A DNA stretch of 64,000 bases from Aureibaculum flavum (GCF_016406085.1 NZ_JAEHFJ010000002.1:310001-374000), one strand, 5' to 3'; shown: positions 1-64,000, counted from the first letter of the stretch. Numbers and translations: made by a program. The notes: generated by a model from the sequence alone, not told the origin.

Positions 1-1
1 G

Positions 2-2026
2 GTTGCCTTATTTTTATATCGCTCAAATATTTTAGGAGCAGATTTAAGAATAACAAATTATGGAGGTGGAAATACAAGTTGCAAAACCATTGAAAAAGAC
101 CCTTTAACCAATAAAGAAGTTGAAGTAATGTGGGTAAAAGGTTCTGGAGGAGATATTGGAACTTTAACAAGAAGTGGAATAGCGGGACTTTATACAGAAA
201 GGTTACGAGATTTAAAAAACGTTTATGGAGGTTTAGACGATGAAGATAGAATGGTTGGCTTGTTTAATCACTGTATTTACGATTTAGATAGTAAAGCTCC
301 ATCTATAGACACTCCTTTACATGGACTACTGCCCTTTAAACATATAGATCATTTACACCCTGATGCTTTAATAGCAGTTGCGGCTGCAAAGGATAGCGAA
401 AAGGTAACCAAAGAAATTTGGGGAGATACAATGGGCTGGGTACCGTGGCAAAGACCTGGTTTTGATTTAGGACTCCAATTAGAAAAGTGCTTAAATGATA
501 ATCCCGGAATCAGAGGAATTGTTTTAGGCAGTCATGGATTATTTACTTGGGGTGACACTTCGTATGAATGTTATATAAACAGTTTAGAAGTTATTGAACA
601 AGCATCTGAATACATCGAGAAAAAAATAAAAGAACAAGGCACCGTATTTGGTGGAGAAAAAATAAAATCACTACCACAAAAAGAACGTAAAGAAAAAGCC
701 GCTCAACTAATGCCGCTTTTAAGAGGATTATGCTCTTCAGAAAACAGAATGATTGGTCACTTTACAGATAATGAGGTTGTTTTACAATACATTAACAGTA
801 ATGACCTGGAAAGACTGGCACCAATGGGCACCTCTTGCCCTGACCACTTTTTAAGAACTAAAATTCAACCTTTAGTACTAAAATTAGATGCAAAAGATGA
901 TGTTAGCAATACAGAAGAAACTTTAAAAAAATTGGAGCCTGCTTTTGAGATATATAGGCAAGAATACAAAGACTATTACGACACCTGCAAACGCAGTAAC
1001 AGCCCTGCAATGCGTGATCCTAACCCCGTAATTATTATTTACCCTGGAGTAGGCATGTTTAGTTTTGCTAAAAACAAACAAACCACTAGAGTTGCTAGTG
1101 AATTCTATATTAATGCTATAAATGTAATGAGAGGTGCAGAAGCAATTACTGAATACACCTCTTTACCCAGACAAGAAGCGTTTGACATTGAATACTGGCT
1201 TTTAGAAGAAGCGAAACTACAACGTATGCCAAAAGAACAACCACTCTCGAGAAAAGTTGCTTTTGTAACGGGTGCTGGTGGAGGAATTGGCAAAGCAATT
1301 GCAGATAAATTAGCTTCAGAAGGAGCAAATGTTGTGCTCGGAGATATCGCTGAAGATCGATTAAAAGAAGCTCTTGGAACCTACAAAAATGATGTCGCTA
1401 TTTATGCTATTTGCGATGTTACTAAATCGGAATCTATAGCAAATGCTTATAAAAAAGCTTGTTTAGAGTTTGGTGGTGTTGACATTGTGGTGCACAGTGC
1501 CGGTTTAGCAATTTCTAAACCCTTAGAAGAAACTACGGAACAAGATTGGGATATTTTACAAAACGTACTAGTAAAAGGTCAGTTTGAGCTTGCAAAGCAA
1601 GCTGTTGATGTCATGAAAAAACAAAACTTAGGTGGTGACTTTATAAGTATTGCCAGTAAAAACGGCCTTGTTTCTGGCCCTAACAATGTAGGTTATGGCA
1701 CTGCTAAAGCAGCTCAGCAACACATGGCACGATTATTAGCAGCCGAATTAGGCAGCGATAAAATACGCGTAAATACCGTAAATCCTGATGGAGTTATTGT
1801 TGGTAGTAAAATTTGGGAAGGAGACTGGGCAGAAGGAAGAGCAAAAGCTTACGGAATCACTGTAGATGAATTACCCGCTCACTATGCAAAAAGAAACTTA
1901 TTGAATGAGATCATTTACCCTAAAGACATTGCCAATGGCGTATTCGCCTTAGTTAGTATTTTAGATAAAACCACTGGAAACATTATCAATATAGACGGAG
2001 GAATGCCAGCTGCTTTTGTAAGGTAG
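2..2026 (+). CDS. Bifunctional class II aldolase / short-chain dehydrogenase (rhamnulose-1-phosphate aldolase/lactaldehyde dehydrogenase type), 5' partial
   Basis: The reading frame is open from base 2, so the gene starts upstream of the window; the ATG at 128 is internal. Before it the frame reads NYGGGNTSCK, a hallmark of the N-terminal class II aldolase domain. About 674 residues are visible of a family that is usually near 700. The C-terminal third is a Rossmann short-chain dehydrogenase: a nucleotide-binding TGAGGGIG motif and a catalytic YGTAK (Y-x-x-x-K) are visible. In this family the aldolase cleaves rhamnulose-1-phosphate to DHAP and lactaldehyde, and the dehydrogenase oxidises lactaldehyde. 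The isomerase and FGGY kinase that follow on the same strand support L-rhamnose catabolism in the cytoplasm. Fucose or another deoxy sugar cannot be excluded. The family assignment is firm; the substrate is inferred from context. Confidence 0.9.
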   Translation, partial: VALFLYRSNILGADLRITNYGGGNTSCKTIEKDPLTNKEVEVMWVKGSGGDIGTLTRSGIAGLYTERLRDLKNVYGGLDDEDRMVGLFNHCIYDLDSKAPSIDTPLHGLLPFKHIDHLHPDALIAVAAAKDSEKVTKEIWGDTMGWVPWQRPGFDLGLQLEKCLNDNPGIRGIVLGSHGLFTWGDTSYECYINSLEVIEQASEYIEKKIKEQGTVFGGEKIKSLPQKERKEKAAQLMPLLRGLCSSENRMIGHFTDNEVVLQYINSNDLERLAPMGTSCPDHFLRTKIQPLVLKLDAKDDVSNTEETLKKLEPAFEIYRQEYKDYYDTCKRSNSPAMRDPNPVIIIYPGVGMFSFAKNKQTTRVASEFYINAINVMRGAEAITEYTSLPRQEAFDIEYWLLEEAKLQRMPKEQPLSRKVAFVTGAGGGIGKAIADKLASEGANVVLGDIAEDRLKEALGTYKNDVAIYAICDVTKSESIANAYKKACLEFGGVDIVVHSAGLAISKPLEETTEQDWDILQNVLVKGQFELAKQAVDVMKKQNLGGDFISIASKNGLVSGPNNVGYGTAKAAQQHMARLLAAELGSDKIRVNTVNPDGVIVGSKIWEGDWAEGRAKAYGITVDELPAHYAKRNLLNEIIYPKDIANGVFALVSILDKTTGNIINIDGGMPAAFVR

Positions 2027-2064
2027 CTAATTAAAAAAAAATTATTTGAATTAATTTTGAGACT

Positions 2065-2105
2065 CTTTCTATAGGTTCGTATTAACCTATAGAAAGTTCT
2101 CTTTT
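2065..2105 (+). terminator. Hairpin between aldolase and isomerase genes
   Basis: A perfect 13-bp inverted repeat, CTTTCTATAGGTT (2065-2077) and AACCTATAGAAAG (2084-2096) with a 6-nt loop, is followed by the T-rich tract TTCTCTTTTT. It looks like an intrinsic terminator or attenuator inside the rhamnose gene set. It lies 38 bp after the aldolase stop codon and just before the isomerase start. Confidence 0.7.
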
Positions 2106-2119
2106 TATTAAAACAGCAT

Positions 2120-3400
2120 ATGAAAATTACAGAAAATCAAATTGCACATGTTAATAAGACCTCATTACCCTTTCATAAAACCAGTTACGATTACATATCA
2201 AACACTTTATCTGAAAAAGGACATGACATTAAGGGTATTATCGACAAACTTGCCAACTTCCAAGTAGCAATACCAAGCTGGGCATTGGGTGCTGGAGGAA
2301 CTCGGTTTGGCAGATTTTCCTTTTATGGCGAACCTTCCAATTTAGAACAAAAACTGGAAGATGTAGGTTTATTGCATGCACTTACACAGACTGCAGGAGC
2401 CGTTTCATTACACATTCCATGGGATGTACCAGAAGATTATAATGCTATTAAAGAATTAGCATCTTCGTTAGATTTAAAATTTGATGCTGTAAACTCAAAT
2501 ACGTTTCAAGATCAGAAAAACGCTAAAGAAAGTTATAAATATGGCTCGTTAAGTAACTCCAGTGAAGCTGTTCGAGAACAAGCGATAGCTCACAATATAA
2601 ATGTTATAAAAATTGGCAAAAAACTGGGATCAAAAGCACTAACCGTTTGGTTGGCAGATGGCTCAACTTTCCCAGGACAAAGCAATTTTCAATCTGCTTT
2701 ATCAAACACTGAAAATAGCCTTAAAGAAATATATAAAAACATACCTGACGATTGGAAATTGTTAATTGAATACAAACCCTACGAACCCAATTTTTATAGT
2801 ACCGTAATTCAAGATTGGGGCACCTCTTTTATGTTGGCAAATGCTTGTGGAGAAAAAGCTTTTACTTTGGTTGACTTAGGTCACCACCTGCCTAACACCA
2901 ATATAGAACAAATAGTTTCTACGCTAATGCTAAAAGGAAAACTCGGTGGGTTTCATTTTAATGATAGTAAATATGGCGACGATGACTTAACTGTTGGAAG
3001 CATAAAACCATATGCTTTATTTTTAATTTTTAATGAGCTCGTTTACGGTATGGAACATAACCCTCAAAATCCAGATTTAGCTTGGATGATTGATGCCAGC
3101 CACAACATTAAAGATCCTTTAGAAGATTTAATTCAATCTTTAGAAGCCATTCAAGAAGCGTATGCTAAAGCTTTACTTGTTGACCAGAATTCATTAAGAA
3201 CTGCTCAGGAAGAACATGATGTAGTGCGTTGCCAAGAAATAATACAAGAGGCGTACCGTACAGATGTTAGACCTCTACTAGAAAAAGCAAGACTGGAAAA
3301 AGGAGGTGCTTTACATCCTATTGCGGCCTACAGAGCTTTAAAGGTGAGAGATGAATTATTAAAAGAACGAGGAAAACACACTCAAGCAACTGGTTTATAA
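2120..3400 (+). CDS. L-rhamnose isomerase-type sugar isomerase
   Basis: This 426-residue protein belongs to the TIM-barrel L-rhamnose catabolism isomerases (the RhaI-like type, distinct from E. coli RhaA). It would convert L-rhamnose to L-rhamnulose in the cytoplasm using a divalent metal. The metal-site segment GGFHFNDSKYGDDDLTVGS is visible around residue 275-293 and is characteristic of the family, as is the WALGAGGTRFGRF segment near residue 54. Length is normal and there is no signal peptide. The stop codon is followed after one base by the kinase start, so the two are certainly co-transcribed. The upstream aldolase/dehydrogenase completes the pathway, although a hairpin separates them. 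Substrate is inferred from family and neighbours. Confidence 0.9.
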   Translation: MKITENQIAHVNKTSLPFHKTSYDYISNTLSEKGHDIKGIIDKLANFQVAIPSWALGAGGTRFGRFSFYGEPSNLEQKLEDVGLLHALTQTAGAVSLHIPWDVPEDYNAIKELASSLDLKFDAVNSNTFQDQKNAKESYKYGSLSNSSEAVREQAIAHNINVIKIGKKLGSKALTVWLADGSTFPGQSNFQSALSNTENSLKEIYKNIPDDWKLLIEYKPYEPNFYSTVIQDWGTSFMLANACGEKAFTLVDLGHHLPNTNIEQIVSTLMLKGKLGGFHFNDSKYGDDDLTVGSIKPYALFLIFNELVYGMEHNPQNPDLAWMIDASHNIKDPLEDLIQSLEAIQEAYAKALLVDQNSLRTAQEEHDVVRCQEIIQEAYRTDVRPLLEKARLEKGGALHPIAAYRALKVRDELLKERGKHTQATGL

Positions 3401-3401
3401 A

Positions 3402-4778
3402 ATGAAGACCCACGTTACTGCCATATTTGATATCGGAAAAACAAATAAGAAGTTTTTCCTTTTCGATAATAATCACCAAGAAATCTATAGAGAATATATA
3501 CGTTTTGATGAAATAGAAGATGAGGATGGGCATCCTACAGAAAATTTACCTGCCTTACAAAAATGGTTGAAAGATGTTTTTAACAGAATTTTAGATTCTG
3601 AAAATTACAATATAAAAGCAATTAATTTTTCGACCTATGGTGCAAGTATTGTTTATTTAGATAAAAATGGCAATGTACTAACACCTCTTTATAATTATAC
3701 CAAACCCATTGATGATAAAATCATAAATGATTTCTATAAAAAGTACGGTCCCGAAGAAACTTTTACTACGGAAACAGGCTCACCCAAATCAGGAATGTTA
3801 AACTCAGGAATGCAATTGTATTGGATGAAGCAAACGAGACCCGATGTTTATAAGCACGTAAAATACGCATTACATTTTCCACAATATTTAAGCTTTATAT
3901 TTACAGGTATTCCATTAAGTGAATACACAAGTATAGGTTGTCATACTTCGTTATGGAATTACGACACGAAAGACTATCACAAATGGGTTTACGAAGAGGA
4001 AATTGATAAAATACTACCCCCTATCGTATCTACAGAAACGAGTATTAATATGAACTATAATGGCAAACGTATTAAAATTGGCGTTGGAATTCATGATAGT
4101 TCTTCAGCATTACTCCCTTATGTGAGAAGCATCAAAAAGCCCTTTATTTTAGTTTCAACTGGCACTTGGAGCATCTCATTAAATCCACATGCTAGTAACG
4201 CGAAACTTACTAAGAAAGAGGTTAAAAACGAGTGCATAAACTATATGCGTATTAATGGTAAGGCTGTAAAATCATCTCGTATTTTTTTAGGAAATGAGTA
4301 TAAAATTCAAGTTCAAAAGTTGGCGAAGCATTATAATGTTGCGACTGATTATCATAAAACAGTCGACTTTAGCTATAATTTATACACTAAAATTGTAGCT
4401 GATTTTGAACATTTATTTTTTTGGGAATCGTTGACAACTGAAACCATGCCTATTAAAACTAAATTACCTTACGATAATTTTGAATTGGCTTATCACCATT
4501 TAATTACCGAATTGGTAATTTTACAAGTTGAAAGTATAAAAACCGCTATCGGAAATGACAATATTAAACGTTTATACGTTGATGGAGGGTTTACGGACAA
4601 CGATGTCTTTATCCGGTTATTATCACATTATTTACGGGATATGAAATTAAAAACGACGACATCATCATTGGGATCTGCTTTAGGAGCCGCTATAGCAATT
4701 TCAGATTCAAAATTAAACTCAAAATTTTTGAAGGATAATTATTCTTTGAAAAAGCACGTGCCATTTATAATTAAGTAA
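3402..4778 (+). CDS. FGGY-family carbohydrate kinase (probable rhamnulokinase)
   Basis: This 458-residue cytoplasmic kinase has the two-domain FGGY/ASKHA fold. The N-terminal phosphate-binding motif is seen as FDIGKTNKKFFLFD near residue 9, a STGTWS motif lies near residue 250, and a C-terminal VDGGFTDND motif near residue 393 corresponds to the nucleotide-binding region. By context it phosphorylates rhamnulose to rhamnulose-1-phosphate, the substrate of the upstream aldolase. Start is the ATG one base after the isomerase stop. It is divergent from E. coli RhaB, so kinase specificity rests on the operon: another ketose is possible. Nothing suggests truncation. Confidence 0.85.
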   Translation: MKTHVTAIFDIGKTNKKFFLFDNNHQEIYREYIRFDEIEDEDGHPTENLPALQKWLKDVFNRILDSENYNIKAINFSTYGASIVYLDKNGNVLTPLYNYTKPIDDKIINDFYKKYGPEETFTTETGSPKSGMLNSGMQLYWMKQTRPDVYKHVKYALHFPQYLSFIFTGIPLSEYTSIGCHTSLWNYDTKDYHKWVYEEEIDKILPPIVSTETSINMNYNGKRIKIGVGIHDSSSALLPYVRSIKKPFILVSTGTWSISLNPHASNAKLTKKEVKNECINYMRINGKAVKSSRIFLGNEYKIQVQKLAKHYNVATDYHKTVDFSYNLYTKIVADFEHLFFWESLTTETMPIKTKLPYDNFELAYHHLITELVILQVESIKTAIGNDNIKRLYVDGGFTDNDVFIRLLSHYLRDMKLKTTTSSLGSALGAAIAISDSKLNSKFLKDNYSLKKHVPFIIK

Positions 4779-4859
4779 TAGAAAAATATAAATGTACTTT
4801 AAATGATCAATCACTAAAACCTCAACTTTTCAAAATAGTACAGTACAATCTACTGAACA

Positions 4860-5672
4860 TCAACTTCTTTTTACGACTAAAACATTAAGTACAAGACTTA
4901 TTACTATTAAAGCAACACCCAAAACACTTAGTAAAGTGTACCCTTCATGGAACCAAATTACACCTGCAATCATTGTAAATCCAACCTCAATATATTTTAA
5001 GGGTGCAACCAACCTCGTTTCCGATTGTTGCATCGCTTTGGTCATATAAATCTGCCCAAAATATCCAGAAACCCCTAAACTCAATAACATAAGCCACTCC
5101 CATCCTTCTGGCGTAATCCAATACTTAATACACAGCACTCCACTTACTAAAAACGCTAGTGTCATAAAATAATTAACGACTACCATCGGATGGTCCTTAT
5201 TTCCAATTAATCTAATAAGTACAAACACGAGTCCCGTAAAAATTGCAGAAAGTAATGCAAAAACATATCCGAGTCCGAAACTACTAAAATCAAAACCTTT
5301 TAACATCAGTACACCAACAAATGCTGTTAGAAAAAACAACCATTGGATTGGCTTAATACGTTCTTTTAAAATAAATAACGCGAATACAGCAGCAAAAATT
5401 GGAGCAATATATCGTATTGAAACAGCTGAACCTGTTGATAGTAACTTCAATGAAGAAAAGAATAATATCATGGCTATCAATCCAATAACACTTCTCAAAA
5501 GTAAGAGCTTCACTCTATTGCCAACTATAGGAATTTTCTTTTTTATCAAAAATGGATAGGTAAAAAACAACGACCCCAAAGCTCTGAAAAACACTATTTG
5601 ATATACATTAAATTTCCCTAAATACTTCACACCTATATTTAACATTGCAAATGCTAAGGCACTAATAATCAT
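4860..5672 (-). CDS. DMT-superfamily (EamA) transporter
   Basis: A hydrophobic protein of about 270 residues with roughly ten membrane segments and two EamA-like halves (for example IIFFRALGSLFF-type and FVGVLMLKGF segments). Members of this drug/metabolite transporter superfamily sit in the inner membrane and export small metabolites; the substrate here cannot be read from sequence. The only ATG near the start gives MIISALAFAMLNIG, used here. An in-frame TTG at 5726 would add 18 residues and cannot be ruled out, because many relatives carry a short N-terminal stretch before the first membrane helix. It converges on the rhamnose operon and diverges from the AraC regulator, so it may not belong to either. 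Confidence 0.8.
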   Translation of the reverse strand: MIISALAFAMLNIGVKYLGKFNVYQIVFFRALGSLFFTYPFLIKKKIPIVGNRVKLLLLRSVIGLIAMILFFSSLKLLSTGSAVSIRYIAPIFAAVFALFILKERIKPIQWLFFLTAFVGVLMLKGFDFSSFGLGYVFALLSAIFTGLVFVLIRLIGNKDHPMVVVNYFMTLAFLVSGVLCIKYWITPEGWEWLMLLSLGVSGYFGQIYMTKAMQQSETRLVAPLKYIEVGFTMIAGVIWFHEGYTLLSVLGVALIVISLVLNVLVVKRS

Positions 5673-5959
5673 AAATTGAATTGCTTTTTTCAAAAAAAGG
5701 TAATTTGTTAAATTATGTAATCGCAAAAGTATTGGAATTTATTGAATGTTGCTAAACGTATAACACTTCTTATTAATTTAGAACCTATTGATGTTCAAAA
5801 TCCACTTATCAATTAAATTACTTCAAATAGAAAACTAGAGCTTAACAAATCATTTTACACTTTTAACTAACGCTACTCTTAAAATAGTACAACACTCGTA
5901 TTAATTGACAAACCATCAAAACGAACAAAGAGACTTATAATCAGCATAAATTGTCAAAA

Positions 5960-5983
5960 AAATAGTATTTCTACAAACTATTT
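5960..5983. promoter_or_regulatory. Inverted repeat AAATAGT-N10-ACTATTT upstream of araC-type gene
   Basis: Perfect 7-bp arms (5960-5966 and 5977-5983) separated by 10 bp. It lies in the 457-bp gap between the EamA gene and the AraC regulator, where AAAATAGTA-like words recur (5881-5889, 5959-5967, 6010-6018, and a variant at 6042-6051). It may be an operator for the regulator itself; this is inference. The rest of the gap shows no gene-like content. Confidence 0.4.
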
Positions 5984-6012
5984 AACAAACACAAGACGTA
6001 TATATTGAGAAA

Positions 6013-6037
6013 ATAGTATTAAAAACTTCAATACTAT
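6013..6037. promoter_or_regulatory. Inverted repeat ATAGTATT-N9-AATACTAT upstream of araC-type gene
   Basis: Perfect 8-bp arms (6013-6020 and 6030-6037) with a 9-bp spacer, about 95 bp before the AraC-type start codon. It shares the ATAGTA word with the dyad at 5960-5983, so the two look like a pair of related sites, compatible with autoregulation. There is no T-run, so a terminator is unlikely. Confidence 0.4.
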
Positions 6038-6129
6038 CAATAAAAATAGTTCTACAGCAACACTTCCAAATATAAATCGTAATTTGTCACTTTATAGATA
6101 TTATATTACCATTCTACAAATTAAATATT

Positions 6130-7002
6130 ATGTATAAAGACATTCATAGAGAAATAACACCTTTGGCCGCAGAGGATAGTTTTTTGGTTTTTGACCGTGT
6201 TAAAGACGAATTCGACTTTCCAATTCATTTCCATCCTGAATATGAATTAAATTTCATTCACAATGGAAAAGGAGTAAGAAGAGTTGTTGGTGATAGTCTA
6301 GAAGAAATTGATGACTTAGAACTTGTTTTAGTAGGCCCCAATTTATCACATGGATGGGAGCTTTATCATTGTGACAAAAAAGAGATTCATGAGATAACTA
6401 TTCAATTCCACGATGACTTATTTGATTCAAAAATGTTATCTCGAAGAATTTTCAAACCTATAAAAGACCTCTTTAATCGTGCAAATCATGGAATTCTTTT
6501 TTCAAAAAAAATTACTCAAGATTTAATGCCCAGAATCTTAAAACTATCTAAAATTGATAGTATAGATTATTTTCTTGAATTGATTTCTATTTTGCATGAC
6601 TTGGCAAACTCAAGAAATCAGCGACTACTTTCTACCTATATATCACAAAATGAAAATTTCGAAAACAGTAAAAAAATAAAAAAAGTATATGAATATGTTC
6701 AGGCAAATTTTGAGCGAAAAATCACACTTAACGAGATTTCCGAACTTGCGAACATGAGTGCTGTTTCATTTAATAGATTTATAAAAAAACGCACAGGAAA
6801 AACTTTTGTGGAGTACACCAATGACACGCGGATAAGCTACGCCACTAGATGGCTTATAGAAACGGATTTAAGCATTGGAGAAATTGCATTTAAATGTGGC
6901 TTTAATAATATAGCCAACTTTAATCGAGTCTTCAAAAAAGTTAAAGACTGTACCCCTAGCGAGTATAAAGAAGAATTTGAGGGCATCAAAAGAGTTTTAT
7001 AA
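6130..7002 (+). CDS. AraC-family transcriptional regulator with N-terminal cupin domain
   Basis: This 290-residue protein has an N-terminal cupin-like sensor (HFHPEYELNFI near residue 30, typical of AraC_binding domains) and a C-terminal pair of helix-turn-helix motifs from about residue 185 to 285 (ITLNEISELANMSAVSFNRF, and LSIGEIAFKCGFNNIANFNRV). It would bind DNA in response to a small ligand, usually a sugar. The adjacent inverted repeats suggest self-regulation. It faces the acetylesterase/GH1 pair 115 bp downstream and lies next to the rhamnose operon, so either is a candidate target. The ligand is unknown. Confidence 0.9.
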   Translation: MYKDIHREITPLAAEDSFLVFDRVKDEFDFPIHFHPEYELNFIHNGKGVRRVVGDSLEEIDDLELVLVGPNLSHGWELYHCDKKEIHEITIQFHDDLFDSKMLSRRIFKPIKDLFNRANHGILFSKKITQDLMPRILKLSKIDSIDYFLELISILHDLANSRNQRLLSTYISQNENFENSKKIKKVYEYVQANFERKITLNEISELANMSAVSFNRFIKKRTGKTFVEYTNDTRISYATRWLIETDLSIGEIAFKCGFNNIANFNRVFKKVKDCTPSEYKEEFEGIKRVL

Positions 7003-7064
7003 CTTAAGTTTTGTTTTAATAATATCACAATTTGATAAATAATTTTAAGAAGAAGTTAGTCTTT

Positions 7065-7082
7065 TAGCATAACTTTATGCTA
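7065..7082. promoter_or_regulatory. Perfect palindrome TAGCATAA-CT-TTATGCTA before the acetylesterase gene
   Basis: Eight-bp perfect arms with only a 2-bp centre, 36 bp before the ATG at 7118. The tiny centre disfavours an RNA hairpin and favours a protein-binding site in the promoter or leader, possibly for the upstream AraC-type protein. No direct evidence of function. Confidence 0.35.
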
Positions 7083-7117
7083 TCAAATTCACCGTAACTA
7101 CCCTATAAATTTTACAC

Positions 7118-8488
7118 ATGAAAAAACATTTATTATTCATTTTCTTAATCGTTTCGCAAATAGCATTAGCTGAAGTCCGTCTACCAAGCATATTTACAGA
7201 CCACATGGTATTGCAACAAAAAAGTGAAGTTAAACTTTGGGGATGGTCGGACCCAGATGAAGAAATAGTCATAATCCCCTCTTGGAGTACTACAGAATAT
7301 AAAGTTAAAGGATCTAACCAAGCCTATTGGGAAACTATTATTACAACTCCATCTGCTGGAGGACCTTTTACTATATCCATCAATGGTAATAACATCATAA
7401 TTCTTAATGATATTTTAATTGGAGAGGTCTGGCTGTGTTCTGGGCAATCTAACATGGAAATGTCTGCAGCATGGGGCATTGAAAATGGTGACGAGGAAGT
7501 AAAAAATGCCAACCAACCGAAAATTCGATTTTATACCGCACCAAAAATTAGTGCAAAATTTCCACAACTGAATATTGTTTCACAATGGGAAGTTTGCAGT
7601 CCTACTACCATGAAAAAAAATAGTGCTTTAGCTTATTTTTTCGCAAAAAGATTGCAAGAAGCGGATCCAGATGTCCCCGTAGGGCTAATTATTTCAGCTT
7701 GGGGAGGCACACCTGCTGAAACTTGGATGCCTGAAGAAGTAATTAACAACGATACGCTATTGTTAAAAACCGCAAATTCATTAAAACCAGTACCTTGGGG
7801 ACCAGTAGAACCAGCCAGAACTTTTAACGCAATGATAAACCCTTTGATAGAATATACTATTGCGGGTGCATTATGGTATCAAGGTGAAGCAAATGTTGGT
7901 TCTAATAATTACACCCACACACTTCCAGCATTAATTAAGTCTTGGCGTAATTTATGGAAAAATGACTTTCCATTCTATATTGTTCAAATTGCACCGTATC
8001 AATATGGTAAAAATAATTTTAATGGTGCCATAATACGAGACGCTCAACGTGTAGTATCTATGGAAACACCAAATACTGACATGGTTGTAACTAGTGATAT
8101 TTCAACTATAGATGATATACATCCAAAAGATAAAAAAACGGTTGGATTACGATTGGCAAATTTAGCTTTGACAAAGCATTACAAAAAAAATAACGACTTG
8201 GTAAATGGCCCATCATTTAAAAAAATTAGCGTTACCAAAAATAAAGTAAATGTCTATTTTGACTATGCAGAAGGACTGTATTTTAACGATAAGCAACTAT
8301 TATTTGAAGTAGCCGGTGATGATGGTAAATTTTATCCTGCCAAAGCCAAAGTTTTTAAGGAAACCATAAAGGTTTCCTCCAAAAAAGTAAAACATCCAAC
8401 AAAAGTGAGATTTGCATGGGGCAACACCGTACAATCAAATTTATTTAACAAAGCAAATCTACCTGCTTCAACTTTCACAACAAAATAG
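7118..8488 (+). CDS. Secreted SGNH-family sialate O-acetylesterase-like esterase
   Basis: This 456-residue protein begins with a signal peptide (MKKHLLFIFLIVSQIALA) followed by the family-typical VRLPSIFTDHMVLQQ segment. The SGNH/GDSL-like catalytic blocks are visible: GQSNMEMS with the nucleophile Ser at about 111, WYQGEANV near residue 255, and DIHPKD near 331-334 carrying the Asp/His pair. The annotated family (sialate O-acetylesterase, related to carbohydrate esterases acting on acetylated xylan and other polysaccharides) removes O-acetyl groups in the periplasm. Here acetylated mannan or xylan fits better than sialic acid. It is shorter than many relatives. It precedes the GH1 gene by 11 bp, so the two form an operon. 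Confidence 0.85.
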   Translation: MKKHLLFIFLIVSQIALAEVRLPSIFTDHMVLQQKSEVKLWGWSDPDEEIVIIPSWSTTEYKVKGSNQAYWETIITTPSAGGPFTISINGNNIIILNDILIGEVWLCSGQSNMEMSAAWGIENGDEEVKNANQPKIRFYTAPKISAKFPQLNIVSQWEVCSPTTMKKNSALAYFFAKRLQEADPDVPVGLIISAWGGTPAETWMPEEVINNDTLLLKTANSLKPVPWGPVEPARTFNAMINPLIEYTIAGALWYQGEANVGSNNYTHTLPALIKSWRNLWKNDFPFYIVQIAPYQYGKNNFNGAIIRDAQRVVSMETPNTDMVVTSDISTIDDIHPKDKKTVGLRLANLALTKHYKKNNDLVNGPSFKKISVTKNKVNVYFDYAEGLYFNDKQLLFEVAGDDGKFYPAKAKVFKETIKVSSKKVKHPTKVRFAWGNTVQSNLFNKANLPASTFTTK

Positions 8489-8499
8489 ACAATTACAAT

Positions 8500-9876
8500 A
8501 TGATAAAATTTTCAAATGATTTTGTATGGGGTACCGCCACTTCTTCCTACCAAATAGAAGGTGCACATAACATTGACGGAAAAGGGCCATCAATATGGGA
8601 TGCTTTTTGCACCATCCCTAATCGTATAAAAAATGAAGATAACGCAAACCAAGCCATAGACCATTATCATAATTACAAGGAAGATGTTGCCTTATTAAAA
8701 TCTCAAGGATTTACAGCCTATCGCTTTTCCATTTCCTGGCCTAGAATTATGCCAGAAGGTAAAGGGAAAATCAATGAAGAAGGCATCCAATTTTATAATA
8801 ATTTAATTGATGAATTGTTAGCTAATGACATTACTCCTTGGGTAACCTTATATCATTGGGATTTACCGTTAGCTCTTCAAATGGAAAATGATGGATGGTT
8901 AAATCCAGATATTGCTTGCTACTTTGAAGCTTACGCAAAAGTTTGTTTTAAACGTTTTGGTGATCGTGTTAAAAACTGGATAACACTTAACGAACCATGG
9001 GTGGTTTCTATCTTAGGCTACGGTCAAGGTGTTTTTGCACCAGGCAGAGTTTCTAATTCAGAGCCCTATTTAGTGGGGCATCATTTATTATTAGCACATG
9101 CCCATGCTGTGAATTTATACAAAACGGAATTTGCACATCAAAATGGTATCATAGGAATTACAAATAATTGCGATTGGAGAGAACCACTTACAGATAAACC
9201 TGAAGACATTGAAGCTGCCCAACGTGCTCTTTTATTTTTTATCGGCTGGTTTGCAGATCCTATTTACTTAGGAGATTACCCTAAAGTAATGAAAGATAGA
9301 CTTGGAGATAGACTACCTAAATTTACAGAAGACGAAAAAAAATTGATTAAAAACTCTTCAGATTTTTTTGGACTTAATCATTACACAACAATGTACGCTG
9401 CACAAGATGATAACAAAGGCGTAAAAAGTAGCGTTTATGGCAATGGAGGTATTTCTGAAGATCAAGATGTATTGTTAACGCAAGATAGATCATGGCCTCT
9501 AACAGAATTCAATTGGGCAGTTGTGCCTTGGGGTTGTTATAAATTACTTGACTGGATTCGTAAACGATATGAAAATCCTGATATTTACATTACTGAAAAC
9601 GGATTTGCCTGTGACGATAAATTAGAAAATGGACAAGTAAATGACACAGACAGATTAGATTATTACAGACAATATCTTGAGGCTTGCCATAAGGCAATTG
9701 AAAACGGAATAAAACTAAAAGGCTATTTCGCTTGGAGTCTCTTTGATAATTTCGAATGGGCTTCCGGCTATTCTATCCGATTTGGAATAAACTATATAGA
9801 CTACAAAACCATGGAAAGAATTCCGAAGACCTCTGCTAATTGGTTTAAAGAGGTCATAAAAAATAAAGGTTGGTAA
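8500..9876 (+). CDS. GH1 beta-glucosidase (cytoplasmic)
   Basis: A 458-residue, full-length GH1 beta-glucosidase/beta-glycosidase. The N-terminal signature FVWGTATSSYQIEGA is present, the acid/base is Glu165 in TLNEPW and the nucleophile is Glu366 in ITENG. There is no signal peptide, so it acts on imported beta-glucosides or beta-mannosides in the cytoplasm. It is translated just after the SGNH esterase. It could provide the beta-mannosidase or beta-glucosidase step for oligosaccharides imported by the larger locus; the precise substrate cannot be read from sequence. Confidence 0.95.
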   Translation: MIKFSNDFVWGTATSSYQIEGAHNIDGKGPSIWDAFCTIPNRIKNEDNANQAIDHYHNYKEDVALLKSQGFTAYRFSISWPRIMPEGKGKINEEGIQFYNNLIDELLANDITPWVTLYHWDLPLALQMENDGWLNPDIACYFEAYAKVCFKRFGDRVKNWITLNEPWVVSILGYGQGVFAPGRVSNSEPYLVGHHLLLAHAHAVNLYKTEFAHQNGIIGITNNCDWREPLTDKPEDIEAAQRALLFFIGWFADPIYLGDYPKVMKDRLGDRLPKFTEDEKKLIKNSSDFFGLNHYTTMYAAQDDNKGVKSSVYGNGGISEDQDVLLTQDRSWPLTEFNWAVVPWGCYKLLDWIRKRYENPDIYITENGFACDDKLENGQVNDTDRLDYYRQYLEACHKAIENGIKLKGYFAWSLFDNFEWASGYSIRFGINYIDYKTMERIPKTSANWFKEVIKNKGW

Positions 9877-9978
9877 AACTATAAATTTGATTTTATAACA
9901 TCAGGGACATAAAATTAAAAACACCCATTATAAAACGTCTATTTCTTATTGCAAACACGTTGCGTATTCTATTTTCCT

Positions 9979-10104
9979 ATGAGCCGTAATCAAAGAATGA
10001 AAAATAATTATATACATTTATGGTGGTCAAGGTCTATTAACGTTCCTAGCTGGTCAAAAGACCGTAGACATATAGCCTTTGTCACTAATTCCGATACATT
10101 GTAA
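9979..10104 (+). pseudogene. C-terminal relic of a TolB/PD40 beta-propeller protein
   Basis: A 41-codon frame ends INVPSWSKDRRHIAFVTN, which matches the PSWSPDGKKIAFVSN repeat of TolB/PD40 propellers. The bases just before it, at 10019-10033, encode YGGQG in another frame. Removing one apparent single-base deletion after 10033 joins them into YGGQG-SINVPSWSKD, the form seen in intact family members. It is a short decayed C-terminus, with nothing convincing upstream in the 289-bp gap between GH1 and the ThuA gene. Chance similarity remains possible because the match is short. Confidence 0.4.
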
Positions 10105-10165
10105 TTCGTGTAAGGACATCTTTGATAAAAAATAAAACATTAAACTGATTCAATACTTATTTCAA

Positions 10166-10981
10166 ATGATTTTAAAAAAAAGATTTATCCAATTTATATG
10201 CATTATTTCTTTGGGCCTATTCGTTCCAATTAATAGCATTGCCCAGCAACAATTTACAGTTTTATTAATTACAGAGACCGCAGGATGGCATCATGAATCA
10301 ATTCCAAATGGAATTACAGCCATCAATGAATTGGCCGCAACACATAATTTTAAAGTAGTAAGACAACAAGAAGCCATAAAAATTACCGAAGATGGTTTAA
10401 AAAATATGGATGCCGTAATCTTTTTAAATACCACGGCAAACATTTTTGATGACAGTGAGCAAAAAGCCTTTGAAAACTTTATTAAATCTGGCAAAGGATA
10501 TGTTGGTATTCATGCGGCATCAGATACAGAATACGACTGGGAATGGTACACCCAACTTGTAGGTAGAATGTTTCATATACATCCAGTAATACAAACAGCA
10601 AAACTTAATATTATCAATCATAATTTTCCAGGTTTAGAGCATTTCCCTAATGAACTTTTATGGACGGACGAATGGTATGAGTTTGGAGAAGAAAAGGTAA
10701 GTGATTTAAATTATCTTATTACTGTAGATGAAAATTATTATTCCCCTGCAGCTACTTGGAAAAATAGAGATATGGATAAAAATGGTAACATGGTTGACCG
10801 AACTGGAAAAGGGATGGGTAATTTTCATCCAATTTCGTGGTATCATGAATTTGATGGTGGACGCTCTTTTTACACTGCTTTAGGACATATCGAAAAAGTA
10901 TATGAAAATCAATGGTTTAAAGATCATTTATATGGAGGTATCTATTATGCTGCAACTGGTAAAGGCATCAAAGATAAATAG
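10166..10981 (+). CDS. Secreted ThuA-domain protein (trehalose-utilization-like, glutamine-amidotransferase fold)
   Basis: A 271-residue protein with an N-terminal signal peptide (hydrophobic residues 8-22 ending near SIAQ) followed by one ThuA domain. Typical segments are LLITETAGWHHESI, a GKGYVGIHAASDT turn and GGRSFYTALGH near the C-terminus. ThuA proteins have a class-I amidotransferase-like fold without a proven general activity; in Bacteroidota they are exported and occur beside polysaccharide-degrading genes. A paralogue lies at 49337-50089. The gene is preceded by the TolB relic and converges with GH9. Function is unknown beyond a probable role in carbohydrate metabolism. Confidence 0.85.
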   Translation: MILKKRFIQFICIISLGLFVPINSIAQQQFTVLLITETAGWHHESIPNGITAINELAATHNFKVVRQQEAIKITEDGLKNMDAVIFLNTTANIFDDSEQKAFENFIKSGKGYVGIHAASDTEYDWEWYTQLVGRMFHIHPVIQTAKLNIINHNFPGLEHFPNELLWTDEWYEFGEEKVSDLNYLITVDENYYSPAATWKNRDMDKNGNMVDRTGKGMGNFHPISWYHEFDGGRSFYTALGHIEKVYENQWFKDHLYGGIYYAATGKGIKDK

Positions 10982-11055
10982 ATGCTTTTAAGTAATCTCA
11001 AATTGAAACCTCAACGAAGGGTTTTGTTTAGTGCTAATAAGTGTCAAAAAATTGT

Positions 11056-13191
11056 CTATTGCTTGATTACTTTTAAAAGTTGCGAACCATACACAGTTTT
11101 AATCTTTAAAAGGTAAATTCCTGGTATTACAGCAACTTCATTAATTTTACAATGAGCATCACAATTACCTGAGCTGATTGCCCTCCCTGTTACATCATAA
11201 AAAGTATAACTAAAATTGTCGCTGGCTTCAATATTTAATTCTTCACGGAAAGGATTTGGAAAATATTTTATTTTAAGCGAATTATTTTCGATTTCATTTA
11301 CTGATAAAGAACCACTTTTGGCAACAAATTGTGATAGTAAACTTATGTACGCAACTTGATAACCATTACTATTTTCGGTAACCTCCCATGAATTCATTGG
11401 CCAAGTGGTATTAAAATCATCATATGCTTTTTGCATAGGCTGCCCTTTTATTCTGCTAACTTGAGCAGTATTACATGTTTGACCACTACAGCCACCTGAA
11501 GAACAACAATTATCCCAATCATAACTAGGGTTTGGTCCACCCGTTAAAAACCCCGGAGCAGGCCCCTTTGAATCATTCTGCACATTATCCCAATCCGTTC
11601 CATCTGCAAACCATGCATGATAAAATTCATTTACACCATTATCAGCCCCGTAATCATACATATTTGAGAGATAACAAAAATTTAAAGGATTTACTCCATG
11701 AAGGTAATGTAAATAACGCTCTGCAGCCCTTAAGGCATTTTCATTATTCGTATTATCAATAGTATAACCTACATAATCTGAAAACATAAGTCCTTTTTTA
11801 GACTTTGTACCATTACTCCCCCAAACATAGTCTTCCAAATGTGCTAAGTACGGGTCTAATTCATTTGTTAAACCTCCAAAATTTCTTGAAGATTGCATGG
11901 CGTTTTTATACGTATTTTTTATCGCGTTAGCAACTGCTGAAGATACTCCCATGAGACTGGCATAATACAATAATGACTCTTGGTCTTCATGTTCAAAAGG
12001 ATACGCAAAATCCCATAATATTAAATGAATATCTTGATAATTATTCTCTACAAATGCCTTGTAAGTTGTATTATTTGTAAGATCAAATAAATAGGTTGCA
12101 GCTTTTACTTTATATGCAAATCTACCATAATCATTGGTTTCTTGTTGACCAGCACCAATGCCAACCGAATTATAAGCCGAACTATTATTTTCCCACACAA
12201 TACTCGGATTAGCATCCGCCCAATTCCAAGCGTTAGTAGCACTTTGTAAAAGGCTAGCACCATAAGTTGTCATTCCTAACTCATTAAAAACTTTAGCTCC
12301 ATAAGCAAATGCAGCAGCAGAAGCTAAGGTGCCTGATGTATTTACACCTCCATACAAACTTCGTCCTGTTGTTGAAGAGGGCGGTGAAGCTTGCGAAAGA
12401 CTAACTACACTAATCATTGAACCATTGGTTTCTTGCAATTTCAGCAAGTAATCGAGTCCCCATTTTACTTCATCAATAATATCAGGAATACCATTTCCAG
12501 AATAAGGCAAGTTATAATTATCTCCCCAAGCATCAGGATTTTTTTTATACGCTTTTAACATACTAACAACATAATTGGCCGTCCATGAGGTATACTTATT
12601 ATAATCACCCGCATCATACCATCCTCCACTTAAATCCTTTTCCGAAGCGGCATCATTAGGTGTATCAAATTTTCTACACTGCGAATCTTGTAATACTGCC
12701 AAATGACTTGCTCCATCAGACCATTTTACTCCAGCAAATTGCACTTCTTTAGCATACCCAGCTCTTTGATAAAAGAAAGTACGGAAAGCATGTTTTAAAA
12801 CCTCTTCGTAGACATTATCATTGATGACAAAATCATATGATTTTAAGCTTTTAGTAACGTCAAGTACATAATACGTACCTGGAGTTTGATATGTAGAAAA
12901 ATCAAACCACCAAGTTCTATCGCCTGAAGAAGAATCTACAGCACCTGAATTGTAGGTAACTACATTTCCAGTATAAACAGTTGTACCGCTTTCAGCGTTA
13001 ACTAATGCATATTGAAACCCTGGAGAAAATGATTCAGCAGCATCAAAACCAGTTATAGGGTCTCTAATAACTGCAATTTTCTCAGAACTAGGACGATATC
13101 CAAACTGATCAACTACAATGTATTTTGATTGTAATTGCGATTGCATCAAAAGCGGAATACTGATCAACACAACTAAAAAATAATATTTCAT
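11056..13191 (-). CDS. GH9 endo-beta-glucanase with T9SS sorting domain
   Basis: Using the ATG at 13191 the protein has 711 residues and starts with a signal peptide (MKYYFLVVLISIPLLMQSQ); the longer in-frame start at 13230 puts charged residues in front and is less likely. An N-terminal immunoglobulin-like CelD_N domain (VDQFGYRPSSEKIAVI) precedes the GH9 (alpha/alpha)6 catalytic domain, with GGWYDAGDYNKYTSW carrying the two catalytic-region Asp residues near 190. The last ~75 residues (KIKYFPNPFREELNIEAS onward) are a T9SS type A sorting domain, so the enzyme is exported to the surface or medium. It probably cleaves beta-1,4-glucan or the glucose links of glucomannan. It is the last gene of the mannan operon, 56 bp after the GH5. 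Confidence 0.93.
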   Translation of the reverse strand: MKYYFLVVLISIPLLMQSQLQSKYIVVDQFGYRPSSEKIAVIRDPITGFDAAESFSPGFQYALVNAESGTTVYTGNVVTYNSGAVDSSSGDRTWWFDFSTYQTPGTYYVLDVTKSLKSYDFVINDNVYEEVLKHAFRTFFYQRAGYAKEVQFAGVKWSDGASHLAVLQDSQCRKFDTPNDAASEKDLSGGWYDAGDYNKYTSWTANYVVSMLKAYKKNPDAWGDNYNLPYSGNGIPDIIDEVKWGLDYLLKLQETNGSMISVVSLSQASPPSSTTGRSLYGGVNTSGTLASAAAFAYGAKVFNELGMTTYGASLLQSATNAWNWADANPSIVWENNSSAYNSVGIGAGQQETNDYGRFAYKVKAATYLFDLTNNTTYKAFVENNYQDIHLILWDFAYPFEHEDQESLLYYASLMGVSSAVANAIKNTYKNAMQSSRNFGGLTNELDPYLAHLEDYVWGSNGTKSKKGLMFSDYVGYTIDNTNNENALRAAERYLHYLHGVNPLNFCYLSNMYDYGADNGVNEFYHAWFADGTDWDNVQNDSKGPAPGFLTGGPNPSYDWDNCCSSGGCSGQTCNTAQVSRIKGQPMQKAYDDFNTTWPMNSWEVTENSNGYQVAYISLLSQFVAKSGSLSVNEIENNSLKIKYFPNPFREELNIEASDNFSYTFYDVTGRAISSGNCDAHCKINEVAVIPGIYLLKIKTVYGSQLLKVIKQ

Positions 13192-13247
13192 GCTATTTTT
13201 TATTTTTATAAAATTACGAAATGAAAACAATATTTAAGAATTTAAAA

Positions 13248-14570
13248 CTATTCCATTAATTGCTTATTCGCTTTCTTAATTATATTAAGCGTTGAAGTAT
13301 CTGAAGCAAATACAGAATTTAAACCTTGAGGTTCTTGGGGTGGGTCTGCAGTAAAATCATCGCCATGCATCCATTTTCCATTATCAGGATTCGTTTTTGC
13401 ATAACCGGCAAATCCCCAAAAATTTAAACCCGCCAAAACGCCTTGCTTATTTTTACTCTCTATAATTCTATCAAAAATGGCATTATAAAAAACATTTCTA
13501 TTTTCAACGGAAGCTTCTTTTGATAAACTCTCTTTTTCGCGTGGAAAGCCAAATTCTGACATTACAATGGGTTTCTTTAGCTTTTGGGCAATTAATATAT
13601 GCTCATCCATATATGCATTTGCTTTTTCAATAGAGACTAGGGTAGATTCTTTTTCATTGTTAATGTCGTACCAACCCCAATTTTTCGGCCACATATGCAT
13701 TACTAAATAATCAATATTTTTATTGGCATGTAATCTTTCATACATCTCTATATCTTGTAAAAACCCATGTTTACCTTCCGTTCCAGTCGATATTAAATGA
13801 TTTGGATCTAACGAAGCTATTAAATCTACGGTTTCATTAAGCCATGATGCAAAAGCTTCTTCATGGTCTGGAGTCATCAATACCCTAGGCTCATTAGCAA
13901 CTTGCCAAGACATTACTGTATTATCTTCTGAGTATTTTAAACCCGTATACACATTTGTGCGTTGTATAATAAATTTTATATGGTTATAAAATGCTTCTTT
14001 ACAAGGCTTACAAGAGTGAAATTGACTGGTATACGTCATGTACTGATCCCATGAATATTGTTCTAAAAACGGATTAGGAACTTCTCCATACCCATTCCAT
14101 TGCAAATACTCAGACATACCACCAGACCAGATCCAATTATTATTTAAATACAAAACGGCGTACATCTCTCTCTTACGCATTTCTGACATTAAAAAATCCA
14201 ATCCATCAAGTAAATCTTCATTATACACACCCTGCTCTGGCTGTAAAGCTGGATGCACTCTAGAATCGCCACCATCACCTTCTGCTCCTACTAAAATACG
14301 TAGATTATCGATACCTACTGATTTCATAAGGTCTAACTCTTTGATTAATCGCTCACGATCTCCTATGTTTTTGGCAGCTATTAAAGGACCATACCAATAA
14401 TTTGTACCTACAAAATAATATGGAGCTTCACCTTTGTAAAATTTAGAATCTTTAACCGTTATTAAAGGAATGGCATTAGCATCACTATTATCATCAACAG
14501 ACTGTTTATTCTTACATGAGAACAACAGAATAACGCAAGCCATAAAATAAATTAATGTTGTTTTTTTCAT
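13248..14570 (-). CDS. GH5 endo-beta-1,4-mannanase lipoprotein (GH5_7-like)
   Basis: This 440-residue protein has a lipoprotein signal (ACVILLFSC, Cys19). The body is a GH5 TIM barrel resembling subfamily 7 mannanases: FVGTNYWYGPL near residue 53, LRILVGAEG near 90, acid/base Glu227 in QVANEPR and nucleophile Glu339 in VMSEFGFPRE. It would cut beta-1,4-mannan or glucomannan from the outer membrane or periplasmic face. It follows the epimerase with a 3-bp gap and precedes GH9 in the same operon, which supports the mannan assignment. Subfamily is judged by motif memory only. Confidence 0.92.
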   Translation of the reverse strand: MKKTTLIYFMACVILLFSCKNKQSVDDNSDANAIPLITVKDSKFYKGEAPYYFVGTNYWYGPLIAAKNIGDRERLIKELDLMKSVGIDNLRILVGAEGDGGDSRVHPALQPEQGVYNEDLLDGLDFLMSEMRKREMYAVLYLNNNWIWSGGMSEYLQWNGYGEVPNPFLEQYSWDQYMTYTSQFHSCKPCKEAFYNHIKFIIQRTNVYTGLKYSEDNTVMSWQVANEPRVLMTPDHEEAFASWLNETVDLIASLDPNHLISTGTEGKHGFLQDIEMYERLHANKNIDYLVMHMWPKNWGWYDINNEKESTLVSIEKANAYMDEHILIAQKLKKPIVMSEFGFPREKESLSKEASVENRNVFYNAIFDRIIESKNKQGVLAGLNFWGFAGYAKTNPDNGKWMHGDDFTADPPQEPQGLNSVFASDTSTLNIIKKANKQLME

Positions 14571-14573
14571 TTT

Positions 14574-15755
14574 CTAACTGTTTAAGATTATACATGCCCT
14601 TGATGTGTGGTAAGGTGCTTTCCACATACTTACTTTATCTTCCCCTCTATAAGGTTTACCGTTTTCATCTACCCGGAAAAACCATTCCCCATTTTTATGG
14701 TCTATTAGATACTTTTTTGTGAATTCCCAAATCTTTAATGAACTTTCAATGTACTTCTGATTCTTTTTTAAATTATAAGCATAATTCAACCCTACAAGTG
14801 CTTCTACTTGGGGCCACCAATGCCTATCCGTATCAATATGATTGTTATCTAAATTCTTTTCATTTATTACAGCCCCTTCACTATCTATACCCTCATTTAA
14901 AAAAGAATCAGCTATCATTATTGCTAATTTATTTGCTTTATTCAGCAATGCTTCATCTTCAACAAGCTTAGCTGCTTCTATCAATAACCAAGCTGCTTCA
15001 ATATCATGTCCATAAGAAATAGAATTGCCTAACAAATTCCATTGATCATCAAAAAACAAATCAAAATGATTATTAGAATTAAGAAATTTTTCAAAGAATA
15101 TTTCAATCAAATGTTTTAATGATGCTTTTAACTCGCTATTATCACAAATTTTTAACAAAGCGGTATATGCTTCTAAAATATGAAGGTGTGTGTTCATCGT
15201 TTTAGATGCATTCATATCCTTTTCACTCAATCTCATATCTTGTATTGGACTCCAAGTTTCATTAAATGCCTCGAAGTAGCCAAAATCCGCATCATCTTTG
15301 GCATATTTCTCTAGGAGTTCAAAAATTTCTAGTGCCCAAATTTTAGCCGCTTCATTTTCTGTAAACATATAGTATTCTGAGAGTGCATATATCGTAAAGG
15401 CTTGAGCATAAACTTGCTTTCGCTTATTTATTGGTTTCCCTTCATAGTCTAACTCCCAATAAACACCTTTATGGGTTTCATCTTTAAAATAAGTCTTTAA
15501 ATACATATAAGCTCTATCGCACCCCCCCTTGTATTCGTTTGTTTTTAAATGAATTGAAGCTGCTGAAAAAGACCAAAGAATTCGGCTATTTAAAATAATA
15601 CCTTTAGAGGCTTTTGGCACTACCCTATTGTAGTGATCAATTTTACCCAAAAAACCACCATAACTATGATCTAACGTATTAAATGACCAATAATTAAGTA
15701 CATTTATCAACTCAGCGTTCAGTTCGTTTTTAAGTTGTGAATAAGCATTAGACAT
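14574..15755 (-). CDS. AGE-family epimerase, probable cellobiose/mannobiose 2-epimerase
   Basis: This 393-residue cytoplasmic protein of the N-acylglucosamine 2-epimerase (AGE) superfamily has an (alpha/alpha)6 barrel; WSFNTLDHSYGGF at the N-terminus and DTDRHWWPQVEALVG near residue 315 (active-site His/Trp) are characteristic of cellobiose 2-epimerases. In the known mannan pathway of Bacteroides it converts mannobiose to mannosyl-glucose, the substrate of the GH130 enzyme encoded immediately before it. The ATG at 15755 begins two bases after the GH130 stop; a GTG at 15758 is an alternative start. Length is normal. Pathway role rests on neighbours plus family knowledge. Confidence 0.92.
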   Translation of the reverse strand: MSNAYSQLKNELNAELINVLNYWSFNTLDHSYGGFLGKIDHYNRVVPKASKGIILNSRILWSFSAASIHLKTNEYKGGCDRAYMYLKTYFKDETHKGVYWELDYEGKPINKRKQVYAQAFTIYALSEYYMFTENEAAKIWALEIFELLEKYAKDDADFGYFEAFNETWSPIQDMRLSEKDMNASKTMNTHLHILEAYTALLKICDNSELKASLKHLIEIFFEKFLNSNNHFDLFFDDQWNLLGNSISYGHDIEAAWLLIEAAKLVEDEALLNKANKLAIMIADSFLNEGIDSEGAVINEKNLDNNHIDTDRHWWPQVEALVGLNYAYNLKKNQKYIESSLKIWEFTKKYLIDHKNGEWFFRVDENGKPYRGEDKVSMWKAPYHTSRACIILNS

Positions 15756-15757
15756 CA

Positions 15758-16930
15758 CTATAGTTTGCTATTTTTATCTATAAGATTTAGAATTGTTTGT
15801 ACAGAATTTGCGGAAGTGAATTTATCTTCAGGAGAATGCATAACATAATCTAGTAATTTATCAATTGACGAAACCGCAACATGCATTCTAGTATCTGAAG
15901 AAGCATAATAAATATAAACAGTGCCATTATCATCTTCAATCCAACCGTTTGAAAATAAAACATTAGAAACATCGCCAATTCTCTCACCGTTTATTGGAGC
16001 CATAAAATGACCTGCAGGTTGATAGATTACTTTTGAAATATCATTTAAATCTGTCATAAACATATACAATGTATAACGCAAACCTGCTGCGGTATTTCGC
16101 ACACCATGAGCCAGATGCAGCCAACCTTCTTTGGTTTTTATTGGAGCTGGGCCTTGTCCATTTTTTAATTCAAAAACAGTATGATAAATTTTATTATTAA
16201 TTATTTTTTCATTTTCTACAACAGGGTTTGTTATATCATCGATATAACCTAACCCAATTCCACCACCACTACCAACATTTATAAACCCATCTTGCGGACG
16301 TGTATAAATAGCATATTTACCCTTTACAAATTCTGGATGCAATACTACATTTCGTTGTTGGCCAGAACTCGAAATTAAATCAGGCAAACGCTCCCAATCA
16401 ATAAGATCTTTTGTTCTAACTATCCCTGCGTTAGCTGTTGCAGAGCTTGTATCTCCCTGAGGAGCATCAGGGTCTTTACGCTCTGTACAGAACACACCAT
16501 AAATCCATCCATCTTCATGATTAATCAAACGCATATCATAAATATTGGTATCCGGATTTCCTTCAATTTCAGGAATTATGCATGGCTTATCCCAAAATTT
16601 AAAGTGATCTACACCGTTGGGACTTTCTGCAATAGCAAAAAATGATTTACGATCGTTTCCTTCTACTCTTAAGCACAACAAATACTTACCATTCCATTTT
16701 ATAGCACCAGCATTAAAAGTGCCGTTAATACCTATTCTTTCTAATTCGAATGGATTTGTTTTAGGATCAAAATCATACCTCCAATGAACAGGCGTATGAT
16801 CTGCCGTTACTACAGGAAATTTATATCGTGTATAGATTCCATTTGAATTGGAAACAGGTTTATTTTTTTTGCTAATCAATTTAGCATATCTCTTTTTTTT
16901 CTTGGCTATTGTGCCATTTATCTTGTACAT
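15758..16930 (-). CDS. GH130 4-O-beta-D-mannosyl-D-glucose phosphorylase (GH130_1-like)
   Basis: About 390 residues with the five-bladed propeller signature of GH130: [20 protein letters not shown] near residue 73 and NIYDMRL with the catalytic Asp at about 132. The [20 protein letters not shown] stretch is typical of mannosylglucose phosphorylases. It phosphorolyses Man-beta-1,4-Glc to mannose-1-phosphate and glucose in the cytoplasm; no signal peptide is present. The ATG at 16930 sits 4 bp after the symporter stop; a TTG at 16942 would overlap that gene and is less likely. Order symporter, GH130, epimerase is the classical mannobiose uptake and phosphorolysis cassette. Confidence 0.95.
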
Positions 16931-16934
16931 ATAA

Positions 16935-18773
16935 TTAATCAATTTTTTCTTCTAATTTATTCCACCAGAACTTCTTTAATAGCACTAAACATATTACTAA
17001 AACAATAAGAGAAATATAAATAGGCGTTTGTTGTCTAAAAATGATATACATTGGTAAAATTACCAACGTTGTCTGTGCGGTTATACCAATTAGTACATTA
17101 AACATGTCCATACCAAAACTTTCATTCTTTTTGAAATTCGGATCTTCAATTAGTAATTTATCATGTATTGGTTTCCAGAACCCCCATGGTTTAACATTTT
17201 TATAGAATTTTTTAAGAACGGCTTCGTCTGTTGGCGGAGCAGAATACGTTCCTATTACAGAACCTATTAATGATGCCAATAGCAACCAAGGAAATAGATA
17301 TAAACCTAAAACATCTGGAAACAGTTCTGGAATAACCGCTGCAGATACTAAACCAGCAACCATACCCCAAAAGAAACCTTCGCCATTAAACCTCCACCAG
17401 TGCCATTTTAAAATATTTGCTCCGACGTAACTTCCATATAAAACAGAGACTATCCATTGCAATACTGAATTTACATCCTTTGCAAATAATCCTAAAATTA
17501 TACTCACAATAACTACGATTACACCAGTTATATAGTTCATATTTCTTATCTCTTTAGGATTCGCATCTGGCTTTTTATATTTTAAGTAAATATCATTCAC
17601 TAAATATGCTTGTGCAGCATTTAAAGTGCCAGCAAATGTTGACATAAATGCAGCAATTAATCCCGCTAACAAAAGCCCCAATAAACCTACTGGTACAAAC
17701 TGCTGGATAGCCGTTGGCAGAATCAGTTCAAAATCAATTTCTCCCGCAGAATTTAATAAATCTAATTTTTCATAATAAATTAAAGCCAAGGCTGCAAAAC
17801 CTGCAATCATTAAATACCTAATTGGCATTAGAATTACAGATACAAACCCACTCATTTTAGAAGCTTCGGCCGCTGATTTTGTAGATAATATTTTCTGCAT
17901 ATCGTAATTCGGAGCTGGCCCTGCTACACTTACCAGCAATCCTTTAAAAACCATCATCATAAAGAAAATTGTAAATAATCCAAATCCGTCTTCTTTAATT
18001 TTATTATTAACCTCAGGGATTATATGCGTCCAATCCAAATTCAATTCCCATCCAAAAAACGGACTCATCCAACCATCAGGCACATTCAACGTGTTACTTC
18101 CAACGGCTTGGAACCCTAAATAACCAATAACTAGAGCGGCTACAGTCATAATTCCAAATTGAACAACATCTGCCCATACAATTCCAGACATACCTCCTAA
18201 TAATGAATAGAATACTGCAAAAAAGGTAAATATAGTACCATAAAAATGTGGTACATACTCTGGTGTAACATCAAAGGGAACATAATTACTTACCATTTCC
18301 CATGGAATAAAAATTTCAATAAACTTACCAAGTCCTATAAACCCATAGGCTAAATAACCCAAGCACATTATCAATGCAAAAATGACCACAATAACATGTG
18401 ACAATTTTGCTCCTTTTGCAAACCCAAAACGTGTACCTATCCATTCAGCACCCGTAGTTGCGTTTGAACGCCTCAACCATTTAGACAAGTATACCATCAA
18501 GAAAACCTGATTGAAAACAGGCCATAGCCATGGAATCCATGCACTTTTAATTCCGTAAACAAACATTAAAGTTACAAGCCAAATTGTGCCAGAAATATCA
18601 AACATTCCTGAGGCATTGGAAAGCCCTAGCAAATACCAAGGAATGGACTTACCTCCTAATAAATAATCATCTTTACTTCGTTGTGCTCTTTTTTTAAGCA
18701 CAAGTCCAATTATAACTATAGTAAGCAAATACAATAAAATAATTACAATATCTACTGTGTTGAGTAATTTCAT
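16935..18773 (-). CDS. Sodium:solute symporter (SSS family), probable mannobiose/mannooligosaccharide importer
   Basis: A 612-residue inner-membrane protein with about 13 hydrophobic segments. The N-terminal motif [20 protein letters not shown] is typical of the sodium:solute symporter family, and [22 protein letters not shown] near the middle is the conserved SSS core signature. It is the only sugar transporter of the mannan operon and lies between the GH26 (24 bp upstream) and GH130 genes, so it most likely imports mannobiose or mannosyl-glucose with sodium. The family also includes monosaccharide carriers, so mannose or glucose transport is possible. Confidence 0.9.
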
Positions 18774-18796
18774 AGGTTGGTTGTGGTTAACTTTAA

Positions 18797-19948
18797 TTAA
18801 TTTTTTAACTCATTAACATCTTTTAAAAACAGTGTTTTCGGTAGCTTTTCGAAATTTTTAAAATCACTTTCACTAGAATGTCCTTTATAAGGCATATAAT
18901 GATGATCAAGTCTGCCGTTTCTCCAAAACAACACCCAAGCAATCCCTGAATTTTCTAAACTAGGGTATAACACCTCTGAATACCAATTTTTAGTAGGAAT
19001 TGTTTCTAACCCTGTTTCGGTAAAAGCATAAAGCTTGTTCTTTTCTTTAGCAATACTTCTTACGAGGTTTAAATCATTAACAACTGATGCCGTATAGTCT
19101 TTTGCATTATTGAAATCATAAATATCAATACCCAAAATATCTACATAATCATCTCCAGGATAGTATTTCAAATAATCATCTGAAGGGTTTAATTTATTTG
19201 GTGAATAGGCATATAATAAATTGTGCACATTATGAGTATCTCTGAGCAACTGTACTGTTTCTTGCCATAATTGCTTGTATTCGGTTGCTGTACAATTTGG
19301 ATCTCCCCACCAAAACCAAGCCCCATTCATTTCATGAAAAGGTCGAAAAACCATAGGTATCGGTTGATTATTATATTTCAATGATTTTATGAACGTTGCC
19401 ATTCTTTTCACCCAAAGTTCATATTTAGCCCTATGCTTACCTCCTTTAATAATATCGGCAACGGCTGGTGTTTTATCCCAAGAGTCCCCATCGGTTGTTG
19501 GGTTATCTGCATGCCAACTAATAGTTATAATACCGCCCTTTTTATGAGCATCAATCATAAGTTTTTTCATAGTGACAAATGAAACGCTATCCAAATTTCT
19601 ATCAGAAGCCAGTTCAATACGTCCTAAATCAAAACCATAAACAGCAGGAAAATCTCCAACCACCTCATTTACATCACTTTTAACAACTACACTATCATCA
19701 TTTTGTTTCCAACTGATACCATAAGATGTTGCGTCTTGATGTCCAATGGCAAAACCTTTTTTTGAAATTTCACTTAATTTTTGATAAAGATTCAGACAAC
19801 TTTCAGAGGCATTTTCATCAACCAACAAAGGCTCTTTTTCTTTTTGTTTTTGAGCACTAGTACATGAATAAAAAGAAATCATTAACATGAATACTAAAAC
19901 AGATTTACAGTAGAATTTAAGGTTATTATTTTTAATATAGATCATCAT
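18797..19948 (-). CDS. GH26 beta-mannanase lipoprotein
   Basis: This 383-residue protein carries a lipoprotein signal (MLMISFYSC, Cys29) and a complete GH26 domain. The catalytic acid/base Glu206 is in FRPFHEMNGAWFWW and the nucleophile Glu311 in AFTETGLE; ITISWHADNP near residue 141 is another family segment. It would cut beta-1,4-mannan to short oligosaccharides, probably mannobiose, at the outer membrane or in the periplasm. It is the first gene of the operon that continues with the symporter, GH130 and epimerase. Upstream lie a TAAATTTG promoter-like box and a large palindromic operator candidate. Confidence 0.95.
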   Translation of the reverse strand: MMIYIKNNNLKFYCKSVLVFMLMISFYSCTSAQKQKEKEPLLVDENASESCLNLYQKLSEISKKGFAIGHQDATSYGISWKQNDDSVVVKSDVNEVVGDFPAVYGFDLGRIELASDRNLDSVSFVTMKKLMIDAHKKGGIITISWHADNPTTDGDSWDKTPAVADIIKGGKHRAKYELWVKRMATFIKSLKYNNQPIPMVFRPFHEMNGAWFWWGDPNCTATEYKQLWQETVQLLRDTHNVHNLLYAYSPNKLNPSDDYLKYYPGDDYVDILGIDIYDFNNAKDYTASVVNDLNLVRSIAKEKNKLYAFTETGLETIPTKNWYSEVLYPSLENSGIAWVLFWRNGRLDHHYMPYKGHSSESDFKNFEKLPKTLFLKDVNELKN

Positions 19949-19993
19949 AAATTGTATTTATAATAGAGATAACTAATAATTTATTGTAAATAA

Positions 19994-20001
19994 CAAATTT
20001 A
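19994..20001 (-). promoter_or_regulatory. Candidate -7 promoter element of the GH26 operon
   Basis: On the minus strand these bases read TAAATTTG, an exact match to the Bacteroidota TAnnTTTG box, 46-53 bp before the GH26 start codon. No TTTG -33 box is evident at the expected distance; instead the 20018-20043 dyad occupies that place, as expected for a promoter controlled there. Confidence 0.5.
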
Positions 20002-20017
20002 GCGATACTAAAATTAT

Positions 20018-20043
20018 GATATTGATATTATTTTATCAATATC
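20018..20043. promoter_or_regulatory. Operator candidate 1: GATATTGATA-N6-TATCAATATC
   Basis: A perfect 10-bp inverted repeat with spacer TTATTT, centred at about 20030, some 82 bp before the GH26 start and about 30 bp beyond the -7 box. The same core and even the same spacer recur before the GH5 gene (21515-21546), and the core recurs at 31560-31579. The 162-bp gap holds no gene. Probably the binding site of a dimeric regulator; its identity is not in the visible genes. Confidence 0.65.
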
Positions 20044-20110
20044 TTAAATTATTATTACGATATTAAGAGGAGATAGGTGAATTTTAGCCCATTGCTTGTA
20101 AAAAAGTTCT

Positions 20111-21478
20111 TTACTTCTTTAAAAACTTTTTAGAAACGCTTCCTTTTTCAGTTGTAATTCGCAAATAATACATACCAGAAGTTAGCTGAGACACATCCAG
20201 TTGATTATTCTCTATGGCTGCATTGATTACTATTTTACCATCAATAGAATAAACGAGGGCTTCTCCTGATTCTTGCAAACCTTTTATTTGAATTTGATTT
20301 ACGGATGGATTCGGAAAGATAGAAATATAACCAAGTCCAAAATCATCAATTCCAGCTGTATTACAAGCATCTTTAATAAGAGCTGTTACGCTTCCATTAT
20401 TCACATCCATATAATTAATCTGAGGTGCAATACCATTCCAAAGTGTAGATTCGTTGTATTGCCAGCCCCATGCTCCAAAATAACCATTATCATATAAGTA
20501 ATCATATGCTGCATTTGAAGGATAACCAAACCCCGTCATTAGTGACTCCGCTTCTACCGCATGAAATTCACCAACCATAACTGGCTTATCTAGGTCCCAA
20601 TAACTTGCTGGATGATGAAATGGTGAAATAGAAGAGGATTGCCAATTATAATAATGCACTTGATAAAAATCCAAAGTACCATTATTAGCACCTCCAGCTG
20701 CTATTAATTCCGCATCTGAATAATAATTTTTCTGATGTACATTTGAGGAAACAATTTTATCTGTATTCGCCAACATTGACCAAGTTCCATTGGTAACAAG
20801 AGCATCAGGATCAGCATCGTGAATTGCACCCGCTAATTTATTCACCACCATTTGAACATCTGCCATCGAAATTTTAACTGGAGTCCAACCAAATTGAGTT
20901 GTCATCCCTTCGGGTTCATTAAAAATTTCCCAACTCATAAGTGCAGGATGATCCTTTACCCCATTTACCATTGGTGTTAAGGCATTATCTATATAAGATT
21001 GTACATTAGTTGATGATTTTAAAAATGCTAAGTTACCGTCATAATTGATATTGGTCCAACTTTTAGCTGTTGGGTCTTGTAACATATCAAAAGAAAACAA
21101 ACTAATATTTACCAGCACATCATTTGACCAAGCGGCGTCTAACACATCTCTTATCTGATCTATAATTTGCTGATTGGTTAATGAATGATGTAAGCCAATA
21201 GTATTGCCATTTGACTGTATCTCTGGTGTAAAGGCAGCATCCGTATGGAGCCACCAACGTACAGAATTACCTCCTGAAGCCTTTACCTCTGAAAAGAAAT
21301 TATTAAAATAGGTCAGATTTGGATTCGTACTAAACCCAACATCTCCACTAAATTGATTCCATGCTAAATTTGTTCCACTTAAAAATAAATTTTGGCAGTT
21401 CACCTCTATAGTATTCTGAGCTTCTAACCCAAAAACCATTAAAAATCCAAGTATTAATATGTATCTATTTTTTGACAT
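20111..21478 (-). CDS. Secreted GH5-family glycoside hydrolase (mannanase/glucanase-like) with T9SS sorting domain
   Basis: This 455-residue protein has a signal peptide (MSKNRYILILGFLMVFGLEAQ), a GH5-like TIM barrel (LFLSGTNLAWNQFSGD near residue 31, NSVRWWLHTD near 71) and a T9SS type A sorting domain over the last ~75 residues (ISIFPNPSVNQIQIKG). Glu188 in WEIFNEPEG is the likely acid/base and Glu304 in VMVGEFHA the likely nucleophile. It would be released or anchored at the cell surface by T9SS, unlike the lipoprotein mannanases next to it. It stands alone, 163 bp upstream of the GH26 operon, with its own copy of the operator. Mannan specificity is inferred from context; cellulase or another beta-glycanase activity is possible. 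Confidence 0.85.
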   Translation of the reverse strand: MSKNRYILILGFLMVFGLEAQNTIEVNCQNLFLSGTNLAWNQFSGDVGFSTNPNLTYFNNFFSEVKASGGNSVRWWLHTDAAFTPEIQSNGNTIGLHHSLTNQQIIDQIRDVLDAAWSNDVLVNISLFSFDMLQDPTAKSWTNINYDGNLAFLKSSTNVQSYIDNALTPMVNGVKDHPALMSWEIFNEPEGMTTQFGWTPVKISMADVQMVVNKLAGAIHDADPDALVTNGTWSMLANTDKIVSSNVHQKNYYSDAELIAAGGANNGTLDFYQVHYYNWQSSSISPFHHPASYWDLDKPVMVGEFHAVEAESLMTGFGYPSNAAYDYLYDNGYFGAWGWQYNESTLWNGIAPQINYMDVNNGSVTALIKDACNTAGIDDFGLGYISIFPNPSVNQIQIKGLQESGEALVYSIDGKIVINAAIENNQLDVSQLTSGMYYLRITTEKGSVSKKFLKK

Positions 21479-21514
21479 AAATTATCCCTTTGTAAATATA
21501 AGAATCAATCTAGC

Positions 21515-21546
21515 TATTAATATGGTATTATTTTATCATATTAATA
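21515..21546. promoter_or_regulatory. Operator candidate 2: TATTAATATGGTA-N6-TATCATATTAATA
   Basis: Thirteen-bp arms matching at 12 of 13 positions (one G.T) with the spacer TTATTT, identical to operator candidate 1. It is centred about 52 bp before the GH5 start. On the minus strand TATATTTA (21493-21500), one mismatch from TAnnTTTG, lies about 30 bp from its centre, the same geometry as at the GH26 promoter. It is in the 399-bp gap between GH5 and the divergent susC, so it could act on both. Confidence 0.6.
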
Positions 21547-21732
21547 AAGTATAATTTCACCTCAGTGAATTGATAAGCAACTCCAATAAATATTTTAATT
21601 AAATCTTCTGCTGCAAAGACTATTGGCATAGGAAATAAAAAATTTAAATGTTAAAAAAACACTTAAAAAACACACGATTCATTTATAATAAATAGGATTG
21701 TAAATGTTAATTAAAAACAAACTAGAAAATAT

Positions 21733-21797
21733 TTTATTGATAAATGACAAAATAATATTAACATTATATTAACTTTAAGTATAATTTTGGTATTGAT
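21733..21797 (+). promoter_or_regulatory. susC promoter region with TAATTTTG box and two ATTGATA half-sites
   Basis: The 399-bp gap 21479-21877 has no gene. Upstream of susC it carries TAATTTTG (21782-21789, a TAnnTTTG match 89 bp before the ATG) and two ATTGATA words (about 21736 and 21791) that equal one arm of the operator found at the GH26 and GH5 promoters. No full dyad is formed. The promoter call is a motif match only. Confidence 0.35.
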
Positions 21798-21877
21798 AAA
21801 AACCTACTAGTTAAATTGAGTATTCTATAATTTATTGTCAATAAAAATTAGAATAAACTAGGCTAACTTAAATACAC

Positions 21878-24800
21878 ATGCAAAAATTAAATTCAAAAAT
21901 CATTTATTGTAATGTACATCGCTATTATTTGGTATTATTATTTGGTTTAATAAGTCAATTAATTATAGCTCAAAATAGTGTTAGTGGTGTAGTCTCTGAT
22001 CCTGACGGATTACCACTTCCAGGCGTTAATATCATTGAAAAAGGAACTTTAAATGGAGTCTCCTCTGATATTGACGGAAATTATGTAATAACCGTAAAAA
22101 AAGGTGCCACCTTAGTTTATAGTTTTATTGGTTTTCAAAATAAAGAAGTTAAAGTTGATAACAAAACAGTTATCAATATTTCATTAATAGAAGATGCTCA
22201 AAGCTTAGACGAGGTTGTAATTATTGGTTACGGATCACAACTTAAGGAAGACATAAGTGGTTCTGTGGCGACAATTGACACGGAAGCTCTTGAAACCATT
22301 CCGCAAGTTAGTATAGATCAAATGATGCAGGGCCGTGCTGCTGGAGTTAGTATTACCACAAATTCAGGCCAACCCGGAAGTTCCGTTTCTGTGAGAATCC
22401 GTGGTGTGAATTCAATTTCGGGTTCGAGTGAGCCACTATATATCATAGATGGCGTTCCTGTTTCTGGTGATTCTGGAGGAGATACAAGTCCTTTAGCTTC
22501 GTTAAATCCCAGTGATATCGAATCTGTAAATATTTTAAAAGACGCGTCTGCTACAGCAATTTATGGATCAAGAGGTTCTAATGGTGTTGTTATTATTACT
22601 ACTAAAAGAGGTAAAAACAGCAAAGGCACTTTTAACTATAGCACATTTGTAGCAGTGCAAGAACCAACAAACATTATAGAAGTACTAGACCTTCCAGGAT
22701 ACGCAAGATTGCAAAATGAAATTAATGAAATTTACGGTTTAAATCCCGTTGTTTCCTATTTAAGACCAGAATTATTAGGTCCAGGTACTAATTGGCAACA
22801 AGAAATTTTTGACAATGCTTTCATGCAAAATCATCAACTATCATTCTCTGGCGGAAAAGAAGGAATAAATTACTTTTTATCTGCGGGTTATACAGATCAA
22901 GATGGTACTGTAATTGGTTCTGCTTTTGATCGTGTTTCAATTAGGTCTAATATTAATGCAAAATTAAATGACAAGATAAATGTTGGTATGAATTTAACTG
23001 CAAGTCGTACCAACGAAAAATTAACTTTAAATGGTAGAACTAATGGTGTAATTGGATTATCACTATTAAATAATCCTGCCATAGCAGTTTACAATCCTGA
23101 CGGATCATTTGCTGGACCAAGTCTTGATGATGATTATCGTGTAGAAAACCCAATTGCAAAAGCGTTGAGTCTGAGTAATGATTTAAGAAAAAATAGAATT
23201 CTTGGAAATATATATGCTGAATTTAAACTTTCTAAAAACTTAACGTATCGCTCTGAATTCGGGGGTGATTTCGGAAGTAATTTGAATACGCAATTTACAC
23301 CTCGCTATTCTTATGGAGAAATAGAAATTGGAACCAACACATTAAGTATAACAAATCAACACAATGATTTTTGGATTATAAAAAACTTACTGACCTATCA
23401 TAATAATTTTAATGACAAACATGATTTCACATTGTTAGTAGGAACAGAATCACAAGAATCAAGCTGGGGAGGTGTAACCTCTACAGATGGAGATTTTGTA
23501 GGTAATGAGGTGCCCATTTTAGGTACTGGAGATGCTGATGATAATAGCACACAATATAAAGGTAGTCAGGCATTACAATCTTATTTTAGTAGGATGATTT
23601 ATTCTTTTGATAACAAATACAGTGTTACAGCTTCCATACGTGCTGATGGATCTTCTAAATTTTCTAAAGGTAATAAATGGGGCTATTTCCCTTCTATATC
23701 TGGTTCGTGGAAAATATCTAATGAAAGTTTTATGGAAGACATTGCAGCCATACAGGATTTAAAAGTATATGGTGGATATGGTGAAGTTGGTAATCAAAAT
23801 ATTCCAAATTTCGCTTATGGATCTAGGTTGACTCCTGTAAATACCGGACTAGGTACTGGTTTTTTACTAACCAATTTTTCAAATCCAGATTTAACATGGG
23901 AATCATCAACGCAAGCAAATATTGGCTTAGACTTCAGCTTACTAAATTCTCGTTTAAAAACGACGATAGAAGTTTATAATAAGGTCTCAAAAGATTTCTT
24001 ATATCAATATGCTGCAACTGATTTTATAACCGGAGGTAGTGCTTCTGGTGCCATTGGAGCTCCTTGGGTTAACTTAGGTGAAATGGTAAATAAAGGAATT
24101 GATGTTACGTTGAGTTATAGTACCGATGACGATGGCGATTTTTCATGGAACTCAGCTCTTTCTGTATCTCATTACAAGAATGAAGTAACCGATTTAGGAA
24201 ATGTTCCTGCAATAAACGGCACCATGAATATTAATTATGACGGTGAGCAAAATATTACGATAACTCGAGCTGGAGATCCTTTAGGTCTTTTCTACGGATT
24301 AGAAGTTGAAGGCCTCTTTAGAACTGTAGAAGACTTTGAAGGAGCTGCCATTCAATACGGAAGACCATTTGAAGACGCTCTTTTTGCCACCACTTGGTTA
24401 GGTGATGTCAAATATAAAGATCAAAATAATGATGGAATTATTGATGACAATGACAGAACAGTAATTGGTAATCCACATCCTGACTTTACTTTTGGATTTC
24501 AAAATTCATTTAGATATAAAGACTTCGATCTATCTCTATTTTTACAAGGCTCTTACGGAAATGATGTTTTTAATGGAATAGGCAGATTACTTACCTCTGG
24601 AAATAGAACCTATACCAATCAATCTCCTTCAGTTTTAGACTTTTGGTCAGTAGATAATCCTGACGCTAATTCACCACGACTAGCTAGAAACGACACACGT
24701 AATATAGATATATCTGACAGGTATATTGAGGATGGTTCTTATCTAAGAATTCAGAACATAACCTTAGGCTATACGTTACCTTCATTTTTTTCAAAAAAAG

Positions 24801-24979
24801 CTGGATTAAGTAAGTTAAAATTATACGGAAGTATACAAAACTTATATACGTTCACAAATTATAGCGGATATGATCCAGAAATTGGATCTTACAATCAAAA
24901 CCCTTTATTGACAGGTATTGATGCTGGTAGATACCCATCTCCTCGAACTTATACCATAGGAGTTAACGTTGAATTTTAG
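21878..24979 (+). CDS. SusC-like TonB-dependent outer-membrane receptor
   Basis: A 1033-residue SusC/RagA protein. After a signal peptide ending near residue 32 comes a carboxypeptidase-D-like domain (SGVVSDPDGLPLPGVNI, about residues 36-105), the TonB-box-like DEVVIIGYGS near residue 111, a plug domain with LYIIDGVPV and SATAIYGSRGSNGVVIITTK, and a beta-barrel ending in an aromatic C-terminal strand (IGVNVEF). It imports oligosaccharides across the outer membrane, powered by TonB, together with the SusD encoded next. Being first in the operon with two binding lipoproteins and divergent to mannan enzymes, it most likely takes up mannan or glucomannan oligosaccharides. Confidence 0.97.
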   Translation: MQKLNSKIIYCNVHRYYLVLLFGLISQLIIAQNSVSGVVSDPDGLPLPGVNIIEKGTLNGVSSDIDGNYVITVKKGATLVYSFIGFQNKEVKVDNKTVINISLIEDAQSLDEVVIIGYGSQLKEDISGSVATIDTEALETIPQVSIDQMMQGRAAGVSITTNSGQPGSSVSVRIRGVNSISGSSEPLYIIDGVPVSGDSGGDTSPLASLNPSDIESVNILKDASATAIYGSRGSNGVVIITTKRGKNSKGTFNYSTFVAVQEPTNIIEVLDLPGYARLQNEINEIYGLNPVVSYLRPELLGPGTNWQQEIFDNAFMQNHQLSFSGGKEGINYFLSAGYTDQDGTVIGSAFDRVSIRSNINAKLNDKINVGMNLTASRTNEKLTLNGRTNGVIGLSLLNNPAIAVYNPDGSFAGPSLDDDYRVENPIAKALSLSNDLRKNRILGNIYAEFKLSKNLTYRSEFGGDFGSNLNTQFTPRYSYGEIEIGTNTLSITNQHNDFWIIKNLLTYHNNFNDKHDFTLLVGTESQESSWGGVTSTDGDFVGNEVPILGTGDADDNSTQYKGSQALQSYFSRMIYSFDNKYSVTASIRADGSSKFSKGNKWGYFPSISGSWKISNESFMEDIAAIQDLKVYGGYGEVGNQNIPNFAYGSRLTPVNTGLGTGFLLTNFSNPDLTWESSTQANIGLDFSLLNSRLKTTIEVYNKVSKDFLYQYAATDFITGGSASGAIGAPWVNLGEMVNKGIDVTLSYSTDDDGDFSWNSALSVSHYKNEVTDLGNVPAINGTMNINYDGEQNITITRAGDPLGLFYGLEVEGLFRTVEDFEGAAIQYGRPFEDALFATTWLGDVKYKDQNNDGIIDDNDRTVIGNPHPDFTFGFQNSFRYKDFDLSLFLQGSYGNDVFNGIGRLLTSGNRTYTNQSPSVLDFWSVDNPDANSPRLARNDTRNIDISDRYIEDGSYLRIQNITLGYTLPSFFSKKAGLSKLKLYGSIQNLYTFTNYSGYDPEIGSYNQNPLLTGIDAGRYPSPRTYTIGVNVEF

Positions 24980-25001
24980 TAAAATCAAAAAAAGCAAGAC
25001 A

Positions 25002-26564
25002 ATGAATAATTTATTAAAAACAAAATTTATAGTAATGGCAGTACTTTTATTGTCATTGACTTCTTGTGGTGAAGATTTTTTGGATCGTCCACCTGAAGAT
25101 TCTTATAATGTTGCAGATTTTTATAGTACTGAAGCCCAAGTGGGAGCTGCAACAAATGCATTATATGCAACACCATGGTATAATTTTAACACCAATACCA
25201 TATGGTGTATAGGTGAATTAAGCTCAGGTAATGGCCGTACATGGGATCCAAGAAATGCGGATTTCACAAATTTCGCAATTAATGGCAATCATAGTACTTT
25301 AACCCAAGCTTGGGAATCGCTTTATGCCGTTGTAGGCCAATCAAACTTTGTCATTAACACATTACCTAATGCCGTAGACCCAAGTATTTCTTTAGAAACC
25401 GTTAATAATGCTGTAGGTGAGGCCCGGTTTATAAGAGCCACTGCTTATTTCTATTTGGTAAGAATATTTGGAGCTATCCCAATTATCGCTAATAATGACG
25501 ATTATGTGCTAGAACCTGTGGTTCCTCGTAATCCAGAAGCTGATGTATATAAATTTATCAAATTAGATTTAGAGTACGCAGTTGCAAATCTTACAAATAC
25601 TAAAACCTCAGTACCTGGAAAAATTTCTAGTAATGGAGCAAAAGCAATGCTTGCTAAAATATACTTATATGAAAAAAATTATCCGAAAGCTTATCAATTA
25701 GCTGAAGAAGTTATTAATGCCGGTGAATTTAAGTTATATGGTGGTGATGCTGAAGATGGTGATCCTAACGGAAGTTATTATGACTTATTTAAACCAGAAA
25801 ACGACAATAATTCAGAGTCCATTTTCGCTTTACAATGGGCGAGTTCAAGCAGGTACGCAGAAGGAAATGGGATTCAATCATTATTTGCACCTTCTGGTTT
25901 TACTGGTGGCTCAGATGGTTGGTCTGCAATAGGACCATCACCTGATTTATTAGAAGCCTATGAAGATGATGATTTGCGTTTTTACGCAACAATTACAGAA
26001 CCTGGAGCTTATTATCCAGATTTAAATGGTGGATATACGGTACCAGATAATGTTGATTTTCAAGGAACAGGCCATGGTCTTAAAAAATATGTAGTAGGTA
26101 GTGATGATGCTGTTGCTCGTGGAGATGGTAGTGGACAAACCACAACATCAAATAACACGTATATATTGAGGTATGGTGAACTTTTGTTAATTCATGCAGA
26201 AGCTGCTCTAAATGGTGGCGGTTCGGTTTCGGAAGGTATTAAATCTTACAATAAAATACGTCGCAGAGCTGGATTAGATGAAAAAACAGCACCAACTTTA
26301 GATGATGTTTTTCAAGAAAGAAGAATTGAATTGGCTTTTGAATTTGAATTTTGGTATGATATAGTAAGACAAGGTCCTGCGTTTGCAACGGAGTTTTTAA
26401 GTAATACTGACCGAGGTACGTTTGATAATAGCGTAACACCATCAGCCTTAAATTCAGCTTTCTTTTCAGCTGGAGCGGACGACCTACTATTCCCTTATCC
26501 TACAACTGAAACTCAAAACAACCCTGCGTTGTTAGAATCTCCTGTACCTTATGTTTTTAATTAA
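25002..26564 (+). CDS. SusD-like surface glycan-binding lipoprotein
   Basis: A 520-residue SusD/RagB protein starting at the ATG at 25002, which gives a clean lipoprotein signal (MAVLLLSLTSCGEDFLDRPP); an upstream TTG that overlaps susC is unlikely to be the start. The FLDRPPEDSYNVADFY segment and the C-terminal YNKIRRRAGLDE and ERRIELAFEFEFWYDIVRQG motifs are typical. The TPR-rich fold caps SusC and binds the incoming glycan at the cell surface. It lies 22 bp after susC and 18 bp before the next lipoprotein gene. Ligand is inferred to be beta-mannan or glucomannan. Confidence 0.96.
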   Translation: MNNLLKTKFIVMAVLLLSLTSCGEDFLDRPPEDSYNVADFYSTEAQVGAATNALYATPWYNFNTNTIWCIGELSSGNGRTWDPRNADFTNFAINGNHSTLTQAWESLYAVVGQSNFVINTLPNAVDPSISLETVNNAVGEARFIRATAYFYLVRIFGAIPIIANNDDYVLEPVVPRNPEADVYKFIKLDLEYAVANLTNTKTSVPGKISSNGAKAMLAKIYLYEKNYPKAYQLAEEVINAGEFKLYGGDAEDGDPNGSYYDLFKPENDNNSESIFALQWASSSRYAEGNGIQSLFAPSGFTGGSDGWSAIGPSPDLLEAYEDDDLRFYATITEPGAYYPDLNGGYTVPDNVDFQGTGHGLKKYVVGSDDAVARGDGSGQTTTSNNTYILRYGELLLIHAEAALNGGGSVSEGIKSYNKIRRRAGLDEKTAPTLDDVFQERRIELAFEFEFWYDIVRQGPAFATEFLSNTDRGTFDNSVTPSALNSAFFSAGADDLLFPYPTTETQNNPALLESPVPYVFN

Positions 26565-26582
26565 TAATTAATGTTAAAGATT

Positions 26583-27680
26583 ATGAAAAATATCAACTTT
26601 TTAAAAAATATAATTTCACGATTATTTTTAACACTATTTGTCGCTCTTTTATTTAGTTCTTGTGAAAACGATTTTATTGGTGACGAGGTTGCAACTCAAA
26701 CACGCCCACCTGTAATTACAAGTGTTAGCGAAGCTAGAGAAGACAAACCCGTCACCCAAGGCGTATTAGAAGGCACTTATATTATTCGAGGTGAAAATTT
26801 CGCATCACTTACTTCAATCCAATTTAATGGTTATTCAGCATCATTAAAACCTGCATTAGGCACTGACAAAATTATCTTTGTACAAATTCCGGAAAACGCA
26901 CCATTTGTTGGGCAAGAGAATAAGTTAACACTTGAAAATCCTTATGGTACAATCAACTATGATTTCTCTTTACTTACAATAACCGGATTTACTGAAGGAA
27001 CAAAAGATGGTAAAAAAGTTGTGAATTTATTGGGTGGTGATTTTTCTGAAACCAAATCTATCACATTTGTAAGCGGTACAGAAGAGCAAGGAAATTTAAC
27101 GGAACTGCCCTCTCCAAATTTTACAGTAATTTCTCCATCAGAGGTTGAAGCTGAAGTACCTTCTGGTGTAGAACAAGCATTTATATATTTAGAAACAAAT
27201 GGAGGAGCTATCGCTCAATCTGACTCCTACGGATTTAACTATTCCGTTTATATTGATGGACTTAATCCCGATTGGAGCACTAGTGAATGGGGAGGTACTC
27301 ATGACATCGCTTCTACAGAGATTGCCTTAGGAGACTTTTCTATTAAAAGTGTTCGCGAAGCTTGGTCTGGGTTAACTTTCTTACCACCAGCAGGTTTTGG
27401 TTATAAAACCTATACAGCAATTACAGTTTCAATATATGGTACTGGCGATGCTGGTGATTCAGTAACGTTAGCAATTAATGACTTTGACGGAGCATCTACA
27501 GCACAAAAGTTAGAACTAATTCCTGGTAAATGGACTAAATATGTAATACCATTAGCTAATTTTTATCCATCTGGTGGAGCTCCTGATAACCTAACAAGAT
27601 TAGATTTTCAAGAATCTTCCAATACCGGTAAGCCAAATTACACATTCTATGTTGATGATTTTGGGTTTATAAATCAATAA
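26583..27680 (+). CDS. Surface glycan-binding lipoprotein with IPT/TIG domains (SusE/F position)
   Basis: About 365 residues. The start at 26583 gives MKNINFLKN and a lipoprotein signal ending in LLFSSC; an ATG at 26571 would add four residues. Two immunoglobulin-like IPT/TIG-type modules follow (PVITSVSEA with GTYIIRGENFASLTSIQFNG, then ITGFTEG with NLLGGDFSETKSITFVSG), and the C-terminal ~150 residues (YIDGLNPDWSTSEWGG to FYVDDFGFINQ) form a probable beta-sandwich carbohydrate-binding module. Position after susCD and the domain plan match known surface glycan-binding proteins of beta-glycan loci. No catalytic motif is seen. Ligand unproven. Confidence 0.82.
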   Translation: MKNINFLKNIISRLFLTLFVALLFSSCENDFIGDEVATQTRPPVITSVSEAREDKPVTQGVLEGTYIIRGENFASLTSIQFNGYSASLKPALGTDKIIFVQIPENAPFVGQENKLTLENPYGTINYDFSLLTITGFTEGTKDGKKVVNLLGGDFSETKSITFVSGTEEQGNLTELPSPNFTVISPSEVEAEVPSGVEQAFIYLETNGGAIAQSDSYGFNYSVYIDGLNPDWSTSEWGGTHDIASTEIALGDFSIKSVREAWSGLTFLPPAGFGYKTYTAITVSIYGTGDAGDSVTLAINDFDGASTAQKLELIPGKWTKYVIPLANFYPSGGAPDNLTRLDFQESSNTGKPNYTFYVDDFGFINQ

Positions 27681-27727
27681 TCGAAACAAAAGAATTTTAG
27701 AGTAATCAATACTAAAAAACATTTATA

Positions 27728-30229
27728 ATGAAAGCATCCAAACTGAAATATAGTTTTTTGTTCATAGTCATATCATTCGCATTACTAACTTCTTGTAAGG
27801 ACGAAGATGATTTATTTCCACAAATAAGCAAGAGTGTAAAAAACATTACAGAGATAGCTTCACAGAACCCTGAGTTATCTACGTTTTTAAGTGCCTTAAA
27901 ACAAACAGGATTAGACTCAACGTTTAGTACCGCAACAACATTTACCGTTTTTGCTCCTAAAAACGATGCTTTTACAGGTTTAAATTTAACAAATCTTAGC
28001 AATGATTCACTTCAAAACATTCTATTAAATCATGTATTAAGTACTGTTACACCTGATTTTACAGCCAACATGACTACTGGTTATTTAACCTCTATGGCAA
28101 CAGGACCTGACGGTAATAATCTTAGTTTTTTTACTGATAACAGTGATGGTTTAAAGTTTAACGGAATGGCATCTTTGGCAAGTGGAATGTATGATATTGG
28201 AGCAACCAATGGTATTGTACATGTTGTTGATGCTTTATTAACACCTCCAACCGTTCTTGATCATGTAAAAGCGAATCCAGAATTTTCAATGCTCGCAGAA
28301 GCCATTGAAAAATCGGATATAAAAGACGTTTTAGATGCAAAGGATAGCTTATTTACCTTATTTGCACCAAGTAATGCCGCTTTTGAAAAATTTATGATGG
28401 ACGCAAACGGAGCATTCGGATGGACGTCTTTAGATGACATTCCCATGGATGTTCTTAACCAAGTATTGCTATATCATATAGTCTCTGGAGAAAATATTTT
28501 ATCTTCTTTAATAGATGGAACAGCACAAACAAGTATGCAAGGAGAATCTTTTGACATTTCAGGCACTTCTATTAATGATGCATCCTATACAGACGCTACC
28601 ATCAATTTAACCGATGTGCAAGGCGTAAATGGTGTAATGCATGGTGTAGACAAAGTATTGCTAACGGAAGATGTTTTTCAAAGTATTTTAAGTGCCACAC
28701 TTAACATGGTTGAAAGATGTGAAGACAGAGGGTTTTCAACTTTTTTAGCAGCCATTGAAAAAGCTGGAATGACAACGATGTTAGCAACAGATGACTTAAC
28801 GGCTTTCGCTCCAAATAATGATGGTTTTAATGCGTTATTCATATTAACTGAAAATTTTGAAAGCCTAGACGATTTTGATACTCCCGAAGAGTTAGCGGTT
28901 TTAAAAGATCTATTAAATTACCAATTGTATGCTGGTCAACTTTCAGCAGGAGATTTAACAGATGGAGGATCGGTTACAACATTATTTGGAGACACTTTTA
29001 AAGTAGATTTGAGTGGAGACAATCCAAGATTGAAACCCTCTTTTACGGATGCCATACCTTCCGGATTAGTAACACCAAATATCGGATCTAGTAATGGTAT
29101 TATTCATGAAATAAATAGAGTTTTAATTCCACAAGCATTATTAGGTGCCTTAGGCATTGTGGTTGACCAAGGTTGTAATGGACCACATCCGGTAGGAGAT
29201 CCAAATTTAGTATTCTTTGACTGGGATGCTAATGGCCCTTGGTGGGGAGCCGTAGCTGCAGAAAATGATGCAGCATTAAGTTTGGATGGTTCTAGTTATG
29301 GTAGAGCTAATTTTACGACATCAGGGGGAGGCTGGAATGATATGTATTGGAGAAATGATGGAAGCACATTTAATGGAGCAAGCACTGTAGGCACCAACTT
29401 AAACGATTATGTATTAAAATTTGATATCCGTACCATTGAACCTATATCCGCAGGAGCATTTAAATTTAGATTCCGTAGTGATGCAAACGACGCATTTTAC
29501 GATTGGAAACCTTGGTCTGATACTGGTGAAGCATTAGATACTGAAGGAGGGTGGATTACGATAGAAATTCCATTATCAGCACTTGGACAACCTGATTTTT
29601 CAGCTGTAAATCAAGAATTCGGGATGGCATTTGAGGATGGCGGAGCAGCAATTTTATTAAATTTTGCTATAGACAATGTTCGTTTTGACGCTCCTGATTA
29701 TAGCTGTGGCGGACCAGATCCCGTTTCAGATTCAAATTTGGTATTCTATGATTGGGATGCTAATGGTGCTTGGTGGGGTGCCGCAGCTGCCGAAAATGAT
29801 GCTTCCATAAGTTTAGATGGTTCGAGCTACGGTAGAGTTAATCTCACCACGGGAGGTGGAGGCTGGAATGATATGTTTTGGAGAAATGACGCTAGCACAT
29901 TCAATGGAGCAAGCACTGTAGGTACCAATATAAACGACTATGTTTTAAAATTTGATCTCTATACCATTGAACCAATAGCTGCAGGAACTTTTAGATTTAG
30001 ATTTCATAGTGACGCAACTGATGCTATTTATGATTGGCAACCTTGGGTTGATACTGGTGAAGCACTTGATACTGGAGGTCAATGGGTCACTTACACAATA
30101 CCGCTATCCGTTATCGGACAACCTGATTTCGGTGCAGTGAATCAAGAATTTGGATTGGCAATCGAAGATAATGGAAATCCATTATTGTTAAATTTCGCAA
30201 TTGACAATGTAAGGTTTGAAGCTAATTAA
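27728..30229 (+). CDS. FAS1-repeat lipoprotein with two tandem C-terminal beta-sandwich modules
   Basis: An 833-residue lipoprotein (signal ending ALLTSC, Cys23). Three fasciclin (FAS1) domains follow at roughly residues 37-172, 175-313 and 325-468, recognised by TFTVFAPKNDAF, FTLFAPSNAAFEKF, TAFAPNNDGFNAL and the NGIVHVVDALL / NGVMHGVDKVLL / NGIIHEINRVLI motifs. After a linker come two closely similar modules, residues 491-667 and 668-833, beginning with LVFFDWDANGPWWGA and LVFYDWDANGAWWGA and ending in FAIDNVRF. These look like glycan-binding beta-sandwiches. As last gene of the susCD operon it probably binds or presents mannan at the surface. FAS1 domains mediate adhesion elsewhere; the combination is unusual and its function is unknown. 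Confidence 0.8.
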   Translation: MKASKLKYSFLFIVISFALLTSCKDEDDLFPQISKSVKNITEIASQNPELSTFLSALKQTGLDSTFSTATTFTVFAPKNDAFTGLNLTNLSNDSLQNILLNHVLSTVTPDFTANMTTGYLTSMATGPDGNNLSFFTDNSDGLKFNGMASLASGMYDIGATNGIVHVVDALLTPPTVLDHVKANPEFSMLAEAIEKSDIKDVLDAKDSLFTLFAPSNAAFEKFMMDANGAFGWTSLDDIPMDVLNQVLLYHIVSGENILSSLIDGTAQTSMQGESFDISGTSINDASYTDATINLTDVQGVNGVMHGVDKVLLTEDVFQSILSATLNMVERCEDRGFSTFLAAIEKAGMTTMLATDDLTAFAPNNDGFNALFILTENFESLDDFDTPEELAVLKDLLNYQLYAGQLSAGDLTDGGSVTTLFGDTFKVDLSGDNPRLKPSFTDAIPSGLVTPNIGSSNGIIHEINRVLIPQALLGALGIVVDQGCNGPHPVGDPNLVFFDWDANGPWWGAVAAENDAALSLDGSSYGRANFTTSGGGWNDMYWRNDGSTFNGASTVGTNLNDYVLKFDIRTIEPISAGAFKFRFRSDANDAFYDWKPWSDTGEALDTEGGWITIEIPLSALGQPDFSAVNQEFGMAFEDGGAAILLNFAIDNVRFDAPDYSCGGPDPVSDSNLVFYDWDANGAWWGAAAAENDASISLDGSSYGRVNLTTGGGGWNDMFWRNDASTFNGASTVGTNINDYVLKFDLYTIEPIAAGTFRFRFHSDATDAIYDWQPWVDTGEALDTGGQWVTYTIPLSVIGQPDFGAVNQEFGLAIEDNGNPLLLNFAIDNVRFEAN
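29198..30229 (+). repeat. Intragenic tandem duplication of a 177-codon module
   Basis: Units 29198-29728 (531 bp) and 29729-30229 encode the two C-terminal modules of the FAS1 lipoprotein. They share long stretches almost unchanged, such as GGGWNDM-WRND and STFNGASTVGTN, and differ mainly at surface-type positions. The period is exactly 531 bp. The second copy ends at the stop codon. This is a relatively recent in-frame duplication. Confidence 0.9.
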
Positions 30230-30251
30230 TATCGTTTCAGTAGAAGATAAT

Positions 30252-30285
30252 AAAACCGCTATACTTTAAAAAGTATAGCGGTTTT
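30252..30285. terminator. Strong intrinsic terminator after the susCD operon
   Basis: A 15-bp perfect stem, AAAACCGCTATACTT (30252-30266) and AAGTATAGCGGTTTT (30271-30285), with a 4-nt loop lies 23 bp after the FAS1 gene. The arms carry A and T runs on the outside, so it can end transcription from both the susCD operon and the convergent GH5 gene. Confidence 0.85.
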
Positions 30286-30390
30286 AAAAAAACATTAGTT
30301 CTTATTGATTCATAAGTTGTAACTCAATAAAGTAATTATTAAATCTTTCTCACTTTTTCAAGAAACCATTCTGAGATTTAAACTTTTATT

Positions 30391-31401
30391 TTAGTATTTA
30401 TAACTCTGTAATTTCTTTTTAAAATACTTCCCATGCCTTGATGGCGTATATTTATCATCAATAAAAAGACGTGGTGCCCATTCTTTATCAAAAACCCAAA
30501 CCACATAAGAAATACCTTTTTCATCTGAATAATTAGTAATAGCATCACCATAAGACTCATCACTAACTACAGGAGAATGAGCTCCAGGATCTTCAGGACC
30601 GCTAAAACCAATTTCTGTTAAAATTACTGGATATTTATCTTTTACAAATCCCCAATCTTTTGTCCATTTTTCCTCCCATGGCTTTTCACGTTTTTGAGGA
30701 TAAGGATGAGAAACATAAGCTATCCCTTCAACATCCAAAGGACTATCTTTTACTGGAGTAAGGTCATAGGCCCAATTGAATCCGGCAACTAACGGAATAC
30801 CTTCTCCTCCATTGGCCCGAAGAATGCCAATCATTTCTTTATTTAGTTCTTTCCATTGCTCCCATGTAATTGTTCCCAATTCATTATTATAAGTAGTAGG
30901 TTCATTAAAAAGCTCATAAAAAGCTACAGTTGGATTCTTTCCATATTTTTTACCTATGGTCCTCCAAAAATCAAAGGTTTGTTTTTTATCTGTATCATAC
31001 ATATCATGTTGATACATTTCAGTACGTAAATTCCCGATACTATGCCAGTCTATTACAACATACATTCCCAATTCACCTGCCCATTGAATACCATCGTCTA
31101 AAAGTTTTAGATACGCATCTTTACCTCTTTTCTTCCATGCTGTTGGATGTACAGGAAACCGCACCAAGTTAGCTCCCCAATGCTTCATTTCTTCGAAGTA
31201 TGATTTATTCCACAACTGTTGACGCTCAAGTTTATCAGGATCACTAGTATTTAGACCTCTAAAAACTGCAACTTTCCCATCTGCTTTCACAAAGCTATTC
31301 CCAGAAACACTAACCCTACTTAAGACTTCTTGAGCATGCACAAAATTAATAGCAAGAAGTAAGATAAAAGTTGCTACCGTTTTATTCAAAAAAATTTTCA
31401 T
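30391..31401 (-). CDS. Secreted GH5-family beta-glycanase (endoglucanase-type)
   Basis: A 336-residue protein with a signal peptide (cleavage near NFVHAQ) and a single GH5 barrel. FRGLNTSDPDKL near residue 48, VRFPVHPTAW near 80, VVIDWHSIGN near 115, acid/base Glu167 in FYELFNEP and nucleophile Glu263 in VILTEIGFSG are visible. The fold is of the bacterial endoglucanase type rather than the GH5_7 mannanase type, so it may cut glucan or glucomannan. It has no sorting domain and no lipobox, so it is periplasmic or released. It is monocistronic with its own operator candidate 158 bp upstream, shared with the mannan promoters. Confidence 0.88.
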   Translation of the reverse strand: MKIFLNKTVATFILLLAINFVHAQEVLSRVSVSGNSFVKADGKVAVFRGLNTSDPDKLERQQLWNKSYFEEMKHWGANLVRFPVHPTAWKKRGKDAYLKLLDDGIQWAGELGMYVVIDWHSIGNLRTEMYQHDMYDTDKKQTFDFWRTIGKKYGKNPTVAFYELFNEPTTYNNELGTITWEQWKELNKEMIGILRANGGEGIPLVAGFNWAYDLTPVKDSPLDVEGIAYVSHPYPQKREKPWEEKWTKDWGFVKDKYPVILTEIGFSGPEDPGAHSPVVSDESYGDAITNYSDEKGISYVVWVFDKEWAPRLFIDDKYTPSRHGKYFKKKLQSYKY

Positions 31402-31559
31402 GATTTTATTTTTATAAGATTATTACTATTTTGATTAGCAGTTAAAAAGTGCTACGCCTATTCTATTATTTAAATATTGGCTATGTAAACATTGAATAGA
31501 TACGTAAAGGTCTTCATAAAATTTATAAAAATTTTACACTTGAATGTTTAGTTTATAAG

Positions 31560-31579
31560 ATTGATAATATAGTATCAAT
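31560..31579. promoter_or_regulatory. Operator candidate 3: ATTGATA-N6-TATCAAT
   Basis: Perfect 7-bp arms (31560-31566 and 31573-31579) around a 6-bp spacer (ATATAG), with the same core and spacing as the dyads before the GH26 and GH5 genes. It lies in the 326-bp gap 31402-31727, 158 bp upstream of the GH5 start. No TAnnTTTG box was found at the matching distance. The rest of the gap shows no supported gene. Confidence 0.5.
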
Positions 31580-31727
31580 AATCGAAATTTTTGACAATTC
31601 TATACATCCCTAAAGCATATGGAATAAGATTAATTTACGTACCGAATGAATAGGCATTTACAGATAATGAAAAGCTTGAAAGAAACCGCCCATAATTTAT
31701 TACACCGACAGAACTCAGACTGTCTTC

Positions 31728-32573
31728 CTATTTTGCGTAGTCATTAAAAAACTCTTCGGTATCTTTTAAATCTTTTAAACCTAGTATCCAACAGACTTCA
31801 GAAAGATCTGAGAAGTCTAAACCTCCATCAAAAATAGCCTCATTTTTGTATCGCCCCTCTTGACCGTTGTATTTATTTGAGGTTTTAATGGCTAGCTGCC
31901 AAATAGCAAGTAATTTTGGATCAGAAATTTTACTTTCCCAATTTTTAAACTCAGCATCATGAAATCCTGGAGTTCCGTTTCCAACCGCATTACCATCTGG
32001 TATTTTTTGATAATCCGTATTGTTTTTTACAAAGAGTAACTCTTCTGGAGTTGTTGTCTTTTCATTCCAATCACTATGCTGTACTACATGAAAACGTTTA
32101 GAAATGTCCACATTAGGCATATCTGCTTGAATAACTTTTATAAGGGCTGCGGTAAAATCAGACTGACCTGCTTCTGCAATCCAAATATCACCGTTATTGA
32201 GTAATGTTTTTTTAACAATAACGTTTACATTCTTTATCGCATTTTTAAAATTTTCATGTGCATCTGTCCAATTATTGCCAAAAGCCAATTTCATTAAATC
32301 ATTTGGCGGCACATACAAGCCTTTTTGAATACCATAAGTACCTGCTACTGCATGAAAGTTTATTTTCGAATACAAGGTGTCAGACAAAATAGTAGCTAAA
32401 GCTGCAGCCGTGTGTAAGTCGTCTACATCTGTTTTACAATCAAACTGCACTAATAATAAATCTCTTTCTTTATTGAAATCACCTTCGCTTGAGATTTTTA
32501 TATCCGTAGCATGGCCATTAAACGTTAAAAAGCAGATTGCCAAGGCTATTAGAACTACTATTTTATTTTTCAT
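31728..32573 (-). CDS. Secreted nucleoside-hydrolase-like protein of unknown function
   Basis: A 281-residue protein with a signal peptide (MKNKIVVLIALAICFLTFNGHA). The segment LLLVQFDCKTDVDDLHTAAAL near residue 40 resembles the calcium-binding Asp-rich motif at the N-terminus of nucleoside hydrolases (DxDxxxDD-like), and WIAEAGQSDFTAALIKVI near residue 135 fits the same alpha/beta fold. The first Asp of the usual motif is shifted, so nucleoside hydrolysis is not assured. It follows GH26 by 69 bp and seems part of that operon, which suggests an exported N- or C-glycosidase or an accessory binding role in mannan use. I do not recognise a characterised homologue. Confidence 0.6.
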   Translation of the reverse strand: MKNKIVVLIALAICFLTFNGHATDIKISSEGDFNKERDLLLVQFDCKTDVDDLHTAAALATILSDTLYSKINFHAVAGTYGIQKGLYVPPNDLMKLAFGNNWTDAHENFKNAIKNVNVIVKKTLLNNGDIWIAEAGQSDFTAALIKVIQADMPNVDISKRFHVVQHSDWNEKTTTPEELLFVKNNTDYQKIPDGNAVGNGTPGFHDAEFKNWESKISDPKLLAIWQLAIKTSNKYNGQEGRYKNEAIFDGGLDFSDLSEVCWILGLKDLKDTEEFFNDYAK

Positions 32574-32642
32574 TTCTATTATATTTTAAGTTATAAAATT
32601 GTGACTTTTAATTTCTATTATATTCTAATTTTCTGAGTAATT

Positions 32643-33638
32643 TTATTCATTAAATAAAATTTCATCTCTTGTTATAACATTAGAATACTTATAAATATCC
32701 TTAACACCTTCATCTGTATTTGCAGTTTTTAGCCATCCTGACCAAACCATGAACCATGACCATTTTGGTTGAGCCTCTAAAATAATAACATTTGGTAATT
32801 GCCCAACTTCACCAAGAGCAATTGGTTTACCTTCTGCCAATTTCAATAATTGCTCATAATCTTTTTGCTCATAATCATAATGATACACATCTGTAGCTAG
32901 CACATCAACATATTGATGTCCTGGATAAAAATCTTTGTATTCAAAAGCTTCATCATTGGGTATGTCTCTAGGAGCATTGGCATTCCAAACCCAAATCAGA
33001 TTATTTATTTTATGATAATCTGTCAATCGTTGGTACAATAATTTCCACAGCTTGGCAAATCCTTCTTCTCCCTTTTTGTCTCCCCACCAAAACCAAACAC
33101 CATTCATTTCGTGATAAGGTCTAAACAATACCGGTATTTTATTTTTTTGAATCTCTTTTAAGTGAATTGCCAATTGATCTACTTGATGCAGCCATCTCTT
33201 GTGCAATAAAGTTCCTGGTGTAACAAGGTCTTTCCAATCTTTATTAGAAATTTCACTTTGAACACTCTCTTTCCAACCATAAGGTGCGTCATCTGATGGT
33301 TTACCTACATGCCACATTAATGTAATTATTGCACCTTCTTTATGTTTTTTTATGACTTCGTTTACAAGTTTATAACCAGGGTCAACCTCACCATTACTCC
33401 AATAAAAATCAGCTCCCCAAATGGCAGGGTATTTTCCGGTCATATTTTTCACACTATCATAAAATCGATTTGTTTCATGACTATAACAATGCTGGCCTGA
33501 TAAAATTTTATCATCTAAACCATTGATATATTTCAACAATCCTTTGACTTCTTTTGAAGAATTTTTATTAACAGGTTCGTTTTGAGCTTGACAAAAAGCA
33601 CTGCTTAATATTACCAAAAACAAGATTAAAACTTTCAT
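32643..33638 (-). CDS. GH26 beta-mannanase (secreted)
   Basis: A 331-residue GH26 enzyme with a signal peptide (MKVLILFLVILSSAFCQAQ). Catalytic acid/base Glu177 lies in LFRPYHEMNGVWFWW and nucleophile Glu277 in ALGEVGQ; SGQHCYSHET near residue 47 and LMWHVGKP near 107 are further family segments. There is a Cys at residue 16 but no clear lipobox, so periplasmic or released. It would hydrolyse beta-1,4-mannan; it is clearly different from the lipoprotein GH26 at 18797-19948 and may differ in chain length or exo/endo action. It is 11 bp downstream of the GH9 gene. Confidence 0.93.
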   Translation of the reverse strand: MKVLILFLVILSSAFCQAQNEPVNKNSSKEVKGLLKYINGLDDKILSGQHCYSHETNRFYDSVKNMTGKYPAIWGADFYWSNGEVDPGYKLVNEVIKKHKEGAIITLMWHVGKPSDDAPYGWKESVQSEISNKDWKDLVTPGTLLHKRWLHQVDQLAIHLKEIQKNKIPVLFRPYHEMNGVWFWWGDKKGEEGFAKLWKLLYQRLTDYHKINNLIWVWNANAPRDIPNDEAFEYKDFYPGHQYVDVLATDVYHYDYEQKDYEQLLKLAEGKPIALGEVGQLPNVIILEAQPKWSWFMVWSGWLKTANTDEGVKDIYKYSNVITRDEILFNE

Positions 33639-33649
33639 AACTATAATTT

Positions 33650-36148
33650 TTATTTATCTAATAATTGATCTGCTGCTAATACGAGAAACATATAATCTGT
33701 TGTACCTCCTCCTAGCACATATTCAGTTTGCTGCCATAAGAAAGGCCATTCTAATAATTCAGGAAAATCGGGACGAATTAATGCTGTACCCGAACCAATA
33801 CCTCCGGGTATATAAGAGTGTTCTCCCCTATTTATTCCATAAGCCTGTGTTAACGATCTTGACCCCACACCACTAGCAAATGAAGATGTATTTATACCAG
33901 GATGTACTCCTAAAACAAAATTCATTGCATTCAACATATATTTCTTCGGAAAAATATCTGGATAACTCGTATGGAAATAATACTGTCTTACCCCAAAATT
34001 TTGAATTCCCCAACCTGCTCCCCAAATATTTGGTTTATACACCAAACCATAAGGAGTTTCTTTTTCCAATTGTTTTACATTCTCTAAATAATCTTCAACC
34101 CCACTTTCTATTTTTGATTTAAACTTTTTACTATCAACAAGAGGTATCGCCGGACCAACAATCCACCCTACTTTTTCTATATTTTCAGTAATAACTTTGG
34201 TATTATCTTTTAAAAATTTTGAATAAATGGCATTATTTGTTGTCCTTAATAATTCAACCGCCAATTCAATTTTATCAATCTTTTTATCAGTAGATGTAGT
34301 GACCCATATTACTTCTGCGATTTTCAAACATTTGTCTGCTAGCTCATCATTAAAGCCTTTCAAAACTCTAGCAGTTGCGGCTAAAGCTGAAGCCGTATTT
34401 ATTTCCCTTCTTGGATTATCTTCAGTAAACACCCAACGATCATCGGGAGCTCCTTGCTTACCCATTTCAATGTCAGAAACACCTGATTTTGTCAATTGAG
34501 ACGCACCTGAATAGACCACATTATCACTATGATTAACAGCATCTCCCAATAAAACATATTGACGTTTATGTGGTACAATTATACCTCTATAAAATCGACC
34601 TATTGACTCATAGCCGCCAACAATTGATAATGCTCCATGCTCTATTTGTTGCAAAACATCAGGTTTGCCATCGGGCTGCAATATTTCAACTGTTTTAGTT
34701 TCTTGATTAATACTGGTATTGTCATAATCAACCTTAAAAATTTCGTAAATATGAGCTAATCCTTGAATGGTCGAAGCTTGAGATTCTACTCTAAGATCAT
34801 AGTCTCCTGCATCATGCCAACCTCCCAAATTAATACCAGGTACATGTTCTCCTGATTTAAAAGTAGTTAGTGTTTCTGGGCCTTGTAAATAACCATCAAA
34901 ATGATTTTCATTGACTGGTGCCATTCTTGCATCATCGATATGACATCGTCCATGCCATACTTTATACCTATCATTTACTCGCATATGACACATTTGAACG
35001 GGTAAAAAATACTCTAATGTAGGTTGCCAAACATCTCTTTTATAAACGGCTTCATTAATCTGAAAAGGAGTTGTGCTAAAGTTTTTATATTTTACCACAT
35101 ACATGCCTGGAGTTTTTATTTCAGAAAAATCAAAATGATAATATTTATATCTTAAAAAATTACCCCATTCTGCAGGTTTTGTTGAAACGATTTCTGTAAA
35201 ACCTCCTTGATTATTAATTCTAAGTAATTTTATTTCTTCAACATCAACATCACGTTTATCTGTTTCAATAACAGCAATTTTTTCTTGATTGGGGTGATAC
35301 CCTACTTGCGAGACCTGAACAACAGGACTGTATTTAAAATTCTCTATAACATTTGGTGTTACCAGCCATTCAATAGCATTTTTTGTTTTGCCAGATGGCA
35401 CTAATGATCTTACAACAAACCAACCATTACTATGTTTCGCTCTTCCATCAATTAATTGTAACTCTGAGTTTTGAAGATTTTTTATACTTAACGTCTGACT
35501 TTTATCTTCAGGAGCAATTACCAACTCTTTTCCTGCAGCCATTGGTGATATTTGAAATTCACCATCCGTATCTGTGTAACCTGGTCCGTTCGCTTGGCGA
35601 TTGAATATTCCAAAATCATTATCCATATAATAGGATTTCCCAAATAATATACCAGGAAACAGTTCTATATTCATCCCAACTTTTCCAACCCATTCTTCTG
35701 GGAGCGGCTCGTCTAAATCAACTATAATTTTAAATGCTTTTCCTTGAGGAACAACTTTAAGATTATAAGACAAATTTAAATCGGGATATTCAATAGGGTT
35801 GAACCCTGTTTTATTTTTAGAAGCATCAGGATAGGTCATTCTAACACTTATTTCTTGAGTTTCCTTATTCACTTTCCTTTCCCCAACCTTAGGTACAGGT
35901 TGCCATTGGCCTGGTGTTGGTTCTAAACGCAAATCGCCATTTGTGGCTACACGAATACCATTTTGGATTAACCCTACGCCACCTTGATGACTTTCTGGAT
36001 AAAAATCGTGTGCCAACATAACGTTAGCTCCTTGCATTTCCAAATACTCTAAATTGTTAAGCGTAAAAACTTGAGTAGAATCTAGCTGACTTTGTCCGCT
36101 AATACATGCAAAGCTCAACACTAAAAAAGAAAATAAAAAATGCTTCAT
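33650..36148 (-). CDS. GH9 glycoside hydrolase with long N-terminal module
   Basis: From the ATG at 36148 the protein has 832 residues and an N-terminal signal (MKHFLFSFLVLSFACISGQS); an upstream ATG at 36172 is less compatible with a signal peptide. Residues about 25-280 form an all-beta module I do not recognise. A CelD_N-like domain follows (VQVSQVGYHPNQEKIAVIET), then the GH9 catalytic domain with GGWHDAGDYDLRVESQ near residue 443. Family GH9 acts mostly on beta-1,4-glucans. It is the first gene of the operon with GH26 and the nucleoside-hydrolase-like protein, so it probably attacks glucomannan. The general-acid Glu near the C-terminus could not be placed with certainty. Confidence 0.85.
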   Translation of the reverse strand: MKHFLFSFLVLSFACISGQSQLDSTQVFTLNNLEYLEMQGANVMLAHDFYPESHQGGVGLIQNGIRVATNGDLRLEPTPGQWQPVPKVGERKVNKETQEISVRMTYPDASKNKTGFNPIEYPDLNLSYNLKVVPQGKAFKIIVDLDEPLPEEWVGKVGMNIELFPGILFGKSYYMDNDFGIFNRQANGPGYTDTDGEFQISPMAAGKELVIAPEDKSQTLSIKNLQNSELQLIDGRAKHSNGWFVVRSLVPSGKTKNAIEWLVTPNVIENFKYSPVVQVSQVGYHPNQEKIAVIETDKRDVDVEEIKLLRINNQGGFTEIVSTKPAEWGNFLRYKYYHFDFSEIKTPGMYVVKYKNFSTTPFQINEAVYKRDVWQPTLEYFLPVQMCHMRVNDRYKVWHGRCHIDDARMAPVNENHFDGYLQGPETLTTFKSGEHVPGINLGGWHDAGDYDLRVESQASTIQGLAHIYEIFKVDYDNTSINQETKTVEILQPDGKPDVLQQIEHGALSIVGGYESIGRFYRGIIVPHKRQYVLLGDAVNHSDNVVYSGASQLTKSGVSDIEMGKQGAPDDRWVFTEDNPRREINTASALAATARVLKGFNDELADKCLKIAEVIWVTTSTDKKIDKIELAVELLRTTNNAIYSKFLKDNTKVITENIEKVGWIVGPAIPLVDSKKFKSKIESGVEDYLENVKQLEKETPYGLVYKPNIWGAGWGIQNFGVRQYYFHTSYPDIFPKKYMLNAMNFVLGVHPGINTSSFASGVGSRSLTQAYGINRGEHSYIPGGIGSGTALIRPDFPELLEWPFLWQQTEYVLGGGTTDYMFLVLAADQLLDK

Positions 36149-36263
36149 TATATTAAATTTTATGATTATCAAATTCTAACAAAAAAACTACAACTTAGAA
36201 AATTTTATTGTGATCTAAATTCCACTAGTTTCTATGTAAATATATTTAACATAAAGCTAATAA

Positions 36264-36271
36264 CAAATCTA
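36264..36271 (-). promoter_or_regulatory. Candidate -7 promoter element of the GH9 operon
   Basis: On the minus strand these bases read TAGATTTG, an exact TAnnTTTG match, 116-123 bp before the GH9 start. It sits in the 330-bp divergent gap 36149-36478 between GH9 and the GPH symporter. A weak TTTA-like -33 match lies 18 bp upstream. Nothing else was recognised in the gap. Confidence 0.35.
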
Positions 36272-36478
36272 TTTCGTTCAAAATACTTGTAAAAAACACA
36301 CATTACAACAATTGTATTATTGCACGCTTCATCATTTATACTAGTTTATTTTGTATTGGATTATTTTTACACTGAAATACGACAGTTACTTCTTTACCCA
36401 TAATTGATTTTTTTTGAAAAAGAACAAATGATATAAGCTTTACTCGAACCATTAATTAGTTAATTCTTTAAAAACAAA

Positions 36479-38092
36479 ATGAATATAAATCAGAAAATAT
36501 CATTAAAAGAGAAAATCGGCTACGCGTTAGGTGATGGAGCTGCAAATATTGCTTGGAGAGGTGTAGCTACCTTCTTATTTATATTCTATACTGATGTTTT
36601 TGGTCTAAGCCCAGTTACGGTTGGTGTTCTATTTCTAGTAGCCAGATTTAGTGATGGAATCAGTGATATCTTAATGGGTGTTATAGGAGACAGAACCAAA
36701 TCTAAATATGGTAAATTCAGACCTTGGATATTATGGACAGCTATACCTTTGGCTGTGATACTCTCGCTATTATTTACAAGCCCAGACTTAAGTGCTTCTG
36801 GTAAAATTGCTTACGCCTATATTACCTATATCTTTTTCACGTTACTATACACAGCCAACAACATCCCATATGGAGCTCTTATGGCAGTAATGACCGGAGA
36901 TGATAAAGTGAGAACAACGTTAGGTTCTTATAGAATGGTAGGAGCATTTGCAGGAGGTATGCTTGTTCAAGGTGCCTTATTGTTTTTAGTAGCTCATTTT
37001 GGGAATGTGAACCCAGACATTGAAATTCATAAATTAGCTGATGAAAAGTTTAAAGTAGAAGTTTCTACATCGAGAGATGTAGAGAGTGTCAACATCAAAA
37101 CAGAAGACGGTATCGCAACATTTGTTTGGGAAGATGCGAATATGGATTCTACAGAAAATATTCCAACCCATGGAAAGAGTTTTGCTATGCAAGCTGATAA
37201 AAAGTACGCATTTATTGTATCAGGAGAAGAAAATATTACCAAAAGTACTATTTCAATTATTGATCAAAAGAAAGGGTATAGTAATTCCATGTATGTAATG
37301 TCTGCTTTCCTAGCACTATTCATGTTCATTACATTTTATACCACAAGAGAAAGAGTACAACCTCCTAAAGCTCAAAAAAATAATTTAAAACAAGATTTAA
37401 AAGACCTTATTTCTAATAAACCTTGGGTTGTGCTGTTGGTTATCGGACTCTTATTCAATGTTTACAATTCCATAAAACAAGGTATTGTTGTTATCTATTT
37501 TACACATTATTTAAATGATCAATTATTAGCGGCTTCGTATTTGGTTGGACTCATGTTAGCCTCTGTGGCTGGTGCCATGCTTACTTCTCCTTTAGGAAGA
37601 AAACTAGGTAAACGTAATTTATTCATATATGCATTACTATTTTCTGGAGGTGTAAATGCATTACTGATGTTTTGCGGCCCAGAAGATATTAGTGCCATTT
37701 TCACCATTGGTATTGTTTCAGAGTTTGCCTCTGCAATGTTCCCAACTTTGTTTTTTGTGATGTTGGGTGATGCTGCAGATTTTTCAGAATTTAAAAATGG
37801 AAGAAGAGCAACAGGTCTTATCTATTCAGCAGGTTCGTTTGCCACTAAATTTGGAGGCGGAATTGCAGGAGCAATAATTGGATTAGTATTAGGGGCTTTT
37901 CATTATAATGGACAAGATACAACATCTATAAAAGGAGCAATTCCAGGTATTATTATGCTTATGAGTTGGGTTCCAGCAATAATAACGGTAGTAACTGCTG
38001 CATTAATGACCTTATATCCTCTTAACCAAAAGAAACTTGATGAGATTACTGTAGAATTAAATTCCAGAAGATTAAAAGAACAAAACAACTAA
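36479..38092 (+). CDS. GPH-family (MelB-like) glycoside symporter with a large loop insertion
   Basis: A 537-residue inner-membrane protein of the glycoside-pentoside-hexuronide MFS family. The start [17 protein letters not shown] and the segment [19 protein letters not shown] are hallmarks. Family members are usually 450-480 residues; the extra length is a ~95-residue soluble stretch at about residues 175-270 (charged, ending before [14 protein letters not shown]), which by the MelB topology falls in the periplasmic loop between helices 5 and 6. It is followed after 20 bp by the GH94 phosphorylase, so it probably imports cellobiose or another beta-glucan disaccharide. Confidence 0.92.
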
Positions 38093-38112
38093 TACGATTA
38101 AAGATATATATT

Positions 38113-40548
38113 ATGAAATACGGACATTTTGATGATGCTAACAGAGAATATGTAATTACAAACCCTAAGACTCCTTATCCTTGGATAAATTATCTTGGTA
38201 ATGAAGATTTTTTCTCATTAACCTCAAACACAGCTGGAGGTTACACCTTTTACAAAGATGCCAAATTCAGAAGATTAACTCGCTACAGATATAATAACGT
38301 CCCTGTAGATGATGGTGGTAAATACTTTTATATAAAAGACGGTGATACGGTATGGTCTCCAGGATGGAAACCTTCTAAAACAGAACTAGATAGTTATGAA
38401 TGCCGTCATGGTATGAGTTACACAAAATTCAAAGGCTCAAAAAATGGCGTAGAGACTGAAGTTATTCAGTTTATACCGCTTGGATTTTGGGGAGAGATTC
38501 AAAAAGTAACCGTTAAAAACACATCTTCAGAAGTTAAAAAATTGAAATTATTTTCTTTTGTAGAATGGTGTTTATGGAATGCTGAAGATGATATGACCAA
38601 CTTTCAAAGAAATTTTAATACAGGTGAAGTTGAAATTGAAGATTCTGTAATCTATCATAAAACTGAATTTAAAGAAAGACGCAACCATTATGCATTTTAC
38701 TCAGTTAACCAACCTATACATGGTTTTGATACCGATAGAGAATCATTTATTGGTTTATATAATGGTTTTGACGCACCAGATGTTGTTACCGAAGGAAAAC
38801 CTAAAAACTCTGTTGCTCATGGCTGGTCACCAATAGCATCTCATTATATTGAAGTTGAGTTACAACCAGGTGAAGAAAAAGACTATGTATTCATGTTAGG
38901 TTATGTAGAAGTTGATAAGGAAGATAAATGGGAAAGTAAATCAATCATTAATAAAAAACCTGCAAAGGAAATGATTGCCAAGTTTGATACTGTTGAAAAG
39001 GTGCAAGCTGCTTTAGATGAACTCAGATCCTATTGGGATAATCTTTTAGGTAAAATAAATATCCAATCTAACGATGATAAATTAGATAGAATGGTAAACA
39101 TTTGGAATCAATACCAATGTATGGTTACCTTTAATATGTCTCGTTCTGCTTCATTCTTTGAATCAGGAATTGGACGAGGAATGGGATTCCGAGATTCTAA
39201 CCAAGACCTTATTGGGTTTGTACACCAAATTCCGGAAAGAGCAAGAGAACGTATTTTTGACATTGCCTCAACGCAATTTGAAGATGGCTCGTGCTATCAT
39301 CAATACCAACCTTTAACTAAGAAAGGTAATTCAGCCGTTGGAGGAGACTTTAATGACGATCCTTTATGGTTAATCCTTTCAACGACAGAATATATTAAAG
39401 AAACAGGTGACTTTTCTTTATTAGATGAAATGGTGCCGTTTGATAATGATGCCTCTAAAGCAAAACCACATTTTGAACATTTAAAAGTGTCTTTTTACCA
39501 TGTTGTTCATAATCTTGGTCCACATGGACTTCCTCTTATTGGAAGAGCCGACTGGAATGACTGCCTGAATCTAAATTGTTTTTCAGAAGACCCAAATGAA
39601 TCTTTTCAAACTACAGGAAATAAAAAAGATGGAAAAGCAGAGTCATTAATGATTGCTGGTCTTTTTGTAGTTTATGGTAAAGAATATGTAAAATTATGTC
39701 GCAGAATAGGAAAAGAGGAAGAAGCTAATGAAGCTGAAAATCATGTAAACAATATGATCGAAGCTGTAAAAAACCACGGATGGGATGGCGATTGGTATTT
39801 GCGTGCCTATGATTATTATGGAAACAAAATTGGATCTAATGAAAATGAAGAAGGAAAGATTTTTATAGAATCTCAAGGCTGGTGTACTATGGCCGAAATT
39901 GGAAAAGAAGAAGGAATGGTTGAAAAATCATTAGATGCTGTTAAAGAACATTTAGATTGTGATTATGGTATTGTTTTAAATAGCCCTGCTTTTACAAAAT
40001 ACCATATTGAATATGGAGAAATTTCAACATACCCTGCTGGTTACAAAGAAAATGGAGGCATTTTTTGTCACAATAATCCATGGATAATGATAGGAGAAAC
40101 AGTATTAGGTCGAGGTGATCAAGCTTATGACTATTATACAAAAATAGCTCCTAGCTTTTTAGAAGATATATCAGAACTGCATCGCGTTGAACCGTATGTA
40201 TACTGTCAAATGATTGCCGGTAAAGAGGCTTTTAAGCCTGGAGAGGCTAAAAATTCTTGGCTTTCTGGAACTGCTTCTTGGAACTTCTTTGCAATTACTC
40301 AATATATATTAGGGATTAAAACTGATTATGATGGATTAAACATTAATCCTTGTATTCCAAAAAAATGGGATGGTTTTAAAATGAAAAGAGATTTTAGAGG
40401 TGCTACCTATCATATAGAAGTTAAAAACCCTGATCATGTTAGTAAGGGAATAAAATTAATTAATGTAAATGGAAAAGCTATCGATTCTACTATCGTTCCT
40501 ATCCTAGAAAAAGGAAAAGAACATACTATAGAAGTAATCATGGGATAA
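38113..40548 (+). CDS. GH94 cellobiose phosphorylase
   Basis: An 811-residue cytoplasmic enzyme of full family length. N-terminal [21 protein letters not shown] and [16 protein letters not shown] segments are typical of cellobiose phosphorylases; the catalytic Asp is in [10 protein letters not shown] near residue 483. It splits cellobiose with phosphate to glucose-1-phosphate and glucose. It follows a GPH importer and precedes the GH3 enzyme, forming a glucan-oligosaccharide cassette. Cellobionate or glucomannan-derived disaccharides are less likely alternatives. No signal peptide. Confidence 0.94.
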
Positions 40549-40568
40549 ACTATTAAAAATATTACAAA

Positions 40569-42788
40569 ATGAACACATTCATCATTCAAAGACACAAAGT
40601 AATACATTCTATAATTGCTTTGTGCTTTTTACTAAGCTATTCGCTTACAAACGCTCAACAATCAAGCAGTATTCATTCAAAAAATACTGAAGTAAAAATT
40701 GACAGTATAATTTCTTTATTAACATTAGAAGAAAAGGTATCGCTAGTCCACGCTCAATCAAAATTTAGCACTCCCGGAATTCCTAGATTAGGGATTCCTG
40801 AAATTTGGATGTCAGATGGACCACATGGTGTTAGAGGAGAAATTAATTGGGACAATTGGGGCTATGCAGATTGGACAAATGATTCAATAACAGCATTTCC
40901 TGCTTTAACTTGTCTTGCCGCAACCTTTAACCCGAGTCTTTCCAATGATTATGGAATAAGTGTTGGTGAAGAAGCACGGTATAGAAAAAAAGATATCTTA
41001 TTAGGACCTGGAGTAAATATTTACCGCACACCTTTGAACGGACGTAATTTTGAATATATGGGTGAAGACCCTTTTCTTGCCTCAAAAATGGTAGTTCCTT
41101 ATATAAAAGGAGTACAACAAAATGGTGTTTCAGCTTGTGTAAAACATTATGTTCTTAATAACCAGGAAGAATGGCGTGATCATATAAATGTAAAAGTAAG
41201 CGAAAGAGCGTTGCATGAAATCTATTTACCTGCCTTTAAAGCTGCCATTATGGAAGGCGGTGCATGGTCGCTTATGGGTTCATACAATAAACACAACGGA
41301 CAATATTGTAGTCATCATGATAAATTAATCAATACAATTTTAAAAGGTGACTGGGGTTTTGATGGTGTTGTAATTACCGATTGGGGAAGTGCACATGATA
41401 CCAAAGAGGCAATTCTTAATGGATTAGATATTGAAATGGGTACAGGAACTGACGGTTTAACTACAAACCAAAAAAATGCCTATGACAATTATTATCTGGC
41501 GTACCCTTTTTTACAATTATTAAAAAGTGGTGAAATTGACGAGAAATATGTAGATGATAAAGTACGAAGAATTTTAAGGTTGATGTATCGAACAACCATG
41601 AGTTCTAATAGACCGATGGGTAGAATGAATAATGTGGAACACCACGAAGTTGCAAGAAAAGTAGCTTCTGAAGGTATCGTATTATTAAAAAATGAAAACA
41701 ATTTCTTTCCTATTAAAGATGATAAAAATATAACTATAGCTGTGATTGGTGAAAATGCCACACGTTCTATGACTATAGGTGGTGGTTCTTCAGAATTAAA
41801 AGCACAGTTTGAAATTTCACCATTGGAAGGCCTTAAAAAAATCTACAAAAACGCAACTATAATTCATGCTATGGGTTATGCCTCAGGACCATCTGCTTAT
41901 GCGAAAGTGCTACCATCTACATTAGATGCTGAGAAACTTAAAACAGAAGCTATTGCTACAGCTCAAAAAGCGGATATTGTTTTATTTGTGGGTGGATTAA
42001 ATAAAAATCACCATCAAGATTGTGAAGGTGGTGACCGGTTAAAATTCGGACTTCCTTTTGGTCAAGAAGATTTAATCGATGAACTTTTAAAGGTTAACAA
42101 AAACATGGGTGTTATTCTAGTTAGTGGTAACGCTGTAGAAATGCCTTGGTTAGAGCAGGTGAACGGATTAATGCAATCGTGGTATTTAGGAAGTATGGCT
42201 GGTCAAGCCATTGCTGATGTTGTTATAGGCAATGTAAACCCTTCTGGTAAATTACCTTTTTCTTTTCCTAAAAAATTAAAAGATAATGCAGCTCATTTTT
42301 ATGGTGATATTTCTTATCCTGGCGACTCTATTAATCAAGAATACAAAGAGGGAATTTTAGTAGGCTATAGATGGCACGATACTAAAAAAATAAAACCATT
42401 ATTTCCTTTTGGATTCGGATTATCATATAGTTCTTTTGACTTAACCGACATTACCACTGACAAAAAATCATATACTCCTAAAAGTCAAATTAAAGTGACT
42501 TGCACGGTATCCAATACTGGGACTAAAGATGGTGCCGAAGTAGTACAAGTATATGTGGGTAAATCTAAATCTAAAGTCCAAAGAGCTTTCAAAGAACTGA
42601 AAGGGTTCAACAAAGTAAATCTCAATGCTGGTGAACAAAAAACTATTGAGATTTTAATAAATACTGATGACCTTTCTTTTTATAATGAATCTACTGCCAA
42701 TTGGCAACTTGAAACTGGCAATTACTACATTTATGTGGGTAACGCCTCAGATCATATCACAAAAAAAATTAAATTCACAATTAACTAA
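40569..42788 (+). CDS. GH3 beta-glucosidase/beta-glycosidase (secreted)
   Basis: A 739-residue GH3 enzyme. A signal region near residues 11-30 ends at TNAQQ; the (beta/alpha)8 domain carries the nucleophile Asp271 in GVVITDWGSAHDT, and the C-terminal part holds the (alpha/beta)6 domain and a fibronectin-type-III-like domain (GTKDGAEVVQVYVG). It removes terminal beta-glucosyl or beta-xylosyl residues in the periplasm. Neighbours are GH94 (20 bp before) and GH10 (10 bp after), so substrates may be cello- or xylo-oligosaccharides. Confidence 0.93.
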   Translation: MNTFIIQRHKVIHSIIALCFLLSYSLTNAQQSSSIHSKNTEVKIDSIISLLTLEEKVSLVHAQSKFSTPGIPRLGIPEIWMSDGPHGVRGEINWDNWGYADWTNDSITAFPALTCLAATFNPSLSNDYGISVGEEARYRKKDILLGPGVNIYRTPLNGRNFEYMGEDPFLASKMVVPYIKGVQQNGVSACVKHYVLNNQEEWRDHINVKVSERALHEIYLPAFKAAIMEGGAWSLMGSYNKHNGQYCSHHDKLINTILKGDWGFDGVVITDWGSAHDTKEAILNGLDIEMGTGTDGLTTNQKNAYDNYYLAYPFLQLLKSGEIDEKYVDDKVRRILRLMYRTTMSSNRPMGRMNNVEHHEVARKVASEGIVLLKNENNFFPIKDDKNITIAVIGENATRSMTIGGGSSELKAQFEISPLEGLKKIYKNATIIHAMGYASGPSAYAKVLPSTLDAEKLKTEAIATAQKADIVLFVGGLNKNHHQDCEGGDRLKFGLPFGQEDLIDELLKVNKNMGVILVSGNAVEMPWLEQVNGLMQSWYLGSMAGQAIADVVIGNVNPSGKLPFSFPKKLKDNAAHFYGDISYPGDSINQEYKEGILVGYRWHDTKKIKPLFPFGFGLSYSSFDLTDITTDKKSYTPKSQIKVTCTVSNTGTKDGAEVVQVYVGKSKSKVQRAFKELKGFNKVNLNAGEQKTIEILINTDDLSFYNESTANWQLETGNYYIYVGNASDHITKKIKFTIN

Positions 42789-42798
42789 TAATCATCAC

Positions 42799-43944
42799 AT
42801 GAAAATCAACTTTAAAATCACCGTATTCCTACTCCTATTTATGGTTTCAGCAATTGGTTGCGAAAAAAAAGAAGAAGTAGAAGAACAAGTTAATGTAGAA
42901 ACATTAACATTAAAAAGTGCATTTTCAGACGACTTTTTTATTGGGTCTGCCGTAAATGATAATCATATTAACGGAAAAGACACGCTGGCTTTACAATTAA
43001 TTGGAAAAGAGTTTAATACACTTACACCAGAAAACATTATGAAATGGATGAATATTCATCCTGAAGAAAATACTTTTAATTATGACATGTCTGATCAATA
43101 TGTGGCTTTGGGTGAAAAAAACAACATGCATATCGTTGGCCATACTTTAGTTTGGCATAGCCAACTAGCTCCGTATATAAATACGATAAGTGACAGTGCT
43201 ACAATGGCTGACAACCTTAAGAGTCATATTAACACAATAGTTGGTAAATACAAAGGAAGAATACATAGTTGGGATGTTGTAAATGAAGCCTTAAATGAAG
43301 ATGGTACCTTACGAGAATCTATTTTCTTAAAAGTAATGGGTAACGATTATATTAACTATGCTTTTCAACTTGCTGCTCTGGCAGATCCAGCAGCGGAACT
43401 AAATTATAATGATTACAACCTTTGGAAACCTGAAAAAAGAGCAGGTGTAGTTCAACTCGTGAAAGACTTACAAGCAAAAGGCACAAAGATAGATGGCGTT
43501 GGCATGCAAGCACATTGGAGCTTAGAAGGGCCATCAATTGAGGATATTGAAAACAGTATTCTTGCCTATTCAGATTTAGGTGTAAAGGTAATGTTCACGG
43601 AATTAGATGTAACCGTATTGCCAAATCCATGGGATTTAAATGGAGCGGCAGTGGAACAAAATTATGATAAGTTTGAAGGAGATCCTACGATGAACCCTTA
43701 TCCGAATACATTACCTGATTCAATACAAAACAAACTAGCTAAACGATATGAAGACATTTTCAACTTATTTTTAAAACATAAAGATAAAATAAGCAGAGTA
43801 ACTTTCTGGGGAGTACATGATGGCCAATCTTGGCTCAATGACTGGCCTATAAAAGGAAGAACAAATCACCCGCTTTTATTTGACAGAAAATTGAATCCAA
43901 AAAAAGCGTATCAACAAATAATAGGGCTTAAAAAACAAAACTAA
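42799..43944 (+). CDS. GH10 endo-beta-1,4-xylanase lipoprotein
   Basis: About 381 residues from the ATG at 42799, which gives a lipoprotein signal (LLFMVSAIGC); a longer frame from 42667 overlaps GH3 and lacks a signal, so it is rejected. The GH10 barrel shows GHTLVWHSQL near residue 112, acid/base Glu163 in WDVVNEAL and nucleophile Glu268 in MFTELDVT. It cleaves beta-1,4-xylan outside the inner membrane. It is followed by a GPH importer and two GH43 enzymes, which together would take up and finish xylo-oligosaccharides. Confidence 0.95.
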   Translation: MKINFKITVFLLLFMVSAIGCEKKEEVEEQVNVETLTLKSAFSDDFFIGSAVNDNHINGKDTLALQLIGKEFNTLTPENIMKWMNIHPEENTFNYDMSDQYVALGEKNNMHIVGHTLVWHSQLAPYINTISDSATMADNLKSHINTIVGKYKGRIHSWDVVNEALNEDGTLRESIFLKVMGNDYINYAFQLAALADPAAELNYNDYNLWKPEKRAGVVQLVKDLQAKGTKIDGVGMQAHWSLEGPSIEDIENSILAYSDLGVKVMFTELDVTVLPNPWDLNGAAVEQNYDKFEGDPTMNPYPNTLPDSIQNKLAKRYEDIFNLFLKHKDKISRVTFWGVHDGQSWLNDWPIKGRTNHPLLFDRKLNPKKAYQQIIGLKKQN

Positions 43945-43959
43945 TCAACACATAAAATT

Positions 43960-45414
43960 ATGAGTTCTATTTCACAAAAATTATCCATAAAAGAAAAAAT
44001 AGGCTATAGCTTAGGTGACCTTGCCGCAAACTTGGTTTTTCAAACGCTAATGACTTACCTCGCCTATTTTTATACCGATATTTATGGGCTTGAAACAAAT
44101 CATGCCTCGGCTATTATTCTAACAGTAGGTTTGGTTGCCGCTTTCGGTTTTAATCCAATTATAGGAGCACTTGCAGATAGAACAACCTCTAAATGGGGGA
44201 AATTTAGACCTTGGATATTATGGACAGCTGTACCGCTTGGAGTTGCGGCTCTTTTAGCATTTAGCACACCTGATTTTGAGTATAAAGGCAAGGTTATTTA
44301 CGCCGCAGCAACGTATTCTCTTTTGTTATTACTATATGCTGCTAACAACTTACCCTATTCCGCATTAAGTGGTGTAATTACCGGTGATATGGGAGAGCGA
44401 AATAGCTTATCATCATATCGATTTGTAGCCGTAATGTTCGCTCAATTTTTTGTGCAAGTATTCATGCTACCTATCATTGAAACAGCTGGTGCTGGAGACA
44501 AAGCGGTTGGTATTGAAATTGTAATGACTTGGCTAGCTATTATTGGTACTATTATGCTCATCATAACTTTTCTAACAACAAAGGAACGTGTAATACCTAA
44601 ACCTGAACAAAAATCGAGCTTAAAAGAAGATATTGGTGATTTAACCAAAAATAAACCATGGATTATCATGTTGGTTTTAACAACCTTAATTTTTATTACT
44701 CTCGCTATGAAGGGCGGTTCGTATGTATATTATTTTAAAAACTTTGTTGATGCTAAAGAATTAACTTCTTTTATTAGCCCAATATTAGATTTTTTAACTA
44801 GCATAGGAATTAACTTCTTTGGAGAAGACCCAGTTTCTGCTGGTTTTGGTCTGTTTAATGCTGGTGGAATTATTTTTATGATTGTTGGTATCGGTTTATC
44901 TAAAAAATTAGCAGATAAATATGGCAAAAGAGATGTTTTTAAAGTGTTCTTATTTATATCAACACTATTTATTATTTTCTTTTATTTTTTCTCCTCAAAA
45001 TCAGTGGAGTTAATGTTTATCTCTCAAATATTCCATGGTTTTTTCTATGGAATTACAATTCCGTTACTATGGGCGATGATCGCAGATGTTGCTGATTATT
45101 CTGAATGGAAAACCAATAGAAGAGCTACAGCCATAATTTTCTCCGCCATGATGGTTGGTTTAAAAGGTGGACTAAGTATTGGTAGTGCATTATTAACATG
45201 GATTTTAGGTCTTTATGGCTATGTTACAAAAGAATTAGCTACTGCTGGCGAAGCTATTATACAACCTGATAGTGCCATACAAGGGACTAAAATGCTCGTA
45301 AGTATTTACCCTGCAATTCCTTTTCTAATAGGTGTTGGACTTTTGTTTTTCTATGAAATAAATAAAAAAATGGAAGTACAAATTGAAACAGATTTAAATG
45401 AACGAAGAAATTAA
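43960..45414 (+). CDS. GPH-family (MelB-like) symporter, probable xylo-oligosaccharide importer
   Basis: A 484-residue inner-membrane transporter of the same family as the one at 36479, with KEKIGYSLGDLAANLVF and [19 protein letters not shown]. It lacks the long helix 5-6 insertion of that paralogue, but has a ~45-residue amphipathic loop (about residues 264-306) between later helices. Placed between a GH10 xylanase and a cytoplasmic GH43, it most likely imports xylobiose or xylose oligomers. Substrate is an inference from context. Confidence 0.92.
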   Translation: MSSISQKLSIKEKIGYSLGDLAANLVFQTLMTYLAYFYTDIYGLETNHASAIILTVGLVAAFGFNPIIGALADRTTSKWGKFRPWILWTAVPLGVAALLAFSTPDFEYKGKVIYAAATYSLLLLLYAANNLPYSALSGVITGDMGERNSLSSYRFVAVMFAQFFVQVFMLPIIETAGAGDKAVGIEIVMTWLAIIGTIMLIITFLTTKERVIPKPEQKSSLKEDIGDLTKNKPWIIMLVLTTLIFITLAMKGGSYVYYFKNFVDAKELTSFISPILDFLTSIGINFFGEDPVSAGFGLFNAGGIIFMIVGIGLSKKLADKYGKRDVFKVFLFISTLFIIFFYFFSSKSVELMFISQIFHGFFYGITIPLLWAMIADVADYSEWKTNRRATAIIFSAMMVGLKGGLSIGSALLTWILGLYGYVTKELATAGEAIIQPDSAIQGTKMLVSIYPAIPFLIGVGLLFFYEINKKMEVQIETDLNERRN

Positions 45415-45425
45415 AATTTAAAATT

Positions 45426-46463
45426 ATGCCAGAAGAAAGTATAGAACATATCGATTTTGATGCTTTAAACAAAAAAGCGATCTCTCAGCCCCTAGTCTCA
45501 CATATTTATACGGCTGATCCATCGGCACATTATTTTAATGGGAAAATTTATATATACCCTTCACATGATGTTGATGCCGGAGAAGCCTTTGATGATCTTG
45601 GAAGTCATTTCGCCATGGAAGACTATCATGTAATTTCAATGGACAGTATTGACAGTAAAGCTATAGACAATGGCATCGCCTTACATGTAAATGATGTACC
45701 ATGGGCAGAAAAACAAATGTGGGCTCCTGATGCTAATGAAAAGGATGGTACTTATTATTTATTTTTTCCAGCGAAAGCCTATGATGGCATATTTCGTATT
45801 GGTGTAGCTACAAGTTCATCACCTACTGGTCCATTTAAGGCTCAACCTAAAGCTATTAAAGGGAGTTTTTCCATTGACCCTGCTGTTTTTAAAGATGATG
45901 ACGGAAGCTGTTATATGTATTTTGGAGGCCTTTGGGGCGGACAATTACAGCGATGGAGAACTGGAACATTTAATGCTGCAGAACCTGATAGTCCCACTGC
46001 CTTTCTTCCTAATGATAATGAACCTGCATTATTACCCTATGTTGCTAAAATGACGGATGACTTATTGGAATTTGCAGAAAAACCTAAAACAATAGAAATT
46101 GTAGATGAAAAGGATGCATTATTATTAGCAGGAGATAATGAGCGTCGCTTTTTTGAAGCCGCTTGGTTACATAAACATAACGGAAAGTATTATTTCTCTT
46201 ATTCTACCGGTGATACGCATTTTATATGTTATGGAATTGGTGATAATCCCTATGGTCCGTTTACGTATAAAGGAAGAATATTAAATCCAGTTGTAGGTTG
46301 GACATCGCATCATTCGGTTTGTGAAATTGAAGGAAAAACCTATTTATTTTACCATGATTCTTCTTTATCTAAAGGAGTAACACATTTAAGATCAGTAAAA
46401 GTTGCTGAAATTACCTATTTGGAAGATGGAACAATTGTAACATTAGATCCGTATAAAGATTGA
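45426..46463 (+). CDS. GH43 beta-xylosidase-like enzyme (cytoplasmic)
   Basis: A 345-residue GH43 five-bladed propeller without signal peptide. The catalytic triad is visible: general base Asp31 in YTADPSAHYF, pKa-modulating Asp151 in SIDPAVF and acid Glu244 in FFEAAWLHK. The overall plan (IYPSHDVDAGEAFDDLG, SYSTGDTHFICYGIGD) resembles GH43 subfamily 1 enzymes of Bacteroidota. It would release xylose, possibly arabinose, from imported oligosaccharides. It is 11 bp after the GPH symporter. Confidence 0.92.
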   Translation: MPEESIEHIDFDALNKKAISQPLVSHIYTADPSAHYFNGKIYIYPSHDVDAGEAFDDLGSHFAMEDYHVISMDSIDSKAIDNGIALHVNDVPWAEKQMWAPDANEKDGTYYLFFPAKAYDGIFRIGVATSSSPTGPFKAQPKAIKGSFSIDPAVFKDDDGSCYMYFGGLWGGQLQRWRTGTFNAAEPDSPTAFLPNDNEPALLPYVAKMTDDLLEFAEKPKTIEIVDEKDALLLAGDNERRFFEAAWLHKHNGKYYFSYSTGDTHFICYGIGDNPYGPFTYKGRILNPVVGWTSHHSVCEIEGKTYLFYHDSSLSKGVTHLRSVKVAEITYLEDGTIVTLDPYKD

Positions 46464-46484
46464 TAAAAACATAAATTTAATTTT

Positions 46485-48191
46485 ATGAGAAAAGTTATAC
46501 CATTTCTAATCATCGCAATTGCATTGTGGAGTTGTAATACCAAAAGCAAAGAAAACAATACGACCCTACAAAAAGAAATAGAACAAAGCTATTACAATAA
46601 TCCAATTTTGGCGGGTTGGTATCCTGACCCTAGCATTACGGATGATGGTAAAGGAAATTATTACCTTGTTAATTCTACGTTTTCGTATTTTCCGGGCATC
46701 CCTATTTTTCATAGTACGGATCTAGTAAACTGGAAACAAATTGGTAATGTTTTAGATAGACCTGAACAATTAGAATTGGAGGGTTTAGGAATGTCTAGAG
46801 GAATTTTTGCCCCAGATATCAGTTATGATAATGGTATTTTTTATCTTACCTGTACCGTAGTTGATGGCAAAGGTAATTTTGTAGTAACCGCAGAAAATCC
46901 AGCAGGTCCATGGTCTAACCCCACTTACTTACCTGAAGTTAATGGTATTGACCCTGCCCTATTTTTTGACGATGACAAATCATATATTATTTATAATAGT
47001 GATGCTCCTGATAACAAACCGTTATATCAAGGTCATCGTACCATTAGAATGTTTGAATTTGATAAAGAAAATTTAAAAGTAGTTGGTAAAAATAGAATAC
47101 TAATTAATGGAGGTGTTGACATTTCTAAAAAACCAGTATGGATTGAAGGCCCAAGAATGTATAAGTTGAATGGTTATTACTATTTAATGGCAGCAGAAGG
47201 AGGAACTTCAGTAGACCACTCTGAGGTAATCCTGAGAAATAAAAACATCAATGACGAATTTATACCCTATAAAGACAATCCGATACTTACGCAAAGACAA
47301 TTAGATCCCAATCGAAAAGACCCGATAACATCCGCTGGACATGCTGATTTAATTCAAACTAAAAATGGGGAATGGTATGGCGTATTTTTGGCTACAAGAG
47401 ATTATGAAAACGATCATTACAACACGGGTAGAGAAACCTTTTTAGCTCCTGTAAAATGGGTTAATGATTGGCCAATCTTTGATTTAGATGGTGAAACTAT
47501 TAAATATCAATATCCATTACCAAAAGGTGTAAAAATCAACAAAGAACTTTTCAAGCTTAATGGAAACTTCACTTATACTGAAAATTTTGACAATGATAAA
47601 TTAGGTTATAATTGGATGTTCTTAAGAACTCCAAAAGATACTTGGTATAGTCTAGAAGAAAAGAAAGGTTATTTAACCATAAACACAAGGCCAGAAACAC
47701 TATCTGGCATAAAAAATCCGAGTTTTATTGGGCATAGACAGCAACATTTAAAAGGTTCTGCTAGTGTAGCGATGGACTTTTCCACTCAGACTCCTAATGA
47801 AAGTGCAGGTTTAGTTGCCTTTCAGAACGAAGCACATTTTTACTATTTATGCAAATCAATTAAAAATGGCAACCCTGTTGTTGAATTGATAAAAGGCGGT
47901 GAAAAAGAGCCGACCGTAATTGCTTCTGTTGATTTACCCAAAACAACTTCTACAATCCAATTAAAAATAGAAGCGAATGTAGACACCTATAACTTTTCTT
48001 ACGCTATAGGAAACGACTGGAAAATCCTTGCAGCAAATAGTGACGGGAAGTACTTAAGCACCAAAGTAGCGGGCGGTTTTGTTGGAGTTACCTTAGGGAT
48101 GTACACCACTTCAAATGGAAAAGAAAGCATTAATAAAGCGTATTTTGATTCTTTTACCTATACTGGAAATGATGCTATCTATGAAAATTAA
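46485..48191 (+). CDS. GH43 lipoprotein with C-terminal concanavalin-like domain (beta-xylosidase/arabinofuranosidase type)
   Basis: A 568-residue lipoprotein (IALWSC, Cys17). Residues about 38-330 form the GH43 propeller with Asp48 in WYPDPSI, Asp156 in GIDPALF and Glu221 in WIEGPRMYK; from about residue 355 a beta-sandwich (FNDKLGYNWMFLR-like segment, YFDSFTYTG at the end) matches the C-terminal domain common in GH43 beta-xylosidases. It acts in the periplasm or at the surface, removing xylose or arabinose from xylan fragments. It is the last gene of the 36479-48191 operon. Confidence 0.92.
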   Translation: MRKVIPFLIIAIALWSCNTKSKENNTTLQKEIEQSYYNNPILAGWYPDPSITDDGKGNYYLVNSTFSYFPGIPIFHSTDLVNWKQIGNVLDRPEQLELEGLGMSRGIFAPDISYDNGIFYLTCTVVDGKGNFVVTAENPAGPWSNPTYLPEVNGIDPALFFDDDKSYIIYNSDAPDNKPLYQGHRTIRMFEFDKENLKVVGKNRILINGGVDISKKPVWIEGPRMYKLNGYYYLMAAEGGTSVDHSEVILRNKNINDEFIPYKDNPILTQRQLDPNRKDPITSAGHADLIQTKNGEWYGVFLATRDYENDHYNTGRETFLAPVKWVNDWPIFDLDGETIKYQYPLPKGVKINKELFKLNGNFTYTENFDNDKLGYNWMFLRTPKDTWYSLEEKKGYLTINTRPETLSGIKNPSFIGHRQQHLKGSASVAMDFSTQTPNESAGLVAFQNEAHFYYLCKSIKNGNPVVELIKGGEKEPTVIASVDLPKTTSTIQLKIEANVDTYNFSYAIGNDWKILAANSDGKYLSTKVAGGFVGVTLGMYTTSNGKESINKAYFDSFTYTGNDAIYEN

Positions 48192-48233
48192 TTGATTTTT
48201 TTAATGTATTAATATCATCGTTTTTATAACAAT

Positions 48234-48265
48234 AACTCAGACTTTCGAATCCGTAAGTTTGAGTT
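48234..48265. terminator. Weak hairpin between convergent GH43 and SMP-30-like genes
   Basis: AACTCAGACTT (48234-48244) and AAGTTTGAGTT (48255-48265) pair over 11 positions including one G.T. It overlaps the stop codon of the minus-strand gene and has no strong T-run on either side, so it is only a possible bidirectional terminator. Confidence 0.3.
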
Positions 48266-49208
48266 ACTTGTTTATATCAACAGCATAAATAATTCCTGAG
48301 AGCATGTCAGGAACGAGTAATCGTTTGTTATGTTCTTCTAAATAAAAATCGGCCGCCGATTTTAATCCGTCAATCAACACAGTGGCTTCTTCTGTTTTTC
48401 CATTTATTCGCCACACTTTTCCTTCACTCCAACTACTCACATAATAATTACCTGCACTGTCTTGCTCTATACCATCCGCACCCCTAAACACACCTTTTAA
48501 AGGTGTTAAATTACCTCCTTTGTTTACCAACACATTTCCTAGAAAAAATGAAGTAACCATAATATTGTTATTATTATCCAGCCCTACGCCATTTGGATTC
48601 AACATAAGAGGTGATGTATCTTGCACCAAAGACACTTTCCCTTGTAAATCTACATGGTAAACTCGACCTAATTCTGGTACTAGCTTTGCCTCATCACTAT
48701 CTAAAGGCCAAAGGTTGTTCTTTTCATCTCGCATATATTTGGTTGCTCCCATATCTACCACGTAAAAACCTTTAGCATCCGCATCAACGGCAACATCATT
48801 TAAGTACAATACTTCTTTTGGAAAATCCTCTTTTTTCACAAAAACACTCGTTTTTCCATTCTTGTCTACTTTCCAAACGCAATCTAGATCTGAAAAATAG
48901 AGGTTTCCCTCTATAAATACAATCCCCTTTGGTTCATCAAACCCTTTTGCAAATACACGTACTCCCGCTTTTGAAATTTCAACAATCTCACCATCTCCTT
49001 TCTCTTTGCCATTCATTACAGATACATAATAATTATTATTAAATCCTTTGGTTATACTTTCAGGTTTAATCCCCACTTTAACAGGAAATTTAATATCAGA
49101 CTTAACATTACATGCTACTAATAAAAACAATAGAAAGAAAAATGATAAAAATTCTAGGCTCCCTTTACGTTTTCTTAAAATTTGAATAACTACTTTTTTC
49201 ATATTCAT
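48264..49208 (-). CDS. SMP-30/gluconolactonase-like beta-propeller lipoprotein
   Basis: About 314 residues, with two possible ATG starts at 49208 and 49202. The N-terminus MKKVVIQILRKRKG leads into a hydrophobic segment ending LLVACN, a lipobox. Repeated YVSVMNGK / YFSDLDCVWKVDKNGK / FYVVDMGATKYM / NPNGVGLDNNNNIMV / YVSSWSEGKVWRING motifs indicate a six-bladed SMP-30/NHL-type propeller. Family members hydrolyse lactones or simply bind ligands; metal-site residues cannot be placed with certainty. It is the last gene of the minus-strand cluster starting near 52375 and may act in a periplasmic sugar-oxidation step. Confidence 0.75.
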   Translation of the reverse strand: MNMKKVVIQILRKRKGSLEFLSFFFLLFLLVACNVKSDIKFPVKVGIKPESITKGFNNNYYVSVMNGKEKGDGEIVEISKAGVRVFAKGFDEPKGIVFIEGNLYFSDLDCVWKVDKNGKTSVFVKKEDFPKEVLYLNDVAVDADAKGFYVVDMGATKYMRDEKNNLWPLDSDEAKLVPELGRVYHVDLQGKVSLVQDTSPLMLNPNGVGLDNNNNIMVTSFFLGNVLVNKGGNLTPLKGVFRGADGIEQDSAGNYYVSSWSEGKVWRINGKTEEATVLIDGLKSAADFYLEEHNKRLLVPDMLSGIIYAVDINK

Positions 49209-49336
49209 TGGAATAAAATTTAACAAAATTATTTTAATACATAAACTGATAGGTCATTTCAGTACTTTCATTTGTTATACGACCACTAAAAACAACCCTA
49301 AAAAAACGAACTTTTAAAAAATAACAACCAAATAAT

Positions 49337-50089
49337 TTATTTATTAAGTGTCCAGTATATTGCACCAAAAATGTGATTCAAAAAGTTTTTGTCTTTATAC
49401 GTCTCAGGTTTATGACCTAAAGCTGTGTAAAACGATCTTCCTCCTTCATACTCCTGACACCATGAAATAGGATGTTTCTCTCCCATACCTTTTAACGGAA
49501 TATCATCATAACCCGCAGTAAAATCATAAGAAGCTTCATCAACAGTCAATAGAATATTTAGTTTATCTAAATTCATATTTTCAAAATTATACCACTCATC
49601 ACTACGAAGCCATTTCTTTGGCAGATGCCATGTTGCAGGAAAATCAGTATTCTCTACGTTTACTATTGCTGCTTGTAATTTTGGATGATTCACAAATTTT
49701 GCTCCAACAAGACCATCAAACCAAGTATTATCGTTTTCACCATCTGCAGTTCCGTGTATGCCAACAAAGCCTCCGCCTCGTTTCATAAATGCTTTTAAAG
49801 CATCCATATGTTTTGTAGTCAAAAAATTGGCATTGGCGTTCATAAATATAACTACATCATATTCTGGTAATTTTTCTATAAGATCATCTGGCCTTTGTGT
49901 CCAATCAAACTTAAACTGATTTTCTGCTGCCATTTCTTCAAAAGCTTTAACCGCAACCGGGATGGTATTGTAATGCCAAGTATCATGTTGGGTAAATAAT
50001 AAAACACTAAACTGGTCTTGAGCATTCGTTTTAATCATTGTAAAGAAAAATATAGTTAATAAAAGATACTTCATTGTAAAAGGTTTCAT
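49337..50089 (-). CDS. Secreted ThuA-domain protein, second copy
   Basis: About 250 residues from the ATG at 50089 (alternative ATG at 50074), with a signal peptide ending near IKTNAQ. Family segments LLFTQHDTWHYNTI, GGGFVGIHGTADG and GGRSFYTALGHKPETY align with the ThuA protein at 10166-10981, which shares the same layout. It starts 10 bp after the TIM-barrel gene, so the two are co-transcribed. No activity is established for this family in Bacteroidota; pairing with a sugar-isomerase-like protein is common in my memory and suggests a shared periplasmic sugar-modifying pathway (inference). Confidence 0.85.
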   Translation of the reverse strand: MKPFTMKYLLLTIFFFTMIKTNAQDQFSVLLFTQHDTWHYNTIPVAVKAFEEMAAENQFKFDWTQRPDDLIEKLPEYDVVIFMNANANFLTTKHMDALKAFMKRGGGFVGIHGTADGENDNTWFDGLVGAKFVNHPKLQAAIVNVENTDFPATWHLPKKWLRSDEWYNFENMNLDKLNILLTVDEASYDFTAGYDDIPLKGMGEKHPISWCQEYEGGRSFYTALGHKPETYKDKNFLNHIFGAIYWTLNK

Positions 50090-50099
50090 AATCAAATGT

Positions 50100-51380
50100 T
50101 TATTTTAATAATTCATAATAAATATATTCCCAAGCTAAACCAACACTAAATAAAGGCGGAAAGCTATATGCTTCAACTTCGGATAAGATATATTGAACTC
50201 CAGCTAATTCTTGATAGTTAAAAATATCTTTGAAATCTATTTTTCCACTTTCACCTAATTCTTTATAATCTTTTACATGCCAACTTATAAATCGGTTGGG
50301 ATAGGCTTTAAAATAACTAACAGGATTTACACCGCCAACCTGCATCCAATATATATCCGATTGAAAATAGACATACTCAGGATTGGTGTTTTGAAGAAAA
50401 TAATCATAAATGGTTACGCCTTCTACCTTTAAAAATTCATCAGCATGATTATGATACACAAACTTAAGTCCGTTCTCTTTACAAAGTTTTCCAACTTTAT
50501 TATAATAATTAGAATACTCTTGAAGTTCTTTGATCGTCTTGATGTCTTTTAATTTACTATTTGAGGTAGATAGATATTCAACACCAGCTTTTTTATGGTC
50601 TTGTATCGTTTTATTCCACCACGTATTTATTACAGTATCATCATTTTTATCTTCGGGATCGAAAAAAGTCATAGAACCCAAAAATTTCATTCCTGATTTT
50701 TCAACCATAGCCTTAAACTGTTTTGGGGATTGACCGTAAAAACTACCATTTTTATATACAAAAGTTTCAACATAGCTATACCCCATTCTGCCTAACTGAA
50801 CTAAGGTTTGTTCTGGGTTTTTAAGCATTTCTTTGTGAACAGAAACGAGCTGAATACCAATGTTTTTGTCTTTAGGATTATTCTTAATGTATCTGGTTTT
50901 CCATAAACTCTTTTCATTAGTATCAAACCCTTCTAATATAACATCCGTATAATTTTGAAAGTTAAAATCAACCTTCATTGTGTTATTACCATTAAGGTCT
51001 TTGTCTTGCATCGTCCATTTTTTTTCTGAAGCAAAGATTCCCTTTCCAGTAAAAAACACACCTTGTGTATTATGACCTGCAGCAAAAATAGTATCGGTAA
51101 AACTATCATAACCAATAATTTCATGAAGCAAAGGATTGTATTGGTTACTACTATCTTTTTGTAAAACTTTAACTGTGAGCGAATGATTATTAAAATTATT
51201 CATGCTACTCATTTTTATCTCTGGAAATTTTGCTACACTATCTGTACTGGGATTAACAGCACTTATCCATTGACCAGCGTATTGTCTTAGTCTATCTTTT
51301 TGAGACGATATACTGTCATTTTCTTGAGCAAGACCGACAAAAGCCTTTAGAAAAATAACTAAAAATATAACTTTTTTCAT
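50100..51380 (-). CDS. Secreted fusion: N-terminal beta-barrel domain plus xylose-isomerase-like TIM barrel
   Basis: A 426-residue protein with a signal peptide (MKKVIFLVIFLKAFVGLAQ). Residues about 25-165 (RLRQYAGQWISAVNP onward) look like a lipocalin-like or DUF1579-like beta-barrel; residues about 172-426 (NIGIQLVSVHKEMLKNPEQTL onward) are an AP-endonuclease-2/xylose-isomerase-like TIM barrel of the sugar phosphate isomerase/epimerase type, with metal-site segments VYHNHADEF and SWHVKDYKE. The export signal is notable, since most of these barrels are cytoplasmic, although secreted 3-ketoglucoside-type isomerase-like proteins exist. It lies 5 bp after the GH26-like gene. Reaction unknown. 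Confidence 0.75.
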   Translation of the reverse strand: MKKVIFLVIFLKAFVGLAQENDSISSQKDRLRQYAGQWISAVNPSTDSVAKFPEIKMSSMNNFNNHSLTVKVLQKDSSNQYNPLLHEIIGYDSFTDTIFAAGHNTQGVFFTGKGIFASEKKWTMQDKDLNGNNTMKVDFNFQNYTDVILEGFDTNEKSLWKTRYIKNNPKDKNIGIQLVSVHKEMLKNPEQTLVQLGRMGYSYVETFVYKNGSFYGQSPKQFKAMVEKSGMKFLGSMTFFDPEDKNDDTVINTWWNKTIQDHKKAGVEYLSTSNSKLKDIKTIKELQEYSNYYNKVGKLCKENGLKFVYHNHADEFLKVEGVTIYDYFLQNTNPEYVYFQSDIYWMQVGGVNPVSYFKAYPNRFISWHVKDYKELGESGKIDFKDIFNYQELAGVQYILSEVEAYSFPPLFSVGLAWEYIYYELLK

Positions 51381-51385
51381 ATGTT

Positions 51386-52375
51386 TTATTTATTATCAAG
51401 GTGAATAAACCATGACTTCTCCATTTCCGTTTTATATGCATCCAATACAAATGGATTTTTTTCTATACGGGCATCTTTCCAATCATGCCATGGAAAACCA
51501 CTTTTGTTAGACCAATACACCCAATCCCAATTGATGTAGCAAAATGCTTTTATTCCTGGGTTGTCATGAAGCATCTTGAAAAAAGGTTTGAACCATTTAT
51601 CCCAAGAAATTTGACCATCCAAAACTCCAACAAATCGTGGTGTGGATTCACCTATCATCACTGGTTTTTTATGTGCATGAGCGGCATCAAAAAAGTTTTG
51701 TAAGCCAATATGATCAAATTCTTCAGGGCTAAAAATATCAATACCCCACCAATCTACATATTCGTCACCAGGATAATATGCCATTAACTTTTCAAGCCCT
51801 ATAAAGTCAGCCGAACCACCACCAGAACACCAAACCGTAGCCGATTTTATATTCTTTTCTTTAAATGCCTTTGAAATAGTTATGAATACTTTTTTAAAAC
51901 TTTCAGGTGAATAGCCGTTCCAATCGCCCTCAAACTCGTACCCTATTCTGGTAAAAGAGGGTCTGTCTAAATCCAAAAGCACTTTATAGAATGCTTGTAA
52001 TTGTTTTTCATATTTTCCATCAGCTACTTCTTTATCTAAGCCTGCCCCAGTATCCTTACCACCAGTAAATCCTAAACCAATTTGAGGCATTATCCCTTTG
52101 GGCAAACTGTCTAAAACATGTTTTAAATCTTCTCCCCAACGTTCAATCCTTTTTACGGGTGAGGTTATATTAACATATGTCATATAAATTGCAGGCATTT
52201 TATCTTGTCCAACAGCATTTACGTAATCCTTAAATCCATTTTTATCTTGACCTGCACCATGATAAATTCCTGTTTCGGGTTCATATTTAGCATTGTAATT
52301 AAAACGAGGTTTTGCCTCTTGACTAAATCCATTTTGCAAAAACAACAACAGAATAATTAAACTTACTTTACGCAT
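51386..52375 (-). CDS. Divergent GH26-like (clan GH-A) glycoside hydrolase
   Basis: A 329-residue protein from the ATG at 52375 with a signal peptide (MRKVSLIILLLFLQNGFSQ). The barrel resembles GH26: FTRIGYEFEGDWNGY places Glu147 at the acid/base position, YYPGDEYVDWWGIDIF near residue 200 is GH26-like, and KPVMIGESTPR places Glu243 at the nucleophile position. The usual RPxHEMNG is changed to RIGYEFEG, with Tyr for the conserved His and Glu for Asn, so specificity is probably different from true mannanases. A TTG/ATG further upstream in the frame is not needed. It sits between the GH67 relic and the TIM-barrel fusion in one transcription direction. Confidence 0.75.
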   Translation of the reverse strand: MRKVSLIILLLFLQNGFSQEAKPRFNYNAKYEPETGIYHGAGQDKNGFKDYVNAVGQDKMPAIYMTYVNITSPVKRIERWGEDLKHVLDSLPKGIMPQIGLGFTGGKDTGAGLDKEVADGKYEKQLQAFYKVLLDLDRPSFTRIGYEFEGDWNGYSPESFKKVFITISKAFKEKNIKSATVWCSGGGSADFIGLEKLMAYYPGDEYVDWWGIDIFSPEEFDHIGLQNFFDAAHAHKKPVMIGESTPRFVGVLDGQISWDKWFKPFFKMLHDNPGIKAFCYINWDWVYWSNKSGFPWHDWKDARIEKNPFVLDAYKTEMEKSWFIHLDNK

Positions 52376-52472
52376 AATTAATAAACTTTTAGTTTTATAT
52401 TTTTTTAAAAATATGTTTAAATCAAAATAATTTGTGAGCTTTTTATACACTAGGTTACAGATTAATCTTTAT

Positions 52473-52836
52473 CTAAATTCTTAATTTCAAATAATTCTTT
52501 TCTACTACGTTTTTAAAATCGTTTTTTAACAGCTCGGTAAATTGGCTATCAATATTCGCCATAGTCGCAATAATTAAAGTATTCGTAGACGCCACAGTAT
52601 TTGAAATAGTATACTCATGATTTAAAAAACCACATAGATCTTTAACAATTTCTTCTTTAGCTACATTTAATATTGCTGCATTGCCAGTAAATGAAATTGA
52701 ATTTAGGGTATTTTCATAGGTATTCAGTGACGCTTTATTTTCTATCTTTTGATACTATCAGCCCAAGGTCATAGCGATTATCAGTATATCTATTTAAACT
52801 TAAAAACGCACAAAGAAATATCAATAAACTTCTTAC
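52473..52836 (-). pseudogene. Decayed N-terminal relic of a GH67 alpha-glucuronidase
   Basis: Read on the minus strand, codons from 52836 give a signal-peptide-like RSLLIFLCAFLSLN followed by TDNRYDLGL; one base shift later the frame continues YQKIENKASLNTYENTL, then SISFTGNAAILNVAKEEIV and KDLCGFLNHEYTIS, ending at a stop at 52473-52475. This matches the start of mature GH67 enzymes: a YDLWLRY-K-I motif, then the L-x-x-Y helix, the ...AAxEL...GLxGLL helix and a ...SLVIGT... strand. The start codon is missing, there is one frameshift, and roughly the last 80 percent of the gene is deleted. It lies directly after the GH10 xylanase in the same direction, the usual place for a glucuronoxylan enzyme. 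The match is from memory, not a search. Confidence 0.7.
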
Positions 52837-52870
52837 TTAATTTGTCCTATTAATTATATTTAAATGTCCG

Positions 52871-53962
52871 TTAGTTATTTTCCTTTAGGCCTTCTAAAAA
52901 TCCAAAGTAAGCAGGTTTTTCCTTTAAATTTTCATCATATATACTCGGCCAATCGTTCAAATTAAAGAACCCATTAATCCATGTATCTCTATCTGTAAAA
53001 TCCCAAAACGTAATTCCGTACTGTTGTTCTTTAGGAACAATAGTACGATACATTTTGGCAAGGTTCTTATATTTTTCTGCTTGAGCTTCTTTCATTTCGT
53101 CAGTCAATTCATCATATAATTGAACACCGCCTAATCTAGAATCGTCATGTGTATTAAAAATAATATCTACTTCTGATAAATGTATTTTCAAACCTGTAGC
53201 TGCCGCTTTTTTTAAAGCATTTGCTATTGTTTCATCAGGAATATCCATTCGAATATGCATTTGAAATCCAATTCCAGAAATAGGAACTCCCTGTGCTTTT
53301 AATTCTTCCACCATTCGAAGTGTTCCATTTAATTTAGCAGTGTCGCGTTCAATATTAAAATCATTATAGAATAATACAGCATCAGGATCTGCTTCATGAG
53401 CATAAGTGAAAGCCTTCGCTATATAATCTTTACCCATCGCTTTATACCAGATTGTTTCTCTATAGGCTCCACCTTTCGTTTCTAAACCTTCGTTTACCAC
53501 ATCCCATCCATGTACTTTACCCTTATATCTACCCACATATTTATGAATATATTCTTTCATAAATTCAGCTAACCACAAACTGTCTTTCTCTGCCTTTTCT
53601 ATCACCCATTTAGGTGTAGAACTGTGCCAAATTAAATTGTGCCCAAAAAGTCGTTGCTCATTCTTTTCTGCATAATTTAAAATACTATCAATTCTAGACC
53701 AATGATACGCTCCCTCTTTTGGAAGAATTTGATTCATTTTCATATCACTAGTTGCCGTGATACTATTAAAATTTGCCTTTTCTAACAGTTGTAGTTCTGA
53801 ATCAGAAAGTAACGTTGTGATACGAACAGCGGTACCAATTGGAAAATTTGCGGCATCTTTCAAACCCTCTTGTGAAGGTTCAGACTCCTTGCAACCTGTT
53901 ACAAGTAACAAAATAATTGACAACATTAATACCAAATTGTATACTTTTTTTGAAATCATCAT
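52871..53962 (-). CDS. GH10 endo-beta-1,4-xylanase lipoprotein, second copy
   Basis: A 363-residue lipoprotein (LLLVTGC, Cys24) with a full GH10 barrel: GHNLIWHSSTPKWV near residue 107, acid/base Glu158 in WDVVNEGLETK, and nucleophile Glu264 in HLSEVDIIF. It hydrolyses beta-1,4-xylan at the outer membrane or in the periplasm. It overlaps tightly with its upstream neighbour, the large FG-GAP lipoprotein (1-bp gap), so the two are co-transcribed. The GH67 relic follows. It differs clearly from the other GH10 at 42799-43944. Confidence 0.95.
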   Translation of the reverse strand: MMISKKVYNLVLMLSIILLLVTGCKESEPSQEGLKDAANFPIGTAVRITTLLSDSELQLLEKANFNSITATSDMKMNQILPKEGAYHWSRIDSILNYAEKNEQRLFGHNLIWHSSTPKWVIEKAEKDSLWLAEFMKEYIHKYVGRYKGKVHGWDVVNEGLETKGGAYRETIWYKAMGKDYIAKAFTYAHEADPDAVLFYNDFNIERDTAKLNGTLRMVEELKAQGVPISGIGFQMHIRMDIPDETIANALKKAAATGLKIHLSEVDIIFNTHDDSRLGGVQLYDELTDEMKEAQAEKYKNLAKMYRTIVPKEQQYGITFWDFTDRDTWINGFFNLNDWPSIYDENLKEKPAYFGFLEGLKENN

Positions 53963-53963
53963 T

Positions 53964-56900
53964 TTACTTATTTTGCTTTACATACTGTACATAGTCATCA
54001 TTTTTTACCGAAATAATGTAATTATCACCTTTCACTTTAATTGTTTGGATATCTTTTACATCTCCAGGCATAAAAAAGCCACTTTCAGAGGCTGGAATAG
54101 CCTCAAATGCCCCTTTATTGTTTCCTTTTAAGTACAAGCCATAACTTGCATCATTACGAGGTGTTTCTACTTCAGACATATGAAGATTACCTGCCAATAA
54201 GACATCTAATGCACCATCCTTATCAAAATCGTCAATTAAAACTTTATTAACACTTGATACTTGAGCTTCTACTGGAAGTTGGTGAATCACAAATTTGTCT
54301 CCTTGATTTTCAAGATAAATACTAGCAAAAGATTTTACTTGATAATGTAAAGAAGCATTTAATGCTTGCTCTGAATAGATGTCTACCAAGGTGGCTTCGG
54401 AAAATGTTTCGTAATTTTCGAATTTCTTTTTTATTGATGGTATTTGCTGTGAAGAGCATCCACGGCCTCTTACGGGATATTGTTTTCCTCCATTATAATA
54501 ACTTAGTACAATATCACTTTTATTATTTTTGTCAAAATCATTAACAAAAATATCAAAGGTTTCATTTTCATTTGCTTTGTATTTATAGTTTAATCCATTA
54601 TTACCTAGGATATAATCCATATCACCATCATTATCAAAATCACCTTGATTGATACTCCACCACCAACCCGTGGTGTCTACGGTGAGCCCAAGCTCTTCAG
54701 AAACATCACTAAATCCTGTTTTGGTATTTTTAAATACACGAATTGGCATCCATTCTCCAACAACGATGATGTCTAACATCTTATCATTATTGTAATCTGT
54801 AATAACGGCACTTGTGGCCATACCCAAATCGGTAAATTCTTTTGGCATCATTTCAGTAAACACATCGAACTTTGCAATTCCATTTTTACTATTATTCTTC
54901 AGTAAATAACTACTTGCAGGTAACGGATAATTACCAGGAGTTTGACGCCCTAAAACCAATACATCTTCTTTACCATCAGCATCAAAATCTGCATGATATA
55001 CTTTAGAACCACTGGTAATCATTTTAGGCAACGCACCTTCATTTGCTTTGGTGAAATTTCCTTTTCCATCATTTAAATACAATCTGTCTTGTAGATTTTT
55101 TGAATCAGCTTGATACTCATATCCTCCACTGACTACATACAAATCATTATCTCCATCTCCATCAGCATCAAAAATTGTAGCTCCAAGATCTTCGCTATTC
55201 TCATCGAAATCAAGAGTCGATTCTTCAAATCCACTTTCATTTTGTAAGAAAATAGCTCCTTTTTTACCTTTAGAAGCACCAATGTAATAATCTTCTAAGT
55301 TGTCATTGTTTAAATCGCCTACAGCTAGAGCAGGACCAAAAGTTGACATTTTATGTGGTAATAGTACTTGGGTTTCAAAATCGTCATTGATATTCTCTTC
55401 ATGTTTATAAGATGGAAATAGAGTACTATTATCCGTCATAAATAATTTATCAATAGTTGTGACTTCTACCTTTTCTTCGGATGCTTCACTATGCTTTAGA
55501 ACTATTGTTTCGTTGATGGTTGGATTCGTTACAACTTGTACTTTACCATCTGTCCAAACCACTTTTAATTCATCAATTTTTTCTACTTTACCAATTCCAA
55601 AATGTAATTCTGGAGCTACTGAAGATTGAAATCCTCTCGACAACGTCAGTTCTTGCATTTGTGTATTATCTCCAGTTTTCAGATACACTCTGTTCCCAAT
55701 TCCCAATTTATTTTTAGAATCATCTTGAAATTTTACAGTAATATAATTATTAGCATTGGCATTATTATTCTTAAATAGTGAAGCATTATCATCTATATTA
55801 TTTGTAACTATTTCTAAATCGCCATCATTATCTAAATCGGCATATACAACACCATTTGAAAAGCCTTTAAATTCTATACCCCAATCTTTATTGGTTCTTT
55901 CGAATTTCATATCTCCAGTATTCTTAAACATAAAATTGTCTATTTTTTCTGAAGGAATTTCTAAACTCAGTTTTAACATGGTATCATTTTCAACCTTAAT
56001 ATTATCTAATTTATTAAAGTAGTCATTATTGTTAATTTCTCTTCTTGTTCCATTTGAAATGAATAAATCTTTAAATCCGTCATTGTCAAAATCAGCAAAT
56101 AAAGGACCCCAGCTCCAGTCTGTAGAAGAAACCCCTGCTAATCTGGATATATTTGAAAAGTATGGTACACCATCGTTAAAAACACCTGAGTTTACCTGAA
56201 GACAATTTTGCATATATTGATAATGAAAACCTGCATTAACCACATCCCAAAACAATTCAGGGTTCATACTTGCCATATTCGCTTTCTGTCTTGCATTACT
56301 ATTAGCATCCATATCGTTTTGGAAAATATCAAGATTTCCATCATTATTAAAATCTGCTATATCAGAACCCATACCATAAAATGACGTATGGGCGGTAGCA
56401 TCTTTAACCACTTCTTTAAAAGTACCATCTTGTTGATTCAAATACATAAAATCTGGTGAATTAAAATCTTGCGAAACATATAAATCTGGCCAGCCATCAT
56501 TATTTAAATCGCCTACTGTAGCACTTAAGGTAAGTCCAAAAGCTTTTAAACCTGAAGCTTCGGTTACGTTAGTGAATGTATCTCCATCATTTCTGTATAA
56601 ATGATTGGATTCAACATCTTTTACATTATCCATTTTGAACTTATACACAAAAGTCTGTGAAGTAAATTTGGTTGGAGGATAATTGGCAACATATAGATCT
56701 AAATCTCCATCTCTATCATAATCTAAGAAAGTTGCTTGTACACCATTCCCTATATCATTTAATTTATAGGCTTCAGCCATTTCCGTAAAAGTACCGTCTT
56801 GATTATTGATAAATAATTGATTGTTTTTAGGACTAAACTTACCTCCTACCGAACAGTAGATATCTAAGAACCCATCTCCATTAATATCTCCCATGGTTAC

Positions 56901-57257
56901 ACCCGTGTACCACCGATCATCTCCAGATACACCGGCCTTTTCTGTAATATCTTCAAATTCTAAATTCCCCTTGTTTAAATATAATTTATTTGAGACTTGG
57001 TTACCTGTAAAATAAATATCTATGAGACCATCATTATTGATATCTCCAGCGGCTACACCTCCTCCCATATACAAATAGGAATAGGAAAAGTAGTTTAAAG
57101 AGTCATTCTCTGTTAAATTGTTGGCAAAGTTTATTCCAGTATCAGACTCACTTAAACTGGTAAACATTTTTTCTTGGCTTGTTTTCTCTGATTCAGTACA
57201 ATTTAATAATAACAAGACACCAAAGAAACTTACGAATATTTTAATTTTATTAATCAT
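53964..57257 (-). CDS. Large FG-GAP/VCBS-repeat lipoprotein with ASPIC/UnbV domain (CRTAC1-like)
   Basis: A ~1097-residue lipoprotein from the ATG at 57257 (signal VSFFGVLLLLNC); an upstream in-frame start at 57302 adds a poor N-terminus. Many repeats of the type GDINNDGLIDIYFTGN and DFDNDGFKDLFISNG carry calcium-binding Asp/Asn loops and form two seven-bladed propellers. Between them, near residues 505-580, an ASPIC/UnbV domain is seen (YITVKFQDDSKNKLGIGNRV, LHFGIGKVEKIDELKVVW). Such proteins are common next to susCD in Bacteroidota and probably bind glycan or protein at the cell surface; no catalytic function is established. It follows the second susCD after a terminator and precedes GH10 by one base. 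Confidence 0.88.
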   Translation of the reverse strand: MINKIKIFVSFFGVLLLLNCTESEKTSQEKMFTSLSESDTGINFANNLTENDSLNYFSYSYLYMGGGVAAGDINNDGLIDIYFTGNQVSNKLYLNKGNLEFEDITEKAGVSGDDRWYTGVTMGDINGDGFLDIYCSVGGKFSPKNNQLFINNQDGTFTEMAEAYKLNDIGNGVQATFLDYDRDGDLDLYVANYPPTKFTSQTFVYKFKMDNVKDVESNHLYRNDGDTFTNVTEASGLKAFGLTLSATVGDLNNDGWPDLYVSQDFNSPDFMYLNQQDGTFKEVVKDATAHTSFYGMGSDIADFNNDGNLDIFQNDMDANSNARQKANMASMNPELFWDVVNAGFHYQYMQNCLQVNSGVFNDGVPYFSNISRLAGVSSTDWSWGPLFADFDNDGFKDLFISNGTRREINNNDYFNKLDNIKVENDTMLKLSLEIPSEKIDNFMFKNTGDMKFERTNKDWGIEFKGFSNGVVYADLDNDGDLEIVTNNIDDNASLFKNNNANANNYITVKFQDDSKNKLGIGNRVYLKTGDNTQMQELTLSRGFQSSVAPELHFGIGKVEKIDELKVVWTDGKVQVVTNPTINETIVLKHSEASEEKVEVTTIDKLFMTDNSTLFPSYKHEENINDDFETQVLLPHKMSTFGPALAVGDLNNDNLEDYYIGASKGKKGAIFLQNESGFEESTLDFDENSEDLGATIFDADGDGDNDLYVVSGGYEYQADSKNLQDRLYLNDGKGNFTKANEGALPKMITSGSKVYHADFDADGKEDVLVLGRQTPGNYPLPASSYLLKNNSKNGIAKFDVFTEMMPKEFTDLGMATSAVITDYNNDKMLDIIVVGEWMPIRVFKNTKTGFSDVSEELGLTVDTTGWWWSINQGDFDNDGDMDYILGNNGLNYKYKANENETFDIFVNDFDKNNKSDIVLSYYNGGKQYPVRGRGCSSQQIPSIKKKFENYETFSEATLVDIYSEQALNASLHYQVKSFASIYLENQGDKFVIHQLPVEAQVSSVNKVLIDDFDKDGALDVLLAGNLHMSEVETPRNDASYGLYLKGNNKGAFEAIPASESGFFMPGDVKDIQTIKVKGDNYIISVKNDDYVQYVKQNK

Positions 57258-57394
57258 TTTAACAATTATAAATATTATACTTTTTTTGAATTTATTTTGC
57301 ATTAAAGATAATTAATGTAGCTTTATTATGAGCTAAAAAAGCATCCTTTTTTGCTGATATTACAGTAATTTAGATTAACTATAATTAGTTGTTT

Positions 57395-57435
57395 AATCAA
57401 TAACTATTTTTTAAATCCAACGTAAATTATTGATT
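57395..57435. repeat. Inverted repeat AATCAATAA-N23-TTATTGATT
   Basis: Perfect 9-bp arms (57395-57403 and 57427-57435) in the 301-bp gap 57258-57558 between the FG-GAP gene and susD. It is 138 bp upstream of the FG-GAP start codon and could lie in that gene's own promoter. The spacing is too wide for a simple operator; looping or chance are both possible. Apart from this and the terminator the gap shows nothing. Confidence 0.3.
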
Positions 57436-57492
57436 TAATTACTATTCGAATTTTAGAGTAACACCATGGCATTTATTTTACTACAATAAACA

Positions 57493-57525
57493 AAAACAGC
57501 GTATTAAAATTTAATACGCTGTTTT
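57493..57525 (-). terminator. Intrinsic terminator after the second susCD pair
   Basis: AAAACAGCGTATTAAA (57493-57508) and TTTAATACGCTGTTTT (57510-57525) form a stem of about 15 bp. On the minus strand it is followed by the T-rich TTTTTGTTTATT. It lies 34 bp after the susD stop codon and should stop or attenuate transcription before the FG-GAP lipoprotein gene. Confidence 0.85.
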
Positions 57526-57558
57526 CAAACTAACTCAATTACTATATTATTTTAAATA

Positions 57559-59034
57559 TTAATAACCAGGGTTTTGATCTGCATCAGTCATATTTTCATT
57601 TGAGCTGATCTCTGCATCTGGAATTGGTAATAATTCACTTTTACCCGCTTGAAAATTAGTTCCAGCCAATTCAGTAGAAGCTATGCCCCATCTTATCATA
57701 TCATTAAAACGAACTTGCTCACCAGCCAATTCTACTTTACGCTCATGAACTATAGCATCAAAAACTTGGTCTTTAGTTAGCGTTGTTGCTAACCCTGTTA
57801 AACCAGCTCTTAATCTTACTCTATTAATATAACCCACTGCATCTGCTTGTGTACCTATTTCGTTTTCACATTCAGCCATCATTAATAACACATCGGCATA
57901 TCTTATAACTTTCATATTGATACCAGATTCTTGATCTTCATTGGCGTCTTTATAATAGTTCTGATATTTTTTCCAAACAGCTCTACGTTGCTCACCTGCA
58001 GTTACATCGGCAGCTGTAATTACACCACCTGCAAAAGTATCACCAACAGAATAGAAAGTATCAGCATATCTAGAGTCACCTGCTTCATACTCATCTAATA
58101 AGTCTTCAGATGGATATACATTAAACCAGTCATTAAAACCATACTCTTGCCCTCTAAAAGTAACTTCGTTTGGACCTGCACCAGAAACACTTGAATTCCA
58201 TTTTGCACCTGCTCCTAAATCGTCATCAAATTCAATTTCAAAAATAGATTCAACCCCGTGCTCTGTTTCTTCTTTGAAATTGTCGAAAAAATTAGGTTCT
58301 AAAGAATAACCAGACAATTTATTAAATTCTGCCATTGCCAAACCGTGCTCACCTCTATATAAATACACTTTACCTAGTAATGCAATTGCCGCTCCTTTAG
58401 TTGCTCTACCTTTTTCTTCATCTGCCTTATTTAATAATGAAGTAGATGCATCTTGTAAATCTGTAATAATTTGTGCATATACAGCATCTGCCGAACTTTT
58501 AGGAAATCCTTCACCACTTTCAGAGATTACTGTAATTAATGGTACATCTCCATATCTAGTTACTAGAAGGAAGTAGTAAAATGCTCTAAGAAACTTAGCT
58601 TCACTAATAAACTTAGCTTTTGAAGCTGCACTTAAAAACGAGTCTGGAATTTCATTGATTGCTTCTTCATTACCTATTACGAAGTTAGCTTTATTGATTC
58701 CTCTAAAACAACTTTCCCAGTAGTCTCTTATTGGCCCATGACTTGAATCAAAAGAAAAATCTAAGTATTGTTTTTTATCCAATTCCAATTGAGGATTACC
58801 TCCATTTTCGTGAGCCATGTTATCCATCATAAAAAACATATGACGAACATACAATCCTCTTGTTTGAACATTGGCATATACAGCGTTCACCGCTGACTGT
58901 ACCTGAGCTGCATTCTTAAAGAATGTTTCAGGAGACAATTGATTTGGATTTGTTAACTCCAAATCTTTTTCACTACATGCATTTACAAGCAATAGCATAG
59001 TGAAAATTGTAAAGATTATTTTATATTTTTTCAT
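57559..59034 (-). CDS. SusD-like surface glycan-binding lipoprotein, second copy
   Basis: A 491-residue SusD/RagB protein with lipoprotein signal (MLLLVNAC) and mature start SEKDLELTNPNQLSPETFFKN. C-terminal YINRVRLRAGLTGL and VHERKVELAGEQVRFNDMIRWG motifs are typical. It partners the SusC encoded 18 bp upstream in binding an extracellular glycan. The following genes (FG-GAP lipoprotein, GH10) suggest xylan as ligand, but the terminator between them weakens that link. It has no additional binding lipoprotein in its operon, unlike the first pair. Confidence 0.96.
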   Translation of the reverse strand: MKKYKIIFTIFTMLLLVNACSEKDLELTNPNQLSPETFFKNAAQVQSAVNAVYANVQTRGLYVRHMFFMMDNMAHENGGNPQLELDKKQYLDFSFDSSHGPIRDYWESCFRGINKANFVIGNEEAINEIPDSFLSAASKAKFISEAKFLRAFYYFLLVTRYGDVPLITVISESGEGFPKSSADAVYAQIITDLQDASTSLLNKADEEKGRATKGAAIALLGKVYLYRGEHGLAMAEFNKLSGYSLEPNFFDNFKEETEHGVESIFEIEFDDDLGAGAKWNSSVSGAGPNEVTFRGQEYGFNDWFNVYPSEDLLDEYEAGDSRYADTFYSVGDTFAGGVITAADVTAGEQRRAVWKKYQNYYKDANEDQESGINMKVIRYADVLLMMAECENEIGTQADAVGYINRVRLRAGLTGLATTLTKDQVFDAIVHERKVELAGEQVRFNDMIRWGIASTELAGTNFQAGKSELLPIPDAEISSNENMTDADQNPGY

Positions 59035-59052
59035 AATTTAAATGTTTATTTT

Positions 59053-62000
59053 TTAAAATGTTACTTGTAAACCTAACAAAAATGTTTTTGGCTGTGGATA
59101 ATTACCTCTATCAATTCCTGTTTCAAAAGCTGTATTATTAATTACGGTAGAACTACCAATCTCTGGATCTAAACCTGAATAATCAGTAATTGTTACTAAA
59201 TTTTGTCCACTTACATAAACTTTAAAATTAGAAAATAAACCTTTTCCAAAAGTATCTTCAGGGAAGGTATATCCGATAGATAAGTTTTTAAGCCTTGTAT
59301 AAGATCCGTTTTCAACAAAACGATCTGAAATTGAAACGTTTTGAGGTGCACCTGCAGCTCTAGGAATACTATTAGAAGCATTGGTAGGTGTCCATCTATC
59401 TAATACAGCAGTACCTGAGTTAAACAATCTCGGCATACCTTCTAAATCATAAATATTTGTATTAAAAATTTCATTACCTGCTACTCCAGTAATAAACATA
59501 TTAAGATCCCAATTTTTATAGTCAGCACTTAAGTTTAAACCGTAAGTTACATCTGGGTATGGATTACCAATTATTGTTCTATCTGAAGAAGTAATATCTC
59601 CATCACCATTATGATCTACAAAACGAATATCTCCAGGTTGTACTATAGTCTGTCCCGGATTAGCTGTAAATACAGCATCAACCTCAGCTTGCGTTTGATA
59701 AATACCATCTGTCTCTAAACCGTAAAAATAAAATAACGATTCACCTACTGTTATTCTAGAAATATCATTTTGTTCAAATGTAGCTCCAGTAATTTCCTCT
59801 AAAACACCTAAAGATTTAACTTCATTTGTACTAGTTCCTAAGTTCAAATTAGCAGACCAACTAAAGTCTTCACCATAATGATTATACCCTAAATTTAATT
59901 CAAAACCAGTGGTTTCAACAGAACCTACATTTTCAGTAATTGTTCCTACATTAAATCCTAAAGAAACAGGAGTTGTTCTACTCATCAATAAATCATCACT
60001 TGTATTTTTATAATATTCTATAGAACCTGTGATTTTTTCATTAAACAATCCAAAATCCAAACCGATATTAACCATAGTTGTTTCCTCCCATTTTAAATCA
60101 GGGTTTGCTAATCCGTTTGCCGTTGTACCTACTGCAGCTGCACCGCCAATTGGATAAATAAAATCACTTGTTAATGTTGAACTGTATAAGTAATTAGAAA
60201 TATTATCGTTACCTACAACACCCCAACTACCTCTTAGTTTTAAGTTACTGAATTTTGTATCAGCCATAAAATCTTCTTTGGCCATATTCCAACCTAACGC
60301 TAATGATGGAAAAGTACCCCAACGGTTATTTTCACCAAAACGTGAAGAAGCATCTCTACGGATAGAAGCTGCAAAAATATACTTGCCATCAAAATTATAA
60401 TTAACTCTAGCTAAATAACCAATTCTATTGGTTTCATAAGAACTACTGCTTAATGCAGAAGATTCATTTGATAGTTGGTCAACTTCATCACTAATAGGGT
60501 TTCTACTTTCAGCTGCAGTATTATCAATAGTATTTTCATATTTTTCAGCTACTAACAACACATCAAAATTATGAACATCAGCAATGGTTTTTTCATAGTT
60601 TAAACTATTGGTAAAGGTTACCGTTTGACCTACTCCGCTATTTTTATTAATTAACGCAAAAGTCTGAGTATGTGTAGCACCTTCACTATCATCATTATAA
60701 GAAGGTATAAAGCTATTGTTATTATAAGTGTAATAATCCAATCCTACTTGAGTTCTAAATTTCAGACCATCAATAATTTCATATTCTCCATAAATACTAC
60801 CTGTTATTGCAGTCGTTTTATTTAAAGAATTTCCTAAAGATTGAACCCTTACTGGATTTTCAGAATCTTGACCATCTAAAGAAGAATTTGGACCTTGATA
60901 ACCACCTAAATTGTCAGCATTATAGACACTTAAATAAGGTGCCATTTTTATAGCATGCTCAATTAAAGACCGTGCACCGGCTTGACGTTCTGGATTTTGA
61001 CTATTAAACGAAATCGCCATCGTTTCTCCTATTTTCAGCTTACCAACAGAAAAATCACTGTTAGCTCTAAAAGAATATCTTTTAAATCCAGTTTCAATTA
61101 CAGTTCCTTCTTGATCTAAAATACCCGCTGAAAATCTATAATTAGAATTTTCATTTCCACCAGAAACGCTTAAATCATAATTTTGAATCAAGCCATCTTG
61201 GAAAATTTCATCTTGCCAATTTGTATTCACACCAGACGAACTGCTTGGAGAAGCTGGCACAACACCAAAAGCATCTGAAGCATATTGTAAATATTGTTGT
61301 GTATTTAACACATCATATCTTTGCGTTACCGTTTGAATACCTGCAGAAGTATTAAAGGAAATTTTGGCTTTACCTGATTTTCCTTTTTTAGTAGTTACCA
61401 TAACTACACCATTAGAACCTTGCGATCCATAAATTGCCGTTGTGGAAGCATCTTTTAAAACGTTTACAGATTCAATATCATTGGTACTAATTCCTGCTAA
61501 GCTACCCGTAATAACACCATCAATAACATATAATGGACCATTATTACCTACCGTACCCAAACCTCTAATTCTTACCACTGGAGATGTTCCAGGAGAACCA
61601 CTGTTTATTACAGTTACACCAGATGCTCTTCCTTGCAGGGCTTGTTCTGCGGTTGCAACCGGAATTGCCGCTAGCTCATCTGAATCAATTGAAGCAATTG
61701 CTCCCGTAACCTCGGCTCTACTTTGTGTTCCATAACCTACAACAACAACCTCGTCTAAAGATTCAGCTGATTCTAATAAGGTTACATTAATAGTTGTTTT
61801 GTCACCAACAGTAATTGTTTGTGTACTCATTCCAATAAAACTGAATGATAATTGATCTGTTGCACTTACATCTTCAATTTGATATTTACCATCAAAATCA
61901 GTAGTTACACCATTACTTGTTCCAACCACGAGAATTGTAACTCCCGGCAGTGTCATCCCGTCACTATCTATCACCGTTCCACTCACGGTTTTAGTTTGTG

Positions 62001-62061
62001 CAAGAACACTTTGTGTGCAAATCATCACCAAAGCGATCATTGCGATTTTAAGCTTCATCAT
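59053..62061 (-). CDS. SusC-like TonB-dependent outer-membrane receptor, second copy
   Basis: A 1002-residue SusC/RagA receptor: signal peptide (MMKLKIAMIALVMICTQSVLAQ), carboxypeptidase-D-like domain (VSGTVIDSDGMTLPGVTI), TonB-box-like DEVVVVGYGTQ, plug domain with LYVIDGVITG and STTAIYGSQGSNGVVMVTTK, and a barrel ending FLLGLQVTF. It imports oligosaccharides across the outer membrane with the adjacent SusD. The HTCS regulator gene lies upstream in the same direction, the typical arrangement for substrate-induced control. Substrate is likely xylan-derived but not shown by sequence. Confidence 0.97.
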   Translation of the reverse strand: MMKLKIAMIALVMICTQSVLAQTKTVSGTVIDSDGMTLPGVTILVVGTSNGVTTDFDGKYQIEDVSATDQLSFSFIGMSTQTITVGDKTTINVTLLESAESLDEVVVVGYGTQSRAEVTGAIASIDSDELAAIPVATAEQALQGRASGVTVINSGSPGTSPVVRIRGLGTVGNNGPLYVIDGVITGSLAGISTNDIESVNVLKDASTTAIYGSQGSNGVVMVTTKKGKSGKAKISFNTSAGIQTVTQRYDVLNTQQYLQYASDAFGVVPASPSSSSGVNTNWQDEIFQDGLIQNYDLSVSGGNENSNYRFSAGILDQEGTVIETGFKRYSFRANSDFSVGKLKIGETMAISFNSQNPERQAGARSLIEHAIKMAPYLSVYNADNLGGYQGPNSSLDGQDSENPVRVQSLGNSLNKTTAITGSIYGEYEIIDGLKFRTQVGLDYYTYNNNSFIPSYNDDSEGATHTQTFALINKNSGVGQTVTFTNSLNYEKTIADVHNFDVLLVAEKYENTIDNTAAESRNPISDEVDQLSNESSALSSSSYETNRIGYLARVNYNFDGKYIFAASIRRDASSRFGENNRWGTFPSLALGWNMAKEDFMADTKFSNLKLRGSWGVVGNDNISNYLYSSTLTSDFIYPIGGAAAVGTTANGLANPDLKWEETTMVNIGLDFGLFNEKITGSIEYYKNTSDDLLMSRTTPVSLGFNVGTITENVGSVETTGFELNLGYNHYGEDFSWSANLNLGTSTNEVKSLGVLEEITGATFEQNDISRITVGESLFYFYGLETDGIYQTQAEVDAVFTANPGQTIVQPGDIRFVDHNGDGDITSSDRTIIGNPYPDVTYGLNLSADYKNWDLNMFITGVAGNEIFNTNIYDLEGMPRLFNSGTAVLDRWTPTNASNSIPRAAGAPQNVSISDRFVENGSYTRLKNLSIGYTFPEDTFGKGLFSNFKVYVSGQNLVTITDYSGLDPEIGSSTVINNTAFETGIDRGNYPQPKTFLLGLQVTF

Positions 62062-62199
62062 ATTTAATTATATTTAAGTTAGTAAAATTCTTAGTTTGAT
62101 ATTTCTTTTTGGTAAAAAACATATACAATTGTATTCATAATATAAGAGAATTGCGTCCTGTACTACCCTGACCTTAATGGTATGCTTTTTACTAAAGTT

Positions 62200-62207
62200 C
62201 AAATATA
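62200..62207 (-). promoter_or_regulatory. Candidate -7 promoter element of the second susCD operon
   Basis: On the minus strand these bases read TATATTTG, an exact TAnnTTTG match, about 140 bp before the susC start, giving a long leader as seen for other susC genes. A TTTG word (62235-62238) lies 27 bp upstream, farther than the usual ~19 bp, so the -33 element is uncertain. Confidence 0.4.
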
Positions 62208-62340
62208 AAGAGTAGTACTATAAATTATATAATACAAATCATGCATGCCGTAATACATTTGTTGCAAAATACCCTAAACATGGTTAAAATAGCGTATTAA
62301 CATATTGAATGCATCATTTGTATTATTCAAAAAAAGTCTC

Positions 62341-62366
62341 AAAAATTGTGTCAATTGACATAATTT
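62341..62366. promoter_or_regulatory. 26-bp near-perfect palindrome upstream of susC
   Basis: Arms AAAATTGTGTCAA (62341-62353) and TTGACATAATTTT (62354-62366) match at 12 of 13 positions with no spacer. It is in the 472-bp gap 62062-62533 between the HTCS gene and susC, about 135 bp upstream of the candidate -7 box. It is a plausible regulator-binding site, perhaps for the HTCS. The rest of the gap contains no supported gene. Confidence 0.5.
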
Positions 62367-62533
62367 TCATTGTTTTTTTACGGATTTTACATTTTATACA
62401 ACGCAAAAAAAGTGTTCATTACTCCAATTTTTAGGTTTATTTCACAAGTAATTATCGAACATTACGATAGGATGAAACAAATTGTAGATATACATTTTTT
62501 GTTCAACTGAAGTTAATTGTACAACTTCTATTA

Positions 62534-64000
62534 TTATTTAACCTTAACCTCGGTAGGTAAAATTCCGAAGTGAGCTTTAAAACATTTTGTAAAATAAGAA
62601 GGAGATGCAAAACCTACTTGATAGCAAATTTCGCTTATTGTGGCACTGCCGCTTTCTAGCAATTGATTTGCTCTTTGCAGCCTAATATTCCTTATAAATT
62701 CATTAACCGTTTGCCCAGTAAGCATTTTAACTTTTCTATATAACTGACTGCGACTGAGATTTAACTGAGATGCTAGAATTTCGACACTGAGATTTGAATC
62801 ACTAATATTATCATTAATGTAAGTCAAAATTTTCTGAATAAATTCTTTATCTATGGATGTTGCATTTTTATTTTCTTCTGCTCCGCTGATTTCACTAAAA
62901 TATTTATTAAAGATTAATTTCCTACTATGTATTAATTGTGCCAATCTTAATTTAACCAACCTCATATCAAATGGCTTTTTCATATAGGCATCTGCTCCAA
63001 TTTCAACACTTTCTATTCTATCATCTAATTTAGACTTCGCGGTAAGCACTAAAATTGGAATATGACTGGTTCTAATATCACTTTTAATTTTTTTACAAAA
63101 CTCTAACCCATCCATTTCAGGCATAATAATATCAGTAATAATAATATCTGGCAAATTTTCATGAGCCAACTTTAAACCCTCAACACCATTGTTAGCTACT
63201 ATTATTTTATAATACTCCTTTAATTCACCTCTTAGATAGTCTCTTAATTCTACATTATCCTCAACAATTAAAAGCGTATCCGTTTTTATGATTTTATCCT
63301 CTAATTCAATTTTACTATGCTCTTCAGAACCCTGTTTTAAGAAAGGTTGCTTATTTCTAACAAACACTTCCGGCTCACCTACAATAGCCAGCTCACTTTT
63401 ATCTAAATGCTCTTTACCAAAGGGCAATAACACTTTAAAAGTTGTTCCACTACCTATTTCACTTTCAACATCTATAACACCGTGATGTAACCTAACAAAA
63501 CTTTGAACAACCTCCAGACCAATACCTGTTCCTCCATAATATGCTTTATTTAAGTTATCTACTTGATAAAATCTTTCAAATATTTTTGTTAATTGCTCTT
63601 GTTCTAAACCTGGTCCTGTATCAGCGACGCTAATCATTACATATTCTTTAATAGTTAGATTATTATTTAATTGCTCTACCGCATTGGCATCTCTCATTGA
63701 GATTTCTAAGGTAATGGCCCCTCCTTCTGGAGTTACTTTAAATGCATTGGATAAAATATTAAAAATAATCTTTTCAAGCATATTTTTATCTGCCCATAAA
63801 TCTAACTCTAAAACATCTGCATCTACATTCAGATAAATATTTCTCCGTGTAGCCTCCTCTTTAAAGTAACTCACTATATCTTCACAAAATGAAATTAGAT
63901 TAATTTTATTGGCTTTTATTTTTAATTTATGCTGCTCTAATTTTCTAAAATCCATTAACTCATTGGTCAATCTAGATAATCGTTTTGCATTTTTTTCAAT
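62534..64000 (-). CDS. Hybrid two-component system regulator (HTCS), C-terminal part, 5' truncated by the window
   Basis: The frame stays open to the window end (first visible residues IEKNAKRLSRLTNELMDFRK), so the periplasmic sensor propeller and the start of the kinase lie outside. Visible domains in order: end of the HisKA dimerisation helix, HATPase (NILSNAFKVTPEGG, VADTGPGL, GGTGIGLEVV), a receiver domain with phospho-acceptor Asp in DIIITDIIMPEMDG and KKPF, and an AraC-type helix-turn-helix output ending about 10 residues before the stop (RSQLYRKVKMLTGQTVNEFI, ISEICYQVGFASPSYF). HTCS proteins sense periplasmic oligosaccharides and activate susCD-type loci; the adjacent susC is the probable target. 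Confidence 0.95.
   Translation of the reverse strand: MEKNAKRLSRLTNELMDFRKLEQHKLKIKANKINLISFCEDIVSYFKEEATRRNIYLNVDADVLELDLWADKNMLEKIIFNILSNAFKVTPEGGAITLEISMRDANAVEQLNNNLTIKEYVMISVADTGPGLEQEQLTKIFERFYQVDNLNKAYYGGTGIGLEVVQSFVRLHHGVIDVESEIGSGTTFKVLLPFGKEHLDKSELAIVGEPEVFVRNKQPFLKQGSEEHSKIELEDKIIKTDTLLIVEDNVELRDYLRGELKEYYKIIVANNGVEGLKLAHENLPDIIITDIIMPEMDGLEFCKKIKSDIRTSHIPILVLTAKSKLDDRIESVEIGADAYMKKPFDMRLVKLRLAQLIHSRKLIFNKYFSEISGAEENKNATSIDKEFIQKILTYINDNISDSNLSVEILASQLNLSRSQLYRKVKMLTGQTVNEFIRNIRLQRANQLLESGSATISEICYQVGFASPSYFTKCFKAHFGILPTEVKVK

Follow-up and report, generated by a model that had tools for sequence, protein, structure and literature searches.

What switches on the beta-mannan utilisation locus that lies within this window (by which we mean the whole 64-kb stretch of DNA analysed)? 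For the polysaccharide loci of marine Bacteroidota, the enzymes are well described but regulation is poorly so. In this locus, a GH26 gene, an SSF symporter, a GH130 gene, and an epimerase gene lie on one side, and susC, susD, and a gene for a surface glycan-binding protein lie on the other, followed by GH5, GH26, and GH9 genes. The initial annotation had noticed inverted repeats upstream of three transcription units, had described them as a shared dyad of the type ATTGATA-N6-TATCAAT, and had considered the cognate regulator not obvious. Our comparisons show a box conserved at a fixed distance before the mannan-digestion genes of many Bacteroidota; the protein that binds it is most likely an AraC-type activator whose gene belongs to the cluster itself.

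All three inverted repeats could be reproduced in the sequence, with their coordinates, arms, and 6-bp spacers (Table 1). The ATTGATA type fits dyads 1 and 3, whereas all that dyad 2 shares is TGRTA...TATCA and the spacer; dyads 1 and 2 share the spacer TTATTT because it belongs to the recognised sequence. The exact pattern (14 specified bases) occurs twice in the 4.75-Mb genome, at dyads 1 and 3, and since both occurrences fall in this locus, the clustering exceeds chance. When up to two mismatches were allowed, the genome gave 132 matches against 80 for the reversed control; with up to three mismatches, the 64-kb window held 16 matches against 16.7 expected, which is chance level. An FNR-like reading of the dyads was rejected, as FNR-type sites have the form TTGAT-N4-ATCAA and the spacing here is N8, not N4.

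Table 1. Features of the locus, with positions counted from the first base of the window.
Feature	Position	Strand	Sequence	Remarks
Single box upstream of araC	6006..6021	+	TGAGAAAATAGTATTA	score 18.0
Weak divergent box beside araC	6096..6111	-	TGGTAATATAATATCT	score 12.0; TATATTTG (6067-6074) at 37 bp
AraC-family regulator	6130..7002	+		290 aa; candidate cognate activator; HTH_18 3e-21
GH26-SSF symporter-GH130-epimerase operon	14574..19948	-		GH26 = 18797-19948; Pfam
GH26 operon -7 element	19994..20001	-	TAAATTTG	37 bp from box start
Dyad 1	20018-20043		GATATTGATA-TTATTT-TATCAATATC	10-bp perfect arms; upstream of GH26 operon
GH26 proximal box	20023..20038	-	TGATAAAATAATATCA	inside dyad 1; score 25.9, best in window
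GH26 distal degenerate half-site	20044..20059	-		21 bp upstream of GH26 box
T9SS-sorted enzyme	20111..21478	-		Por_Secre_tail
T9SS-enzyme -7-like element	21493..21500	-	TATATTTA	weaker; 38 bp from box start
Dyad 2	21515-21546		TATTAATATGGTA-TTATTT-TATCATATTAATA	12/13 paired; upstream of T9SS enzyme
T9SS-enzyme proximal box	21523..21538	-	TGATAAAATAATACCA	inside dyad 2; score 20.2
T9SS-enzyme distal half-site	21544..21559	-	TGAAATTATACTTTAT	direct-repeat analysis
susC distal degenerate half-site	21724..21739	+		direct-repeat analysis
susC proximal box	21745..21760	+	TGACAAAATAATATTA	asymmetric; score 24.6
susC -7 element	21782..21789	+	TAATTTTG	37 bp from box start
susC and susD	21878..26564	+		SusC/RagA family; SusD families
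GH5 gene downstream of dyad 3	30391..31401	-		Cellulase/GH5 in Pfam; regulon membership uncertain in this genome
Dyad 3	31560-31579	.	ATTGATA-ATATAG-TATCAAT	7-bp perfect arms; upstream of GH5; box-like, score 19.5 (+), 9.8 (-); doubtful member
HTCS (hybrid two-component regulator)	62534-63970

To judge from the promoters of relatives, what is conserved is not a dyad but a 16-bp box, TGAYAAAATNNTATYA, that is asymmetric and oriented. GH26 homologues turned up in 32 further genomes of the family, almost all of which belong to other genera, and orthologous promoters in about 20 genera besides that of the window keep the box. The 16-mer TGATAAAATAATATCA stands identically upstream of GH26 in eight relatives, the "spacer" included, and more distant relatives carry variants such as TGATAAAATCATATTA and TGACAAAATTCTATTA, in which the symmetry is lost. 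De novo motif discovery, run on intergenic DNA only, recovered the same box from 18 araC-GH26 intergenic regions (18.4 bits, against 11.4-11.7 in shuffled sequences). The distance from the start of the box to a TAnnTTTG-like -7 element was 37 bp in 17 and 38 bp in 3 of the 20 relatives with a recognised box, and the susC promoters of relatives, which lay outside the training of our matrix, carry a near-invariant TGACAAAATAATATTAAC 37 bp from TAATTTTG or similar. The check on orthologous promoters that the initial annotation had proposed thus came out in favour of a shared element, kept upstream of both GH26 and susC. The box is also retained in a second family of the same order, and at the loci of AraC orthologues of about 50% identity from other families of the class it is eroded or absent.

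Could the sites nonetheless be true palindromic operators of a homodimeric LacI-, GntR-, or Crp-type regulator encoded elsewhere? The perfect 10-bp and 7-bp arms of dyads 1 and 3, and the confinement of the exact dyad to these two places in the genome, would agree with this, but the symmetry is not kept in evolution: the arms at the susC sites of relatives measure 0-3 bp, many GH26 boxes are asymmetric, and among the GH26 and susC sites compared, 10-bp arms occur at the GH26 site of the window only. The AAAAT centre, nominally a spacer, is among the best conserved parts, and both the orientation towards the gene and the distance to the -7 element are fixed. We regard a palindrome-binding regulator as very unlikely, and the dyad symmetry is, in our judgement, a local coincidence over a partly self-complementary half-site. 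A shared element before the mannan transcription units therefore stood, but its dyad nature did not. The two single ATTGATA arms credited to the susC promoter are indeed present; they flank a perfect asymmetric site, TGACAAAATAATATTAAC (21745-21762), which had been overlooked because it is not palindromic.

As a held-out test, a matrix built from the GH26 sites of relatives only was applied to the 64-kb window. The highest scores fell, in descending order, to GH26, susC, the T9SS gene, the site at 31560, and the site before araC (Table 1), with the next match at 13.5; the best matches in 30 shuffled windows had a mean of 14.3 and a maximum of 18.3. Requiring a -7 element at 36-39 bp left GH26, susC, and the T9SS gene, after which came the weak minus-strand site at 6111 and then noise below 5. 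Genome-wide, TGAYAAAATAATATYAAY has exact matches only at GH26 and susC and zero one-mismatch matches, which bears out the specificity that was to be checked. The composite box/-7 pattern likewise finds only GH26 and susC, with zero control matches, and a looser composite pattern adds two poor matches; the box of the T9SS gene ends in TACCA and is therefore missed by these patterns. Of the three members originally proposed, GH26 and the T9SS gene are retained and dyad 3 becomes doubtful, while susC, a full member, had been left out. The T9SS gene itself had been called a GH5, but Pfam at E<=1e-5 shows Por_Secre_tail only. Three orthologues of this gene were found, two of them with the box in the opposite orientation and without a -7 element.

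The promoters that carry the box share a characteristic geometry. In Flavobacterium johnsoniae, a TAnnTTTG -7 element with its first T at -12 is established (PMC6847099). TAnnTTTG at a fixed place, as in Bacteroidota sigma-ABfr promoters, is found at GH26 and susC and in weaker form at the T9SS gene, and a good -33 element is not present in the box-carrying promoters. Because the box is AT-rich and its distance to the -7 element is fixed, one might take it for a general Bacteroidota promoter or upstream element, or, in the case of dyad 1, which sits 68 bp past the stop of the upstream gene, for part of a terminator. We consider this extremely unlikely: the exact consensus is confined to two mannan promoters in the genome, the box is present at the loci of AraC orthologues and absent at those of paralogues, and it is conserved between divergent araC and GH26, where no transcript ends.

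A second, degenerate copy lies exactly 21 bp upstream of the box. Across 43 promoters of relatives this repeat reached a z of 5.07, a value matched by 0 of 500 column-permuted matrices. To allow for the many GH26 promoters that face araC, we redid the test on deduplicated promoters not adjoining araC, where the peak at -21 persisted (n=22, z 4.86), and araC-adjoining promoters gave a z of 4.21 (n=38). The distal half-site has the degenerate consensus TGNAAWWATNNTAT, the proximal TGAYAAAATNNTATYA being the stronger copy. In the window, distal copies were found at the GH26, susC, and T9SS-gene promoters; they were also sought at 31560 and 6006 and found at neither. In classical AraC operators, which adjoin the promoter, asymmetric half-sites are repeated in the same orientation at a distance of about 21 bp; the half-sites found here are likewise asymmetric and directly repeated, with a spacing of about two helical turns.

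Which protein, then, recognises the box? The co-occurrence of box and AraC across loci picks out the gene at 6130-7002, so that the regulator is less obscure than had been thought; this gene very probably encodes the cognate regulator. Its product carries a C-terminal AraC-type double helix-turn-helix (HTH_AraC 2.6e-14, besides the HTH_18 match), and a profile search matched the structures of MarA, SoxS, XylR, and AraC. The N-terminal region matches Pfam AraC_binding weakly (E 0.068, below the cut-off) and is well conserved among orthologues; a comparison of 17 orthologues showed strong conservation of the HTH region. In the window genome this AraC stands alone, the next best AraC-type proteins being 33% identical. 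Here araC lies 13 kb from GH26; in most relatives the two adjoin, and in 18 of 29 relatives the divergent neighbour of GH26 is orthologous to the window araC.

We picked 80 loci purely by AraC similarity from named genomes (Flavobacterium, Winogradskyella, Tenacibaculum, Salinimicrobium, Leeuwenhoekiella, Muricauda, and others, plus Fulvivirga and Roseivirga) and scanned them for the box and the -7 element. The full geometry is present in 74 of the 80, in 72 of them directly beside araC, whereas it was absent from all 20 loci of paralogous AraC proteins and from all 80 shuffles. Among the six loci without this arrangement are several whose AraC is closely related to that of the window (L176, which ends at a contig end, L179, and L180); the mannan loci around L179 and L180 can still be recognised, so further promoters of the regulon may lie beyond the stretch scanned. 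In the opposite direction, a blind composite box/-7 search of 397 genomes returned 55 matches, spread over 37 genomes, while the reversed control gave 8. The matches examined were mostly upstream of susC, GH26, or an SSF or MFS transporter (the latter 80% identical to the MFS transporter of the window), usually beside an AraC orthologue, and they include loci with susC but without an adjoining GH26. The evidence for AraC as the regulator is good, though correlative.

Another protein with an AraC-type DNA-binding domain, the HTCS at the far end of the window or a relative of it, might be thought to bind the box instead. One HTCS is encoded in the window, and the sites predicted for HTCSs in Bacteroides are direct repeats with a mean spacing of 21 bp (PMC3878776), much like ours. 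Those regulons resemble the present one in the AraC-type domain, the 21-bp repeats, and the SusCD and glycoside hydrolase targets, but the regulator proposed here is a soluble, one-component protein of 290 aa without a kinase or receiver domain. It is this protein, with only the AraC-type domain and none of the sensor, kinase, and receiver parts, that the box tracks, adjoining araC in the AraC-picked loci counted above and occurring also in genomes where susC has no GH26 next to it, whereas the HTCS-linked susC2 in the window has no good box. In Muricauda sp. MAR_2010_75, moreover, the beta-mannan locus is induced as a unit by beta-mannan with its AraC factor expressed, but its HTCS is not upregulated (PMC9860051); this also lends independent support to the induction of such loci by beta-mannan. 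We consider binding by an HTCS highly improbable.

It is highly probable, in our view, that the element is the operator of the AraC one-component activator encoded at 6130-7002, which would switch on the beta-mannan locus. Computation supports the motif, its orientation and spacing, the repeat, the conservation, and the association with AraC. We infer that the protein physically binds the operator, that it does so as a dimer, that it activates rather than represses, and that a manno-oligosaccharide is the inducer. The operator would be the direct repeat of a strong proximal and a degenerate distal half-site, which, if the first T of the -7 element is placed at -12, would cover -49 to -34 and about -70 to -55, respectively. 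An AraC dimer on both half-sites would lie on one face of the DNA, spanning about -70 to -34, and could contact RNA polymerase beside the -33 position, thereby activating a promoter that has no good -33 element. In the window, three promoters carrying the operator would be served in this way, namely those of GH26-SSF-GH130-epimerase, susCD, and the T9SS enzyme.

We regard this operator and its regulon as real and strongly conserved, and the proposed mechanism as a familiar one. With the AraC/XylS activators of Escherichia coli (AraC, RhaS, XylR) the system has in common the AraC-type domain with two HTH motifs and the direct repeat of about 21 bp beside the promoter; it differs in that the promoter is of the Bacteroidota -33/-7 type, that the proximal half-site is the strong one, and that the putative ligand-binding domain bears only weak similarity to the Pfam AraC_binding model. 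Its gene content is like that of the Muricauda sp. MAR_2010_75 locus (GH26, GH5, GH130, symporter, SusCD, and an AraC-type factor); as the word "promoter" is not found in the text of that study, no operator is described there (PMC9860051). Our literature search, whose coverage left subscription journals mostly aside, met no account of this motif.

A concrete operator, a promoter geometry, and a likely regulator can now be proposed for a beta-mannan regulon in more than 20 genera, and both regulon and inducer become directly testable. The box signature may also assign SusCD or transporter genes of unknown function to a mannoside response. More tentatively, and with slightly less than even confidence, one might see in this single AraC clade and its near-invariant module (21-bp repeat, 37-bp spacing to the -7 element, no good -33) the master switch that generally controls beta-mannan loci in much of the Bacteroidota, with the module recruited also to SusCD and transporter loci without GH26. 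If that were true, the operator alone would predict mannoside-responsive genes from sequence.

Some sites deserve caution. On neither side of dyad 3 is there a -7 element at 36-39 bp, and the dyad scores best on the strand pointing away from the GH5 gene. Among 13 orthologues of that gene, four have a box in the orientation of the gene, one of these with a clean -7 element at 37 bp; these are too few to rescue dyad 3, which stays doubtful, but the GH5 gene may for that reason belong to the regulon elsewhere. The box at 6006, also doubtful, has no -7 element at 37 bp and could be an autoregulatory site of araC. Autoregulation is plausible in relatives as well, as there the box and the araC start codon are 34-78 bp apart, and the weak divergent box at 6096-6111 may be what is left, in decayed form, of the promoter that diverges from araC in relatives. 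Since relatives carry boxes at the GH9b and MFS genes, the intergenic region between the two in the window (36172-36479) was scanned, and no box was found in it; at a Muricauda locus (L190), whose AraC is 79% identical to that of the window, a box stands before a GH9b homologue.

The mannan locus may have moved by horizontal transfer, as is suggested by two relatives' loci outside the window's order, L176 and L179 (Fulvivirga, Roseivirga), which carry orthologues 78–82% identical to the window AraC, the Roseivirga araC copy being adjoined by homologues of mannan-locus genes (GH5b, 77%; susD, 68%).

Among the relatives, the box (the putative AraC operator) lies 37 bp from the -7 element at a GH9b-like gene in L056, L057, L188, and L195, and at an MFS gene in L146, L147, and L205; the relatives' MFS transporter is ~80% identical to that encoded at window 36479–38092. 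Unlike these homologues, the window copies of GH9b and MFS have no box at 37 bp from the -7. In relatives (L047, L054, and L055 among them), promoters of susC possess an additional conserved TTAAC block, not shared by the GH26 promoters, which is found between the box and the -7, at offset 24–28 from the box start and 11 bp downstream of the box-terminal TTAAC.

Several box-like sequences occur between the EamA and araC genes (window 5726–6130). The site at 6111 points away from araC, as it does in relatives, and together with TATATTTG is possibly a decayed divergent promoter. The three long inverted repeats also listed are probably intrinsic terminators.

Box-like sequences and perfect inverted repeats in the window
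Feature	Position	Strand	Context
Box-like sequence	5950	+	EamA-araC intergenic region
Box-like sequence	6006	+	EamA-araC intergenic region
Box-like sequence	6111	-	EamA-araC intergenic region; TATATTTG at exactly 37 bp
Inverted repeat, 13-bp arms	2065–2096		Intergenic
Inverted repeat, 17-bp arms	30251–30286		Intergenic
Inverted repeat, 16-bp arms	57493–57525		Intergenic
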